From positions 1-56,778 of the forward strand of contig NZ_FZON01000030.1 in assembly GCF_900188425.1 (NCBI RefSeq): a stretch of 56,778 nt of DNA, given 5' to 3'. The translations under genes and the position numbers were made by a program. The stretch's first letter is position 1. Each line of letters starts with the position of its first letter. The stretch is from Antarctobacter heliothermus (GTDB lineage Bacteria > Pseudomonadota > Alphaproteobacteria > Rhodobacterales > Rhodobacteraceae). The notes beneath the pieces are model-generated. The model made no database searches and was not told where the DNA came from. It worked only from the letters and a program-made list of their open reading frames with translations. Positions 1 through 56,778 of this stretch are shown piece by piece.

Positions 1-70
1 CTCGAGCCTGGACAAATCTGCCAAGGGTATTTCGGTTGCCACTACATCACCTGCACAGAGGACTCTTCCA

Positions 71-712
71 ATGACCACGCTTATCGCACGCAATACCATT
101 CTTTCTGCGGCCCTTGCTGTCGTGCTGGCGTCGCCGGCGCGGCTCGTCGCTCAGCAGATCACTGTGACCGCCGCGCCTGAGGTCTCGGCCCTCATGGCGG
201 CCTGCACCCCGACCACGGCGCAGGGCGCCGCAATCCGGGATGGCTTGGTTGCGCGGGGCTGGGCAGAGGTGCCGGAGGATAAGCGCCGCGCCGCTCTGGC
301 CGCGTTCAGCGCAGCGCACATGTGGTCGTTCCTGCCCAACTATCTTTCTGCTGACCGGGTTGCCAACTTCGAACCGCTAACGGATGCGGTGGAGAGTGCC
401 GCTAATGGCGCTGATGCCGCGTTCCTAGCATCTGGCGACCAATACGCGCTGATCCTCTGGAACGGGGATAACCTGTCGTGCATCTGGGCCGGGCAGCAAT
501 CCGATAGTATCGACACGCTCGCGGTGCAGCTTGGCGGCTTTCCGCATAGCGACAGGGTGACCACCCGCGCGATTGACCAGCGTCTTGAAGAACAGGGGCG
601 CAGCTGGACTCGTCGGATGTCTGTTGGTCGGACACCGGTCCCCGATCTTCCGCCGTCCGTTGCGGAAACCGGGCTCACAGATGCAGCGCGGCTTGATCGG
701 TCTCCTCTTTGA
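71..712 (+). CDS. Exported hypothetical protein
   Basis: A 213-residue protein of unknown function. The first ~27 residues are a clear signal peptide (hydrophobic run ILSAALAVVLASPARLVA, then QQ), so it is probably periplasmic. Two cysteines (one in the segment MAACTPT, one in NLSCIWAG) could form a disulfide. No catalytic motif was recognised; the C-terminal 50 residues are rich in Arg and Pro and look disordered. The ATG is preceded by GAGGACTCTTCCA, an acceptable ribosome binding site. It stands alone: the next stretch downstream carries only gene debris. Codon use resembles the rest of the window. Confident that it is a gene, not what it does. Confidence 0.7.
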   Translation: MTTLIARNTILSAALAVVLASPARLVAQQITVTAAPEVSALMAACTPTTAQGAAIRDGLVARGWAEVPEDKRRAALAAFSAAHMWSFLPNYLSADRVANFEPLTDAVESAANGADAAFLASGDQYALILWNGDNLSCIWAGQQSDSIDTLAVQLGGFPHSDRVTTRAIDQRLEEQGRSWTRRMSVGRTPVPDLPPSVAETGLTDAARLDRSPL

Positions 713-835
713 GGGTCGTTATCATGGGAAATGACAAGGCATAGACCAAAGATTGTGGTCATGCTCGCGCGTCTTCAGATTTTCTGCGGCCCGTCCACCG
801 GGGCGAAGTTCAGGGTTTTGTGAAAGGAGCAGGTG

Positions 836-922
836 CTCTGCCAGAATGGCGGAGAACTGCAGGGGCTGGTCGAAGGCGAGCGAGATGCCGGAGGTTTCAA
901 GATCGTAAAAGGCGAAAAGCAT
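836..922 (-). pseudogene. sbcB: Remnant of exodeoxyribonuclease I N-terminus (sbcB)
   Basis: The minus-strand frame starting at ATG 922 begins MLFAFYDLETSGIS..AFDQPLQFSAIL, which is the exonuclease I start with the DEDD-family D-x-E motif (YDLETSG). After about 29 residues the similarity stops and the frame runs to a stop at 722 without any further exonuclease sequence; a complete SbcB has roughly 470 residues. I read it as a truncated leftover. The identification rests on family knowledge of this N-terminal motif. A short independent ORF is the alternative. Confidence 0.55.
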
Positions 923-940
923 TGGCGGAGCTTAACCGTC

Positions 941-1037
941 GCCGTGCAGTAAATGCGTCATCCTGGAAAGAGCGGGCCCTGCCATTGGGCATGTGCTCGG
1001 GTCCGGCGTCAGCAGGGAGGCGCATTTACTGCACGGC
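941..1037. repeat. Perfect 17-bp inverted repeat around a 63-bp spacer
   Basis: GCCGTGCAGTAAATGCG at 941-957 is repeated as its exact reverse complement at 1021-1037. The right arm contains the ancestral end (..AVQ stop) of the conserved gene on the minus strand, so the left arm is a detached inverted copy of that gene's 3' end. It lies between the sbcB scrap and the frameshifted gene and marks a rearrangement junction. Confidence 0.75.
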
Positions 1038-1743
1038 CATCGGCCTGAGCATCTCGTCGGTGTCCAAGTCCGCTGCGCCAGAGCGGTGTCTTAAAGACAT
1101 GGCAGACACGCTTGCCGGAGCTGTCCTCGCGGGTCTCGACCAGAAGTCCCGCCCATTCCAGGGGCAGAAGAACGCAACAGGAGAACGCGGACATCTCGCG
1201 CCAGCCGGCCGTGTGCCAATCCTTCGGCTCACCGTAGAAAGCTTCGAACAAGGCGGCCTCGGTCGTGCCGTGGTCGGCCTCGACATTGATGACGTTCATC
1301 CAGACATCCCACTTGCCGAAGGGGCGATCATCGAAGCGCGCATAGGAGGCGTGATCGATGCGCAGGACGAAGTGTGGGATCAGTTCGGCGAACAGCCGGC
1401 CCGGGGCCTGCGCCAGCTCGGCGCCCCGCTTGGTCAACCGGAACTCGCCCTTGAAGTGCCGCCCCAGGCGAAGGGAGATCAGCAGGTAGTGTAACACCTC
1501 GAGCGGCGGGAACTCGTATTCGTTGATGACCTTGTTGTAGCGGAACATCTCTTCCGCGCTTTTTCCCGGCCAGCCGAAGCGCTCGACCGCCCGATGGACG
1601 AAGACCCGCTTGAACGCCTTGGTCTTGGTCAGGCCAATCGAGCCGTGCTCCTGCACGTTCTGCAGCGTCAGGAGCGCTGCGCGCAGCAGGGGCGAATGCG
1701 CGAGATCGGGATGGTCATCAAGGAGCGGGCGGAATTCGATCAT
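1009..1743 (-). CDS. Conserved hypothetical protein with frameshifted C-terminus
   Basis: A soluble ~244-residue protein of unknown function. I chose ATG 1743 (MIEFRPLLDDHPDLAHSP), because the 33 residues upstream look non-coding. I recall close relatives in other Rhodobacterales, often on plasmids, but know no function. Features: KTKAFKRVFVH early, and the segment GTTEAALFEAFYGEP. The frame ends in an atypical Arg-rich tail after HVFKTPLWRS. The next frame continues DLDTDEMLRPMAVQ and stops at 1026, which fits the family ending better, so a one-base insertion or two-base deletion near 1071 is likely. Either a recent mutation or a sequence error. No sign of a partner gene. Confidence 0.6.
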   Translation of the reverse strand: MIEFRPLLDDHPDLAHSPLLRAALLTLQNVQEHGSIGLTKTKAFKRVFVHRAVERFGWPGKSAEEMFRYNKVINEYEFPPLEVLHYLLISLRLGRHFKGEFRLTKRGAELAQAPGRLFAELIPHFVLRIDHASYARFDDRPFGKWDVWMNVINVEADHGTTEAALFEAFYGEPKDWHTAGWREMSAFSCCVLLPLEWAGLLVETREDSSGKRVCHVFKTPLWRSGLGHRRDAQADGRAVNAPPC

Positions 1744-1928
1744 GTCCACTTCATGCCACAGGCAGAACGGGGATGCCAAGTGGACCGAGGGGAGGCCTCG
1801 CCATGATCTCGGGCAGTCTCGCTCAACATCAGCGAATGTCACCGACTGTCACTGAGCGCGGGTGATTGTCGGCGGTTGTGGCTGGCGGGGGGGGGCGACT
1901 CTGCAAACGTTGACATGGCGTTGACACG

Positions 1929-1944
1929 TTTTGCGAACGCAAAA
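1929..1944. promoter_or_regulatory. Candidate operator palindrome TTTTGCG-AA-CGCAAAA
   Basis: A perfect 7-bp palindrome with a 2-bp centre lies 185 bp upstream of the minus-strand conserved gene. It abuts the tRNA terminator. The arms suit a dimeric repressor. The preceding bases include two copies of GTTGACA (plus strand), so the whole patch could be a control region. No regulator is assigned. Confidence 0.35.
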
Positions 1945-1964
1945 ACCCGACTGATTAAGTCAGG
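1941..1964 (-). terminator. Intrinsic terminator of tRNA-fMet
   Basis: On the minus strand, CCTGACT-TAATC-AGTCGGG forms a 7-bp stem (one G-T pair) followed by TTTTT, 30 bases after the tRNA CCA end. This is a standard Rho-independent terminator shape. Confidence 0.65.
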
Positions 1965-1993
1965 TTCTAACTATTTGGTATATTTAGTTTTTT

Positions 1994-2070
<77 letters not shown>

Positions 2071-2083
2071 ACAGTAGGCGTGT

Positions 2084-2110
2084 CCTATATCGCCGTGCGG
2101 AGGACTGCAA
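2084..2110 (-). promoter_or_regulatory. Candidate promoter of tRNA-fMet
   Basis: On the minus strand TTGCAG is followed after 15 bases by TATAGG, ending 14 bases before the tRNA 5' end. The spacer is shorter than ideal, so this is tentative. The remaining stretch up to the end of the next gene (2111-2323) shows nothing recognisable. Confidence 0.3.
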
Positions 2111-2323
2111 GGGTAAGTGAGGCCGAAAAGAAAAAGTTTTTCGACGTTTTGACGCCCTGACCTGTTCCCCGTGGAGTCCGCGCCATGAAGTTGCTCTGTT
2201 CTGGATTTGGTCCCTATTTCACCGTTGGTGATCCTCACACGGGGTGAGCCCGTCGATGGCGCGGTCAGACCAACGCTGGACGTGAAAGCCTGTCCGTTTC
2301 GCGGGGCGACACGCCTGACGTCT

Positions 2324-3115
2324 TCAAGCCTTGCGCTTCATCAATCCGCGGGCCGGATCATAGCCCCATAAGGCAAGCAGCCCAAAGATGGCGGTCGCCC
2401 CGACGACCCAAAAAAGCGCGATCCAGTTGAATTGCAGGTACAGCAGAAAGCGGATCAGCTCTACCACATGGGTGAATGGGTTGAGGGCGCAGATGCCGTA
2501 CAAAAGCTCTGAACTTTCGGCCATTTTCCACAGCGGGTAGAGGGCCGAGGACAGAAAGAACATCGGGAAGATGACAAAGTTCATGACACCGGCGAAATTC
2601 TCCAACTGGCGAACAAAGCTGGACAACACAAGGCCAAGCGCGCCCAGCATGATGCCACCCAGAAACAGGCCGGGCAGGGCGGCGACATAGCCCCAAATCG
2701 GCATGGTGATATCGAACAGCGCCGCGATGGCGAGAAAGGCATAGACCTGTAGCACGGAAATCGCGCTGGACCCCAGCAGACGGCACAACAACAGCCACCA
2801 ACGCGGCAGGGGGCTGGTCAGCAGCAACCGCATCGACCCCATTTCGCGGTCATAGACCAACGAGAGAGAGCTTTGCATGCCATTGAACAGCAGGATCATC
2901 GCGCAGAGGCCGGGAACAATGTAGGTCTCATAGGTTATGTAGGTCTGATAGGGCGGGATGATCGACAGGCCCAGCGCAGCGCGGAATCCGGCGGCAAAGA
3001 TCAGCAGCCAGACCAGGGGGCGCACCAGCGCCGACAAAAAGCGTTCGCGCTGATGGATAAAGCGCAGGAATTCGCGCCCGACTATGGCGCGCAGGGCGAT
3101 CAGCCAACCCGTCAT
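2324..3115 (-). CDS. ABC-2 type permease, PQQ-alcohol/lanthanide-locus type (PedC/LutF-like)
   Basis: Integral membrane protein of 263 residues with six hydrophobic segments and the ABC-2 permease layout (YIVPGLCAMILLFNGMQSS and YDREMGSMRLLLTSPLPRWWL). It resembles the permease found beside PQQ-dependent alcohol dehydrogenases and in lanthanide-uptake (lut) loci. Its start overlaps the stop of the ATPase gene by 4 bases, so the two make one transporter; ABC-2 systems usually export. It is the last gene of a minus-strand cluster starting near 7409. The family assignment comes from recalled sequence; the substrate is unknown and there is no dehydrogenase in the window to decide. Confidence 0.75.
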   Translation of the reverse strand: MTGWLIALRAIVGREFLRFIHQRERFLSALVRPLVWLLIFAAGFRAALGLSIIPPYQTYITYETYIVPGLCAMILLFNGMQSSLSLVYDREMGSMRLLLTSPLPRWWLLLCRLLGSSAISVLQVYAFLAIAALFDITMPIWGYVAALPGLFLGGIMLGALGLVLSSFVRQLENFAGVMNFVIFPMFFLSSALYPLWKMAESSELLYGICALNPFTHVVELIRFLLYLQFNWIALFWVVGATAIFGLLALWGYDPARGLMKRKA

Positions 3116-3831
3116 ACCGGGGTTCCTGTCTGGCTCAGGAACCAGTCCGACAGGGCCTGATCACCGCGCACCTGACCCGCCGGGCCGTGGGTCAGGATCT
3201 GCCCCCGGTGCAGCACCAGCAGGTCATCTGTATCGCGCACTTCATCGGTCAGGTGAGTGGTCCAGAGCACACACATCCCCTGCGCGGCCAGGTCATGCAC
3301 ATGGGCGACAATCCCGGCGCGAGAGGACGCATCCAGCCCGACGGTGGGTTCGTCCAGCAGCAGCACCTGCGGCTCATGCAGCAGGGAGCGCGCCAGTTCG
3401 GTGCGCCGCCGGTGGCCGCCATTCAACGCGCGGACTTTTTCATGCGCACGCTCGGCCATGTCCAGCCGCTCCAGAACCGTGTCGATTCGCGCGTTCAACC
3501 CTTTGCGTGGCAAGCGGTGCAGTGCGGCGAAATAGGAGAGGTTCTGGCGCACGCTGAGGTCCAGATCCAGCGTTGGCTGTTGAAACACCACCCCCAGTTT
3601 CGCAAGCGCCTGACTGGGTGCCTGGCGCAGGTCATGCCCGGCAATGCGGATCGTGCCGGTGGGTGAGACAAGCAACCGGGTCAGGAGTGACACCAGCGTC
3701 GACTTGCCCGCGCCATTGGGGCCAAGCAAAGCGCAAAAGCGGCCCTTTTGCAGGTCAAATGACACGTCAGCCAATGCCTGTTTCGGGCCATAGGCAAAGC
3801 TGAGGTTCTGGACAGAGAGGCCCTCAGTCAT
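3112..3831 (-). CDS. ABC transporter ATPase, PQQ-alcohol/lanthanide-locus type
   Basis: Cytoplasmic ATPase of 239 residues that drives the overlapping ABC-2 permease. Walker A GPNGAGKS at 37-44, Q-loop FQQP near 85, signature LNGGHRRR at 136-143, Walker B LLLDEP near 157-162 and switch His 193 (TTHL). The signature has Asn-Gly-Gly-His instead of Ser-Gly-Gly-Gln, which I associate with the ATPase family of PQQ-dependent alcohol dehydrogenase loci and with LutE. 28 bases separate it from the TauB-like ATPase upstream. All catalytic residues are present, so it should be active. Substrate not evident. Confidence 0.8.
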   Translation of the reverse strand: MTEGLSVQNLSFAYGPKQALADVSFDLQKGRFCALLGPNGAGKSTLVSLLTRLLVSPTGTIRIAGHDLRQAPSQALAKLGVVFQQPTLDLDLSVRQNLSYFAALHRLPRKGLNARIDTVLERLDMAERAHEKVRALNGGHRRRTELARSLLHEPQVLLLDEPTVGLDASSRAGIVAHVHDLAAQGMCVLWTTHLTDEVRDTDDLLVLHRGQILTHGPAGQVRGDQALSDWFLSQTGTPV

Positions 3832-3858
3832 GGCTGACCTGCGGCTGACAAGACGCCG

Positions 3859-4476
3859 TCACAAAACATCATGTTCAGCGTCCTCATCTAGCAACGTGGC
3901 CGGTTTTCCCGACAAAACCAGCGTGCGGTCGGCCAGACGGTCCGCCTCTGCCCGGGCGTGGGTCACAAACAGGGTGGCGGGCTTTGCCTCGGCAATCAAC
4001 GCCTCTGTGAGGGTCAGCATCTGTTCGGCCATCTCCGGGTCCAGCGACACGAACGGTTCGTCCATCACCAGAAACTCCGGCGCTCCGGCAAAGGCACGCG
4101 CCAGCGCCAACCGACGTTGCTGCCCAAGAGACAACTGCCCCGGAAAGGCATCGTCGCGGCCCGCCAGGCCAACCCGCGCCAGCGCGGCACGCGCCGCCTC
4201 TGCCCCCAACGTCGGCCGCACGATCAGCAGATTGTCGAGCGCGCTACGCCACGGCAGCAAGGTCGGTTCCTGAAAGACAATCGCCATATTGTCGGGGCGC
4301 GTCACGGTGCCCTCAAACCGGGTGTCGATCCCGGCCAAGATCCGCAGGACGGTGGATTTGCCAATACCGGACGGCCCCAGCAGCGCAACGGTTTCCCCCG
4401 GCCGGATGTCAAAGCGGACCGGCCCCAGAACCTGCTGATCGCCAAAGAATTTCGCTGTGATGTCGGCCCGGATCAC
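3859..4476 (-). CDS. TauB/SsuB-like ABC transporter ATPase
   Basis: ATPase of 205 residues of a nitrate/taurine-type importer. I chose GTG 4476: it overlaps the permease stop as GTGA and has GGAGGG four bases before it; an ATG at 4527 lies deep inside the permease gene. Walker A GPSGIGKS at 34-41, Q-loop Gln 69, signature LSLGQQRR at 115-122 (Leu for the first Gly of LSGGQ), Walker B FLVMDEP around 135-141, switch His in VTHA near 173. It is short for this family (usually 240-270), ending soon after the switch. It works with the permease and binding protein just upstream. Confidence 0.8.
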   Translation of the reverse strand: MIRADITAKFFGDQQVLGPVRFDIRPGETVALLGPSGIGKSTVLRILAGIDTRFEGTVTRPDNMAIVFQEPTLLPWRSALDNLLIVRPTLGAEAARAALARVGLAGRDDAFPGQLSLGQQRRLALARAFAGAPEFLVMDEPFVSLDPEMAEQMLTLTEALIAEAKPATLFVTHARAEADRLADRTLVLSGKPATLLDEDAEHDVL

Positions 4477-5225
4477 GCGGCCCTCCACCGCCGGATGCGG
4501 CGTTCCCAAGGTTGCAGTACCAGCCATTCCACCGCCAGCATCACCGCGATGAAGGATAGCGCGTAGACCAGCACCATCGCGACATCAAACAATTGAAAAT
4601 ACAAGTGAATCTGAAAGCCAACGCCGTTTGAGCGGCCAAGGAATTCGACCACCAGAACGATTTTCCAGATCACCGCCACGCCGGACCGCGCGGCGGCGGT
4701 GATGAACGGCGCCAGTTGCGGCAGCGTGACATGGCGCATGCGCGCCAGCCACGACATCCGGTAGACCCGCGCCATGGCGTCCAGATCCGGATCAAGGGCG
4801 CGCGCGCCTTCTCGGATAACGGTGGCGACATTGGGGATCTTGTTCAGCGTCACCGCCAGAATGGCCGCCGTCTCATTCAGGCCGATCCACAGGTAACACA
4901 GCACGATCAGCACGAGCGCGGGCAGGTTCAGAAAGATCACCAGCCAAGGGTCCAACCAGCGGTTCAGCGCCTCTGACCGGCCCATGGCAAGACCCAGCGC
5001 GATACCAATGAACATCGCCAGCGCAAAAGCCCAGATCACTCGCAGCAACGTGGCGCCAAGGTGGAAGGGCAATTCGCCTGACCCGATCTCCCGCGTTGCC
5101 GGGCCGATCAGGGCCCATGGCTGCGGCAGGACCGTCGGGTCCGCCGTCAGTGTCGCGCTGAGGATCCACAGCAGAAACAGCCCGATGATCGACAGGATTG
5201 GCGTGACCGCGTGCATGTCTTTCAT
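4473..5225 (-). CDS. TauC/SsuC-like ABC transporter permease
   Basis: Inner-membrane permease of 250 residues with about six helices. The EAA-type coupling loop is visible in the second half (IREGARALDPDLD, then MRHVTLPQLAPFI), the standard contact with an importer ATPase. It overlaps the ATPase start by 4 bases and begins 13 bases after the binding-protein gene, so the three form one import system. Start at ATG 5225; a second ATG lies three codons later. The family carries nitrate, sulfonates, taurine or thiamine precursors; the cluster hints at something linked to alcohol oxidation instead. Confidence 0.82.
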   Translation of the reverse strand: MKDMHAVTPILSIIGLFLLWILSATLTADPTVLPQPWALIGPATREIGSGELPFHLGATLLRVIWAFALAMFIGIALGLAMGRSEALNRWLDPWLVIFLNLPALVLIVLCYLWIGLNETAAILAVTLNKIPNVATVIREGARALDPDLDAMARVYRMSWLARMRHVTLPQLAPFITAAARSGVAVIWKIVLVVEFLGRSNGVGFQIHLYFQLFDVAMVLVYALSFIAVMLAVEWLVLQPWERRIRRWRAA

Positions 5226-5238
5226 CGGGCGACCTGCT

Positions 5239-6216
5239 TCAGTTCAGGTCGGCGAACAGGCCATCAGGCACGGTGGTCGCCTTGCCGACCAGATCAGCCC
5301 CGCCAAGGTCATTCATCAACGCCAGCATCTTGTTCGCGCCGTCGATGTCAACCGGGCCGCGCGCGGGCGTGCCGGCCAGCCAGTCGGATTTAAGTTGATC
5401 GAACTGCGCGTCTGTCTTGGCATTCATGATCGGGCGGATCGTCTCCCATGCGGCATCGTCGCTGGCCAGCAGATCCTTGGCGTCACGGCTGGCGTCATAC
5501 AGGGCCTGCGCCAGACCGGGGTTCTCTGCCAGAAAGCTTTCCTTCATGTAGTAGCCCAGCAGCGGCGTGTCGGTGTTCAATCCCAGCGCCTTACCCGCCG
5601 TCTCGACCGAGATCACCTCTTCCATACCCGCCACTTTCATCTTGGCAAGGAAATGCCAAAAGTTGATCGCCCCTTGCAGATCGCCGCCGAGGCCGGATTT
5701 GAAGATCAGCGGCGGCGCGCCAAAGACCTGTTCGGTGTCAGCCTTCAGGTCCATGCCGTATTCCTGTTGCGCATAGGCGCGCAGGATCAGCCAGGATTTG
5801 TCCAGCGGCCCACCGGCAATGCCGATCTTGCCGCCTGCCAGATCCTTGAGCGAGGCCACGCCGCTGCCTTTCGGCGCGACCAGGCCGCCAACCGCCTTGG
5901 AGTAGGGCACAAAGACATAGTCCTTGCCAGCAGCCCGCTGCCGCGCAACCCAAATCCAGTCGGCAACGGCCACGTCCGCCTCACCGCCCTCAACCGCGAC
6001 GCGCGTGGCGCCATTGTCGGCATAGGGCGCGATGTCCAGAGTAAACCCACGCGCCTCATCAAAGCCCTGCTCGACGATGGTTGCCAGTTCCCAGTTCACG
6101 GTGCCGATCTTCAGCACGGCGGCACGAATGACCGGCAAATCCTGGGCAAAGGCGGGGGCGGCAACGATCATCGCCAGAAGGGCGCAGGCGCCCCGGCGTG
6201 TGATGGATCGGATCAT
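5239..6216 (-). CDS. ABC transporter substrate-binding protein (NMT1/TauA-like)
   Basis: Periplasmic binding protein of 325 residues. Signal peptide ends at AFAQ (residues 1-25). The mature part has the TauA/NMT1 pattern: TVNWELATIVEQGF, GEADVAVADWIWVA and LAGGKIGIAGGPLDKSW. GGGAG lies seven bases before the ATG. It heads the importer genes and is preceded by about 100 bases without a gene. The ligand pocket cannot be read from sequence; the several Trp residues would suit an aromatic or otherwise hydrophobic ligand, but that is only inference. Confidence 0.8.
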   Translation of the reverse strand: MIRSITRRGACALLAMIVAAPAFAQDLPVIRAAVLKIGTVNWELATIVEQGFDEARGFTLDIAPYADNGATRVAVEGGEADVAVADWIWVARQRAAGKDYVFVPYSKAVGGLVAPKGSGVASLKDLAGGKIGIAGGPLDKSWLILRAYAQQEYGMDLKADTEQVFGAPPLIFKSGLGGDLQGAINFWHFLAKMKVAGMEEVISVETAGKALGLNTDTPLLGYYMKESFLAENPGLAQALYDASRDAKDLLASDDAAWETIRPIMNAKTDAQFDQLKSDWLAGTPARGPVDIDGANKMLALMNDLGGADLVGKATTVPDGLFADLN

Positions 6217-6318
6217 GTGATGTCTCCCGGTTGGCTACTTGGACCTTGCAGTCCGCTTTGGTGCATTGTGGGCATTGTCGCGCCGCTGACCATTGGCCTT
6301 TGGTCGCGGCCCTGCGTG

Positions 6319-6573
6319 TCATTCGGCGCGACGGCCGACCTCATTCAGGTCTGCATCCAGTTCAATGTCGAACTGATGGCCGCCCTCGCAGATGACGTCG
6401 TCCAGCTCATACCCGCCGTCTTCCGTCTTGATGTCGTCGGGGTCCATCTGGCATTTCATTTCGGCCAGCATGGCGGTGATCTTGTCCACGGTGTCCTGCG
6501 GGATCTCGTGACTGCCGGCAAAGGACGGGGCGGCAATGACAACGGCGAAGGCGACGGCAAGGGTGCGGGTCAT
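6319..6573 (-). CDS. Small exported acidic protein (PepSY-like)
   Basis: 84 residues from ATG 6573. Signal peptide through PSFAGSHE, then a 60-residue acidic domain with two cysteines (EMKCQMDPDDI and DDVICEGGHQ) and an ending FDIELDADLNEVGRRAE that resembles a PepSY-like fold. The many Asp/Glu could bind cations. It lies between the importer genes and two further small exported proteins in the same direction, so it probably belongs to the same periplasmic pathway. An in-frame TTG at 6579 is an alternative start. Function unknown. Confidence 0.65.
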   Translation of the reverse strand: MTRTLAVAFAVVIAAPSFAGSHEIPQDTVDKITAMLAEMKCQMDPDDIKTEDGGYELDDVICEGGHQFDIELDADLNEVGRRAE

Positions 6574-6594
6574 GTTCAATGGTTCCGGTCGGGG

Positions 6595-7032
6595 TTATTG
6601 AATGCTGATGCGGATCTGCTGGGTTTCGCCGGTTGACCCGGGAATACGCAGGATATGAGTACCGGGCTTGATGGCGATAAAGGACAACTCCGCCACGCCT
6701 TCCGCGTCAAATTCGATCGAGTCGATGGCCATCGGGCGGATTTCGATCTTGTTTATGACGATCTCATTCATCCAGATTGCGCGAAAGAACTCTGACCCGG
6801 TGATGGCCAGTTCGGCAGAACCATCAGCGGTGATGAACATTTTATAGTAGGCCCCGGATTGCAGGGTGACATCCTCGCCCAATGGTTGGCCAGAGGCGAG
6901 GGTCAGCTGGATCGGCTCTCCCCGGTTGCAAGAGGCCAGCAGCCCGGCAAAGCCAAGATCATCGCACAGCGGCGCAGCCAAGGCCGGAGCAGAAAGGCCG
7001 CAGGCAAAGGCGGCGGCAGTCAGAAATCTCAT
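6595..7032 (-). CDS. Exported hypothetical protein of the ABC cluster
   Basis: 145 residues, probably periplasmic: signal peptide to PALAAP, then a beta-rich domain (GAYYKMFITADGSAELAIT, ending STGETQQIRISIQ) with two cysteines (PLCDDLG and ASCNRGE) that could pair. I chose ATG 7032 because AAGGAG stands six bases ahead. The end region (FIAIKPGTHILRIPG) has the look of a copper-binding or cupredoxin-like strand pair, but no ligand set is clear. Separated by 11 bases from the gene upstream and 21 from the one downstream. Unknown function. Confidence 0.65.
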   Translation of the reverse strand: MRFLTAAAFACGLSAPALAAPLCDDLGFAGLLASCNRGEPIQLTLASGQPLGEDVTLQSGAYYKMFITADGSAELAITGSEFFRAIWMNEIVINKIEIRPMAIDSIEFDAEGVAELSFIAIKPGTHILRIPGSTGETQQIRISIQ

Positions 7033-7043
7033 CAGGGTCTCCT

Positions 7044-7409
7044 TCAATTCAGGGTCTCGGCCATGCCCCGGCGCTGCTGGCCGACTTGCGCCGTTTTGAT
7101 CGCCTTGTCGCGGGCGACATCGGCAATGGTGGTGTCATCGGAAGCGCCGTGAGTGGCTGGCAGGTCTTGGCTGTCAGCCATCTCAACTATCAGCCTGCTA
7201 CCGTCCGTCAAAAGCTGATCCAGCGCCTCCGCGAGCTGATCGGTCCCGGCAAGGCGACGATCCTGAGGATCAGAGCCATCGCGGAAACTTGGCAAAAAGC
7301 GCGGATGATCGGTACGCGGAACCTCTGTCTTGACATCCAATGCCAGAGCCGGGCCATCCATGCCGAGGAACAGCATCACGGCCATAAGCAGAGCGATCAT
7401 CCGTTGCAC
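7044..7409 (-). CDS. Small exported hypothetical protein, first gene of the ABC cluster
   Basis: 121 residues from GTG 7409, chosen because GGAGG lies seven bases ahead; ATG 7400 is possible. An N-terminal hydrophobic segment ending at PALALD is a signal peptide. The mature part is short, hydrophilic and cysteine-free (TEVPRTDHPRFLPSF, then LAEALDQLLTDGSRLIVEM). No family recognised. It opens the minus-strand cluster; immediately upstream is degraded DNA, so the original 5' part of the operon may have been lost. Confidence 0.5.
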   Translation of the reverse strand: MQRMIALLMAVMLFLGMDGPALALDVKTEVPRTDHPRFLPSFRDGSDPQDRRLAGTDQLAEALDQLLTDGSRLIVEMADSQDLPATHGASDDTTIADVARDKAIKTAQVGQQRRGMAETLN

Positions 7410-7762
7410 ATTGCCCCCTCCCTTGCCCGGTTTGTCGTCCCGGGTGCGTTCTTGATATCCCAATCAAACCGGGGGCGTTTCGCAACCGGGACCTTTGGCT
7501 GGGTTGTGTGAATGACGAGCCCTGCCTGCGCCGAGCTTTGCGACTCAGTTTGCAGGAAACACCCCGCACGCGGTATTGGTGATGCTTGTCTGGCGCTGTC
7601 CCTTTCCGGACAGGCACTGGCCCACAGGCCTCCATCGACAGCGTTCAGGACATGAGCAGGCAACCGGCGGCCTTTGACGATGGCCAATCAGTTCGCACCC
7701 TCGCAAACCTTGATCTGACCGGGGAGTGTCTCAGTTTGAAAATCAGAGTGCGTTGACATAAT
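7410..7762. other. No gene recognised
   Basis: Open frames here are short and show no family motif on either strand. The stretch separates the ABC cluster from gene fragments further on and is probably decayed sequence plus the cluster promoter, which I could not pin down. Confidence 0.4.
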
Positions 7763-7831
7763 CTTGTCCGCCCATTCGTTGGCCAACGCCTTGGTCAGCT
7801 GCCCGATCCCGCCCTTGACGCGCGCAAACCT
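7763..7831 (-). pseudogene. Fragment of a short-chain dehydrogenase/reductase
   Basis: The minus-strand frame reads RFARVKGGIGQLTKALANEW-ADK, the segment that follows the active-site Tyr in SDR sugar dehydrogenases (usually YxASKGG..QLTKALANEWA). The catalytic Tyr is gone, the Lys is retained, and both flanks are unrelated. Only about 23 residues survive of some 250. Strong motif, so the origin is fairly sure. Confidence 0.6.
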
Positions 7832-7862
7832 GACAGCGGTCCCCTGCCCCGCACGCCATCTA

Positions 7863-8095
7863 CCACAGCGGCTGGCCCGTGCGTTGGCCGGGCAGATCCC
7901 ACAGGGCGATATCCACCGCCGAGATTGGAAAAGACGCGTACCCCCGCGCGCGACGCAATGCACATGGATTGCATCGCCTCAAACAGCGCCTCAACGTCGT
8001 GTGCCGCCTGACCGGTCAGAAAGGGCGCAAGGTCGTGTCCGACGGCGTGCGCGGCCCTTGCCACGGCGCGGCGGGTCAGCGATCGCGCAATCGTG
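7863..8095 (-). pseudogene. Frameshifted fragment of an enolase-superfamily (mandelate racemase-like) enzyme
   Basis: One frame gives GHDLAPFLTGQAAHDVEALF and ends GVRVFS; a second frame then gives SAVDIALWDLPGQRTGQPLW. Joined, these match the N-terminal cap-to-barrel junction of mandelate racemase / sugar-acid dehydratase proteins. A frameshift lies near 7920 and the whole catalytic barrel is missing. It abuts the regulator stop and the SDR scrap, suggesting that a sugar-acid catabolic segment was deleted here. Confidence 0.6.
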
Positions 8096-9316
8096 TCAGC
8101 CCTTTAGAAAGGCATTCCGATCGACCAGAAACTTGTCGGACAATGGCAGGCTCGCCGCGCCCAGCGCGCGCGCATCCCGCCCAATGCTGCCTTGGCGCAA
8201 GTCCGGCACCTCTATGCCCGGCACCTTGATCTCGTTCAGACGGCGGGCGGTTCGGGCGACCAGGGCCGCACGGACCGGGTCCGGCAGCCAGCCGTCGATC
8301 ACCACGCTTTGAAAGTCGATCAGGCAGGACGCGGACAGGATCGCATAGGCCAACCCATCGGCGGCACGGGACATCCACGCATCCAGAACACCGTCAGGCA
8401 AGTCCCATTGGGTCGGATTGTCCCAGATCATGCCGCTGTCGCCGCCCGCATCGGTCACCAGACGTTCCAGAGTGTATATGGACGCCACATCGACCAACTG
8501 GCTGACCTTGGTTCCCTTGATCCCGATCGGGATCGACGCCACGGCCGCGGCGTTGCCGCTGTGGCCGGTGAACACCGTGTTGTCGATGACCAACCCGCCG
8601 CCGACAAAGAAGCCGACAAAGAAATAGAGGAAGTCGCGGGGTTTGCTCTGATCGCCAAAGACCAACTCCGCACCGCAGGCCGCAGAGCCATCATTGCGCA
8701 GGTAGACCGGAAAAGCCCAGTTTTCGGCAAGTTCGTCTGCGATCTTGCGGTCGCGCCATGCCTCCATCTCTGTGGTGGGCAGGCCAAGCGGCTTGGCCCA
8801 GTCCCACAGCCTGAACGGAATGGAGATGCCCAACCCGGCGACACGGTCGCGATGCTCTGGTGAAAGCTGGCCAAGCAACTGCGCAATTGCGCCGTTTGCA
8901 AACGTCACCGCGCCATCGGGGGTGGGATAGCGATGGGGCAGGTGCACGCGGCCTTCGACGTGTCCGTGGAAATCGGTCAACAACAGGTCCAGCGACCGAC
9001 GCCCGACCTTGAGCCCCAGAAAAAACGCCCCCTCGCGCGCAAGGCTCATCGGCACCGACGGCTGGCCGACCTTGCCGCGCACTGGCTCTCCCTTTTGCAG
9101 CAAGCCCTCTTTTTCAAGCGCGCGCATGATCACCGACACGGTCTGCGCCGACAGGCCAGTCAGACGGGCAATTTCGGCCTTGGGGAGCGGCCCGAATTGC
9201 CGAACCAGCGACAGGACCAGCCGTTCGTTATGGGCCCGAACACCGCTTTGATTGGACCCGCGCACGCTGTCTGACGGCAGGCTCGCCGGATCGTCTTCTT
9301 TCCGGGTGCTGTCCAT
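8096..9316 (-). CDS. ROK-family transcriptional regulator (FrcR-like)
   Basis: 406 residues. N-terminal winged helix-turn-helix (LPKAEIARLTGLSAQTVSVI, about 45-65) followed by a ROK sugar-kinase-like domain (GLGISIPF, then FFVGGGLVIDNTVFTG). The zinc motif CxCGxxGC of classical ROK proteins is not visible, and it is unlikely to phosphorylate sugar. It is divergent from frcBCA, so it probably represses that operon and responds to fructose or a related sugar. ATG 9316 has GAAGGA in front; ATG 9343 (nine residues longer, GAGG in front) is also possible. The frame stays open far upstream, but that part is antisense to frcB. Confidence 0.85.
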   Translation of the reverse strand: MDSTRKEDDPASLPSDSVRGSNQSGVRAHNERLVLSLVRQFGPLPKAEIARLTGLSAQTVSVIMRALEKEGLLQKGEPVRGKVGQPSVPMSLAREGAFFLGLKVGRRSLDLLLTDFHGHVEGRVHLPHRYPTPDGAVTFANGAIAQLLGQLSPEHRDRVAGLGISIPFRLWDWAKPLGLPTTEMEAWRDRKIADELAENWAFPVYLRNDGSAACGAELVFGDQSKPRDFLYFFVGFFVGGGLVIDNTVFTGHSGNAAAVASIPIGIKGTKVSQLVDVASIYTLERLVTDAGGDSGMIWDNPTQWDLPDGVLDAWMSRAADGLAYAILSASCLIDFQSVVIDGWLPDPVRAALVARTARRLNEIKVPGIEVPDLRQGSIGRDARALGAASLPLSDKFLVDRNAFLKG

Positions 9317-9392
9317 GTTGTTCCTTCTGGAGGCACTGAGCATTTCGCGTCCTCTCTTGTCAGATTTCCCCTTTCGGCGCCGCCTGTCAATA

Positions 9393-9415
9393 ATAAATAA
9401 CGCGGATTGATTTAT
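9393..9415. promoter_or_regulatory. Candidate ROK operator between the regulator and frcB
   Basis: ATAAAT at 9393-9398 and ATTTAT at 9410-9415 form an inverted repeat in an AT-rich island within GC-rich DNA, 77 bases upstream of the regulator ATG. TTGACTTTGACC follows at 9417-9428, giving possible -35 elements for frcB. ROK repressors commonly bind AT-rich palindromes. The -10 is not clear. Confidence 0.4.
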
Positions 9416-9529
9416 ATTGACTTTGACCGCTCGAATCTGTTCTCTAGATGACGAAGGGTCGGCGTAAATCGCGGCTCTTGGGTCTGATAATACTGCCGCG
9501 TTGGACCCCGCGGATTTTGGGAGGATACC

Positions 9530-10555
9530 ATGAAAAAGCTTTTGACTGGCACGGCCATTGCCCTGACTGCCGCCGCACTGGCAACCGGCGCAAGCGCCGC
9601 AAGCCATTCGATCAGCGCGTGCCTGATCACCAAGACCGACACCAACCCGTTTTTCGTCAAGATGAAAGAAGGCGCGACCGCCAAGGCCGAAGAGTTGGGA
9701 ATCGAGCTGAAGTCCTTTGCCGGCAAGATCGACGGCGACCATGAAACCCAGGTTCAGGCTATTGAGACCTGCATCGCGGATGGCGCCAAAGGCATTCTGC
9801 TGACCGCCTCCGACACATCGTCCATCGTTCCGGCCGTGCAGCAGGCGCGCGACGCGGGCATCCTTGTCATCGCGCTCGACACGCCGCTGGAGCCGATCGA
9901 TTCCGCCGACGCGACCTTTGCCACCGACAACTTTCTGGCCGGTGAACTGATCGGCAAGTGGGCCGCCGGCAAGCTGGGCGATGCCGCCGCCGACGCCAAG
10001 ATCGGCATGCTGGATCTGGCCGTGTCGCAGCCGTCGGTTGGCGTTTTGCGCGATCAGGGGTTCCTGACCGGGTTTGGCATCGACGTCATGGATGTCACCA
10101 AGTGGGGCGATGAAACCGACCCGCGCATCGTTGGCAACGACGTGACGCAGGGCAACGAAGAGGGCGGCCGCCGCGCGATGGAAAACCTGCTGGCGCAGGA
10201 TCCCTTCATCAACGTGGTGTACACCATCAACGAACCCGCAGCCGCCGGGGCCTATGAGGCGCTGAAATCCATCGGGCGTGAAAACGACGTTCTGATCGTC
10301 TCGGTCGACGGCGGTTGTCCCGGTGTCATGAACGTGGCCGACGGCGTGATCGGCGCGACCTCGCAGCAGTATCCGCTGCTGATGGCGTCGCTGGGCATCG
10401 AGGCGATCAAGAAATGGGCCGACGAGGGCGTCAAGCCAGAGCCGACCGAAGGCAAGAACTTCTTCGACACGGGTGTGTCGCTGGTCACCGATCAGCCTGT
10501 CGACGGCGTCGACTCGATCACTGTGCAAGAGGGCATGGATCGCTGCTGGGGTTGA
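9530..10555 (+). CDS. frcB: Fructose ABC transporter, periplasmic binding protein FrcB
   Basis: 341 residues, with signal peptide ending at TGASA/ASHS. The mature protein is a ribose/fructose-type binding protein: [20 protein letters not shown] at the start, [20 protein letters not shown], then [17 protein letters not shown] and a C-terminal pair of cysteines (GGCPGV and DRCWG). This pattern matches FrcB, which captures fructose (also ribose, mannose) for import. GGGAGG lies before the ATG. It is first in frcBCA, and a strong hairpin follows it, which commonly makes the binding protein more abundant than the membrane parts. Confidence 0.88.
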
Positions 10556-10576
10556 TCCCGAGCTTCTGAACTACAG

Positions 10577-10601
10577 CGAAGGGGCGGCAGCCGCCCCTTC
10601 G
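10577..10601 (+). terminator. Hairpin between frcB and frcC
   Basis: CGAAGGGGCGGC and its exact complement GCCGCCCCTTCG are separated by one base, giving a stem of about 11 pairs with a small loop. No U-run follows, so it is more likely an mRNA-stabilising or partial-termination hairpin that favours frcB over frcC and frcA. Confidence 0.7.
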
Positions 10602-10688
10602 TCATGGACGCGTTGCCGCCTTGTCGCCTAGGCTGGTCTGAAACGCGCATCAGAACGCACCCACAAACTTGATCTGGGAGGATCCCAC

Positions 10689-11759
10689 ATGACCGAGTCT
10701 GCCTCGAAGGGGTCGGACTACGAATCGTCGTTGTCCGCAGCCACCAATCAGGTTGCCGAGTTCGAAAAGCCCCAAGGTTTCGTTCACAAGGTGCAAAACG
10801 CCCTGCACACGAACCCCGCCCTTGTCCCGCTCATCGTCCTTGTAATGTCCATCGTGGTCTTTGGCCTGCTGCTGGGGTCCAAGTTCTTTTCGCCATTTGC
10901 CCTGACGCTGATCCTGCAACAGGTTCAGATCGTTGGCATCGTGGCAGCCGCGCAATCGCTGGTAATCCTGACCGCGGGCATCGACCTGTCCGTGGGCGCG
11001 ATCATGGTCATGAGCTCAGTCGTCATGGGCCAGTTCACCTTTCGCTATGGCATCCCGCCGTTCATCTCTGTGATGTGCGGCCTGGCCGTGGGCACCGGCA
11101 TCGGCGCGATCAACGGCCTGCTGGTGACGCGGATGAAACTGCCGCCCTTCATCGTGACGCTGGGCATGTGGCAGATCGTTCTGGCGGCCAACTTTCTGTA
11201 TTCGGCGAACGAGACGATCCGCTCTCAGGACATCGAACAGAACGCCGCGATCCTGCAATTCTTCGGCACCACTCTGCAACTGGGCAGCGCGCGCCTGACC
11301 TATGGCATCATCTTCATGCTGCTGCTCTTTGGCGTGCTGACCTATGCGCTGACGCAAACCGCCTGGGGGCGACATGTCTACGCCGTGGGCGATGACAAGG
11401 AGGCGGCGGAACTGTCCGGCATGGAGGCGAACAAGGTTCTGGTGTCCGTCTACGCGCTGTCCGGCCTGATCTGCGCCTTTGCCGGATGGGCCTTGATCGG
11501 GCGCATCGGGTCGGTCTCTCCGACCTCTGGCCAGTTGGCCAATATCGAATCCATCACCGCCGTGGTGATCGGGGGCATCTCGCTGTTTGGCGGGCGCGGC
11601 TCAGTTTTGGGCTCGCTCTTTGGGGCGCTGATCGTTGGTGTGTTCACCTTGGGTCTGCGCCTGATGGGGGCGGACGCGCAATGGACCTACCTGCTGATCG
11701 GTGTGCTGATCATCGCGGCGGTCTCTGTCGATCAATGGATCAGGAAGGTTTCGGGATAA
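10689..11759 (+). CDS. frcC: Fructose ABC transporter permease FrcC
   Basis: 356-residue inner-membrane permease of the ribose/xylose class. A hydrophilic N-terminal tail of about 50 residues is followed by eight to ten hydrophobic segments, with LVILTAGIDLSVGAIMVMSS, the family hallmark (TGGIDLSVG), near 95 and the late GLRLMGADAQWTYLLIG. GGGAGG precedes the ATG. The stop overlaps the frcA start (TAATG), so the two are translated together. It forms the fructose channel with FrcA as motor. Confidence 0.88.
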   Translation: MTESASKGSDYESSLSAATNQVAEFEKPQGFVHKVQNALHTNPALVPLIVLVMSIVVFGLLLGSKFFSPFALTLILQQVQIVGIVAAAQSLVILTAGIDLSVGAIMVMSSVVMGQFTFRYGIPPFISVMCGLAVGTGIGAINGLLVTRMKLPPFIVTLGMWQIVLAANFLYSANETIRSQDIEQNAAILQFFGTTLQLGSARLTYGIIFMLLLFGVLTYALTQTAWGRHVYAVGDDKEAAELSGMEANKVLVSVYALSGLICAFAGWALIGRIGSVSPTSGQLANIESITAVVIGGISLFGGRGSVLGSLFGALIVGVFTLGLRLMGADAQWTYLLIGVLIIAAVSVDQWIRKVSG

Positions 11760-12562
11760 TGTCTGTGCAACCCATCGTTCAAGGCCGCGGAATCGTGAAG
11801 CGTTACGGCCACGTCACCGCCATCGACCATTCGGATTTTGACCTATACCCGGGTGAGGTGCTGGCCGTGATCGGCGACAACGGCGCTGGGAAATCGTCGA
11901 TCGTCAAGGCGATCTGCGGCGCGGTTCAGGCCGACGAAGGCGAAATCAGGATCGAGGGCAAGCCGGTGCATTTCACCTCACCGCTGCAAGCCCGCGACAT
12001 GGGGATCGAGATTGTCTATCAGCAACTCGCCCTGTCGCCATCGCTGTCCATTGCCGACAACATGTTCGCCGGGCGCGAGCTGCGCAAACCCGGCTTCATG
12101 GGCACGGTTTTTCGTCAACTCGACAAGAAGGCGATGGAAAAGTTCGCCCGGGACAAGCTGACGGAACTGGGCCTGATGACCGTCCAGTCGATCAATCAGG
12201 CGGTCGAAACCCTGTCCGGCGGCCAGCGTCAGGGCGTGGCTGTGGCCCGCGCCGCAGCCTTTGCCCGCAAGTTCATCATCATGGATGAACCAACCGCCGC
12301 CCTTGGCGTCAAGGAAAGCCGCCGGGTGCTGGAACTGATCCAGGACGTGCGCGCAAAGGGTATTCCGATCATCCTGATCAGCCACAACATGCCGCATGTC
12401 TTCGAGGTGGCTGACCGGGTCCACATTCACCGGCTGGGCAAGCGTCACGCGGTGGTCGATCCGGCCAAGATCTCGATGTCGGACGCGGTGGCGATCATGA
12501 CCGGCGCGATGGAACCGCCGCCGATTGAAGAGCAACAACTTACGCCAAAGGCCGCAGCGTAG
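11759..12562 (+). CDS. frcA: Fructose ABC transporter ATPase FrcA
   Basis: 267 residues from the ATG that overlaps the frcC stop. Walker A GDNGAGKS at 39-46, Q-loop YQQL, signature LSGGQRQG, Walker B FIIMDEP, switch His in SHNM. It has one ABC module only, where RbsA and XylG have two; single-module length is typical of FrcA. The end (EPPPIEEQQLTPKAAA) is a flexible tail. It energises FrcBC import. No fructokinase gene follows; the glycogen operon starts after a hairpin. Confidence 0.88.
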   Translation: MSVQPIVQGRGIVKRYGHVTAIDHSDFDLYPGEVLAVIGDNGAGKSSIVKAICGAVQADEGEIRIEGKPVHFTSPLQARDMGIEIVYQQLALSPSLSIADNMFAGRELRKPGFMGTVFRQLDKKAMEKFARDKLTELGLMTVQSINQAVETLSGGQRQGVAVARAAAFARKFIIMDEPTAALGVKESRRVLELIQDVRAKGIPIILISHNMPHVFEVADRVHIHRLGKRHAVVDPAKISMSDAVAIMTGAMEPPPIEEQQLTPKAAA

Positions 12563-12568
12563 CACCCT

Positions 12569-12603
12569 AATGGCGCTCCGCCGTCGGGCGGCGGGCCGCC
12601 ATT
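12569..12603 (+). terminator. Hairpin ending the frc operon
   Basis: AATGGCG and CGCCATT enclose a second GC-rich stem (CGCC..GGCG), seven bases after the frcA stop. No clear U-run follows, so termination may be partial or Rho-assisted. Confidence 0.55.
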
Positions 12604-12616
12604 GACTGGCACACGC

Positions 12617-12644
12617 TTGCAACAGCAAACGCCCGGGTTACACT
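12617..12644 (+). promoter_or_regulatory. Candidate promoter of the glycogen operon
   Basis: TTGCAA (12617-12622), 16 bases, then TACACT (12639-12644), a fair sigma-70 match 82 bases before the glgP ATG. It is the best pair in the gap between the frc hairpin and glgP. Confidence 0.45.
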
Positions 12645-12682
12645 AATCGCAAATCAGGTATGGCCTTTGGTACACAACTGCC

Positions 12683-12694
12683 GTTAGCGATAAC
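12683..12694. promoter_or_regulatory. Candidate LacI-family operator GTTAGCGATAAC
   Basis: A near-perfect 12-bp palindrome (one mismatched pair) with the central CG typical of LacI/GalR operators. It sits between the candidate promoter and the glgP start, where a repressor would block transcription. No LacI-type gene lies in the window. Confidence 0.4.
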
Positions 12695-12726
12695 AGGCGT
12701 GTCACGGTCAGCGGGAGGACCGGTCG

Positions 12727-15146
12727 ATGGCGCGCGTTTCGCGGCCCGAAAGACAGGACAGGACCGACCCTATGAAAGACGAAATTCTCGCGCATCTGCG
12801 CTATTCGCTCGGCAAAGATGCCGAACACGCCGCGCTGTATGACTGGCGCATGGCCCTTTCGCTCAGCTTGCGCGACCGGATGGTGGACTCTTGGTATCAA
12901 AGCACCAAGGCCAGCTATGTCGGCCGAAAAAAGCGGGTCTACTATCTTTCGATGGAGTTCCTCATCGGTCGCCTGATCGAGGACGTCGCCGCCAATATCG
13001 GCCTGACAAACGAAGCGCGCGCCGCCGTGACGGAACTGGGTCAGGACTATGACACACTTGTCCATGACGAACCCGACGCAGCCCTTGGCAACGGTGGCCT
13101 TGGTCGCCTTGCCGCCTGTTTCATGGACAGCCTGGCCACGCTAGGCATCCCGGCGATGGGCTATGGCATCCGCTATGAACACGGGTTGTTCGAACAGGAC
13201 TTTGTCGAAGGCCAGCAGATCGAAAAGCCGGAAACCTGGCTGGCCCAGCGCCACGCCTGGGAATTTGAGCGCCCCGAGGTCAGCTACAAGATCGGCTTTG
13301 GCGGTCATGTGCAGCACCACGAAGGCAAGGCCAAATGGCACCCGCATGAAACCGTACTGGCGACGGCGTTTGACACGCCGGTTGTCGGCTGGCAGGGGTG
13401 CTGGGGCAACACCTTGCGACTGTGGTCTGCGCGGCCGCAAAAAGAATTCGACCTCGCCAGCTTTAACCGGGGCGACTACCTGGCCGCGAGCCGGTCAGAG
13501 GCGCTGGCGCGGACCATTTGTCGTGTGCTGTACCCTGACGACACCACCGAAAGCGGCAAGGAACTGCGCCTCAAGCAAGAGTATTTCTTTACCGCCGCCT
13601 CGATTCACGACCTTCTGCGCCGGTTCTTTATCGACCATGACGACATCCGCGCCCTGCCCGATGCCGCCGCGATTCAGCTGAACGACACGCACCCCGCCAT
13701 TGCGGGACCGGAACTGATCCGCATTCTTGTGGACATTCACGGCCTGAACATGGCGGAGGCGATCGAACTGGCCCGCCGTTGCCTGGGCTACACCAACCAC
13801 ACCCTGCTGCCAGAGGCGCTGGAACGCTGGCCGGAATGGCTGTTGGGCCGTGTGCTGCCCCGCCATCTGGAAATCATCCGCGCCATCGAGGACGGCCAGC
13901 AGGCGCAACACCCCGACAGCCCGCGCATCCTTGACCACGGTAACGTCAACATGGGTGAGCTTGCGTTTATCATGGCGCACAAGGTCAACGGCGTATCGGC
14001 GCTGCATACCGATCTTGTCAAATCGACCGTGTTTGCCGATCTGCACCGCATCCACCCGACGCGCATCGTGAACCAGACCAATGGCATCACGCCGCGCCGC
14101 TGGCTGTATGAATGCAATCCGGCCCTGTCGAACCTCATCACCCGTGAAATCGGCGATGCCTGGCCCGCAGATCTGGACCAGCTCAGCCGCCTTCGGGACC
14201 GCAGCGGTGATCAGGGCTTTTTGCAGGAATTCATGGCCGCCAAGCGCGTCAACAAGGAACGCCTGTCGAACTGGGTTCAGGAGCATTGCGGCATCGCCAT
14301 CGACCCGGACGCCATGTTCGACGTGCAGATCAAGCGCATCCACGAATACAAACGCCAGTTGATGAACATTCTGGAAACCATCGCGTTCTGGAATGAAATC
14401 CACGCCAACCCGAACGGCAACTGGACGCCACGGGTCAAGATCTTTGGCGGCAAGGCAGCACCGGGCTATCACGTCGCCAAGCAAATCATCCGCCTGATCA
14501 ACGACGTCGGCGGTGTTCTCAACAACGACCCGGTGACAAAGGATCTGCTCAAGATCGTCTACCCGCCCAACTACAACGTGACGATGGCCGAAATGCTGAT
14601 CCCGGCGGCGGACCTGAGCGAACAGATCTCGACCGCAGGCAAAGAGGCGTCGGGCACCGGCAACATGAAGTTTGCCCTGAACGGCGCGCTGACCATCGGC
14701 ACGCTGGACGGTGCCAACGTCGAAATCCGCGACCATGTGGGGCCGGAAAACTTCTTCCTGTTCGGCCTGACCGCCGCCGAGGTGACAGAGCGGCGCAGCC
14801 ACCACGGCTATGCCCGCGCCGCCATCGAACAAAGCCCGCGCATGCAAAAGGTTCTGGCCCAGATCGCCGAGGGTCGTTTCTCACCAGAGGAACCCAGCCG
14901 CTACCACGATCTGGTCGCCAACCTGTGGGATCACGACCATTTCCTCGTGTCCTGCGATTTCGACACCTATTTCGATACGCAGCGCCGCGCCGACGAAGCC
15001 TTTACTCATTCGTCGTCATGGGCTGCAATGGCGTTGAACAACACTGCCGGTGTCGGCTGGTTCTCATCGGACCGAACGATTCGCGGTTACGCGCGCGACA
15101 TCTGGAATGTCGGTAGCGCCATCGACGGCGAATTGGAGCAGAGCGC

Positions 15147-15150
<4 letters not shown>
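12727..15150 (+). CDS. glgP: Glycogen/starch phosphorylase GlgP
   Basis: 807 residues. Releases glucose-1-phosphate from glycogen ends using phosphate and pyridoxal phosphate. Seen: the N-terminal RVYYLSMEFLIGRL, ALGNGGLGRLAACFMDS, NDTHPAIAGPEL, and the cofactor motif EASGTGNMKFALNG with the PLP lysine at about 648. Full family length. I chose ATG 12727 because GGGAGG stands eight bases ahead; ATG 12772 is weaker. First gene of a seven-gene operon and overlapping glgB by 4 bases, so breakdown and synthesis enzymes are made together. Confidence 0.96.
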
Positions 15151-17357
<2,207 letters not shown>

Positions 17358-17386
17358 CCGGACACCTGATCACGGGGGAGGATCAC

Positions 17387-18646
17387 ATGCACAACGACAG
17401 GTTCACGCTGGCCCAGCAAACGATGGCCTATGTCCTTGCGGGTGGGCGCGGGTCGCGCCTGAAGGAAATGACCGACATCCGGGCAAAGCCTGCGGTCTAT
17501 TTCGGGGGCAAGACCCGGATCATCGACTTTGCGCTGTCCAATGCGGTCAACTCCGGCATCCGCCGGATCGGTGTTGCGACCCAGTACAAGGCGCACAGCC
17601 TGATCCGCCACCTGCAACGCGGCTGGTCCTTTTTCCGGGCCGAACGCAACGAGGGGCTGGATATCCTGCCTGCGTCACAGCAGCTGGACGAGGAAAACTG
17701 GTACAAGGGGACTGCTGACGCGGTCACCCAGAACATTTCGATCATTCGGGGATACGGTCCGAAATACATCCTGATCCTGGCAGGGGACCATATCTACAAG
17801 CAGGACTATTCGTTCATGATCGAACAGCATGTGACCTCGGGCGCCAAGGTGACCGTGGGCTGTATCGAGGTGCCGCGCGAAGAGGCCAAGGGCTTTGGCG
17901 TGATGGCAGTGGACGACACCGACAAGATCCTGGAGTTCGTCGAAAAACCGGCAGAGCCGCCCACAATGCCCGGCGATCCGACCCGCTCTCTGGCGTCGAT
18001 GGGCATCTATGTCTTCGAGACCGAATTCTTGTGTGACCTGCTGGAGGCCGACGCCAAGAACCCCGACTCGACCCATGATTTCGGCAAGGACATCATCCCC
18101 GGTCTGGTGGCCACTGGCGACGCGGTGGCGCATCCCTTTGGTCGGTCCTGCGTCATGTCCGGGCTGGAAAAGAAACCCTACTGGCGCGATGTCGGCACGC
18201 TGGACGCCTATTGGCAGGCGAATATCGACCTGACCGATTTTGAACCGGAACTGGACATCTACGCCACCAACTGGCCGATCTGGACCTACTCCGAGCTGAC
18301 CGCCCCGGCCAAGTTCATCCACAACGAAGAGGGCCGCCGCGGGCAGGCCGTGTCGTCGATGGTGTCGGGCGGCTGCATCATCTCAGGCTCCACACTGGAA
18401 CGTTGCCTGATGTTCACTGGGGTCAAGACGCATTCCTATGCGCAACTGGAGGGCGTCGTTGCCCTGCCCTACGCAGAGGTCGGCCGCCACGCCAACATCA
18501 AGAACGCCATCATCGACCGCGGGGTCAAGATCCCCGAGGGGCTGATTGTCGGCGAAGATGCCGAACTGGACGCCAAGCGGTTCCGCCGCACCGAAAACGG
18601 CATCTGCCTGATCACCAACGAGATGATCCACAAGCTGGAGTTGTGA
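17387..18646 (+). CDS. glgC: Glucose-1-phosphate adenylyltransferase GlgC
   Basis: 419 residues. Makes ADP-glucose from ATP and glucose-1-phosphate, the committed step of glycogen synthesis. Motifs: [19 protein letters not shown] (nucleotide site), [27 protein letters not shown], and the C-terminal left-handed helix region with [11 protein letters not shown] chose ATG 17387, since GGGGGAGG lies five bases ahead; the frame stays open to a TTG inside glgB. Homologues in this group are allosterically activated by fructose-6-phosphate or pyruvate; the fructose importer next door fits that. One base separates it from glgA. Confidence 0.96.
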
Positions 18647-18647
18647 C

Positions 18648-20084
18648 ATGAAGGTGCTGATGGTCACCTCGGAATGCGCGCCCTTCGTCAAGACGGGCGG
18701 GCTTGCGGATGTGGCGGGCGCTTTGCCGGGTGCGCTGGCGGCGTTGGGGGTCGAGGTCAAGACCGTCCTGCCCGCCTACCCGGCTCTGTTCCCGTTGCTG
18801 GCACAGGGCAAGGAGGTGGCCAGCTTTGGTGATTTGCCCGGTGGCTCTGGCCGGTTGGTCGAGGTCACGGCAGAGGGTGTAACCCTTTTGCTACTGGACG
18901 CGCCGCAACTGTTCGACCGTCCCGGCGCGCCTTACACCGGCCCCGATGGCAAGGACTGGCCAGACAATCATATCCGGTTCGCCGCGCTGGCCCAGGCTGC
19001 CGCGCGGATCAGCTTTGACGGGTTGTCCGGCTGGGTGCCGGACGTTGTTCATGCGCATGACTGGCAGGCCGGACTGACCCCGGTCTACCTGCGGCAGGAC
19101 GGTCGCACGCCGCCCGTCTCTATTGTCACGATCCACAACATCGCCTTTCAGGGCCGGTTCGGTCCGCATGTCATGGGCGATCTGCAGTTGAGCAGCGATT
19201 GGTTTCATCCCGACGGTCTGGAATACTACGGCGACGTGAGTTTCCTGAAGGCCGCACTGGTCTACGCCGACCGCATCACAACCGTCAGCCCGACCTACGC
19301 GCGTGAGATCCTGACGCCGAAATTCGGCATGGGTCTGGACGGCGTGCTCAACAAGCGCGCCAGTGACCTGTCCGGTATCCTGAACGGCATTGATCTGGAC
19401 GCCTGGAACCCGATGACGGACCCGGCACTGGCCGCCGGGTATGGCGCGAAAACGCTGGGCGCCAAGGCAAAGAACCGGGCCGAGGTGGCAAAACGGCTGG
19501 ATCTTGACCCAGATCACGATGGCCCGATGTTCTGCGTCGTCAGTCGGCTGACCCTGCAAAAGGGACTGGATGCGCTAGCCGGTGCCCTGTCGGCACTGGT
19601 TGAGGGCGGCGGGCAGCTGGCCTTGCTGGGGTCGGGCGATCCGATACTGGAACAGGCCTTTCAGCAGGCCGCCAAACAGTTTCCGGGCCGGGTCGGCGTT
19701 CACATCGGCTATGATGAGGCGTTTTCGCATCTGATACAGGCCGGCTCGGACGCCATCCTGATCCCATCGCGCTTTGAACCCTGCGGCCTCACGCAGTTGT
19801 ACGGATTGCGTTATGGCACGCTGCCGGTGGTTGCGCGGACCGGCGGATTGGCCGATACGGTGATCGACGCCAATCACGCGGCGCTCGCCGCCGAGGTGGC
19901 CACCGGGTTCGTCTTTGACGACGTGTCGGTGGCCGGGATCGAAGCCGTCCTTGACCGCGTTTTTGACGCCTACAGGGACCGCGCGCTTTGGCAAAAGATG
20001 CAAACCGCAGCGATGCGGCAACCCGTGGGCTGGGAAAACTCGGCCCGCCAATATGTCCAGATGTACGAGACGCTGATCGCATGA
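18648..20084 (+). CDS. glgA: Glycogen synthase GlgA
   Basis: 478 residues, GT5 retaining glucosyltransferase that transfers glucose from ADP-glucose to the growing alpha-1,4 chain. Seen: MVTSECAPFVKTGGLADV, with the KxGG motif at Lys 15, VHAHDWQAGL, TIHNIAFQG, and the C-terminal EPCGLTQLYGLRYGTLPVV with the conserved Glu. Usual length. The start lies one base after the glgC stop, and its stop overlaps glgX (ATGA). Confidence 0.96.
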   Translation: MKVLMVTSECAPFVKTGGLADVAGALPGALAALGVEVKTVLPAYPALFPLLAQGKEVASFGDLPGGSGRLVEVTAEGVTLLLLDAPQLFDRPGAPYTGPDGKDWPDNHIRFAALAQAAARISFDGLSGWVPDVVHAHDWQAGLTPVYLRQDGRTPPVSIVTIHNIAFQGRFGPHVMGDLQLSSDWFHPDGLEYYGDVSFLKAALVYADRITTVSPTYAREILTPKFGMGLDGVLNKRASDLSGILNGIDLDAWNPMTDPALAAGYGAKTLGAKAKNRAEVAKRLDLDPDHDGPMFCVVSRLTLQKGLDALAGALSALVEGGGQLALLGSGDPILEQAFQQAAKQFPGRVGVHIGYDEAFSHLIQAGSDAILIPSRFEPCGLTQLYGLRYGTLPVVARTGGLADTVIDANHAALAAEVATGFVFDDVSVAGIEAVLDRVFDAYRDRALWQKMQTAAMRQPVGWENSARQYVQMYETLIA

Positions 20085-22186
20085 CTTCGACGGCCCGCGG
20101 CCCTCACGGGATCTCCTCCGGCAGACCCACTCCCCTGGGCGCGGTCTTTGACGGCGAAGGCACGAATTTCGCGCTGTTTTCAGACCATGCGCATCAGGTC
20201 GACCTGTGCCTGTTTTCGCCCGACGGCAAGACCGAGCTGCAACGCCTGCCCCTGCCCGAACGCAGCGGTGAGGTCTGGCACGGCTATGTCCCCGGCCTGC
20301 GGCCCGGCGCCCTGTATGGCTACCGGGTTCATGGCCCATTTGCGCCCGAGCGAGGCCATCGTTTCAACCCTAACAAGCTGTTGCTTGATCCCTATGCGCG
20401 GATCCTGCACGGCAAGTTCACCACCAATCCCGAAACCTTTGGCTATGCGGTCGGCACAAGTGACGGGGACCTGTCGTTCAGCACCACTGACAGCGCCCCG
20501 CATGTCCCCAAGGCCGTTGTCTGGGACCCTGCCGATTTCCCGCCCGACGCCAAGGGGCTGCGGCGCGGCTGGGACGGCACCCTGATCTATGAGGCCCACG
20601 TCAAGGGCAGCACGATCTGCCACCCCGACGTGCCCAAGGATGTGCGCGGCACCTACGAAGGCCTGGCCTCGCAGCCGATGCTGGATCATCTCACGCGCCT
20701 TGGCATCACCTCGGTGGAGCTGTTGCCGGTGCAGGCGATCCGGTCTGAGAACGCGCTGACCGCGCGCGGGCTGGTAAACCACTGGGGGTACAACACCGCC
20801 GCCTTCTTTGCGCCAGAACCGCGCTACTTTGGGCCAGAGGGCGTCGCCGGATTCCGCAAAATGGTCGAGCGTTTCCATGACGCCGGGATCGAGGTGATCC
20901 TTGACGTAGTCTACAACCATTCGGCAGAGGGCGATCATCTGGGGCCGACATTCGGCTTTCGCGGCCTCGACAATGCGTCCTACTACCGGCTGGTCGAGGG
21001 GCAGCCGAGGTTTTACGTCAACGACACCGGCACCGGCAACACACTGAACATTCAGCATCCTTTTGTCCTGCGGATGGTCCTGGACAGCCTGCGGTTCTGG
21101 GTGGAATGCATGGGCGTGGACGGTTTCCGCTTTGACCTGGCCACCACCATGGGGCGTGAAAAACACGGCTTTGATCGGCATGGCGGGTTCATGGATGCGC
21201 TGCGGCAGGACCCGGTGCTGAGCCAGGTCAAACTGATCGCAGAACCTTGGGATCTGGGCCCCGGCGGCTATCGCCTTGGCCAGTTCCCGCCTGAATTTGC
21301 CGAATGGAACGACCGTTTTCGCGACACGCTGCGGCGGTTCTGGCGCGGGGATGGTCATGCCGCGCAGGATCTTGGGTCTGCGCTGCTGGGCACCGCCGAC
21401 CTGTTTGACACCCGGGGGCGGCGTGCCTGGTCCTCTGTCAACTTTGCCGCTGCACATGACGGCTTCACGTTGGCTGACGTCACCTCTTATGCGCTGCGCC
21501 ACAACCACGCCAACGGCGAGAACAACCGGGACGGCCACCACGCCAACCATTCCGACAATATGGGCGCGGAGGGTGAAACGGATGACGCCGAAATCCTTGC
21601 CGCCCGTCAACAGCGCCGCCGCAACATGCTGGCCACCGTATTGCTGTCGCAGGGCACGCCGATGATCCTGGCCGGCGACGAAGGCGGCAACAGTCAGGGC
21701 GGCAACAACAATGCCTATTGCCAGGACAATGAGATCAGCTGGCTGGACTGGGACACGATGGACGCGGACCAAATCGCGTTCACGGCGGCCTTGTCTCGTT
21801 TTCGTCAGGCCCATGGCGCGCTGCGCCAGTCCCGGTTCCTGCACGGGGTAGAGCGCATGGACAGCCAGCCCGATGTCGAGTGGCGCGCCTTTGACGGCAG
21901 CGCGCTGAACTGGCGCGATCCGGGCCTGTCCAGCCTGTGCCTGTTGCTGCGCGGGTGCGCCGAAAGCCCGGCAGGCTGCGCCGATGCCGAAGAGGTCTTG
22001 CTGGCATTTAACCGCGAAGGCACGCCACAGACGCTTGAACTGCCGACGCCGGAGGCGGGCACCTGGCGGCGCGAGATCGACACCTCAACCGCGACGCAGA
22101 CGCCGATAGAGATCACCGAGGCGACCGTGACGGTCGCCGCGTTCAGTGTCGCGGGCTTTGTCCGCCTTCCGGAGAGCCAGACATGA
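20081..22186 (+). CDS. glgX: Glycogen debranching enzyme GlgX
   Basis: 701 residues. Hydrolyses alpha-1,6 branches of phosphorylase-limit dextrin. An N-terminal CBM48 domain ([17 protein letters not shown]) is followed by a GH13 barrel: [23 protein letters not shown] with nucleophile Asp 352, LIAEPWDLG with acid Glu 388, and [10 protein letters not shown]. The segment [17 protein letters not shown] is the isoamylase/GlgX loop. I chose the ATG overlapping the glgA stop, although the frame is open further upstream. It overlaps malQ by 4 bases. Confidence 0.94.
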
Positions 22187-24171
22187 TCGCCCCCGATGAC
22201 GCCCTGCGCCAATTGGCGCGGGCCTACGGAGTCCACCTTGGATTCCACGATCTTCAGGGGGCAGAGCATGGCGCGTCTCCCGACACGCTGCGGGCCCTTC
22301 TGGGCGGCATGGGCGTCGATGCCTCAACTGCGGGTGCTGTGACAGAGGCACTGGCCGAAACCCGTACGCAAGGGAATGAGGCCCATGTGCCCGATGAACT
22401 CATCGCCACCGCCGGAACGCGCGTCTCTTTGCCGGTGTCGGCCCCCTGCGACTGGCTGGTGCTGGACGAGACGGGTGCCGAGGTGATGGCCGGGCGCGCC
22501 GGCCAAAGCATTGACCTGGAGCCGCTGCCGGTCGGATATTTCACCCTGCACGCCGCCACCCCGGACCGCCGGACCGAATCGCTGGTGCTGTCGGCCCCGC
22601 CGCATGCGCCAACCGTGGCGGACGTGACCGGGCGGGCCAAAGGCTGGGGGGTTTGCGGCACGTTGTACGGGCTGCGGTCGGGGCATAACGGCGGCCTTGG
22701 CAGCTATGCCGATCTGCCCGCCGCCCTGCGCGCCCTTGCCAAAAGCGGCGCGCAGTTCTTTGGCCTGAACCCGATCCACGCGCTGGGTTGGGCGGCGGAC
22801 GAGATGATCAGCCCTTATTCGCCCACGCACCGGGGGTTTTTCAGCACGGATCACATTGCGCCACGCGCTGGGCTGGGTCCGACGCCGAAGGGCGATCTGG
22901 TCGATTACCCCACCTTTCGCCGCCGTCAGCGCGCCGCGCTGCGCGCCGAATATGCCCGGTTTGACGCCGCCCCCGCGCCCGAGCGCAAGGCGTTTCAGGT
23001 GTTTCGCGCACAAGGCGGTCCGGTGCTGGACACCTTTGCGCAGTTCGAGGCGCTGAGCGCGATCCACGGTGAGGATTTTCGCAAGTGGCCCGAGGCCCTG
23101 CGCAAACCCGGCGCCGAAGCAGCGCGGGCGGCCTCGGCGGACGTTGGTTTCCACCAGTGGCTGCAATGGCGTGCTGAAAGGCAGATCGACACCGCGCAGG
23201 CGGCCGCGTTGGATGCGGGCATGGATTTCGGCCTCTACCTGGATCTGGCAGTGGGCGCACGCCCCGGCGGGGCCGAGGTCTGGATGCACCGCGACACCAT
23301 CGCCCAAGGAGTCAGCGTCGGCGCACCACCGGATCACCTGAACCCCGAAGGCCAGTCCTGGAACCTGGCCGCCCATGCGCCCGCACGGCTGCGCGCAGCC
23401 CAGTACAAACCGCTGCGCGCCATGCTGCGCAAGCTGATGGCCAAGGCGGGCATCCTGCGAGTCGACCACGCATTGGGCCTGTTGCGCAGCTTCTGGATAC
23501 CCGATGACGGCAGCCCCGGCGGCTATGTCTCCCAGCCGTTTGACAGCCTGCTGGCCGTCATCGCCATCGAGGCGGCGCAGGCGTGCTGTGTCGTGGTCGG
23601 TGAGGATCTGGGCCTTGTCCCCGACGGGTTCCGGGAAAAACTGAACGGCGCGGGTCTGCTCAGCTATGCGGTCTGGCAATATGAAACGCCCGGCGACGGA
23701 CAGCTGTGCCAGCCCCGCGACCTGCGGCCCTTTGCGCTGGCCTGTTTCGGCACCCATGACACGCCGACGATCAAGGGTTTTTGGTACGGGCAGGACATCG
23801 CATGGTGGCAGCGTATGGGCTGGCTGTCTGGTGGGGAAACCAGCGCACGGCACGACCTGCGCGCGCGGCAACGCCAGGGTCTGCGCACCATGTGCGCGCT
23901 GCCGCCGCTCGCCACACCAAAGAGAATCGCCGAGGCGGTGCAGGCAAAGCTCTGCACCGCGCCGTCCGCGCTGGTGGCACTGCAACTGGACGACCTGCTG
24001 GGTGGATTGGAGGCGCAGAACCTGCCCGGCACCGTGGACCAGCACCCCAACTGGCGCCGTCGCAATCCCGTCACCGTCGAACGGCTGTCAGAGGCTTTGC
24101 CCCGTGACCGCATTCGCGCTTTCATGCCCGCAGATCGCAGCGGGACCGATCAGAAAGGACCGACCCAATGA
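22183..24171 (+). CDS. malQ: 4-alpha-glucanotransferase (amylomaltase) MalQ
   Basis: 662 residues, GH77. Joins short maltodextrins released by GlgX and GlgP into longer ones. Seen: YGLRSGHNGGLGSYADL, the aspartate nucleophile region ILRVDHALGLLRSFW, the acid in VVGEDLGLVP, and FGTHDTPTIKGFW. An N-terminal ~150-residue extension precedes the barrel, as in long-form bacterial MalQ. Placing it in the glg operon rather than with maltose genes implies recycling of glycogen fragments. Overlaps glgX and pgm by 4 bases each. Confidence 0.93.
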   Translation: MIAPDDALRQLARAYGVHLGFHDLQGAEHGASPDTLRALLGGMGVDASTAGAVTEALAETRTQGNEAHVPDELIATAGTRVSLPVSAPCDWLVLDETGAEVMAGRAGQSIDLEPLPVGYFTLHAATPDRRTESLVLSAPPHAPTVADVTGRAKGWGVCGTLYGLRSGHNGGLGSYADLPAALRALAKSGAQFFGLNPIHALGWAADEMISPYSPTHRGFFSTDHIAPRAGLGPTPKGDLVDYPTFRRRQRAALRAEYARFDAAPAPERKAFQVFRAQGGPVLDTFAQFEALSAIHGEDFRKWPEALRKPGAEAARAASADVGFHQWLQWRAERQIDTAQAAALDAGMDFGLYLDLAVGARPGGAEVWMHRDTIAQGVSVGAPPDHLNPEGQSWNLAAHAPARLRAAQYKPLRAMLRKLMAKAGILRVDHALGLLRSFWIPDDGSPGGYVSQPFDSLLAVIAIEAAQACCVVVGEDLGLVPDGFREKLNGAGLLSYAVWQYETPGDGQLCQPRDLRPFALACFGTHDTPTIKGFWYGQDIAWWQRMGWLSGGETSARHDLRARQRQGLRTMCALPPLATPKRIAEAVQAKLCTAPSALVALQLDDLLGGLEAQNLPGTVDQHPNWRRRNPVTVERLSEALPRDRIRAFMPADRSGTDQKGPTQ

Positions 24172-25805
24172 CGCCCATCACGCGCGCCCTGACGCCCTTT
24201 GACGGGCAAAAGCCCGGCACCTCCGGTCTGCGCAAAAAGACCCGTGTTTTCATGCAGGACGGCTATCTTGAGGCCTTTGTGCAGGCGATCTTCAATGCCA
24301 TCGACGGGGTTGCAGGAAAGACCTTTGTGGTCGGCGGCGATGGTCGGTTTTTCAACGCCGAGGCGATCCAGACCATCCTGCGTATGGCCGCGGCGCAAGG
24401 CGCTGCGCGCTGCATCGTCGGTCAGAACGGGCTGTTGTCTACACCTGCCGCGTCGAACCTGATCCGCCAGCGCAAGGCCGATGGCGGGCTGATCCTGTCG
24501 GCCAGCCACAACCCGGGCGGCATCGACGCGGATTTCGGTCTGAAATACAACATCTCGAACGGTGGACCCGCGCCCGAGAGCGTGACGGCGGCCATGTTCG
24601 AGCAGACCAAGACAGTGTCAGAGTACACCACGCTGGACACCGCGGATCTGGACCTGTCTGCATTGGGCGACGCGGCGCTGGGCGGCATGACGGTCGAGAT
24701 CGTGGACCCGGTGACGGACTATGCCGCGCTGATGCAGGAACTTTTTGATTTCAAGGCAATCTCCGATCTGATCGCAGGCGGTTTCACCCTGCGATTCGAT
24801 GCAATGCATGCGGTCACCGGCCCCTACGCCAAGACGATCCTTGAGGGGATGCTGGGCGCGCCAGAAGGTACGGTGATGAACGGTACGCCGTCGGTGGATT
24901 TCGGCAAAGGACACCCGGATCCGAACCCGATCTGGGCCAAGCCGCTGGTTGATCTGGTGATGTCCGACGATGGCCCGGATTTTGCCGCCGCCTCTGATGG
25001 CGATGGCGACCGCAACATGATTCTGGGCAAGGGCGTCTATGTGACCCCCTCGGACAGTCTTGCCGTGCTGGCGGCGAACGCGCATCTGGCCCCCGGCTAC
25101 AAACGCGGGCTGGCGGGCGTGGCACGGTCGATGCCGACCAGCCGCGCAGCGGACCGGGTGGCGGAAAAGCTGGGCATCGCCAGTTTTGAGACACCGACCG
25201 GGTGGAAGTTCTTTGGAAACTTGCTGGACGCGGGCAAGGCCACGCTCTGCGGTGAGGAAAGCGCCGGAACAGGCAGCGACCATGTACGCGAAAAGGACGG
25301 TCTGTGGGCGGTGATCCTGTGGCTCAACATTTTGGCAGAGCGCAAGGTTTCGGTAAAAGAAATCTTGCAGGACCACTGGCAGACCTATGGGCGCGACTAC
25401 TATTCCCGGCATGACTACGAGGCCGTCGATGCGGCAGCAGCCGAGGCGATGATGGCGGACATGAACGCGCGTCTGGCCGATCTGCCCGGTACCCAGGTGA
25501 GCAATCCGTCCAAAACCATCGCTGCCGCTGATCAGTTTTCCTACACCGATCCGGTGGACGGGTCGGTCAGCAACAACCAGGGTCTCCGCCTGCTGTTTGC
25601 CGATGACAGCCGCGCGGTGATGCGCCTGTCCGGCACCGGAACCGAGGGTGCAACGGTTCGCGTCTATCTGGAACGCCATGAACCCGCCGATGGCGACCTG
25701 AACGTAGAGACTCAGGCAGCTCTCAGTGATCTGGCCACAGCTGTGAACCTGCTGACCGGGCTGCCGGAACGCACCGGGCGGGATGCGCCGGACGTCATGA
25801 CCTGA
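24168..25805 (+). CDS. pgm: Alpha-D-glucose phosphomutase Pgm
   Basis: 545 residues. Interconverts glucose-1- and glucose-6-phosphate. The active-site loop LSASHNPGG has the phosphoserine at Ser 113 (usual motif TASHNPGG). The metal loop is [10 protein letters not shown], the sugar loop [11 protein letters not shown], and the phosphate loop [13 protein letters not shown]. Length fits the eukaryote-like PGM family seen in alphaproteobacteria. Last gene of the glycogen operon; it links glycogen to central metabolism and to GalU for UDP-glucose. Confidence 0.95.
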
Positions 25806-25872
25806 AACGCTGAAGGCGGCACGCACAAACCATGTATGGAGGCGTGTTCATGATGGAGCATCGCGAATCTGC

Positions 25873-25901
25873 TTGCGTCCCCCAACCCGCTCGCATATAC
25901 G
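25873..25901 (+). promoter_or_regulatory. Candidate promoter of rimP-nusA-ylxR-infB
   Basis: TTGCGT at 25873-25878, 17 bases, TATACG at 25896-25901: correct spacing and good match. Transcription would start near 25908, upstream of the two leader hairpins and about 94 bases before rimP. Confidence 0.5.
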
Positions 25902-25913
25902 CCGATCAACAGC

Positions 25914-25979
25914 GGCGCGCTGGGGTCCAGCCTCAGCGCCCATCGTGCTTTCGACAACGGGCCGCTGGCCCGTTTTTTT
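25914..25979 (+). terminator. Probable attenuator leader of the rimP operon
   Basis: Two hairpins follow the candidate start site. The first is GGCGC-GCTGG-ggt-CCAGC-ctca-GCGCC (25914-25940). The second, ACGGGCC-gct-GGCCCGT followed by seven T (25957-25979), is a textbook intrinsic terminator ending 22 bases before rimP. If the promoter above is right, the terminator lies within the operon's own leader, so readthrough must be controlled, perhaps by NusA itself. It may also end transcripts coming from pgm. Confidence 0.7.
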
Positions 25980-26001
25980 GTGCCCGAAAGGCAAGAGACC
26001 A

Positions 26002-26580
26002 ATGAACGAGCTGATCGCCAAGACCGGCATGGACCGCCGACTGGCCGAGATCGTCCAGCCGGTGATCGAGGACATGGGCTTTGACCTGGTGCGCATCCGC
26101 CTGATGGGCGGACAGGTGCCAACGTTGCAGATCATGGCCGAACGCCCAGAGGGCGGAATCGAAGTGGATGAATGCGCCGAGATCTCGACTGCCGTCAGCG
26201 CGGTGATGGATGTCGAGGATCCGATCCTTGATACCTACACGCTGGAGGTGTCCAGCCCCGGAATCGACCGTCCGCTGACTCGGCTGAAGGATTTCGACAC
26301 CTACGAGGGCTATGAGGCCAAGCTGGAAACGTCCGAGATGATCGATGGGCGCAAACGCTTTCGCGGCATTCTGGCCGGGGTCGAGGGCAATGAGGTTCTG
26401 GTCAATCTGGACGAGGGCACCGTTGGGCTGGAATTTGACTGGCTGACAGACGCCAAGCTGGTGCTGACCGATGAGCTGATTCGTGAGATGCTGAAGGCGC
26501 GCAAATCCGCAGCCGCGCTGGACGAAAAGAAATTCGATGAAATCGAGACCGAGGCCGATGCGTCTCGCGAGGAGGACTAA
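26002..26580 (+). CDS. rimP: Ribosome maturation factor RimP
   Basis: 192 residues. Needed for late assembly of the 30S subunit. Seen: [37 protein letters not shown] and [15 protein letters not shown], the family signature, then an SH3-like C-terminal domain and an acidic Lys/Glu tail ([17 protein letters not shown]). I chose ATG 26002 (AGAGA ahead); the frame is open back through the terminator, but that part is not coding. Five bases separate it from nusA in the standard rimP-nusA-infB order. Confidence 0.93.
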
Positions 26581-26585
26581 GACCA

Positions 26586-28214
26586 ATGGCAATCACCTCT
26601 GCAAACCAGCTGGAACTGCTGCAAACCGCCGAGGCGGTGGCGCGCGAGAAGATGATCGACCCCGGTCTGGTTGTCGAAGCGATGGAAGAGAGCCTCGCCC
26701 GCGCGGCCAAGTCGCGTTACGGCGCCGAAATGGACATCCGTGTCAACATCGACCGCCGCACCGGCAAGGCGACCTTTACCCGCGTGCGCACCGTCGTCGA
26801 GGAAGAAGAGCTTGAGAACTATCAGGCCGAACTAACCGTCGAGCAGGCCAAGCAGTATCTGGCCGACCCGCAGATTGGCGATGTCTATTCCGAAGAGGTG
26901 CCGCCTGTGGAACTGGGCCGAATCGCGGCGCAGTCGGCCAAGCAGGTGATTCTGCAAAAAGTCCGCGAAGCAGAGCGTGATCGTCAGTTCGAGGAATTTC
27001 AGGACCGCGCCGGGACCATCATCAACGGCGTCGTCAAACGCGAGGAATACGGCAACGTCATCGTCGACGTGGGCCGTGGCGAGGCGATTCTGCGCCGCAA
27101 CGAAAAGATCGGCCGCGAAAGCTATCGTCCCGGCGACCGTATCCGCTGCTACATCAAGGACGTGCGCCGCGAGGCCCGCGGGCCGCAGATCTTCCTGTCG
27201 CGCACCGATCCGCAGTTCATGGCCGAACTGTTCAAGATGGAAGTGCCGGAAATCTATGACGGCATCATCGAGATCAAGGCCGTCGCCCGTGACCCGGGTT
27301 CGCGCGCCAAGATCGGCGTTGTGTCCTACGACAGCGGCATCGACCCCGTCGGCGCCTGCGTCGGTATGCGCGGCAGCCGTGTGCAGGCCGTGGTGAACGA
27401 ACTGCAGGGCGAAAAGATCGACATCATCCCGTGGAACGAGGACATGCCGACCTTCCTTGTGAACGCGCTGCAACCGGCCGAAGTGTCCAAGGTTGTTCTG
27501 GACGAAGACGCCGAGCGGATCGAGGTTGTCGTCCCCGATGAGCAGCTTTCGCTGGCCATTGGCCGCCGCGGTCAGAACGTGCGCCTGGCGTCGCAGCTGA
27601 CCGGGCTGGACATCGACATCATGACCGAAGAGGAAGAGTCCAAGCGCCGTCAGGCCGAGTTCGAACTGCGCACCAAGCTGTTCATGGACGCGCTGGACGT
27701 CGACGAATTCTTTGCCCAACTGCTGGTTTCCGAAGGCTTTACCAACCTCGAAGAGGTCGCCTATGTCGAGCTTGAAGAACTTCTGGTGATCGACGGCGTC
27801 GACGAAGGCACCGCCGAAGAGCTGCAGACCCGTGCCCGCGAAAACCTTGAAGAACTGGCGCGCAAGGCGCTGGAACGCGCCCGTGAACTGGGTGTGGACG
27901 ACAGCCTTGTGAACTTCGAGGGACTGACTCCGCAGATGCTGGAGGCACTGGCCGAGGACGGCATCAAGACGCTTGAGGATTTCGCCACCTGTGCGGACTG
28001 GGAACTGGCCGGCGGCTGGACCACCGAGGGTGGCAAGCGCGTCAAGGACGACGGGTTGCTGGAAAAATTCGAGGTCGATCTGGAAGAAGCGCAAACCATG
28101 GTGATGACAGCGCGCGTCCTGCTGGGGTGGGTCGATCCCACCGAGACAGAGCCGGACGACGCGGACGAAGACACCAGCGACGACCTGACCGACAAAGACG
28201 AGCAGGAGGCGTGA
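26586..28214 (+). CDS. nusA: Transcription termination/antitermination factor NusA
   Basis: 542 residues. Binds RNA polymerase and nascent RNA to tune pausing, termination and antitermination. Domain order: N-terminal polymerase-binding domain, S1 domain (about 135-200, GNVIVDVGRGEAILRR), two KH domains (PVGACVGMRGSRVQAVVNEL and LAIGRRGQNVRLASQLTG), and two C-terminal acidic helix-hairpin repeats (LLVIDGVDEGTAEEL; the second starts LEALAEDGIKTLEDF). Typical for alphaproteobacteria. Part of the rimP operon, seven bases before ylxR. Confidence 0.96.
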   Translation: MAITSANQLELLQTAEAVAREKMIDPGLVVEAMEESLARAAKSRYGAEMDIRVNIDRRTGKATFTRVRTVVEEEELENYQAELTVEQAKQYLADPQIGDVYSEEVPPVELGRIAAQSAKQVILQKVREAERDRQFEEFQDRAGTIINGVVKREEYGNVIVDVGRGEAILRRNEKIGRESYRPGDRIRCYIKDVRREARGPQIFLSRTDPQFMAELFKMEVPEIYDGIIEIKAVARDPGSRAKIGVVSYDSGIDPVGACVGMRGSRVQAVVNELQGEKIDIIPWNEDMPTFLVNALQPAEVSKVVLDEDAERIEVVVPDEQLSLAIGRRGQNVRLASQLTGLDIDIMTEEEESKRRQAEFELRTKLFMDALDVDEFFAQLLVSEGFTNLEEVAYVELEELLVIDGVDEGTAEELQTRARENLEELARKALERARELGVDDSLVNFEGLTPQMLEALAEDGIKTLEDFATCADWELAGGWTTEGGKRVKDDGLLEKFEVDLEEAQTMVMTARVLLGWVDPTETEPDDADEDTSDDLTDKDEQEA

Positions 28215-28221
28215 CACCAGC

Positions 28222-28854
28222 ATGACGCGGGGCGGACAGGCCAAAGACCATTCCGACGGACCGGAGCGCAAGTGCATCGCCACTGGCGAAGTTCAGCCCA
28301 AGGACGGGCTGATCCGCTTTGTGCTGGGACCGGACGACCGCATGGTGCCGGATCTGGCTGGTAAATTGCCGGGACGGGGCCTATATGTAGCGGCCAACCG
28401 CGCGGCGATAGAAAAGGCCGCTGCCAAGGGGCTGTTCAGTCGGGCCATGAAACAGCCCGTGAAAGCACCGGATGGGTTGGCTGATCTGATCGAACAAATG
28501 CTGGTGAAGCGGGTTGTGGACCTGATCTCTCTGGCACGAAAATCGGGCGAGGCCGTCTCGGGGTATGAGAAGGTTAAGTCTTGGCTACAGTCCGAAGAAG
28601 CCCGGGTTCTGATCCAGGCGGAAGACGGCTCTGGCCGTGGAAAGTCGAAACTGTCGACGCCATACGGTGGCAATTACATCGGGTGGCTGACGGCAGATGA
28701 ACTGGGCATGGCCTTTGGCCGACAAACTGTGATACACGCCGCGCTTGGCTCTGGTGGTCTTGTGCCGCGTATTGTAGAGGAAGCCCAACGCTTGAAGGGT
28801 GTACGCGTCGTGTCAGACGCGGATCGCGGTGGCAGGGGCCACCGGAAAGGATGA
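28222..28854 (+). CDS. ylxR: YlxR-type RNA-binding protein fused to an L7Ae-like (YlxQ) domain
   Basis: 210 residues. Residues 14-90 are the YlxR fold (ERKCIATGE, then KLPGRGLYV), a basic nucleic-acid-binding domain. From about 95 on (LVKRVVDLISLARKSGEAVS, later EARVLIQAEDGS) the sequence looks like the L7Ae/YlxQ family, which in Bacillus is a separate gene in the same operon position. So this is one polypeptide doing both jobs, probably RNA binding linked to nusA and infB. The Gly/Arg tail RGGRGHRKG is also basic. Nine bases before infB. Confidence 0.88.
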   Translation: MTRGGQAKDHSDGPERKCIATGEVQPKDGLIRFVLGPDDRMVPDLAGKLPGRGLYVAANRAAIEKAAAKGLFSRAMKQPVKAPDGLADLIEQMLVKRVVDLISLARKSGEAVSGYEKVKSWLQSEEARVLIQAEDGSGRGKSKLSTPYGGNYIGWLTADELGMAFGRQTVIHAALGSGGLVPRIVEEAQRLKGVRVVSDADRGGRGHRKG

Positions 28855-28863
28855 AGAAACTTC

Positions 28864-31359
28864 ATGAGCGATAACGACGGTAAAAAGACATTGGGTGTGC
28901 GTGGCGGGGCCCGTTCGGGCAGCGTGAAGCAGAGCTTCAGCCACGGACGCACAAAGAACGTCGTGGTGGAGACCAAGCGCAAGCGGGTCGTCGTGCCCAA
29001 ACCCGGTGCCGGTAGCGGTGCGGGTGGCGGCAAAGGCGGTCAGGTTGGCGGGTCGGGCGGCAAACGCCCGGCGGGCATTTCTGTTGCCGAGATGGAGCGT
29101 CGCCTGAAGGCGCTGCAAGCCGCCAAGGCACGCGAATCCGAAGAAGCCGCCAAACGTGAGGCGGACGAAAAAGCCCGCGCCGAAGAGCGTGAGCGGATGC
29201 GCGCCGAGAAGGAACTCAAAGAGCGCGAAAAGCGCGAAGCCGAGGAAGCCGCCAAGGCCAAGGCCGAAAATGAGGAACGCGAAAAGCGCGAGGCCGAGGA
29301 CGCCGCCAAGGCGGCGGCTGTGGCTGCTGCCGCACCCGCGCCCAAGGCCGACGATTCGGCCCGTGCCAAGCCCACAAAGGGCAGCGATGCGCCGCGACGC
29401 GCCCCCGAACGCGACGACCAGAACCGCAATCGCGGCCGTGGTCGGGACGACGGTGGCCGCCGCTCTGGCAAGCTGACCCTGAACCAGGCGTTGACTGGCG
29501 GCGAAGGCGGTCGGCAGAAATCCATGGCAGCAATGAAGCGCAAGCAGGAGCGCGCCCGGCAAAAGGCCATGGGCGGGGTTCAGCAGCGTGAAAAGGTTGT
29601 CCGCGAAGTCCGCCTGCCTGAGGCGATCACGGTGGCCGAACTGGCCAACCGGATGGCCGAGCGTGTCGGCGACGTTGTGAAATCGCTGATGAACGCCGGG
29701 ATCATGGCGACGCAGAACCAGTCGATTGACGCGGACACCGCGGAACTGGTGATCGAGGAATTCGGCCACCGGGTCACCCGCGTCTCTGATGCGGACGTCG
29801 AGGATGTCATCAAAGAGGTCGAGGACAAGCCCGAAGACCTCATCGGTCGCCCGCCCGTGATCACGATCATGGGCCACGTCGACCACGGCAAGACATCGCT
29901 GCTGGACGCCATCCGCAACGCCAAGGTGACGGCGGGCGAGGCTGGCGGAATCACGCAGCATATCGGCGCCTATCAGGTGACAACCGACAATGGCGCGGTG
30001 CTGTCCTTCCTCGATACGCCGGGTCACGCGGCCTTTACCTCGATGCGCTCTCGTGGTGCTCAGGTGACGGACATCGTTGTGCTGGTGGTTGCGGCGGATG
30101 ACGCCGTGATGCCGCAGACCATCGAGGCGATCAACCACGCCAAGGCGGCCAAAGTGCCGATGATCGTGGCGATCAACAAGGTCGACAAACCCAGCGCGAA
30201 CCCCACCAAGGTCCGTACCGATCTATTGCAGCACGAAGTCATCGTCGAAGAACTGTCGGGCGACGTGCAGGATGTCGAAGTGTCCGCTGTCACCGGTCAG
30301 GGCCTTGATGCCCTGCTGGAGGCAATTGCATTGCAGGCCGAGATCCTCGAGCTGAAAGCCAACCCCGACCGCGCCGCCGAAGGTGCCGTGATCGAGGCGC
30401 AGCTGGACGTGGGTCGCGGTCCCGTGGCGACGGTTCTGGTGCAGAACGGCACGCTGAAGCAGGGCGACATCTTTGTTGTCGGTGAGCAGTTCGGCAAGGT
30501 CCGCGCGCTGATCAACGACAAGGGCGAGCGCGTCAAAGAGGCCGGTCCCTCGGTTCCGGTCGAGGTTCTGGGCCTGAACGGCACACCCGAGGCGGGCGAC
30601 GTGCTGAACGTCGTCTCCACCGAGGCGCAGGCGCGTGAAATCGCCGAATACCGTGCCAACCTGGCCAAGGAAAAGCGCGCAGCGGCTGGTGCAGCAACCA
30701 CGCTGGACCAGTTGATGCAAAAGGCCAAGGAAGACGAAAACGTCTCCGAGCTGCCGATTGTCGTCAAGGCCGACGTGCAGGGTTCTGCCGAGGCCATCGT
30801 TCAGGCGATGGAAAAGATCGGCAACGACGAGGTCCGCGTGCGGGTGATCCACTACGGTGTGGGTGCCATAACGGAAACCGACGTTGGTCTGGCCGAAGCG
30901 TCAGGTTGCCCGGTCATCGGCTTCAACGTGCGGGCCAACGCTCCGGCCCGCAACAGTGCCAACCAGAAAGGCGTGGAGATCCGTTACTATTCGGTGATCT
31001 ACGACCTTGTGGACGATGTGAAAGCGGCGGCCTCGGGCCTGCTGTCGAACGAAATCCGCGAAAACTTTATCGGCTACGCCAAGATCAAGGAAGTCTTCAA
31101 GGTGTCGAACGTCGGCAAGGTTGCCGGTTGTCTTGTCACCGAAGGCATCGCGCGCCGCTCTGCCGGTGTGCGCCTGCTGCGCGACGATGTGGTGGTCCAC
31201 GAAGGTACGCTGAAGACCCTCAAGCGGTTCAAGGACGAAGTGTCCGAGGTCCAGTCCGGTCAGGAATGCGGCATGGCCTTTGAGAACTACGATGATATTC
31301 GTCCCGACGACGTCATCGAGATCTTTGAGCGGCAAGAGATTGAGCGCTCGCTCTCCTGA
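28864..31359 (+). CDS. infB: Translation initiation factor IF-2
   Basis: 831 residues. GTPase that places fMet-tRNA on the 30S subunit. N-terminal 240 residues are a basic Gly-rich start and a charged Lys/Arg/Glu/Ala helical stretch (repeats of [15 protein letters not shown] type). Then the IF2_N domain and the G domain: G1 GHVDHGKT near 340, G3 DTPGHAAF, G4 NKVDKP. The rest are domains II, III and C2 (ending [13 protein letters not shown]). The length suits alphaproteobacteria. A strong terminator follows. The initiator tRNA it uses is also encoded in this window. Confidence 0.97.
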
Positions 31360-31381
31360 TCCAGTCAGGCGATTGCAATTG

Positions 31382-31412
31382 AAAACGGCCGGTGCATTGC
31401 ACCGGCCGTTTT
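31382..31412 (+). terminator. Terminator of the rimP-infB operon
   Basis: AAAACGGCCGGTGCA and its exact complement flank a single T, giving up to 15 pairs with a run of T at the end. It can work in both directions, so it may also end the small gene that converges from the right. Confidence 0.85.
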
Positions 31413-31519
31413 GGTTTGGGTTGTTCCGAAAAGGTGTTCACACATCCCCACCCGTTTTCCCATCCGAACAGAGTGATGGCGGCACTAACGACCGTGCCGC
31501 GCCGCCCGGGTGAACGCGC

Positions 31520-31642
31520 TCAGGCAGGTTTGCCCACAAACACGTTGTTGCCCACCCGCACCGAAATGCGTCCATCCGGATAGGTGTTCTCCAGCAGCCC
31601 CTGAACGGAAACACAGCTGCCAATCACAATTGTCTTGAGCAT
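31520..31642 (-). CDS. Conserved 40-residue small protein
   Basis: A minus-strand frame of 40 codons: it begins MLKTIVIGSCVSVQGLLEN and ends RVGNNVFVGKPA. GGGGGGT lies three bases before the ATG. The regular beta pattern and internal Cys argue for a real folded peptide; I recall very similar small proteins in other Rhodobacterales with the GSCVSVQG motif, but no function. It is too short for usual gene calling. It converges with infB, sharing the terminator region. The bases between it and mutT (31643-31817) show nothing recognisable. Confidence 0.65.
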   Translation of the reverse strand: MLKTIVIGSCVSVQGLLENTYPDGRISVRVGNNVFVGKPA

Positions 31643-31817
31643 TTTACCCCCCAATGTCTCATTGTGACAAAGTCTAGGGACGGACCAGAAACAATTCCAC
31701 GATTCCCTAACGATAGTTTGCCTAAATTCCAGACAGAGCCGGTGAAAGACCGCAACGGATTTGAGCTTTCGGCAATTTACCCGCCAAACACCCCGAAAAC
31801 CGGCAAACCGGGCTTGC

Positions 31818-32216
31818 CTACAGCCAATCGCGCAGGATCGGAATCAGCGGTATATCCGCAGGCGGCATCGGGTAATCGCGCAAGTCTTGCGCTCGGACCC
31901 ATTTGAGAGCCTGGCCTTCGTTCGATTGCACGATGCCGCCCCATTTGCGACAGGCAAACAGCGGCATCAGCAGGTGGAAATCATCGTAGGCATGTGAGGC
32001 AAAGGTCAGTGGCGCCAGGCAACTGGACCAGGTTTCGATCCCCAGTTCCTCATGCAATTCGCGGATCAGCGCGGCCTCTGGGGTTTCGCCCTGTTCGACC
32101 TTGCCGCCGGGAAACTCCCAGAGACCGGCCATGCTCTTGCCCTCGGGGCGTTGCGCCAAAAGAACGCGGCCATCCGGGTCTATGAGGGCCACGGCGGAAA
32201 CAAGGATGATTTTCAT
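31818..32216 (-). CDS. mutT: MutT-type 8-oxo-dGTP diphosphatase
   Basis: 132 residues, Nudix family. Cleanses oxidised dGTP from the nucleotide pool. The Nudix box is GGKVEQGETPEAALIRELHEELGI (positions about 37-60: G-x5-E-x7-REL-x2-E-E-L-G), complete. Preceded by LWEFP, the typical MutT pocket. Downstream of argJ on the same strand, 63 bases apart with a 14-bp inverted repeat between. The order isomerase-argJ-mutT is conserved in relatives. Confidence 0.92.
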   Translation of the reverse strand: MKIILVSAVALIDPDGRVLLAQRPEGKSMAGLWEFPGGKVEQGETPEAALIRELHEELGIETWSSCLAPLTFASHAYDDFHLLMPLFACRKWGGIVQSNEGQALKWVRAQDLRDYPMPPADIPLIPILRDWL

Positions 32217-32235
32217 AGCAGTGCTCCGGGCAGCG

Positions 32236-32266
32236 AGAGACGATTTTTCGTCGAAAAATCGTCTCT
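32236..32266. repeat. Perfect 14-bp inverted repeat between argJ and mutT
   Basis: AGAGACGATTTTTC, loop GTC, GAAAAATCGTCTCT. It is symmetrical with A/T tracts inside the stem, not after it. It could be an intercistronic mRNA hairpin or a dispersed repeat; similar GACGATTTTTCGnCGAAAAATCGTC elements seem familiar to me from Roseobacter genomes. No second copy was noticed in this window. Confidence 0.75.
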
Positions 32267-32279
32267 GCCATGGCCCCTG

Positions 32280-33497
32280 TCAGGACCGGTAGTCGGCGTT
32301 GATCTGGATATAGCCGTGCGTCAGATCGCAGGTCCAGACGGTAGCGTGGCCTTGTCCCAATCCGATGTCGACGATGATCTCGATCTCTGGGCGTTTGAAA
32401 TAGGCCGCGCCGTCTGCTTCGCGATAGCTTTCCGCGACCCAGCCTTTTTCCGCCACCAAAAGCTCGCCAAAACTGATCGACAGCGCATCGCGGTCGGCGG
32501 CAGCGCCCGATTTGCCCACCGCCATGACAATACGGCCCCAATTGGGATCCTCTCCCGCCAGCGCGGTCTTGACCAAAGGTGAATTGGCGATGGACAGCGC
32601 ATGGATGCGCGCGTCCTGTTCAGACGCCGCATGGTTGACGTGGACGGTCACAAACTTGGTCGCCCCCTCACCGTCGCGGACCACCTGATGCGCAAGGTCC
32701 AGCATCACGCCGTACAGCGCCTGCGTGAACTCGGCGTTCCACGCCACATCAACGCCAGAGGCCCCGGTGGCTGCCATCAGCAGCGTGTCCGAGGTCGAGG
32801 TGTCGCTGTCGACGGTGATGTTGTTGAAGGTCTTGGCGTTGAGCTCTGACACCATCGCCTGCAATTCGGCCCGCCCGATCTTGGCGTCGGTGAAGATGTA
32901 GACCAGCATCGTTGCCATGTCCGGGGCGATCATGCCCGACCCCTTGGCAATCCCGGCGATCTTGACGGGTTTGCCATCCACTTCGATCTGTGCCGTGGCC
33001 GCCTTGGGGAAGGTGTCCGTGGTCATGATCGCACGGGCCGCATCGGGCAGCGAGGCCGCGTCAAGTTTGCCTGTCAGTTCTTCGAGTTTGGCGGTGATGC
33101 GGTCGTGCGGCAGGCGTTCGCCGATCACCCCAGTGGACGAGGTAAAGACCCGCTCCGCAGGCAGGCCGGTCTGTTCTGCCACGGCCTCGCAGATGGCCGC
33201 GACAGAGCCCTCACCGGCACGGCCGGTGAAGGCATTGGAGTTGCCCGAGTTGACAATGATGGCAGCCCCGTCACTGCTGTCCGTTGCGATTTTAGCCTGA
33301 CAATCCAACACGTTGGCGGACCGCGTGGCGGAGCGGGTAAATACCCCCGCCACCACACTGCCCGGATCGAGCAAGGCCAGCATCACATCCGGGCGGCCCT
33401 TGTAGCGGACCCCCGCCTCGGCGATGGCAAACCGTGCGCCCCCGATAACCGGGAGCGCGGGAAATTCAGCGGGGGCAAGCGGGCACCGGGGGGGCAT
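32280..33497 (-). CDS. argJ: Glutamate N-acetyltransferase / amino-acid acetyltransferase ArgJ
   Basis: 405 residues. Transfers acetyl from N-acetylornithine to glutamate, closing the acetyl cycle of arginine synthesis; some members also use acetyl-CoA. The self-cleavage site is VFTSSTGVIGERLP (Thr before Gly-Val-Ile-Gly is the nucleophile), around 120. Other signs: GGARFAIAEAGVRYKGRPD, VNSGNSNAFTG, KGSGMIAPDMATML and the end THGYIQINADYRS. ATG 33497 starts four bases after the isomerase stop, so it is probably coupled to it. Confidence 0.95.
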   Translation of the reverse strand: MPPRCPLAPAEFPALPVIGGARFAIAEAGVRYKGRPDVMLALLDPGSVVAGVFTRSATRSANVLDCQAKIATDSSDGAAIIVNSGNSNAFTGRAGEGSVAAICEAVAEQTGLPAERVFTSSTGVIGERLPHDRITAKLEELTGKLDAASLPDAARAIMTTDTFPKAATAQIEVDGKPVKIAGIAKGSGMIAPDMATMLVYIFTDAKIGRAELQAMVSELNAKTFNNITVDSDTSTSDTLLMAATGASGVDVAWNAEFTQALYGVMLDLAHQVVRDGEGATKFVTVHVNHAASEQDARIHALSIANSPLVKTALAGEDPNWGRIVMAVGKSGAAADRDALSISFGELLVAEKGWVAESYREADGAAYFKRPEIEIIVDIGLGQGHATVWTCDLTHGYIQINADYRS

Positions 33498-33501
33498 CTG
33501 G

Positions 33502-34362
33502 TCAGTCCGCCAACAGGCCGAGATTGTTGATGACCGACGTGTCGATCTCTTTGTAGTCAAGGCGCGTCACTTCGCCACTCTCGACCAGATCCTTGATGTA
33601 GGACTGTACCGCCTCCTGCTTGATCTGCTGTTCAAGCTGGGCACGCACCTCTTCAAGCGGCGGCGCATCGACGGCGCGGGTCTCGTTCAGCTTGATGACA
33701 TGCCAGCCGAACCGCGTCTGGACCGGCGCAGACAGATCGCCCGGTTCCATCGTGGCAACCGCCTCTTCGAAGGCCGCGACCATGCGCCCCTTGCCGAACC
33801 AGCCCAGCAGTCCGCCATTGGGACCGGTCGGTCCGGTCGAATTGGCACGGGCCAGTTCGGCGAAATCGGCACCGCCTTCCAGTTCCACGACCAGTTCCTT
33901 GGCCTTTGCCTCGGTCTCGACCAGGATGTGGGACGCATTGTATTCAACGCCCTGCACCGCATCGACATAGCCGGTCTTGTAGGCCTCTGCGATGGCCTCA
34001 TCGCTGACGGCACCGTCGGCGATGGTCTGCATCGCCTCTGCGGCCATCAGTTCACGCTTTTCATTGTCCAGTGCCAGGGCGACCCGGTCGGTTTCCTCGG
34101 CCTTGTCGGACTGCGACAGTGCCTCATACTGGATCAGACGTTCCAGCAGACCTTCCCAGAGTTCCGCCGTCGGCGCGCCCTGGAACCGTTCCGGCAGCGA
34201 GGCGCGGGCCATCAGCATGTGGCCAAAGGTGATGTCCGTGCCGTTGACCGTGGCGACCACGGTATCGACAGTGATTTCGGCAGGCGTATCCTGGGCCTGC
34301 ACCGGAAATGCGACGCACAGCGCTAGCGCTGCGGCGGAGAGTTTCATGAGGGTTTTCGACAT
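33502..34362 (-). CDS. Exported parvulin-type peptidyl-prolyl isomerase
   Basis: 286 residues. Folds proteins after export. Signal peptide ends PVQAQ; then a SurA/PrsA-like N-terminal helical region and a rotamase domain from about 145: YNASHILVETEAKAKELV, FAELARANSTGPTGPNGG, LGWFGKGRMV, then TRFGWHVIKLNE. No lipobox Cys, so it is soluble periplasmic rather than a lipoprotein. AAGAGG lies eight bases before the ATG. Divergent from secA, which is a logical partner. Confidence 0.9.
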   Translation of the reverse strand: MSKTLMKLSAAALALCVAFPVQAQDTPAEITVDTVVATVNGTDITFGHMLMARASLPERFQGAPTAELWEGLLERLIQYEALSQSDKAEETDRVALALDNEKRELMAAEAMQTIADGAVSDEAIAEAYKTGYVDAVQGVEYNASHILVETEAKAKELVVELEGGADFAELARANSTGPTGPNGGLLGWFGKGRMVAAFEEAVATMEPGDLSAPVQTRFGWHVIKLNETRAVDAPPLEEVRAQLEQQIKQEAVQSYIKDLVESGEVTRLDYKEIDTSVINNLGLLAD

Positions 34363-34402
34363 CGTTAGTTCCTCTTGATCGGTGCCGCGTCCCTGGGCGG
34401 CG

Positions 34403-34431
34403 TTGACACTGTTCGGCCGTCCCCTTACATG
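34403..34431 (+). promoter_or_regulatory. Candidate secA promoter
   Basis: TTGACA (34403-34408), 17 bases, TACATG (34426-34431). A perfect -35 and a fair -10 about 105 bases before the secA ATG, in the gap shared with the divergent isomerase. Confidence 0.5.
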
Positions 34432-34536
34432 CCCGAAAGGCTCTGCGAGGCCGGTCTTTTCGTTCCGTCATATGGCTCATGTGCGAGGCGGGCAAGCAGA
34501 TGCCGCACTTGACGCTGGAAACAGGTACATCAGACC

Positions 34537-37251
34537 ATGCTCGGAAAAATAGCGCGTAAGGTATTCGGCTCCCCGAATGACCGTAAGATCAAAGCGGTCC
34601 GCCCGCTGGTGGAAAAGATCAACGCGCTGGAGCCGGAGTTCGCAGCCCTGGACGACGCCGGCCTGATCGCCAAGACCCAAGAGTTCCGCGAGCGGATCGA
34701 AAAAGGCGAAAGCCTGGACAATCTGCTGCCAGAGGCCTTTGCCAACTGCCGCGAGGGTGCCAGACGCGCCTTGGGCCTGCGCGCCTTTGACGTGCAGCTT
34801 ATGGGCGGGATCTTTCTGCATCAGGGCAATATCGCCGAGATGAAGACGGGGGAGGGCAAGACACTGGTCGCCACATTCCCGGCCTATCTCAACGCGCTGA
34901 CCGGCAAGGGCGTGCATATCGTCACGGTCAACGACTACCTCGCCAAACGTGACGCCGAATGGATGAGCAACGTCTATGGCGCGCTTGGCCTGACAACGGG
35001 TGTGATCTATCCCCGCCAGCCCGACGACGAAAAGCAGCGGGCCTATGCCTGCGACATCACCTACGCCACCAACAATGAGCTGGGTTTCGACTATCTGCGC
35101 GACAACATGAAGTCCGAGCTGAACCAGATTTTCCAGCGCGATCACTTTTTTGCCGTCGTTGATGAGGTCGATTCGATTCTGATTGATGAGGCACGGACGC
35201 CGCTGATCATCTCCGGCCCGTCGCAGGACCGGTCGGAACTGTATGTCGCCGTCGACAAGCTGATCCCGGACCTGACCGACGAGCATTACACCGTCGACGA
35301 AAAGACCCGGAACGTGACCTTTACCGATGAGGGGAACGAGTTTCTCGAGGAACAACTGCAAGGCCGCGGCCTGCTGGAAGAGGGGCAGAGCCTCTACGAT
35401 CCCGAAAGCACGACCATCGTCCACCACGTCAACCAGGCGATCCGGGCGCACAAGCTGTTCACGCGGGACAAGGATTACATCGTCCGCGACAACGAGGTCG
35501 TGCTGATCGACGAATTTACCGGCCGCATGATGGCCGGTCGCCGCCTGTCCGACGGTCTGCATCAGGCGATCGAGGCCAAGGAAGGCTGTGACATCCAGCC
35601 CGAGAACGTGACGCTGGCCAGCGTGACCTTCCAGAACTATTTCCGCCTGTACGACCGCCTGTCCGGCATGACCGGCACCGCCTCTACCGAGGCCGAGGAA
35701 TTTGGCCAGATCTACGGTCTGGGTGTTGTCGAAGTGCCGACAAACGTGCCGATTTCGCGGATCGACGACGACGACGCCGTCTATCGTACCGGCGCCGAGA
35801 AATACGCCGCCATCGTGGCCGAGATCCACAAGTCGCACGAAAAGGGCCAGCCGGTTCTTGTCGGCACCACCTCGATCGACAAATCCGAAATGCTGAGCGC
35901 GATGCTCACGCAGGCCGGTCTGAAACACAACGTCCTGAACGCGCGTCAGCACGAGCAAGAGGCGCAGATCATCGCCGACGCGGGCAAGCTGGGCGCGGTG
36001 ACCATCGCCACCAACATGGCCGGACGCGGCACCGACATCAAACTGGGCGGCAACGTGGAATTCAAGGTGATGGAAGCCATCACCGCCAATCCCGACCGCA
36101 ACCCAGATGAGATCCGGGCAGAGATCGAAGAACAGCACAAGAGCGACGAACAGGCGGTCAAGGACGCGGGCGGCCTGTTTGTTCTGGCCACCGAACGGCA
36201 CGAAAGCCGCCGCATCGACAACCAGTTGCGCGGCCGGTCCGGTCGTCAGGGTGACCCGGGGCGCTCATCTTTCTTCCTCTCCCTTGAGGATGACCTGATG
36301 CGCATCTTTGGCTCCGAGCGTCTGGAAAAGGTGCTGTCCAGCCTTGGCATGAAAGAGGGCGAGGCCATCGTTCACCCTTGGGTCAACAAATCACTGGAGC
36401 GCGCGCAGGCCAAGGTCGAGGGCCGCAACTTTGACATCCGCAAGCAACTGCTGAAATTTGACGATGTGATGAACGACCAGCGCAAGGTGATCTTTAGCCA
36501 GCGCCGCGAGATCATGGAATCCGCCGACGTCAGCGAGATCACTACGGACATGCGCCATGAGGTGATCGACGATCTGGTCGACACCTATGCCCCGCCCAAG
36601 GCCTACGCCGACCAGTGGGACATGCCGGGGCTGTATGCCGCTGCGATGGAACAGCTGGATCTTGACCTGCCGATCATCGGCTGGGCCGAAGAGGACGGCG
36701 TCGATCAGGACGTGCTGCGCGAGCGCCTTGCGGACGCCAGCGACAAGTCGATGGATGAAAAGACCGAGGCGTTTGGCGCCAAGACCATGCGCCAGATCGA
36801 AAAACAGGTGCTGTTGCAGGCCATCGACGCCAAATGGCGCGACCACTTGCTGACGCTGGAACACCTGCGGTCAGTGGTGGGCTTCCGTGGCTATGCCCAG
36901 CGTGATCCACTGAACGAGTACAAGAACGAGTCCTTCCAGCTGTTCGAGAACATGTTGGACAGCCTGCGCGAGACGGTGACCGAACAGCTCAGCAGAGTGC
37001 GCCCGATGTCCGAAGAGGAACAAAAGGCGATGGTCGAGGAAATGCGCCGTCAGCAGGAAGAGATGCAACGCAACCTGCAACAGGCCGCCGCCGCCCCCGC
37101 CCCTGCGGGAGAAGCCGTCGCGCCAGAGGGGCAGGCCGCCGAAGGGTTCGACGAAAACGATCCGGAAACCTGGGGAACTCCAGGCCGAAATGATGCCTGC
37201 CCCTGCGGATCGGGCAAGAAGTTCAAACATTGCCACGGCCGGTTGAGCTGA
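34537..37251 (+). CDS. secA: Preprotein translocase ATPase SecA
   Basis: 904 residues. Motor that pushes unfolded proteins through SecYEG. Walker A MKTGEGKT near 105, DEAD-like [48 protein letters not shown], and the helical scaffold and wing. The C-terminus has the zinc-binding set [14 protein letters not shown], used to bind SecB and phospholipid. Full length. A hairpin terminator follows. Divergent from the exported isomerase. Confidence 0.97.
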
Positions 37252-37277
37252 CCTGAGCACGGTCCACAGCACGCTGA

Positions 37278-37315
37278 AAAACGCGACGCAAGCCAATTGG
37301 CCTGCGTCGCGTTTT
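37278..37315 (+). terminator. Terminator after secA
   Basis: AAAACGCGACGCA and TGCGTCGCGTTTT pair over 13 bases with a 12-base loop, ending in TTTT, 26 bases after the secA stop. Confidence 0.85.
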
Positions 37316-37422
37316 GCACGTCGGCGCCCCGGATTGGCCCAAATGACTCCCCCGATGCGCCCCAAGTGCGCCATGTTTTCCATGCAGGTTCCGAAACAAG
37401 GTTTTCGCAACAGGAGTCCGTC

Positions 37423-38397
37423 ATGGCCCGGCTAAGCAGCTACATTCTAGGAAGCGCGACACTGTTTTGCGCACTGGGGACCGGCTATGTGATGCAGTAC
37501 GTTCTTGGCCTGCCGCACTCCAAAACGCCGCCTGCGGAGATCCAGCTTGAGATTTCGTCGATTACGCCGACCTCATCGGCGGTGGTGGTCCCGCTGATCC
37601 CGATGGACCAGCCCATGGCCGAACCGTTGCCCGACGCGCCAGTGGTGGTCAAAGCCGCCGTTGAAACCGATTTGCCCGAGGCAGACCTGCCCAAGGCCCC
37701 GGCGGACACCGGCTTTGACTGCGGCATCTCCATGACCGCCGACCCAATCGCTGGCGCCATGGTCAATGTCGCCCTGTCCGCCCCATGCAACGCCAGTGAG
37801 CGGGTCACCCTGCACCATCAGGGTATGATGTTCTCCGATGTCATGCAGCCTGACGGAACGCTGTCAGTCAGCATTCCGGCGCTTGCGGAACAGGCAATCT
37901 TTATCGCCTCCTTCGCCAGCGGCGACGGCGCCATGGCCACAACGAATGTGTCTTCCCTGCCCTTCTACGACCGCGTGGCGGTGCAGTGGAAAGGCGAGGC
38001 AGGGCTGCAATTGCACGCCCGCGAGTTTTCTGCCGACTACTTCACCGAAGGCCATATATGGGCCGCAAGTGCCGGCAATCTGACCGCCGCCGCCAAAGGC
38101 GAAGGCGGATTCCTGACCCGTCTGGGCCAGATGGACACGCCCGATGCGCTGGTCGTCGAAGTGTACTCATTCCCTTCGGGAACCGCGCAGCGCAGCGGCG
38201 AAGTGCTGCTTTCGGTCGAGGCCGAGGTCACGGCCAAGAACTGCGATGCCGCAGTTGAGGCGCAGACGCTGCAAATTCGCGAAGGCGGCCCCCTGCGAAC
38301 CCATGATCTGACGCTGGAGATGCCGGGATGCGACGCGGTTGGTGACTTTCTTGTGTTGAAAAACCTCGTCGAAGACCTGACTATCGCCGCTAGATAG
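37423..38397 (+). CDS. Membrane-anchored hypothetical envelope protein
   Basis: 324 residues from ATG 37423 (AGGAG six bases ahead; the frame upstream overlaps the terminator). An N-terminal hydrophobic segment (YILGSATLFCALGTGYVMQYV) is a signal anchor, followed by a Pro-rich stalk (residues 35-100). The periplasmic part is beta-rich with four or more cysteines (FDCGIS, SAPCNAS, KNCDAA, PGCDAV), suggesting disulfides. No enzyme motif. Twenty bases before the phosphate-binding/OmpA fusion gene and probably co-transcribed. Relatives are often called translocase for their position by secA, but I see no support for that name. Confidence 0.7.
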   Translation: MARLSSYILGSATLFCALGTGYVMQYVLGLPHSKTPPAEIQLEISSITPTSSAVVVPLIPMDQPMAEPLPDAPVVVKAAVETDLPEADLPKAPADTGFDCGISMTADPIAGAMVNVALSAPCNASERVTLHHQGMMFSDVMQPDGTLSVSIPALAEQAIFIASFASGDGAMATTNVSSLPFYDRVAVQWKGEAGLQLHAREFSADYFTEGHIWAASAGNLTAAAKGEGGFLTRLGQMDTPDALVVEVYSFPSGTAQRSGEVLLSVEAEVTAKNCDAAVEAQTLQIREGGPLRTHDLTLEMPGCDAVGDFLVLKNLVEDLTIAAR

Positions 38398-38417
38398 TAG
38401 CGGGTGACGGGGACTTT

Positions 38418-39977
38418 ATGTGGATTGGTCGTGCGGCGGTTTTCGCCGCACTTTTCTTTGCGGTGCAGGCCGGTTCTGCTTTTGCACAGGACATCACGCT
38501 GAAATCGCGGGATGGTACGATCTCGCTCAGCGGGACGCTTCTGGGGTTTGACGGCGAATTTTACCGGATCGAAACGCGGTTCGGTGAACTGACGGTCGAC
38601 GGCTCCGGTGTGTCCTGTACCGGTGTCGGCTGTCCCTCGTTGACCGGCTATGTCGCGCGGGTGACCATCTCTGGGTCGGCCACGCTGGGCCGTGTCCTGA
38701 TGCCCGCCCTGATAGAGGGGTTTGCCCGGCGCAACGGGCTGGAGGCCCGACGCACAACCGCCCCGGACGGCGACCCGATCTACGCCCTGCAAGAGGCGGG
38801 CGGCGGACCGCTGGTGGGGGAGTTCACCTTTCGCGTCAGCAACACCGACAAAGGCTTTGCCGATCTCGCGGCCGACGATGCGGACATTGTCATGGCCCTG
38901 CGTGAAATCCGCCCCGAAGAGGTCACAGCCGCCAAGAATGCGGGGCTGGGCGACCTGACACAGCCCAACCGCTCTCGCGTGCTGGCGCTGGATGCCATGG
39001 TGCCCATCGTGTCGTCCCACAATCCGGTCGACACGCTGTCCATCGTCCAACTGGCCGAGATCCTGTCTGGCCGCATCGACAACTGGAAGGCGCTCGGTGG
39101 CCCGGATGCACCGATCACCGTGCATCTGCGTGACGATGGTTCAGGCATGGTGCAGGGGCTGCAGGACCGGCTGCTGCGCCCGGTCCGACAATCGCTGGCC
39201 GCCGGGGCCACGCGCCACGACAGCAACCCCGCTCTGACACGGGCGGTCGCGCATGATCCTTTTGGGTTGGGCATGGCGAACTACTCGGAGATCGGCAATA
39301 CCAAGCCGCTGGTGCTGACCGGCCCTTGCGGGTTCCGGCTGCGCGCGGCGCGGCGCAGTATCAAGACAGAGGATTACCCGCTGACCGCGCCGATGTTCCT
39401 GTATGTCCCGGCCCGGCGCCTGCCGCGACTGGCGCGCGAATTTCTGGCCTATACCCACAGCCCACCCGCTCAGATCGTGATCCGCCGCGCCGGATTTGTT
39501 GATCAATCCCCTGAAGAAATCGCCGTGGATCTACAGGGGGACCGGCTGGCCAACGCGGTGGCGGTGGCCGAAGGCCCTGAAGGATTGGCTGCCTTGCAGG
39601 GTATGGTCCAGGCGCTGGCCCCCATGCGCCGCCTGACAGTCACGTTCCGGTTCGAGGCAGGTTCTGCCCGGCTTGACGCCCAGTCCCGGTCAAACGTGCT
39701 GGCGCTGGCGCGCGCGCTGGAATCAGGTGTCTACGACGGCAGGCGTCTGGTATTTGTCGGCTTTTCCGATGGGGTTGGCCCCGCCTCCGCCAACCTCGAC
39801 ATAGCAGAGCGACGGGCCGAGGCGGTGCGCGAGGCGATTCAGACCGCCGCCGAAACTGCCGATCTGGACCGGATCGACATTGCGGTCGAGGCATTTGGAG
39901 AGGCGCTGCCCATGGCCTGCGACGACAGTGCATGGGGCCGGCAGGTCAACCGCCGGGTCGAGGTCTGGGTGCAGTAG
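38418..39977 (+). CDS. Phosphate-binding-like domain fused to OmpA/MotB peptidoglycan-binding domain
   Basis: 519 residues. Signal peptide to AFAQ, then a short beta domain (GTISLSGTLLGFDGEFYRI). Residues 80-350 resemble a PstS-type periplasmic binding domain (VTISGSATLGRVLMPALIEGF, VSNTDKGFADLAADDADIVM, and DNWKALGGPDAPITVH). The last 120 residues are OmpA-like (VTFRFEAGSARLDAQSRSNV, VGFSDGVGPASANLDIAERR, then NRRVEVWVQ), which binds peptidoglycan. So a ligand-binding module is tethered to the cell wall. No ABC permease is nearby, making transport less likely than sensing or storage. Convergent with radC. Confidence 0.82.
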   Translation: MWIGRAAVFAALFFAVQAGSAFAQDITLKSRDGTISLSGTLLGFDGEFYRIETRFGELTVDGSGVSCTGVGCPSLTGYVARVTISGSATLGRVLMPALIEGFARRNGLEARRTTAPDGDPIYALQEAGGGPLVGEFTFRVSNTDKGFADLAADDADIVMALREIRPEEVTAAKNAGLGDLTQPNRSRVLALDAMVPIVSSHNPVDTLSIVQLAEILSGRIDNWKALGGPDAPITVHLRDDGSGMVQGLQDRLLRPVRQSLAAGATRHDSNPALTRAVAHDPFGLGMANYSEIGNTKPLVLTGPCGFRLRAARRSIKTEDYPLTAPMFLYVPARRLPRLAREFLAYTHSPPAQIVIRRAGFVDQSPEEIAVDLQGDRLANAVAVAEGPEGLAALQGMVQALAPMRRLTVTFRFEAGSARLDAQSRSNVLALARALESGVYDGRRLVFVGFSDGVGPASANLDIAERRAEAVREAIQTAAETADLDRIDIAVEAFGEALPMACDDSAWGRQVNRRVEVWVQ

Positions 39978-39987
39978 GTCGCGACGG

Positions 39988-40770
39988 CTATAGCAGCCCT
40001 TCGGAGCGGAAACTCAGCTCTTGCGATTTTCCGATGACTAGGTGGTCATGCAGGGTGATCCCCAGCGCATCCGCCGCCATCTGGATTTGCGCGGTCATGT
40101 CGATATCCGCCTGACTGGGCGTCGGATCACCAGATGGGTGGTTGTGGACAAGGATGATCGCCGAGGCATTCAGTTCCAGAGCGCGTTTGACAACCTCTCG
40201 CGGATAGACCGGCACATGATCGACCGTGCCGCGCGCCTGCGGCTCATCCGCGATCAGCACATTCTTGCGGTCCAGAAACAGGATGCGGAATTGTTCGGTA
40301 TCCCGGTGCGCCATGCTGGTCTGACAGTAGTCCAGCAACGCATCCCAACTGCTGAGCACCTGTTTGCCCAGAACCCGGCTGCGCGCCAGACGGTGCGCTG
40401 CGGCCTCAACGATCTTGAGCTCTGTCAGCACAGCGTCGCCGACACCATTGACCTCACGCAGCCGGTGCGGTGGGGCAGACAGCACGCCGTTGAAGTCGCC
40501 GAAGGTTTCCAGCAATTGGCGGGCCAGTGGTTTGACATCCCGGCGCGGAATGGCCCTGAACAGCACTAGTTCCAGCATTTCGTAGTCCGGCAACGCATCC
40601 GACCCGCCGATCAGGAACCGCTCGCGTAAACGGGCCCGATGATCGCGGATATAAGACGGCAGCTTGGTCGCGCCCGGCACGGGGCGCTCCGCCTCATCCA
40701 GATCGAAGAGGGCGGCTTGCGAGTCGGAAAAATGCGGGCCACGAGTCATGGTGACATCGTGGCCCGTCAT
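39988..40770 (-). CDS. radC: RadC family JAB/MPN-domain protein
   Basis: 260 residues from ATG 40770. A helix-hairpin-helix near 100 ([20 protein letters not shown]) is followed by an MPN metalloprotease-like domain with the JAMM set: [14 protein letters not shown], an upstream Glu and the Asp. Named for a supposed repair role, since withdrawn; its function is unsettled. No obvious ribosome binding site: GTG 40794 and ATG 40749 are alternatives, so the start is uncertain by some 15 codons. It converges with the OmpA fusion gene 10 bases away. Confidence 0.88.
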
Positions 40771-40824
40771 GGTGAACAGCAGGTTAACAAGCACCGCGCT
40801 TTCGTGCGGGCAGCGGCCGACTCG

Positions 40825-41988
40825 TCAGCCTTTCATCGAATCCCAAAAACTTTTGACCGAGCGGAAAAAGCTGGAGCTTTCCGGGTTGTTGTCTTCGGCC
40901 AGCGATTCGAACTCACGCAGCAGTTCTTTCTGCTTGGAGGTCAGGTTCACCGGGGTCTCCACCGCCAGTTCGATGAACATGTCCCCCGTCGCCCCGCCCC
41001 TCAGCGCAGGCATGCCCTTGCTGCGCAGGCGCATCTGACGGCCCGACTGGCTGCCCGAGGGGATCTTGACCCGGCTGCGCCCGCCGTCAATTGTCGGCAC
41101 CTCGATGTCGCCACCCAAGGCCGCCACCGTCATGGAGACCGGCACGCGGCAGTGCAGTTCCGCCCCGTCGCGTTCAAAGATCCCGTGTGGCTCAACCTCG
41201 ATAAAGATATACAGGTCGCCCGGAGGACCGCCGCGCATCCCGGCCTCGCCCTCACCGGCCAGCCGGATTCGGGTGCCTGTCTCGACCCCTGCCGGAATAT
41301 TCACCGACAAAGCGCGCTCTTTCTGCACACGGCCTGCACCGCTACAGACATTGCACGGGTTCTTGATGATCTGGCCCAGGCCCGAACAGGTCGGACAGGT
41401 CCGCTCTACCGTAAAGAACCCTTGCGTCGCACGCACCTTGCCAAGGCCGGAACAGGTCGGGCAGGTTGTAGGCTCTGCGCCGCCTTCGGCACCCGATCCG
41501 TTGCATTCATCACATTGCACCGAGGTCGGCACCTTGATGGTTTTTTGCAGCCCGTTATAGGCATCCTCCAGCGTCACCCGCAGGTTGTACCGCAGGTCTG
41601 CCCCACGCGCCGCACGCTGACGGCCGCCCTGACGGCCGCCCTGACGGCCGCCCATGAAGTCGCCGAACAGGTCGTCGAAGACGTCGGAAAAGGCGCTGGC
41701 GAAATCGCCGTTGCCGCCCATGCCACCTGCCCCGCCGGGACGCGGGCCGCCGCCCATGCCGCCTTCGAACGCGGCATGGCCAAACCGGTCATAGGCCGCC
41801 TTTTTCTCGGCGTCCTTCAGGACCTCATGTGCCTCGTTGGCTTCCTTGAACTGTGCTTCGGCGTCGGGCTTGTCGGCATTGCGATCGGGGTGCAGCTCTT
41901 TCGCCTTGGCGCGATAGGCTTTCTTGATCTCTTCCGCCGAGGCGCCGCGCTGGAGACCGAGCACCTCGTAATAATCACGTTTGGACAT
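40825..41988 (-). CDS. dnaJ: Chaperone DnaJ
   Basis: 387 residues. Co-chaperone that delivers substrates to DnaK and stimulates its ATPase. J domain at 1-70 with the HPD triad (KELHPDRN), then a Gly-rich linker. The zinc centre has four CxxCxGxG-type repeats ([16 protein letters not shown] twice, CNVCSGAG), and the C-terminal binding domains follow. ATG 41988 has AGGAGG in front; a frame five codons longer is less likely. The gene follows dnaK after 80 bases containing a hairpin. Confidence 0.95.
41617..41652. repeat. Three tandem 12-bp repeats inside dnaJ
   Basis: CTGACGGCCGCC three times without mismatch. On the coding strand it adds GGRQ repeats to the glycine-rich linker between the J domain and the zinc centre. 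The length is a multiple of three, so copy-number change would keep the frame. Confidence 0.85.
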
Positions 41989-42016
41989 GGCTGTCCTCCT
42001 CATTGCGGAACGTCAA

Positions 42017-42043
42017 GGGCCGGCCCGGTGTCCGGACCGGCCC
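42017..42043 (-). terminator. Hairpin between dnaK and dnaJ
   Basis: GGGCCGG and CCGGCCC enclose a second CCGG pair. No U-run follows. Likely a stabilising or partial-termination hairpin that gives more DnaK than DnaJ. Confidence 0.6.
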
Positions 42044-42068
42044 CAGATTGGTTCCGAGGGCGATGGCC

Positions 42069-43991
<1,923 letters not shown>

Positions 43992-44110
43992 GTTTCGATC
44001 CCTTTCATTCTCAAGGCGATGTCACGAGGCCGCGGACCCGTTACGGCATCCAGCCCCGTAGGATTGTCGCTGGGCACTCCGCAAAGGGCGTGCCCGGCGT
44101 TCGGAGGACA

Positions 44111-44139
44111 TATAAGGAGGGGTCCTTGAGGCTGCAAGC
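44111..44139 (-). promoter_or_regulatory. Candidate RpoH (heat-shock) promoter of dnaK
   Basis: On the minus strand CTTGCAG is followed after 14 bases by CCTTATAT, close to the sigma-32 pattern (CTTGAAA, 13-15 bases, CCCCATNT). It lies 120 bases before dnaK. No CIRCE element was seen. Confidence 0.55.
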
Positions 44140-44216
44140 GTCGTGATGGCGGCAATTCTGCGGTTTTCCGTCTCTGGTCGCTTGGCATCTACAGGGCAAT
44201 CCTTGACAACTGGCTT

Positions 44217-44819
44217 ATGACCGAACCGATCCGGCAAAAGGGCTTTGTCATTCACCCCGGCTTTCTGGACCGCGCAGCGCAAGACGCGCTGGTGGTGCGG
44301 CTGCGTGAGGTACTGGACAATGCCCCGCTGTTCACGCCGCGCACACGACGCGGACCAATGTCAGTCCGGATGAGCGCGGCAGGGGCCTATGGCTGGATCA
44401 GCGATACACGCGGCTATCGCTATGATGCGCGGCACCCGGACGGGTTGGTCTGGCCACCAATTCCCGATGAGGTGACGGCGATCTGGAACGCGGTGTCGGG
44501 CTGCACCCGTGCGCCAGAATGTTGTCTGATCAACTGGTACGATAGCGCCGCCCGCATGGGCCTGCACCGGGATGAGGACGAGGCGGACCTGTCCTGTCCA
44601 GTGGTGTCGGTATCGCTGGGCGATGACGCGTTGTTCCGCACGGGCAATGTCGCGCGCGGCGGGCGGACGGAATCGATCTGGTTGAAATCCGGCGACGTGG
44701 TGGTGATGGGCGGCGCGGCGCGACTGGCACATCACGGCGTTGATCGCATCCGGTTCGGATCATCGACATTGCTGCCGAACGGCGGTCGCATCAACCTGAC
44801 ACTGCGGGTGGTGACATGA
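44217..44819 (+). CDS. alkB: Alkylated-DNA repair dioxygenase AlkB
   Basis: 200 residues. Fe(II)/2-oxoglutarate oxygenase that removes methyl groups from 1-methyladenine and 3-methylcytosine. Iron ligands: HRDEDEADLSCP (H-x-D) and the His in LAHHGVDRIRFG; the 2-oxoglutarate arginine is in RINLTLRVV. Substrate-side motif INWYDSAARMGLH is also present. Typical length. It starts beside the dnaK leader and stands alone, without an ada gene. No clear ribosome binding site before the ATG. Confidence 0.92.
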   Translation: MTEPIRQKGFVIHPGFLDRAAQDALVVRLREVLDNAPLFTPRTRRGPMSVRMSAAGAYGWISDTRGYRYDARHPDGLVWPPIPDEVTAIWNAVSGCTRAPECCLINWYDSAARMGLHRDEDEADLSCPVVSVSLGDDALFRTGNVARGGRTESIWLKSGDVVVMGGAARLAHHGVDRIRFGSSTLLPNGGRINLTLRVVT

Positions 44820-44864
44820 GCGGGCACGCCGCTTCAAAGCGGCGTGGACCCGGCCTGTTTCGCG

Positions 44865-45485
44865 CTAGTCTGCCAATTCGCAGCAGCCTGACAGCACATA
44901 GCCGTCTGTGCCCGTCACGATCACTGTCGCGTCAAAGCCGTATTCATTGTCGGACATGCCATTGTCGCAATACGCCTTGACCACCACGACCGAAAGGTCG
45001 CGCGCACCGGCGCCACCTTGCAGCACCCATTTCTCCAACGGGTTGTACGCCCGTTTCATCAGCCCGACGGAAAAGGTGTCGCCGACCTCGTAATTGACCG
45101 GCGTCTTGACCGTGGCGCTCTGGCCCGGCCGGATGTCGATGTCCCAGAACGGCTCTGTCCCGCCGCAGATCAGCCGCGGCACATTGCCGATGTCGCCGTC
45201 CACGCGCGGCGCAAGATACCGCAGCGACGTCCAGCCCGGCAGCTCGTGAACATTCACCAACCCCCAGTTGCCTTCGACCCGGATCACCTCGACCGCGCGG
45301 GAGTCATAGGCCAGTTCCCCGACAATCGGGTGACTGGCACCCGGACCCGCGCGCACGTTCAGGACATCGTTCGACGCCACGCCCACAACATCGTGCAGGC
45401 GTGGATAGTCGCTTTGGGCGGCGGCGGCCGTGCCAAGCAGCAGCAGACCGCACAAAAGGCGCATCACCCCAACCGCGCGCATCAT
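44865..45485 (-). CDS. Secreted SH3-domain protein with EPFW domain (paralogue 2)
   Basis: 206 residues from ATG 45485, which overlaps the upstream stop as ATGA. Signal peptide to AAAAQ. An SH3b-like domain (VLNVRAGPGASHPIVGEL) is followed by a second domain with CGGTEPFWDIDIRP, CDNGMSDNEYGFDATVIV and the ending SGCCELAD. The second domain fits the COG3650-type family, related to lysozyme-inhibitor/META folds. SH3b modules usually bind peptidoglycan, so a cell-wall role is likely. The same layout occurs in its neighbour, so they arose by tandem duplication. Confidence 0.78.
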   Translation of the reverse strand: MMRAVGVMRLLCGLLLLGTAAAAQSDYPRLHDVVGVASNDVLNVRAGPGASHPIVGELAYDSRAVEVIRVEGNWGLVNVHELPGWTSLRYLAPRVDGDIGNVPRLICGGTEPFWDIDIRPGQSATVKTPVNYEVGDTFSVGLMKRAYNPLEKWVLQGGAGARDLSVVVVKAYCDNGMSDNEYGFDATVIVTGTDGYVLSGCCELAD

Positions 45486-46075
45486 TGCATGTCGAGCGAA
45501 CAGCACCCGGTATAGACCTGCGTGTCATAACCGCCGATCACCGCCGAGCCGGAAAAGCCAAAGACATAATCCGACATGCCGTCGGTACATTGCGTATGGT
45601 TGAGGACCAGCGTGACATTCTCCCCCAGCTTGCTGCCCAGCAGGGCGTGCGGCGCGTCGCGGCTGATCGCTGTCGCCAGCTCACCCACCTTGAACGCCTT
45701 GTCGTCATCGTCGGGGCGGGTGAATGTCAGGTTTTCTCCGACCACTGTCGCGCTCCAGAACGGTTCGGTGCCGAAACATTTGTACTGGTATCCAGAGGGT
45801 AGCTCAGTGCCTTCCTGCCGCTCCATCGAATCAAGCGGAACCCAGCCTGACAGGCCCTCGACGTTGACGCGGCCCCAGCCGTCGTCTTCTTCGACAACCT
45901 CGACATGTTTGGCGTCGAACCCCAGCGCGCCGATCACCGTGCCGTTTTCCGTCGGGCGGGTGCGCATGTTCAGCACGTCGCCCTCTTCAATGCCCATGAC
46001 ATGGTAGAGCGCCGGAAATTCCTGTGCCGAGGCCGCCCCGGCGAGACAAATCAGTAGTGCTGCAAATTTATTCAT
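45482..46075 (-). CDS. Secreted SH3-domain protein with EPFW domain (paralogue 1)
   Basis: 197 residues. Signal peptide ends ASAQE. The SH3b-like domain has VLNMRTRPTENGTVIGALG and VEGLSGWVPLD; the second domain has CFGTEPFWSATVVG, CTDGMSDYVFGFSGSAVIGG and the end TGCCSLDMQ. All the cysteines match positions in the adjacent paralogue, implying two conserved disulfides. First of the two-gene unit, overlapping the next by 4 bases. Both end before alkB, convergently. Confidence 0.78.
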   Translation of the reverse strand: MNKFAALLICLAGAASAQEFPALYHVMGIEEGDVLNMRTRPTENGTVIGALGFDAKHVEVVEEDDGWGRVNVEGLSGWVPLDSMERQEGTELPSGYQYKCFGTEPFWSATVVGENLTFTRPDDDDKAFKVGELATAISRDAPHALLGSKLGENVTLVLNHTQCTDGMSDYVFGFSGSAVIGGYDTQVYTGCCSLDMQ

Positions 46076-46123
46076 TTCACTCTTCCCTAAGTCCGCCGGA
46101 AAACCGCGGGGAAAGCGGGCGCG

Positions 46124-46954
46124 TCAGCGGCGCGCGCTCCACGAGGCCGAGGCGTGTTTGCGGGTGTAGAACTCACCCATGAGACCAATCATCACCAGAA
46201 TGATACTCAGATAAAATGCATATTCCCAGTCAGAATTCCGGGGGTTGTAATCGACAAAAGCGTATCCACGCGACTGGTCGATGGTGTGGAACAGGGGATT
46301 CCAATCGAACATCGCCAGCATGGAACTGGGCAGCGTATTGGCCACGAACATCTTGCCCGAGGCAATCATGTTGGCGCGCTGGTACACCGTTGAAATGATG
46401 CTGACCGGCGTCGGGAACCACGGCTTGACCGCCAGAAAGACCAACCCGATCGCGGCGCCGGAAAACCACGACAGGATGACCATGGCAAGGCAGCCGATGG
46501 GGTCGTGAATGTCCTCCATCACAAAGGGATTGAAGGCCACGTCGTAGACGAACAGGATCGCGAACAGCGACAGGATCTGGATATACAGCGTCGAGACCAT
46601 GGCAGAGATTATGGCAATGGCAGTGTTCATCGGCGCGTGCTGCATCATCGGGCTGGCCGGTCCCTCGGACGCGGACACGGCGCCCAGCGTCTTGGTGTGG
46701 GTCATGAACAGGAACACGCCGGTCATGATGTAGACCATGAAGTCGCCGCGCAGGGCGGCGCTGCGCATCCCCAGGATCTGGAACATGAAATAGAACGCCA
46801 GAACAAAGATAATCGTCTGCAACATGTTCATGAAGATCGCCATGAAGGCATTGCCATGCGTCTTGCGCACTGAACGGACTGAATTGTGATAGATCAGTTC
46901 AAGGATGTAGACGAAGGATTCCAGCCGGGACCGGGGTCGAGTAACCTGAAACAT
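46124..46954 (-). CDS. ABC-2 polysaccharide export permease (Wzm/KpsM-like)
   Basis: 276 residues from ATG 46954 (GGAGCAGG ahead; the 22 residues upstream look non-coding). Six hydrophobic segments after a basic amphipathic start (RLESFVYILELIYHNSVRS), with NMLQTIIFVLAFYFMFQILG and a late TFPSSML-like loop and FDWNPLFHTIDQSRGYAF, which is typical of Wzm/KpsM. It would export a capsule or O-polysaccharide. No ATPase gene adjoins it, which is unusual since KpsM and KpsT are normally paired. It is divergent from the cysQ-glycosyltransferase-sulfotransferase genes. Confidence 0.82.
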   Translation of the reverse strand: MFQVTRPRSRLESFVYILELIYHNSVRSVRKTHGNAFMAIFMNMLQTIIFVLAFYFMFQILGMRSAALRGDFMVYIMTGVFLFMTHTKTLGAVSASEGPASPMMQHAPMNTAIAIISAMVSTLYIQILSLFAILFVYDVAFNPFVMEDIHDPIGCLAMVILSWFSGAAIGLVFLAVKPWFPTPVSIISTVYQRANMIASGKMFVANTLPSSMLAMFDWNPLFHTIDQSRGYAFVDYNPRNSDWEYAFYLSIILVMIGLMGEFYTRKHASASWSARR

Positions 46955-47080
46955 GCTGCCTGCTCCGGATGCGTGCCCGCGACAGGCCGCACACTTGCTG
47001 TTCTTGTTGTCCGGCACCATAAGGCGCGCGAGCTTTCAAATCAATAAATCCGCGCAGGCCGCGCGTCTTGGAGCCATGAA

Positions 47081-47878
47081 ATGAATTATTCCGAACTGAC
47101 CACCGTGATGCGCCGTCTGGCTCTGGAAGCCGGAGAGAAGATCATGGAGATCTACAACTCCGATGATTTTGAGGTCATGGTCAAATCCGACGACAGCCCC
47201 GTCACCGTTGCCGATCAGGCCGCCGACGCGCTGATCTCGGACGGTTTGCGCGCCGCATTTCCGGACACCGCGCTGGTCACGGAGGAACAGGCAGACAGCC
47301 ATGACGTCACCGCCATGACCTTTCTGATTGTCGATCCGCTGGACGGCACCAAGGAATTCATCAAGCGGCGCGGCGATTTCACCGTGAACATCGCGCTGGT
47401 CGAGGACGGTGTGCCGACCCGCGGCGTGGTCTATGCCCCCGCCAAGGGCCGCATGTTCTACACCGACAGCGTCGGCAAATCGGTCGAAGAGACCGGCCCC
47501 TTTGACCTTGAAACGCGCGGCGAGACAACGCCGATCAAAGTCACCGATCCCGACAACGCGGCGCTGATGGTCGTGGCGTCGAAATCGCACCGTGATCAGG
47601 CCACCGTCGACTACATCGCCAAATACGATGTCAAGGACATGACCAGCGCCGGGTCGTCGCTGAAATTCTGCCTTGTCGCCACGGGCGAGGCAGATCTGTA
47701 TCCGCGTCTCGGCCGCACAATGGAATGGGACACCGCTGCGGGCCACGCCGTGCTGAACGGCGCAGGCGGGCGCGTGGTGCGCTTTGACGATCACACAGCG
47801 CTGGCTTACGGCAAGGAAGGCTTCGCCAACCCGTTCTTCATCGCCTACGCTCCAGGTGTGGATCTGAAAGAGGGCTGA
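47081..47878 (+). CDS. cysQ: 3'(2'),5'-bisphosphate nucleotidase CysQ
   Basis: 265 residues. Removes the 3'-phosphate of PAP (and PAPS), the by-product of sulfotransferases. Lithium-sensitive phosphatase motifs: VTEEQADSH, the metal site LIVDPLDGTKEFIKRRGDF, and GEADLYPRLGRTMEWDTAAG. Full length. TTGGAG lies before the ATG. Its position at the head of a block ending in a sulfotransferase gene fits PAP clearance during glycan sulfation, beyond its usual role in sulfate assimilation. Confidence 0.93.
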   Translation: MNYSELTTVMRRLALEAGEKIMEIYNSDDFEVMVKSDDSPVTVADQAADALISDGLRAAFPDTALVTEEQADSHDVTAMTFLIVDPLDGTKEFIKRRGDFTVNIALVEDGVPTRGVVYAPAKGRMFYTDSVGKSVEETGPFDLETRGETTPIKVTDPDNAALMVVASKSHRDQATVDYIAKYDVKDMTSAGSSLKFCLVATGEADLYPRLGRTMEWDTAAGHAVLNGAGGRVVRFDDHTALAYGKEGFANPFFIAYAPGVDLKEG

Positions 47879-47886
47879 GTCCCAAC

Positions 47887-49110
47887 ATGACCCTGCCGGT
47901 CAGCATCGTCGTCGTCAGCCGGGATAGACCGGCCGCGCTGATGCGCTGCCTGACCGGGGTCGGCCAACTGGACTACGCCCCGTTTGAGATCATCGTCGTC
48001 GCCTGTCCCGCAGGCGCCGATGCCACGGCGGCCCGCCCCGACGCCGACCACATCAAGCTGATCCGTTTTGATGACCCCAACATCTCGGCCGCCCGCAATC
48101 TGGGGAGTGCTGCTGCATCCGGTAAGATCGTGGCCTTTATCGACGACGACGCGGTGCCGGAACCGCTGTGGCTGCGGCACCTGACCGACCCGTTCGGCGA
48201 TCCGCAAGTGGCCTGTACCGGCGGCTATGTGATCGGGCGCAACGGCATTTCCTATCAGTGGACATCGCGCAGCGTCGACACGACTGGCACGGCGCACCCG
48301 CTGGCCCTGTCCGGTGATGCCCCCGCAACACCCGCCCCACCGCAAGGGCAGGCGATCAAGACCGAAGGCACAAACATGGCGGTGCGCCGCGATGTGCTGT
48401 CCACGATTGGCGGGTTCGATCCGGCGTTCCGCTTTTATCTGGATGAAACCGATCTGAACCTGCGGCTGGCCGCTGCGGGCCATCGGACGGCGCTGGTGCC
48501 CTTGGCACAAGTCCATCACGGATTTGCCCAAAGCGCCCGACGCGACCGCGACCGCAGCCCGCGCGACCTGACAGAGATCGGCGCCTCGCAAATGGTCTTC
48601 TTGCGCAAGCATGGCCCCGAGGCCGACAGGACCGCCGCATGGCGGACCTTTGCGGACGGACAGCGTGCGCGTCTTTTGCGCTTCATGCAAAGCGGCCCGC
48701 TGGACCCGCTGGATGTGGCGCGCCTGATGCGCGGTTTGCAGCACGGCGCAAAGGACGGTGCCAGCCGCGCCTTCGGAACGACCCTCGCCCAGCCCGACCT
48801 CGACCAGGGGTTTCGTCCCTATCCCGGACGTCCGGACGCCCCGCGTGTGCGCCTTTCCGGCAGACCGTGGCAGGCCGCGCGGTTGCGCGCCAAGGCGGCC
48901 AAGGCGGTCCGCGACGGCGCCATCGTCAGCCTGTTCCTGTTTTCACCGACAGCCCGCCGCCATCGCGTCACCTTTACCTCTGAAGGGGTCTGGGAACAAT
49001 CTGGCGGACTTTTTGGGCAGAGCCATCGCAATGGCCCGGCAATCCGCCTGCAGCACTTTTCTTCTCGCCTCTCATCAGAGATTATGCGAGTGCAGAAACA
49101 GCGCGGATAG
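47887..49110 (+). CDS. Glycosyltransferase family 2 protein
   Basis: 407 residues. GT-A fold: VSIVVVSRDRPAALMRCLTG, nucleotide-binding Asp region ISAARNLGSAAASGKIVAFI-DDD (the DxD-like metal site), and EGTNMAVRRDVLSTIGGFDP with FYLDETDLNLRLAAAG, the acceptor-side ED motif. A ~120-residue Arg-rich C-terminal tail has no recognised domain. It begins eight bases after cysQ. Donor and acceptor sugars are unknown; UDP-sugars from GalU/GalE downstream are plausible. No transmembrane segment. Confidence 0.85.
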   Translation: MTLPVSIVVVSRDRPAALMRCLTGVGQLDYAPFEIIVVACPAGADATAARPDADHIKLIRFDDPNISAARNLGSAAASGKIVAFIDDDAVPEPLWLRHLTDPFGDPQVACTGGYVIGRNGISYQWTSRSVDTTGTAHPLALSGDAPATPAPPQGQAIKTEGTNMAVRRDVLSTIGGFDPAFRFYLDETDLNLRLAAAGHRTALVPLAQVHHGFAQSARRDRDRSPRDLTEIGASQMVFLRKHGPEADRTAAWRTFADGQRARLLRFMQSGPLDPLDVARLMRGLQHGAKDGASRAFGTTLAQPDLDQGFRPYPGRPDAPRVRLSGRPWQAARLRAKAAKAVRDGAIVSLFLFSPTARRHRVTFTSEGVWEQSGGLFGQSHRNGPAIRLQHFSSRLSSEIMRVQKQRG

Positions 49111-49251
49111 CGCGGATTTCGCGGGTCAAACACCCGACAAGACGACATATTGGGAACACACTTTTACCTAGGTTTTTTGCCATCCCGTTCGATAAGGCCC
49201 CCGCAATAAGCGGCCAAGGGGACCGGACGGCAAGAACAGATGGAGACTGAA

Positions 49252-50142
49252 ATGAAAAAAAAGGTCACCAAGGCGATCTTTCCTGTGGCGGGGCTTGGCA
49301 CCCGATTTCTTCCGGCCACCAAATCCGTTCCAAAGGAGATCATGACGCTGGTTGATCGCCCGCTGGTGCAATACGCGATTGACGAGGCCCGCGCCGCCGG
49401 GATCGAAGAGTTCATCTTTGTCACCTCGCGCGGCAAGGGCGCGCTGGAGGATTATTTCGACGTCGCCCCACAGTTGGAAGAAGAGCTGCGTCGCAAGGGC
49501 AAGGATCAACTGCTGGACATCCTGTTGTCGACCAACATGGACAGCGGTGAAATTGCCTACATCCGCCAGCACAAGGCGCTGGGTCTGGGCCATGCCATCT
49601 GGTGCGCCCGCCGTCTGGTTGGCGATGAGCCTTTTGCCGTCATGCTGCCCGACGATGTGATTGCCGCCGAAAAACCCTGCCTGCAGCAGATGGTCGAGGC
49701 CTATGAGCAGACCGGCGGCTGCATGGTGGCGGCGATGGAGGTTCCGCAAGAGCGTGTCAGCGCCTATGGCGTTCTGGATATCTCCGAGGACATGGGCCGG
49801 TTGGTCAAGGTCAAGGGCATGGTCGAAAAGCCGCCCGCCGATCAAGCGCCGTCAAACCTGGCGGTGATCGGCCGCTACATCCTGACCCCCGAGGTGTTCA
49901 AGCATCTGGAAAATCCCCAGACTGGTGCCGGGGGCGAGATCCAGTTGACCGACGCGATCGACAAGGAAATCAACGCCAGCGGTGTGTATGGCTACCGCTT
50001 CAACGGGCAGCGGTTCGACTGCGGGTCCAAGGCCGGTTTCCTGCAGGCCACCGTTGCCTTTGGTCTGGCGCGCGATGAGCTCAAGGACGATCTGGGCGCT
50101 TATCTCGACGAACTCGCGGTTTCTCGCAAGGCGGCGGAATAG
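49252..50142 (+). CDS. galU: UTP-glucose-1-phosphate uridylyltransferase GalU
   Basis: 296 residues. Makes UDP-glucose from UTP and glucose-1-phosphate. AIFPVAGLGTRFLPATKSVP at the start (nucleotide loop), EIMTLVDRPLVQYAIDEA, the UTP-binding VMLPDDVI, EKP, and the late NGQRFDCGSKAGFLQA. I chose ATG 49252 with GGAG six bases ahead; ATG 49240 is also in frame. Five bases before galE. Substrate comes from Pgm or GlgP, so glycogen and surface glycan pathways meet here. Confidence 0.95.
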   Translation: MKKKVTKAIFPVAGLGTRFLPATKSVPKEIMTLVDRPLVQYAIDEARAAGIEEFIFVTSRGKGALEDYFDVAPQLEEELRRKGKDQLLDILLSTNMDSGEIAYIRQHKALGLGHAIWCARRLVGDEPFAVMLPDDVIAAEKPCLQQMVEAYEQTGGCMVAAMEVPQERVSAYGVLDISEDMGRLVKVKGMVEKPPADQAPSNLAVIGRYILTPEVFKHLENPQTGAGGEIQLTDAIDKEINASGVYGYRFNGQRFDCGSKAGFLQATVAFGLARDELKDDLGAYLDELAVSRKAAE

Positions 50143-50147
50143 GCCAG

Positions 50148-51131
50148 ATGGCGCATGTTCTGGTCACAGGTGGCGCAGGATATATCGGCAGCCACGCGTG
50201 CAAGGCGCTCAGGGCGGCGGGCCATACGCCCGTCACCTTTGACAACCTGTCGACAGGCTGGCAGGACGCGGTCAAGTTCGGGCCTTTCGAACAAGGCTCC
50301 CTGACAGACCGCGCCCGGCTGGACGAGGTATTCGCCAAGTGGCAACCGACGGCGGTGATGCATTTCGCCGCCCTCAGCCAGGTCGGTGAGGCGATGGCCA
50401 AACCGGGGTTGTATTGGCGCAACAATGTCGACGGGTCGCTGACCCTGATCGAGGCCGCCTGCGCTGCCGGGTGTCTCGATTTCGTGTTCTCCTCGACCTG
50501 CGCCACTTATGGGGAACATGACAACGTCGTGCTGGACGAAAACACTCCGCAAGAGCCGTTGAACGCCTATGGCGCCTCAAAGCTTGCGGTGGAAAACATC
50601 CTGCGCGACTTTGGCGCCGCCTACGGCCTGAAATCGGTGGTGTTTCGCTATTTCAACGTGGCAGGCGCCGATCCCGAAGGCGAGGTCGGGGAACATCACC
50701 GCCCCGAAACACACCTGATCCCGGTCATGCTGGAGGCGGTCGATGGCAAACGCCCCGGCCTGACCGTGCATGGCACCGACTACGACACGCCTGACGGCAC
50801 CTGCATCCGCGATTATGTGCATGTGATGGATCTGGTCGATGCGCATGTGCTGGGCCTGAAGTGGCTACAAGATGGCAAGGGCAGCCGGGTCTTCAACCTT
50901 GGCACCGGGCGCGGCTTTTCCGTGCGTGAGGTGATCGACGCGGCGGGCCATGTCACCAACATGGCCGTTCCCTGCACCGATGGTCCGCGCCGCGCAGGCG
51001 ATGCCACGAAACTCGTCTCCGGCTCGACCCGCGCGGACGAGGAGCTGGGCTGGACGCCGCACCGTTCGACCATGCCGCAGATGATCGCCGATGCGTGGCG
51101 CTGGCACAAGAATGGTCACTACGCAGCGTAG
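50148..51131 (+). CDS. galE: UDP-glucose 4-epimerase GalE
   Basis: 327 residues. Interconverts UDP-glucose and UDP-galactose with bound NAD. The dinucleotide motif is TGGAGYIGSH at 7-16; catalytic SST at 115-117 and YGASK with Tyr 141 and Lys 145. RYFNVAGADPEGEVGEHH and the TCIRDYVHVMDL segment fit GalE. Typical length. Its 3' end overlaps the next glycosyltransferase start by about 20 bases, so they are coupled. It implies galactose in the exported glycan. Confidence 0.95.
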   Translation: MAHVLVTGGAGYIGSHACKALRAAGHTPVTFDNLSTGWQDAVKFGPFEQGSLTDRARLDEVFAKWQPTAVMHFAALSQVGEAMAKPGLYWRNNVDGSLTLIEAACAAGCLDFVFSSTCATYGEHDNVVLDENTPQEPLNAYGASKLAVENILRDFGAAYGLKSVVFRYFNVAGADPEGEVGEHHRPETHLIPVMLEAVDGKRPGLTVHGTDYDTPDGTCIRDYVHVMDLVDAHVLGLKWLQDGKGSRVFNLGTGRGFSVREVIDAAGHVTNMAVPCTDGPRRAGDATKLVSGSTRADEELGWTPHRSTMPQMIADAWRWHKNGHYAA

Positions 51132-52299
51132 TCGCCTTCTGGACCTGACCCGGCTGACCAGCCGGGCGGGCCGTCCCCTGACCGGGGTCGACCGTGTCGA
51201 ATTTGCCTATCTGACCCATCTGTTGCGACATGGGCCGCTGTGGGGGTTGGTGCGGACCTCTCTGGGCTATGTCCTGCTGGATGCCACGGGCTGCGCCGCG
51301 TTCCGGGACCGGATGCTGTCCGGTGACTGGGGACCGGCGGACCGGCTGTCGCGGATCAAACGCGGGCTGGACCCGATGCGCGCGAAGGCGGAATCCGATC
51401 TGCGCCGGATCTGCACCGCGCGCTGCCTACCTCTCCGGCTGTCGGCCATGCTGCGCCGCCACCTGCCACGCGGCATCACCTATGTGAACACCGGCCACAC
51501 CAATCTGACGGACCGCGTGCTGTCAGCATTGCGCGGCATCGATGCGCGCGTGTCGGTCTTTGTGCACGACACCATCCCGCTGGACGTGCCGCAGTACCAG
51601 CGCCCCGGCACCGTCGAGAAATTTCGCCATTTCCTGACACGCGTCGCAGGCAGCGCCGATCTGATCATCTGCAACTCACACCAGACCGAGGCCGATCTTA
51701 GCCGCCATCTGGCGGGGGGCCGCGTGCCCCCGACGATCTCTGCCCCCCTCGGTCTGGACCTGACACAGCCAACCAGTGCCCCACAGGGTCCGTGGGCCAA
51801 ACCCTATTTCGTCACCCTTGGAACGATTGAGCCCCGCAAGAACCACGCCCTGCTGCTGGATCTCTGGGCCGACATCCCCGACGCCGATCTGCTGATCTGC
51901 GGCAGCCGCGGCTGGGAAAATCACGCTGTCTTTGACCAGCTCGACCGCAAGCCCCCGCGCATTCATGAACTGCCCGGGCTGGACGACGGGCAGGTCGCGG
52001 CGCTCTTGAAAGGGTCGGCGGGATTGCTGTTTCCCAGCTTCGCTGAGGGCTATGGCCTGCCCCCGGTCGAGGCCGCAGCCCTGGGCGTGCCCGTTCTGGT
52101 GAACGATTTGGCAATATATCGGGAAGTATTGGGTGACATTCCCGTTTACGCAAATGTTTCCGACCGTTATCTTTGGCGCAAAGAAATCAACCGATTGGCA
52201 GCGATCCATCGGGCAGGACAGACCGACGCAGAACAGGCCCTGCGTTTCGCACCCCCCACATGGGAGGCGCATTTCAAGACGGTTTTAACCCTGACCTGA
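51112..52299 (+). CDS. Glycosyltransferase family 4 (group 1) protein
   Basis: 395 residues from ATG 51112; the frame is open to an ATG at 51091, but both starts lie inside galE. GT-B fold: the N-terminal half has TSRAGRPLTGVDRVEFAYL, VFVHDTIPLDVPQYQRPG and ADLIICNSHQTEADL; the donor half has FVTLGTIEPRKNHALLLDLW, LLICGSRGWEN and the motif SFAEGYGLPPVEAAALGVPV (E-x7-E). The sequence resembles mannosyl- or glucosyltransferases of exopolysaccharide loci. The extra N-terminal basic region is typical of Rhodobacterales members. Fifty-two bases before the next gene. Confidence 0.87.
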   Translation: MVTTQRSRLLDLTRLTSRAGRPLTGVDRVEFAYLTHLLRHGPLWGLVRTSLGYVLLDATGCAAFRDRMLSGDWGPADRLSRIKRGLDPMRAKAESDLRRICTARCLPLRLSAMLRRHLPRGITYVNTGHTNLTDRVLSALRGIDARVSVFVHDTIPLDVPQYQRPGTVEKFRHFLTRVAGSADLIICNSHQTEADLSRHLAGGRVPPTISAPLGLDLTQPTSAPQGPWAKPYFVTLGTIEPRKNHALLLDLWADIPDADLLICGSRGWENHAVFDQLDRKPPRIHELPGLDDGQVAALLKGSAGLLFPSFAEGYGLPPVEAAALGVPVLVNDLAIYREVLGDIPVYANVSDRYLWRKEINRLAAIHRAGQTDAEQALRFAPPTWEAHFKTVLTLT

Positions 52300-52351
52300 T
52301 AGCTGCGTTTCGCAAAAGCGGCCCTTGGGGCGCGGGACATGAGGCAGACAT

Positions 52352-53362
52352 TTGGGCGCATGGCAGGCATACCGTCTGAGGATGCAGCGGAAACGCTGGC
52401 GCATCCGTGCCTTTCGCAAACGGCGCGAATTGCGCCCGGTCGCCAATCGAACCGATCAGATCCGCGCTTCTGACATCCTGCTGTTTTCGACCCAGCGCAA
52501 TGAGGGCATCCGCCTGCCCTATTTCCTGCGCTACTACCGCGACATGGGCGTCAGCCACTTTTTCTTTGTCGACAATGACAGCACGGACGGCTCGCTCAAC
52601 TACTTGGCCGAACAGCCGGATGTCTCTGTCTGGACCACGCGCGCCAGCTATAAACGCGCACGGTTTGGGGTCGACTGGCTCAACTGGCTGCTGATGCAGC
52701 ACGCACATGGCCATTGGGCGCTGACCGTCGACCCGGATGAGCTCTTTTTATACCCGTTTTGCGACACCCGCCCCCTTAGCGCGCTGACCGACTGGCTGGA
52801 TGCCTCTTCGATCAAATCATTCTCGGCCATGCTGCTGGACATGTACCCCAAGGGCCGGATTGATCAGCACCCCTACCGCACCGGGCAAGACCCGCTGGAG
52901 ATTGCCAGCTGGTTCGACGCTGGCAATTATTCGATTCAGAAAAACCCGCAATTCGGCAACCTGTGGATTCAGGGCGGACCGCGCGCGCGGGTGTTCTTTG
53001 CCGACAAGCCGAAACTGGCCCCGGCGCTGAACAAGATCCCGCTGGTGAAATGGGATCGCCGCTATGCCTATGTGTCCTCCACCCACAACCTGCTGCCGCG
53101 CGGTCTGAATCAGGTCTATGACGAATGGGGCGGCGAAAAGGCCAGCGGCCTGCTGCTGCACACCAAATTCCTGTCGACCTTTTCCGAAAAGGCCGAAGAA
53201 GAGCTGGACCGCGGCCAGCACTACGGCGCCAGCCGCGAATACATCGCCTATGCCGAGGCGGTCAGGGACAAACCGGACCTGTGGTGCAAATGGTCAGAGA
53301 AATACATCAACTGGCGCCAGCTTGAGATCCTCGGCCTGATGTCAAAGGGCAACTGGGCATGA
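52352..53362 (+). CDS. Glycosyltransferase family 2-like (Glyco_tranf_2_4 type) protein
   Basis: 336 residues. TTG start at 52352 with GAGG seven bases ahead; relatives recalled from this group share the AYRLRMQRKRWRIRAFRKRR start, which supports TTG over ATG 52382. Core motifs: LLFSTQRNEGIRLPYFLRYY, FFVDNDSTDGSLNYL, and TVDPDELFLYPFCDTRPL with D-x-D-E at the metal site. A C-terminal region ends KYINWRQLEILGLMSKGNW, with no membrane segment. Start of the next gene overlaps its stop by 4 bases. Donor sugar unknown. Confidence 0.8.
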   Translation: MGAWQAYRLRMQRKRWRIRAFRKRRELRPVANRTDQIRASDILLFSTQRNEGIRLPYFLRYYRDMGVSHFFFVDNDSTDGSLNYLAEQPDVSVWTTRASYKRARFGVDWLNWLLMQHAHGHWALTVDPDELFLYPFCDTRPLSALTDWLDASSIKSFSAMLLDMYPKGRIDQHPYRTGQDPLEIASWFDAGNYSIQKNPQFGNLWIQGGPRARVFFADKPKLAPALNKIPLVKWDRRYAYVSSTHNLLPRGLNQVYDEWGGEKASGLLLHTKFLSTFSEKAEEELDRGQHYGASREYIAYAEAVRDKPDLWCKWSEKYINWRQLEILGLMSKGNWA

Positions 53363-55059
53363 GCGTGGGCGTCATCCTGCTGGTCCACACCGCCTTTGAC
53401 CGCGCCGAACAGGTGGCCCGGCACTGGGCACAGGGCGGCCGTCCGGTGGTGATCCACGTCGACGCCAAGGTGCCCAAGGACCGCTTTCGGACCTTCCAAC
53501 AGGCGCTGGCCGATCTGCCCGACGTGTTGTTTTCCAGACGCCACCGTTGTGAATGGGGCACCTGGGGGCTGGTCGCCGCCAGTCAGGACGCGTCCGAACT
53601 GATGCTGGAGCGTTTTGCCGACGTGCAGCATGTCTACCTGTCGTCCGGGTCCTGTCTGCCGCTGCGTCCGGTGGATGAACTGCGGGCTTACCTTGCGGAC
53701 CGCCCGCGCACCGATTTCATCGAAAGCGCGACAACCGCAGATGTGCCCTGGACGGTTGGCGGGCTGGACCATGAACGCTTTACCCTGCAATTCCCGTTTT
53801 CCTGGCGCAAACACCGTTATCTCTTTGACAAATTCGTGGACCTGCAACGCGCCACTGGCTATGCGCGCCGCATCCCCGAAGGGTTGACGCCCCACATGGG
53901 CAGCCAGTGGTGGTGCCTGACGCGCAAAACCCTCTCCGCCATCCTGAATGACCCCGAACGCCCGCGCCACGACCGCTATTTCCGCCGCGTCTGGATACCG
54001 GACGAAAGCTATTTCCAGACCCTTGCGCGGCTCTACTCAACCCAGATCGAAAGCCGGTCACTGACGCTGTCGAAATTCGACTTTCAGGGCAAACCGCACA
54101 TCTTTTACGACGATCACCTGCAACTTTTGCGGCGGTCGGATTGTTTCGTCGCGCGCAAGATCTGGCCACAGGCCAATCGCCTCTATGAGGCGTTCCTGAC
54201 CGACCCGAACACAGCCCAGCAACGGCAAGAGCCCAATCCCGGCAAGATCGACCGCATCTTTGCCAAGGCGGTGGACCGCCGGACCCGTGGCCGCCCCGGC
54301 CTGTACATGCAAAGCCGGTTCCCGCGCATGGGCTGGGAAAACGGCGTCACGGCCGGGAAATACTCGGTGTTCCAAGGCTTCGCCGAGCTGTTTGTGGGGT
54401 TTGAGGACTGGCTGGCCAAATCCACCGGCGCGCAGGTGCACGGCCACCTGTATGCCCCGGACCGGGCTGAATTTGCGGGCGGCGAAACGGTTATCGCCGG
54501 GGCTTTGCCCGACAATGCGCTGGCGCGGGACGGCAACCCCAAGGCGTTTCTGACAAACCTGCTGTGGAACACGCGCGGTGAGCGTCAGTGTTTTCAGTAC
54601 GGGCCTGCGGACAATCCAAAGGTGCTGCGTCACATGACGCTGGACCCGAACGCGCAGATCAGCGTGATATCGGGCGCTTGGGCGGTGCCGCTGTATCAGT
54701 CCAATTCCGACTTTGCCGAGATCCGGGCAGAGGCCGCGCGCCTGCAACGGATAGAGGCCAAGATGCTGGACGAGTTGCGCAAACCCGACGTCAAGGCGCG
54801 CATCCGGACGTGGACAATGGCCGATTTCATCGAGGCCCCGATGGAACCCTTGCAGACCCTGATCGACGAGATCGGACAAAAGAACGCCCGCCGTCTGGCA
54901 GAGGCGCCGCGCCTTGTGGACCTGTCCGGCTTTGGCCAGTTCCTGCAAAACCTCAAGAATCAGGGGATGCACCCCTATCTTATGGGTGATTTCCCGGTGG
55001 ACCCGATCCCCCGCAACCGCCCCGGCAGCTCCCGAAAACCCTATCTCGTCAGGAAATGA
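53359..55059 (+). CDS. GT14 (beta-1,6-N-acetylglucosaminyltransferase-like) protein with DUF5927-type C-terminus
   Basis: 566 residues. Residues 1-270 resemble the Branch/core-2 GlcNAc-transferase family: VHTAFDRAEQVARHWAQGG, VIHVDAKV, VYLSSGSCLPLRPVDELRAY and WWCLTRKTLSAI. The remaining ~290 residues, starting about IWPQANRLYEAFLTDPN, form a second domain known from Rhodobacterales with no assigned function (my recall is DUF5927). It probably adds a side branch to the glycan. Seven bases before the sulfotransferase gene, so co-expressed. Confidence 0.8.
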   Translation: MSVGVILLVHTAFDRAEQVARHWAQGGRPVVIHVDAKVPKDRFRTFQQALADLPDVLFSRRHRCEWGTWGLVAASQDASELMLERFADVQHVYLSSGSCLPLRPVDELRAYLADRPRTDFIESATTADVPWTVGGLDHERFTLQFPFSWRKHRYLFDKFVDLQRATGYARRIPEGLTPHMGSQWWCLTRKTLSAILNDPERPRHDRYFRRVWIPDESYFQTLARLYSTQIESRSLTLSKFDFQGKPHIFYDDHLQLLRRSDCFVARKIWPQANRLYEAFLTDPNTAQQRQEPNPGKIDRIFAKAVDRRTRGRPGLYMQSRFPRMGWENGVTAGKYSVFQGFAELFVGFEDWLAKSTGAQVHGHLYAPDRAEFAGGETVIAGALPDNALARDGNPKAFLTNLLWNTRGERQCFQYGPADNPKVLRHMTLDPNAQISVISGAWAVPLYQSNSDFAEIRAEAARLQRIEAKMLDELRKPDVKARIRTWTMADFIEAPMEPLQTLIDEIGQKNARRLAEAPRLVDLSGFGQFLQNLKNQGMHPYLMGDFPVDPIPRNRPGSSRKPYLVRK

Positions 55060-55065
55060 TTCCCC

Positions 55066-56496
55066 ATGTCCCAGCGTTTCGACTGTTTCGTGATCTTCGC
55101 CGAGATGCGGACAGGCTCGAATTTCCTAGAGGCGAACCTGAACGCCTTTGACGGGATGACCTGCCACGGTGAGGCGTTCAACCCGCATTTCATCGGCTAT
55201 CCGAACACCGATCATATCCTGGACGTCACGCTGGAAGAGCGTGACCGCAATCCCGCCGCCCTGCTGGATCGTATCCGCACCGGCACACCAGAGGGTCTGG
55301 GCGGGTTTCGCTATTTCCACGACCACGATCCGCGTGTTCTGGACCCGCTGCTGGCGGACCCGCGCACCGCCAAGATCGTTCTCACTCGGAACCCGGTCGA
55401 CAGTTATATCAGTTGGAAGATCGCGCAGGCCACCGGCCAGTGGAAACTGACCAACGTCAAACGGCGCAAGGATGCACAGGCGCGCTTTGACGCCGAAGAG
55501 TTCGAAAGCCATCTGGCCGAATTGCAGGCATTTCAGGTGACATTGCTGCGCGCGCTGCAGACCACCGGCCAGACCGCCTTTTACGTCGCCTACGAGGATT
55601 TGCAGGACGTCGAGGTCATGAACGGGCTGGCGCAATGGCTGGGCATTTCGGCGCGACTGGACAGCCTGAACACCGCCCTGAAACGGCAAAACCCGCAATC
55701 TACCGCGCAAAAGGTTGAAAACTACGCCGAAATGTCGGCCTCGCTGGCGCGGCTCGATCGGTTCAACCTGTCGCGCACGCCGAATTTCGAACCCCGGCGC
55801 GGCCCCGTGGTGCCGACCTATATCGCCGCGCGGGACACACCGCTGTTGTATATGCCAATCCGGTCCGGGCCGGAACGCGCAGTCCGGCAATGGCTGGGCG
55901 CGCTGGACGGCGTCGGACCGGGCAAGCTGGCCGACAAATTCACCCAAGGCTCGCTGCGCGGTTGGAAACGCGACCGCCCCGGCCACCGCAGCTTTACCGT
56001 GATCCGCCATCCTCTGGCGCGCGCGCATGATGCGTTTTGCTCCAAGATCCTGACCACGGAAAAGGGCAGCTTTCCCGGTATTCGCAAGGTGCTGCGCCGG
56101 GCGCATAACTTTCCCATCCCCGAGGGAGAGCCGGGACTGAACTATGACGTGACCGCCCACCGCGAGGCGTTCAGCGCCTGGCTGGCCTGGGTCCGGGCAA
56201 ACCTGAATGGACAGACTGCGTTGCGCGTCGATGGCCATTGGGCCACGCAGGCCCAATGCCTTGAGGGGATGGCAGAGTTTACCTTGCCGGACATGATCGT
56301 GCGCGAGGATGAGATGGAGGCTTATCTGCCCGCGCTCGCTCTGCAGGTTGGTCATGAAAACCCGCCCGATCCGGTGGCCGTCGCCAACAGCGCACCGTAT
56401 TCGCTGGCGGAAATTTACGACAACCAGATCGAGGCACTGGCCCGCGACGCCTATCAGCGCGACTATGTGATGTTCGGTTTCAACGACTGGGCATAA
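55066..56496 (+). CDS. Two-domain sulfotransferase (Stf0-like N-terminus, second sulfotransferase-like C-terminus)
   Basis: 476 residues, nearly double the usual ~250. First half (1-240): PAPS loop AEMRTGSNFLEANL at 13-26 and 3'-phosphate site VLTRNPVDSYISWKIAQ, followed by an Arg/Lys-rich helix, as in Stf0/NodH-like enzymes. Second half: PIRSGPERAVRQWLGAL (degenerate PAPS loop) and FTVIRHPLARAHDAFCSKIL, like another sulfotransferase family. So one chain may hold one active and one reduced or altered site. Last gene of the polysaccharide block that starts with cysQ; it would place sulfate on the sugar chain. Overlaps the convergent release-factor gene by 17 bases. Confidence 0.82.
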   Translation: MSQRFDCFVIFAEMRTGSNFLEANLNAFDGMTCHGEAFNPHFIGYPNTDHILDVTLEERDRNPAALLDRIRTGTPEGLGGFRYFHDHDPRVLDPLLADPRTAKIVLTRNPVDSYISWKIAQATGQWKLTNVKRRKDAQARFDAEEFESHLAELQAFQVTLLRALQTTGQTAFYVAYEDLQDVEVMNGLAQWLGISARLDSLNTALKRQNPQSTAQKVENYAEMSASLARLDRFNLSRTPNFEPRRGPVVPTYIAARDTPLLYMPIRSGPERAVRQWLGALDGVGPGKLADKFTQGSLRGWKRDRPGHRSFTVIRHPLARAHDAFCSKILTTEKGSFPGIRKVLRRAHNFPIPEGEPGLNYDVTAHREAFSAWLAWVRANLNGQTALRVDGHWATQAQCLEGMAEFTLPDMIVREDEMEAYLPALALQVGHENPPDPVAVANSAPYSLAEIYDNQIEALARDAYQRDYVMFGFNDWA

Positions 56497-56778
56497 GCTT
56501 CACGCGCCCCTTTTCGACAAAACCCGGCCCGTCAAACACACGCACCGGGTCTCCACGCTGGACCTGATGGTGCAGCCAATGCGCCTGTCCGTCCCGCGCG
56601 GCCTGTGCCTCTGCCGCGTCAGCATCGGCCAGCGCCTGAAGGCGGGCAAGCGCCAGCCGACGGTTCTGGTGCTGTGAGCGTTCGGCCCGCACAACAACCG
56701 CATACGCCCCCCAGCGCGCGGTATCCGTCCGCTGTCGCCGCTCTGACGAGCGGAACCCTCGGCTGATAGTGTCCACCA
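56480..56778 (-). CDS. prfH: Release-factor-like protein, C-terminal part (PrfH-like), cut by the window edge
   Basis: Only the last 98 or so residues are in the window; the frame runs out of the right edge. VVVRAERSQHQNRRLALARL matches the helical tail following the GGQ loop of class I release-factor paralogues (PrfH/ArfB-like), and the C-terminal HHQVQRGDPVRVFDGPGF fits PrfH. The GGQ loop is not visible here. The first residues after the edge (DTISRGFRSSERRQRTD) do not match well, so a frameshift near the edge is possible. PrfH commonly pairs with the RNA ligase RtcB-type gene next to it, which lies outside. The stop is at 56480-56482 on the minus strand, inside the sulfotransferase 3' end. 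Confidence 0.6.
   Translation of the reverse strand, partial: VDTISRGFRSSERRQRTDTARWGAYAVVVRAERSQHQNRRLALARLQALADADAAEAQAARDGQAHWLHHQVQRGDPVRVFDGPGFVEKGRVKLMPSR

Follow-up and report, generated by a model that had tools for sequence, protein, structure and literature searches.

A conserved Rhodobacteraceae locus with a probable role in assembling a sulfated, ABC-exported capsule

The gene block at positions 46124..56496 of a 56,778-nucleotide window (the whole stretch of DNA analysed here, contig NZ_FZON01000030.1 of Antarctobacter heliothermus) probably encodes the assembly part, core and variable, of a sulfated, Kdo-primed, ABC-exported capsule, a system that appears to be conserved in nearly all sampled Rhodobacteraceae. 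The earlier proposal of a sulfated surface glycan exported by an ABC transporter is supported by the conserved linkage of the block in 95 of 103 regions from relatives and by a candidate KpsT-like ATPase found elsewhere in the genome.

The gene content first listed from the sequence of the block is confirmed. An ABC-2 permease of the KpsM/VexB type (46124..46954, reverse strand), divergent from cysQ, is weakly similar to both VexB (1.7e-8) and KpsM (6.7e-8; 32.8 bits against a model cut-off of 300) and has no match in a Pfam scan; its open frame extends to 47020, and conservation begins at Met23 in an alignment of relatives. All of the other genes lie on the forward strand. The CysQ protein, a 3'(2'),5'-bisphosphate nucleotidase (47081..47878), scores 260.1 bits with TIGR01331 (cut-off 228.8) and marks the only place above this cut-off among the matches listed for the window's genome. 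It is followed by a GT2 glycosyltransferase (47887..49110; PF13641, PF00535), the UTP-glucose-1-phosphate uridylyltransferase GalU (49240..50142; above the cut-off of TIGR01099), the optional UDP-glucose 4-epimerase GalE (50148..51131; above the cut-off of TIGR01179), and a GT4 glycosyltransferase (51091..52299, with a possible alternative start at 51112; PF00534), the GT2 and GT4 enzymes forming a variable module, module A. An invariant GT2_4 glycosyltransferase (52352..53362; PF13704, 5.5e-33) then precedes a protein in which a GT14 catalytic domain of the Core-2/I-branching and xylosyltransferase fold (53359..54153; PF02485) is joined to a DUF5927 domain (54154..55059; PF19349, 2.2e-159). 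The block ends with a sulfotransferase of two halves, namely a Stf0/NodH-like N half with both PAPS-binding motifs (55066..55800) and a C half (55801..56496). The Pfam scan of the block revealed no Wza, Wzb or Wzc, and counts of promoters (3 found, 2.3 expected) and terminators (7 found, 9.4 expected) were unremarkable.

The N half of the sulfotransferase has a sulfotransferase (Stf0) fold, and its residues M14-N19, R108 and S116 are identical in 98 of 98 aligned rows; under the usual names and spacing rule, we take these to be the 5' loop and the 3' R...S motif for PAPS. The Pfam Stf0 family was not matched at an E value of 0.001, and the only match was PF03567 on the C half (1.1e-5). The C half, which gives a profile score of 33.9 against the N half, has kept neither the 5' loop nor the Ser at +8 of the 3' motif, and is probably a degenerate second sulfotransferase domain. 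The GT14 domain combines the PF02485 match and the GT14 fold with a PDE motif, the Glu of which is presumably the catalytic base, as in C2GnT. DUF5927 looks like a sulfotransferase-like domain lacking the PAPS motifs: its profile score against the sulfotransferase N half is 34.6 (29.3 in the reverse direction), 48 controls reached at most 24.1, and the secondary-structure elements of the two domains occur in a similar order. The hhalign probabilities for this pair are only 43% and 16% (4% for whole proteins), and in a fold search of DUF5927 with the GT14 domain attached, that domain took up the result lists and no solved sulfotransferase was among the matches listed.

PF19349 (DUF5927) is carried by 283 of 292 genomes of the order Rhodobacterales, and by 3 of 240 genomes drawn from the class, all three from the family of the window. 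In a synteny sample of 103 chosen regions from 96 genera, GT2_4 was found in every region, GT2_4, GT14 and the sulfotransferase together in 101, and this trio with the permease and cysQ in 95; the check proposed with the original reading, that cysQ, sulfotransferase and permease stay beside the glycosyltransferases in relatives, thus gave the expected answer. Taken singly, cysQ is present in 97 regions, galU in 94, and the permease in 96, in all of which it is divergent to cysQ and less than 600 bases away. The locus is best read as core to the Rhodobacteraceae, its genes being present in almost unchanged order in nearly all sampled members. Among 17 plasmid records that match GT14, none covers 80% of it, and the sulfotransferase had no match in a phage collection. 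A family-wide distribution of this kind, together with the link to Kps proteins described below, lies beyond what the window alone could show. No earlier description of the locus was found among the open-licence PubMed Central papers listed, as judged by titles and abstract openings.

Within this fixed frame, two nearly mutually exclusive glycosyltransferase modules alternate. The GT2 of module A is present in 56 of the 103 regions, 55 of them with GT4 (GT4 is found in 55 overall), and in 42 regions a second GT2_4 replaces GT4 (module B). Changes of module were counted on quick trees without bootstrap, and the counts are accordingly rough. The dnaK tree (77 rows, 75 typed) requires 19 changes against 23.9 in shuffles (15 and 9 of 500 shuffles as low), at least 5 of them forced by starred branches; the GT14 tree (91 rows) requires 23 against 30 (3 and 2 of 500; at least 9 forced). 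On the sulfotransferase tree (92 rows; 27 changes against 29.9; 88 and 72 of 500; at least 15 forced) and the CysQ tree (88 rows; 26 against 28.1; 108 and 120 of 500; at least 5 forced), module type is not clustered, unlike on the GT14 and dnaK trees. The module seems to have been swapped repeatedly. The clustering on the GT14 tree counts partly against an action of GT14 on a wholly shared part of the glycan, unless it reflects mere ancestry.

The sequence-only reading had noted that the window does not provide the export ATPase, and a candidate is located elsewhere in the genome: a KpsT-like ATPase (nearest VexC, 4e-32, 111 bits; cut-off 313) adjoins KpsE (TIGR01010, 168.2 bits; cut-off 437.5) on contig C85. 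On contig C73, a KpsD protein (PF02563, above the cut-off of that family) sits between KpsC and KpsS, two PF05159 proteins 678 and 430 aa long; KpsS matches its own model at 4.3e-63 (214 bits; cut-off 600), and KpsC matched no NCBIfam model. KpsT, KpsE, KpsD and KpsS all score below their NCBIfam cut-offs. All 282 genomes with GT14, but 3 of the 10 without it, have strong KpsC/KpsS matches (PF05159, E <1e-40); a KpsE ortholog is present in 34 of 34 versus 0 of 10. Genome G075 has a GT14 remnant, a weak PF05159 match and a piece of KpsE with three stops, and neither the permease nor the sulfotransferase was found in its locus region. Several observations speak against this reading: the kps and glycosyltransferase genes do not form one cluster in this draft genome but, with KdsA and KdsB (C64), are spread over four contigs (C96, C85, C73 and C64); the permease lies far below the KpsM cut-off; and a Wza-Wzb-Wzc set on C60 is a second export route. 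In addition, CysQ and APS kinase occur with and without the locus, G110, G141 and G227 have kept strong KpsC/KpsS without GT14, and G198 lacks the sulfotransferase although it has kept the locus and KpsE.

In the proposed mechanism, KpsC and KpsS, encoded elsewhere, would by homology place a Kdo primer on a lipid, which the glycosyltransferases of the locus would extend in the cytoplasm from UDP-glucose and UDP-galactose supplied by GalU and, in loci that have it, by GalE. A portion of the glycan shared by all members may be built by the invariant GT2_4 and GT14, and a portion that differs between them by the interchangeable module (GT2 and GT4, or a second GT2_4). The sulfotransferase N half, with its motifs and fold, is predicted to transfer sulfate from PAPS, CysQ would remove PAP, and DUF5927 and the sulfotransferase C half, having lost the PAPS motifs, probably bind or position the acceptor. 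The glycolipid would be exported by the permease, presumably paired with the unlinked KpsT-like ATPase, and by KpsE and KpsD. A bolder proposal, which we consider possible but doubtful, is that nearly every Rhodobacteraceae species makes the same kind of sulfated capsule. Its invariant part would be the work of GT2_4, of a branching-type GT14 whose attached DUF5927 is an inactive sulfotransferase domain, which would give DUF5927 a new meaning, and of a sulfotransferase with two heads, only one of them active. The two modules, acting outside this part, would pass from lineage to lineage in the manner of serotypes, a pattern to be expected if phages or other partners recognise that portion of the capsule.

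The Kps-type apparatus might export a short sulfated glycolipid instead of a polymer, three or four glycosyltransferases each adding one sugar to a Kdo-lipid. The common module-B loci, which have three recognised glycosyltransferases in the layouts examined, and the lack of a Wzy-type polymerase among the ten proteins scanned in the block fit this idea; however, chain length is not readable from sequence and few glycosyltransferases also suffice for capsule polymers elsewhere, and we regard it as somewhat unlikely. It is rather improbable that the locus builds a sulfated LPS outer core or O-chain, with the glycosyltransferases extending lipid A-core and the permease acting as a Wzm-type exporter. 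Kdo is also an LPS sugar, a kdsB-like gene (one checked for identity) is the same-strand neighbour of cysQ, at most 300 bases away, in 70 of 103 relatives, which fits a Kdo-primed capsule as well, and the nearest solved relative of the sulfotransferase bears the name LPS sulfotransferase NodH; but LPS synthesis would not predict that genomes without the locus lack the KpsE ortholog and mostly lack strong KpsC/KpsS, and the sole PF02348 match in the window's genome is a KdsB beside KdsA, away from the locus.

The original suggestion that the glycan is a galactan, with galactose as its main sugar, drew on the presence of both GalU and GalE in the window. Counting matches of at least 50% identity, only 53 of 103 regions have galE at the locus, and its presence changes 17 times on the dnaK tree, while the trio and the permease-cysQ pair persist; because galE is optional, galactan is no longer held as a firm conclusion and now seems unlikely. 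A sulfated, galactose-rich polysaccharide has reportedly been obtained from Paracoccus zeaxanthinifaciens, which we do not use as evidence. The position of cysQ at the head of the block had likewise been taken to fit the sulfotransferase at its end, an argument now weakened: CysQ, above its cut-off, is present in every one of the 44 genomes tested, the 10 without GT14 and sulfotransferase among them, and because it occurs where the sulfotransferase is missing it is not specific evidence for sulfation. APS kinase, the presence of which is in keeping with PAPS-dependent sulfation, gave an uninformative co-loss test (44 of 44, including all 10 without the locus). Together with the housekeeping gene dnaK, which likewise adjoins the locus in 79 of 103 regions, the presence of CysQ without the locus would suit a view of cysQ and the sulfotransferase as neighbours by history, the substrate of the latter being unrelated to the exported glycan; that view is very improbable, given that the sulfotransferase accompanies GT14 and GT2_4 in 101 of 103 regions and is missing from 10 of 10 genomes without GT14.

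The capsule favoured here resembles ABC-dependent (group 2/3) capsules in that relatives of the permease, ATPase, KpsE, KpsD, KpsC and KpsS are all present, and in that genomes without the locus lack the KpsE ortholog and, mostly, strong KpsC/KpsS. It differs in its genes being scattered over several contigs instead of the usual single cluster, in a permease beside glycosyltransferases without its ATPase, and in being a family-wide core locus, not a strain-variable cluster. The sulfated capsule cluster described for Cobetia marina KMM 1449 (kpsETMD, kpsSC, cysN/C, cysD, cysQ and a sulfotransferase) similarly combines kps export, KpsSC priming, cysQ and a sulfotransferase for one capsule; there, a single cluster of ~70 genes unites those for export, priming, PAPS and sugars, whereas PAPS synthesis lies outside the block here, and the portion of that description examined does not mention GT14-DUF5927 (PMC11766843). 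The N half of the sulfotransferase shares fold, 5' loop and 3' motif with Stf0/NodH enzymes but is fused to a degenerate second domain; the GT14 shares PF02485 and fold with Core-2 GlcNAc transferase and human xylosyltransferase 1 but is bacterial and fused to DUF5927. The Rhodobacter capsulatus capsule that binds gene transfer agents (GTA; rcc01081-rcc01086) is also a surface polysaccharide of a related bacterium; the part of its published description consulted gives wzc, wzb and wza for export and a cluster absent from strain 37b4, which sets it apart and makes identity with the present system unlikely (PMC10218006).

If a sulfated glycan is shared by nearly all members, it would characterise the cell surface of the family, might serve phages and gene transfer agents as a receptor, and would offer other microbes a carbon source rich in sulfate. 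Rhodobacteraceae count among the most common marine bacteria that live on algae and surfaces. DUF5927 gains a possible function, and the ten sampled genomes without the locus, together with the two exchangeable modules, provide natural controls and a ready-made target for genetics.

The nine-gene layout proposed by the sequence-only reading at 46124-56496 holds in its positions when the window sequence is re-examined. In family scans of the encoded proteins, CysQ, GalU and GalE score above curated cut-offs, and the glycosyltransferase genes match GT2, GT4, PF13704 and GT14. In the GT14 protein, DUF5927 (PF19349) covers the C-terminal half, and a PF03567 match falls on the C half of the two-domain sulfotransferase. 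The permease has no Pfam match in these scans and weakly resembles VexB/KpsM. The best named match to the sulfotransferase is that of Mameliella sediminis (83% identity; 84% in a Mameliella sp.), in which the gene order is identical to that of the window's locus.

In an even sample of the order, PF19349 is present in 283 of 292 genomes, nearly always as a single copy, including one genome (G075) that retains only a remnant of 52 positions; among 240 genomes sampled from the class, it occurs in three, all of the window's own family. Gene order was compared by tblastn with the window's proteins in 103 regions from 96 genera, 60 from high-scoring genomes (one per genus) and 43 from lower-scoring ones, which is a chosen, non-random sample with a GT14 match in every region by construction. 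The permease was found in 96 of these regions, cysQ in 97, galU in 94, GT2_4 and GT14 in all 103, the sulfotransferase in 101, GT2 in 56, GT4 in 55, galE in 54 (a count that includes a 26% paralog) and dnaK in 79. The GT2_4-GT14-sulfotransferase trio is grouped on a single strand in 101 regions, the permease is divergent from cysQ at a distance of no more than 600 bases in 96, and 95 regions contain the trio along with both the permease and cysQ. The remaining eight comprise six with the trio without both the permease and cysQ and two without the sulfotransferase, namely L140 and L142, the latter being the decayed locus of G075. Titled genomes yielded at least 588 loci, of which the 80 best, a set biased to near relatives, were compared; in 65 of the 80 the sequence upstream of the sulfotransferase extends for 9.5 kb or more, and 59 of these have the permease and 59 have cysQ. 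The locus adjoins dnaK in Ruegeria pomeroyi SZCCDBG043, and only the trio lies within the stretch examined of Roseovarius sp. 217. The locus is real and core across the family. Two genomes (G133 and G134) have a stop codon (TGA and TAG) inside the DUF5927 match, reflecting either broken genes or sequencing errors. A metagenome-assembled contig titled Cytophagaceae, with a sulfotransferase at 72% identity, is probably mis-binned.

Taken with genes elsewhere in the genome (5.17 Mb in 159 contigs, of which the window is contig C96), the locus most probably provides the assembly functions for a sulfated capsule exported by an ABC transporter. On contig C85 a KpsT-like ATPase gene adjoins one for a KpsE-like protein, KpsC-, KpsD- and KpsS-like genes are consecutive on C73, and KdsB, the genome's only PF02348 match, adjoins KdsA on C64. 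By Pfam, KpsC, KpsS, KpsD and the ATPase all pass the cut-offs; by NCBIfam, KpsT, KpsE, KpsD and KpsS score below the curated cut-offs, and KpsC has no score. A kdsB-like gene, absent from the window's locus, lies on the same strand as cysQ within 300 bases in 70 of the 103 relatives, and in one (L042) its NCBIfam name is 3-deoxy-manno-octulosonate cytidylyltransferase.

The main reason for the capsule reading is that unlinked Kps genes co-occur with the locus, KpsE throughout and strong KpsC/KpsS matches for the most part, which ties them to it. The locus-negative set consisted of the nine genomes without a PF19349 match and G075, all listed as 99-100% complete. PF05159 (KpsC/KpsS) is matched at E <1e-40 in all 282 other genomes (table read by eye); in the ten locus-negative genomes it is missing from four (G085, G094, G156 and G232), weak in three (G060, G075 and G174) and strong in three (G110, G141 and G227), which hold the highest scores in the order-wide table and whose KpsC/S perhaps serve another capsule. 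A KpsE ortholog (E 9e-100 or better) occurs in every one of 34 GT14-bearing genomes selected for this comparison and in none of the ten; four of the ten have no match, and the other six give nothing better than a 26% match at 6.7e-33. The KpsE piece of G075 contains three stops. In a search of these ten and G198, the locus's sulfotransferase has no match in any of the ten. Fisher p values for locus presence against PF05159, KpsE and the sulfotransferase (3.6e-12, 4.0e-10 and 1.1e-12) serve only as a guide, because the genomes are related. CysQ had been taken as a sign of sulfation, a role that it loses here: CysQ and APS kinase are each found in 44 of 44 genomes, with or without the locus. In G198 (L140 and L100) the locus lacks the sulfotransferase; about 14 kb from that genome's KpsE lies a sulfotransferase-like frame with a single domain and 24% identity, perhaps a replacement.

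Two glycosyltransferase modules replace one another within the locus. As judged by tblastn, GT2 and GT4 occur without a second GT2_4 in 54 regions, a second GT2_4 occurs without GT2 or GT4 in 42, five regions have neither module and two are mixed (Fisher p 4e-22 for mutual exclusion, with L109, a mixed region resembling a split gene, counted as the GT2 and GT4 type). The other mixed region, L047, with GT2 and a second GT2_4, is possibly a recombinant. The two types are interleaved on quick trees, and starred branches of the sulfotransferase tree force at least 15 module changes. Module type is hardly clustered on this tree (88 and 72 of 500 shuffles gave as few changes), and hence the sulfotransferase does not track the module, which suggests that it acts on a glycan part common to both types. 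This suggestion is weaker for GT14, because module type is clustered on its tree (3 and 2 of 500), as it is on that of dnaK (15 and 9 of 500).

The kind of system is already known. Synthesis of a glycolipid with KpsS and KpsC and its export by KpsMT-KpsE-KpsD are established (PMC11041684; for KpsC, PMC10148158), and the sulfated capsule of Cobetia marina, of solved structure and with kps, cysQ and sulfotransferase genes, is a precedent in kind (PMC11766843). None of the open-licence PubMed Central papers listed, most of them by title and abstract opening, appeared to treat the window's locus. Its near-universal occurrence and fixed order in Rhodobacteraceae look new, as do the scatter of its Kps partners, the exchange of a module and the nature proposed for DUF5927. 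GT14 relatives on Paracoccus plasmids (five records, H6-H10) match only over residues 3-277, and two of the five listed are annotated DUF5928; they perhaps represent a related fusion with a different C-terminal domain.

The same genome holds other polysaccharide genes. A Wza-Wzb-Wzc set on contig C60 (9579-13484 of L144, G000:C60:44500-64400) is a second polysaccharide export route, and L152 (G000:C104:32000-51900), in which a second KpsE-like gene lies near an NAD-dependent sugar epimerase (PF01370), is a further polysaccharide locus. In the window itself, a glycogen cluster at 12727-25805 encodes phosphorylase, branching enzyme, an ADP-glucose pyrophosphorylase-like protein, glycogen synthase, 4-alpha-glucanotransferase and phosphoglucomutase. 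This phosphoglucomutase could supply glucose-1-phosphate to GalU. Adjoining the permease on the minus strand (44865-46075) are genes for two SH3-domain proteins (PF08239), relatives of which were found by tblastn in 22 and 10 of the 103 regions, respectively.
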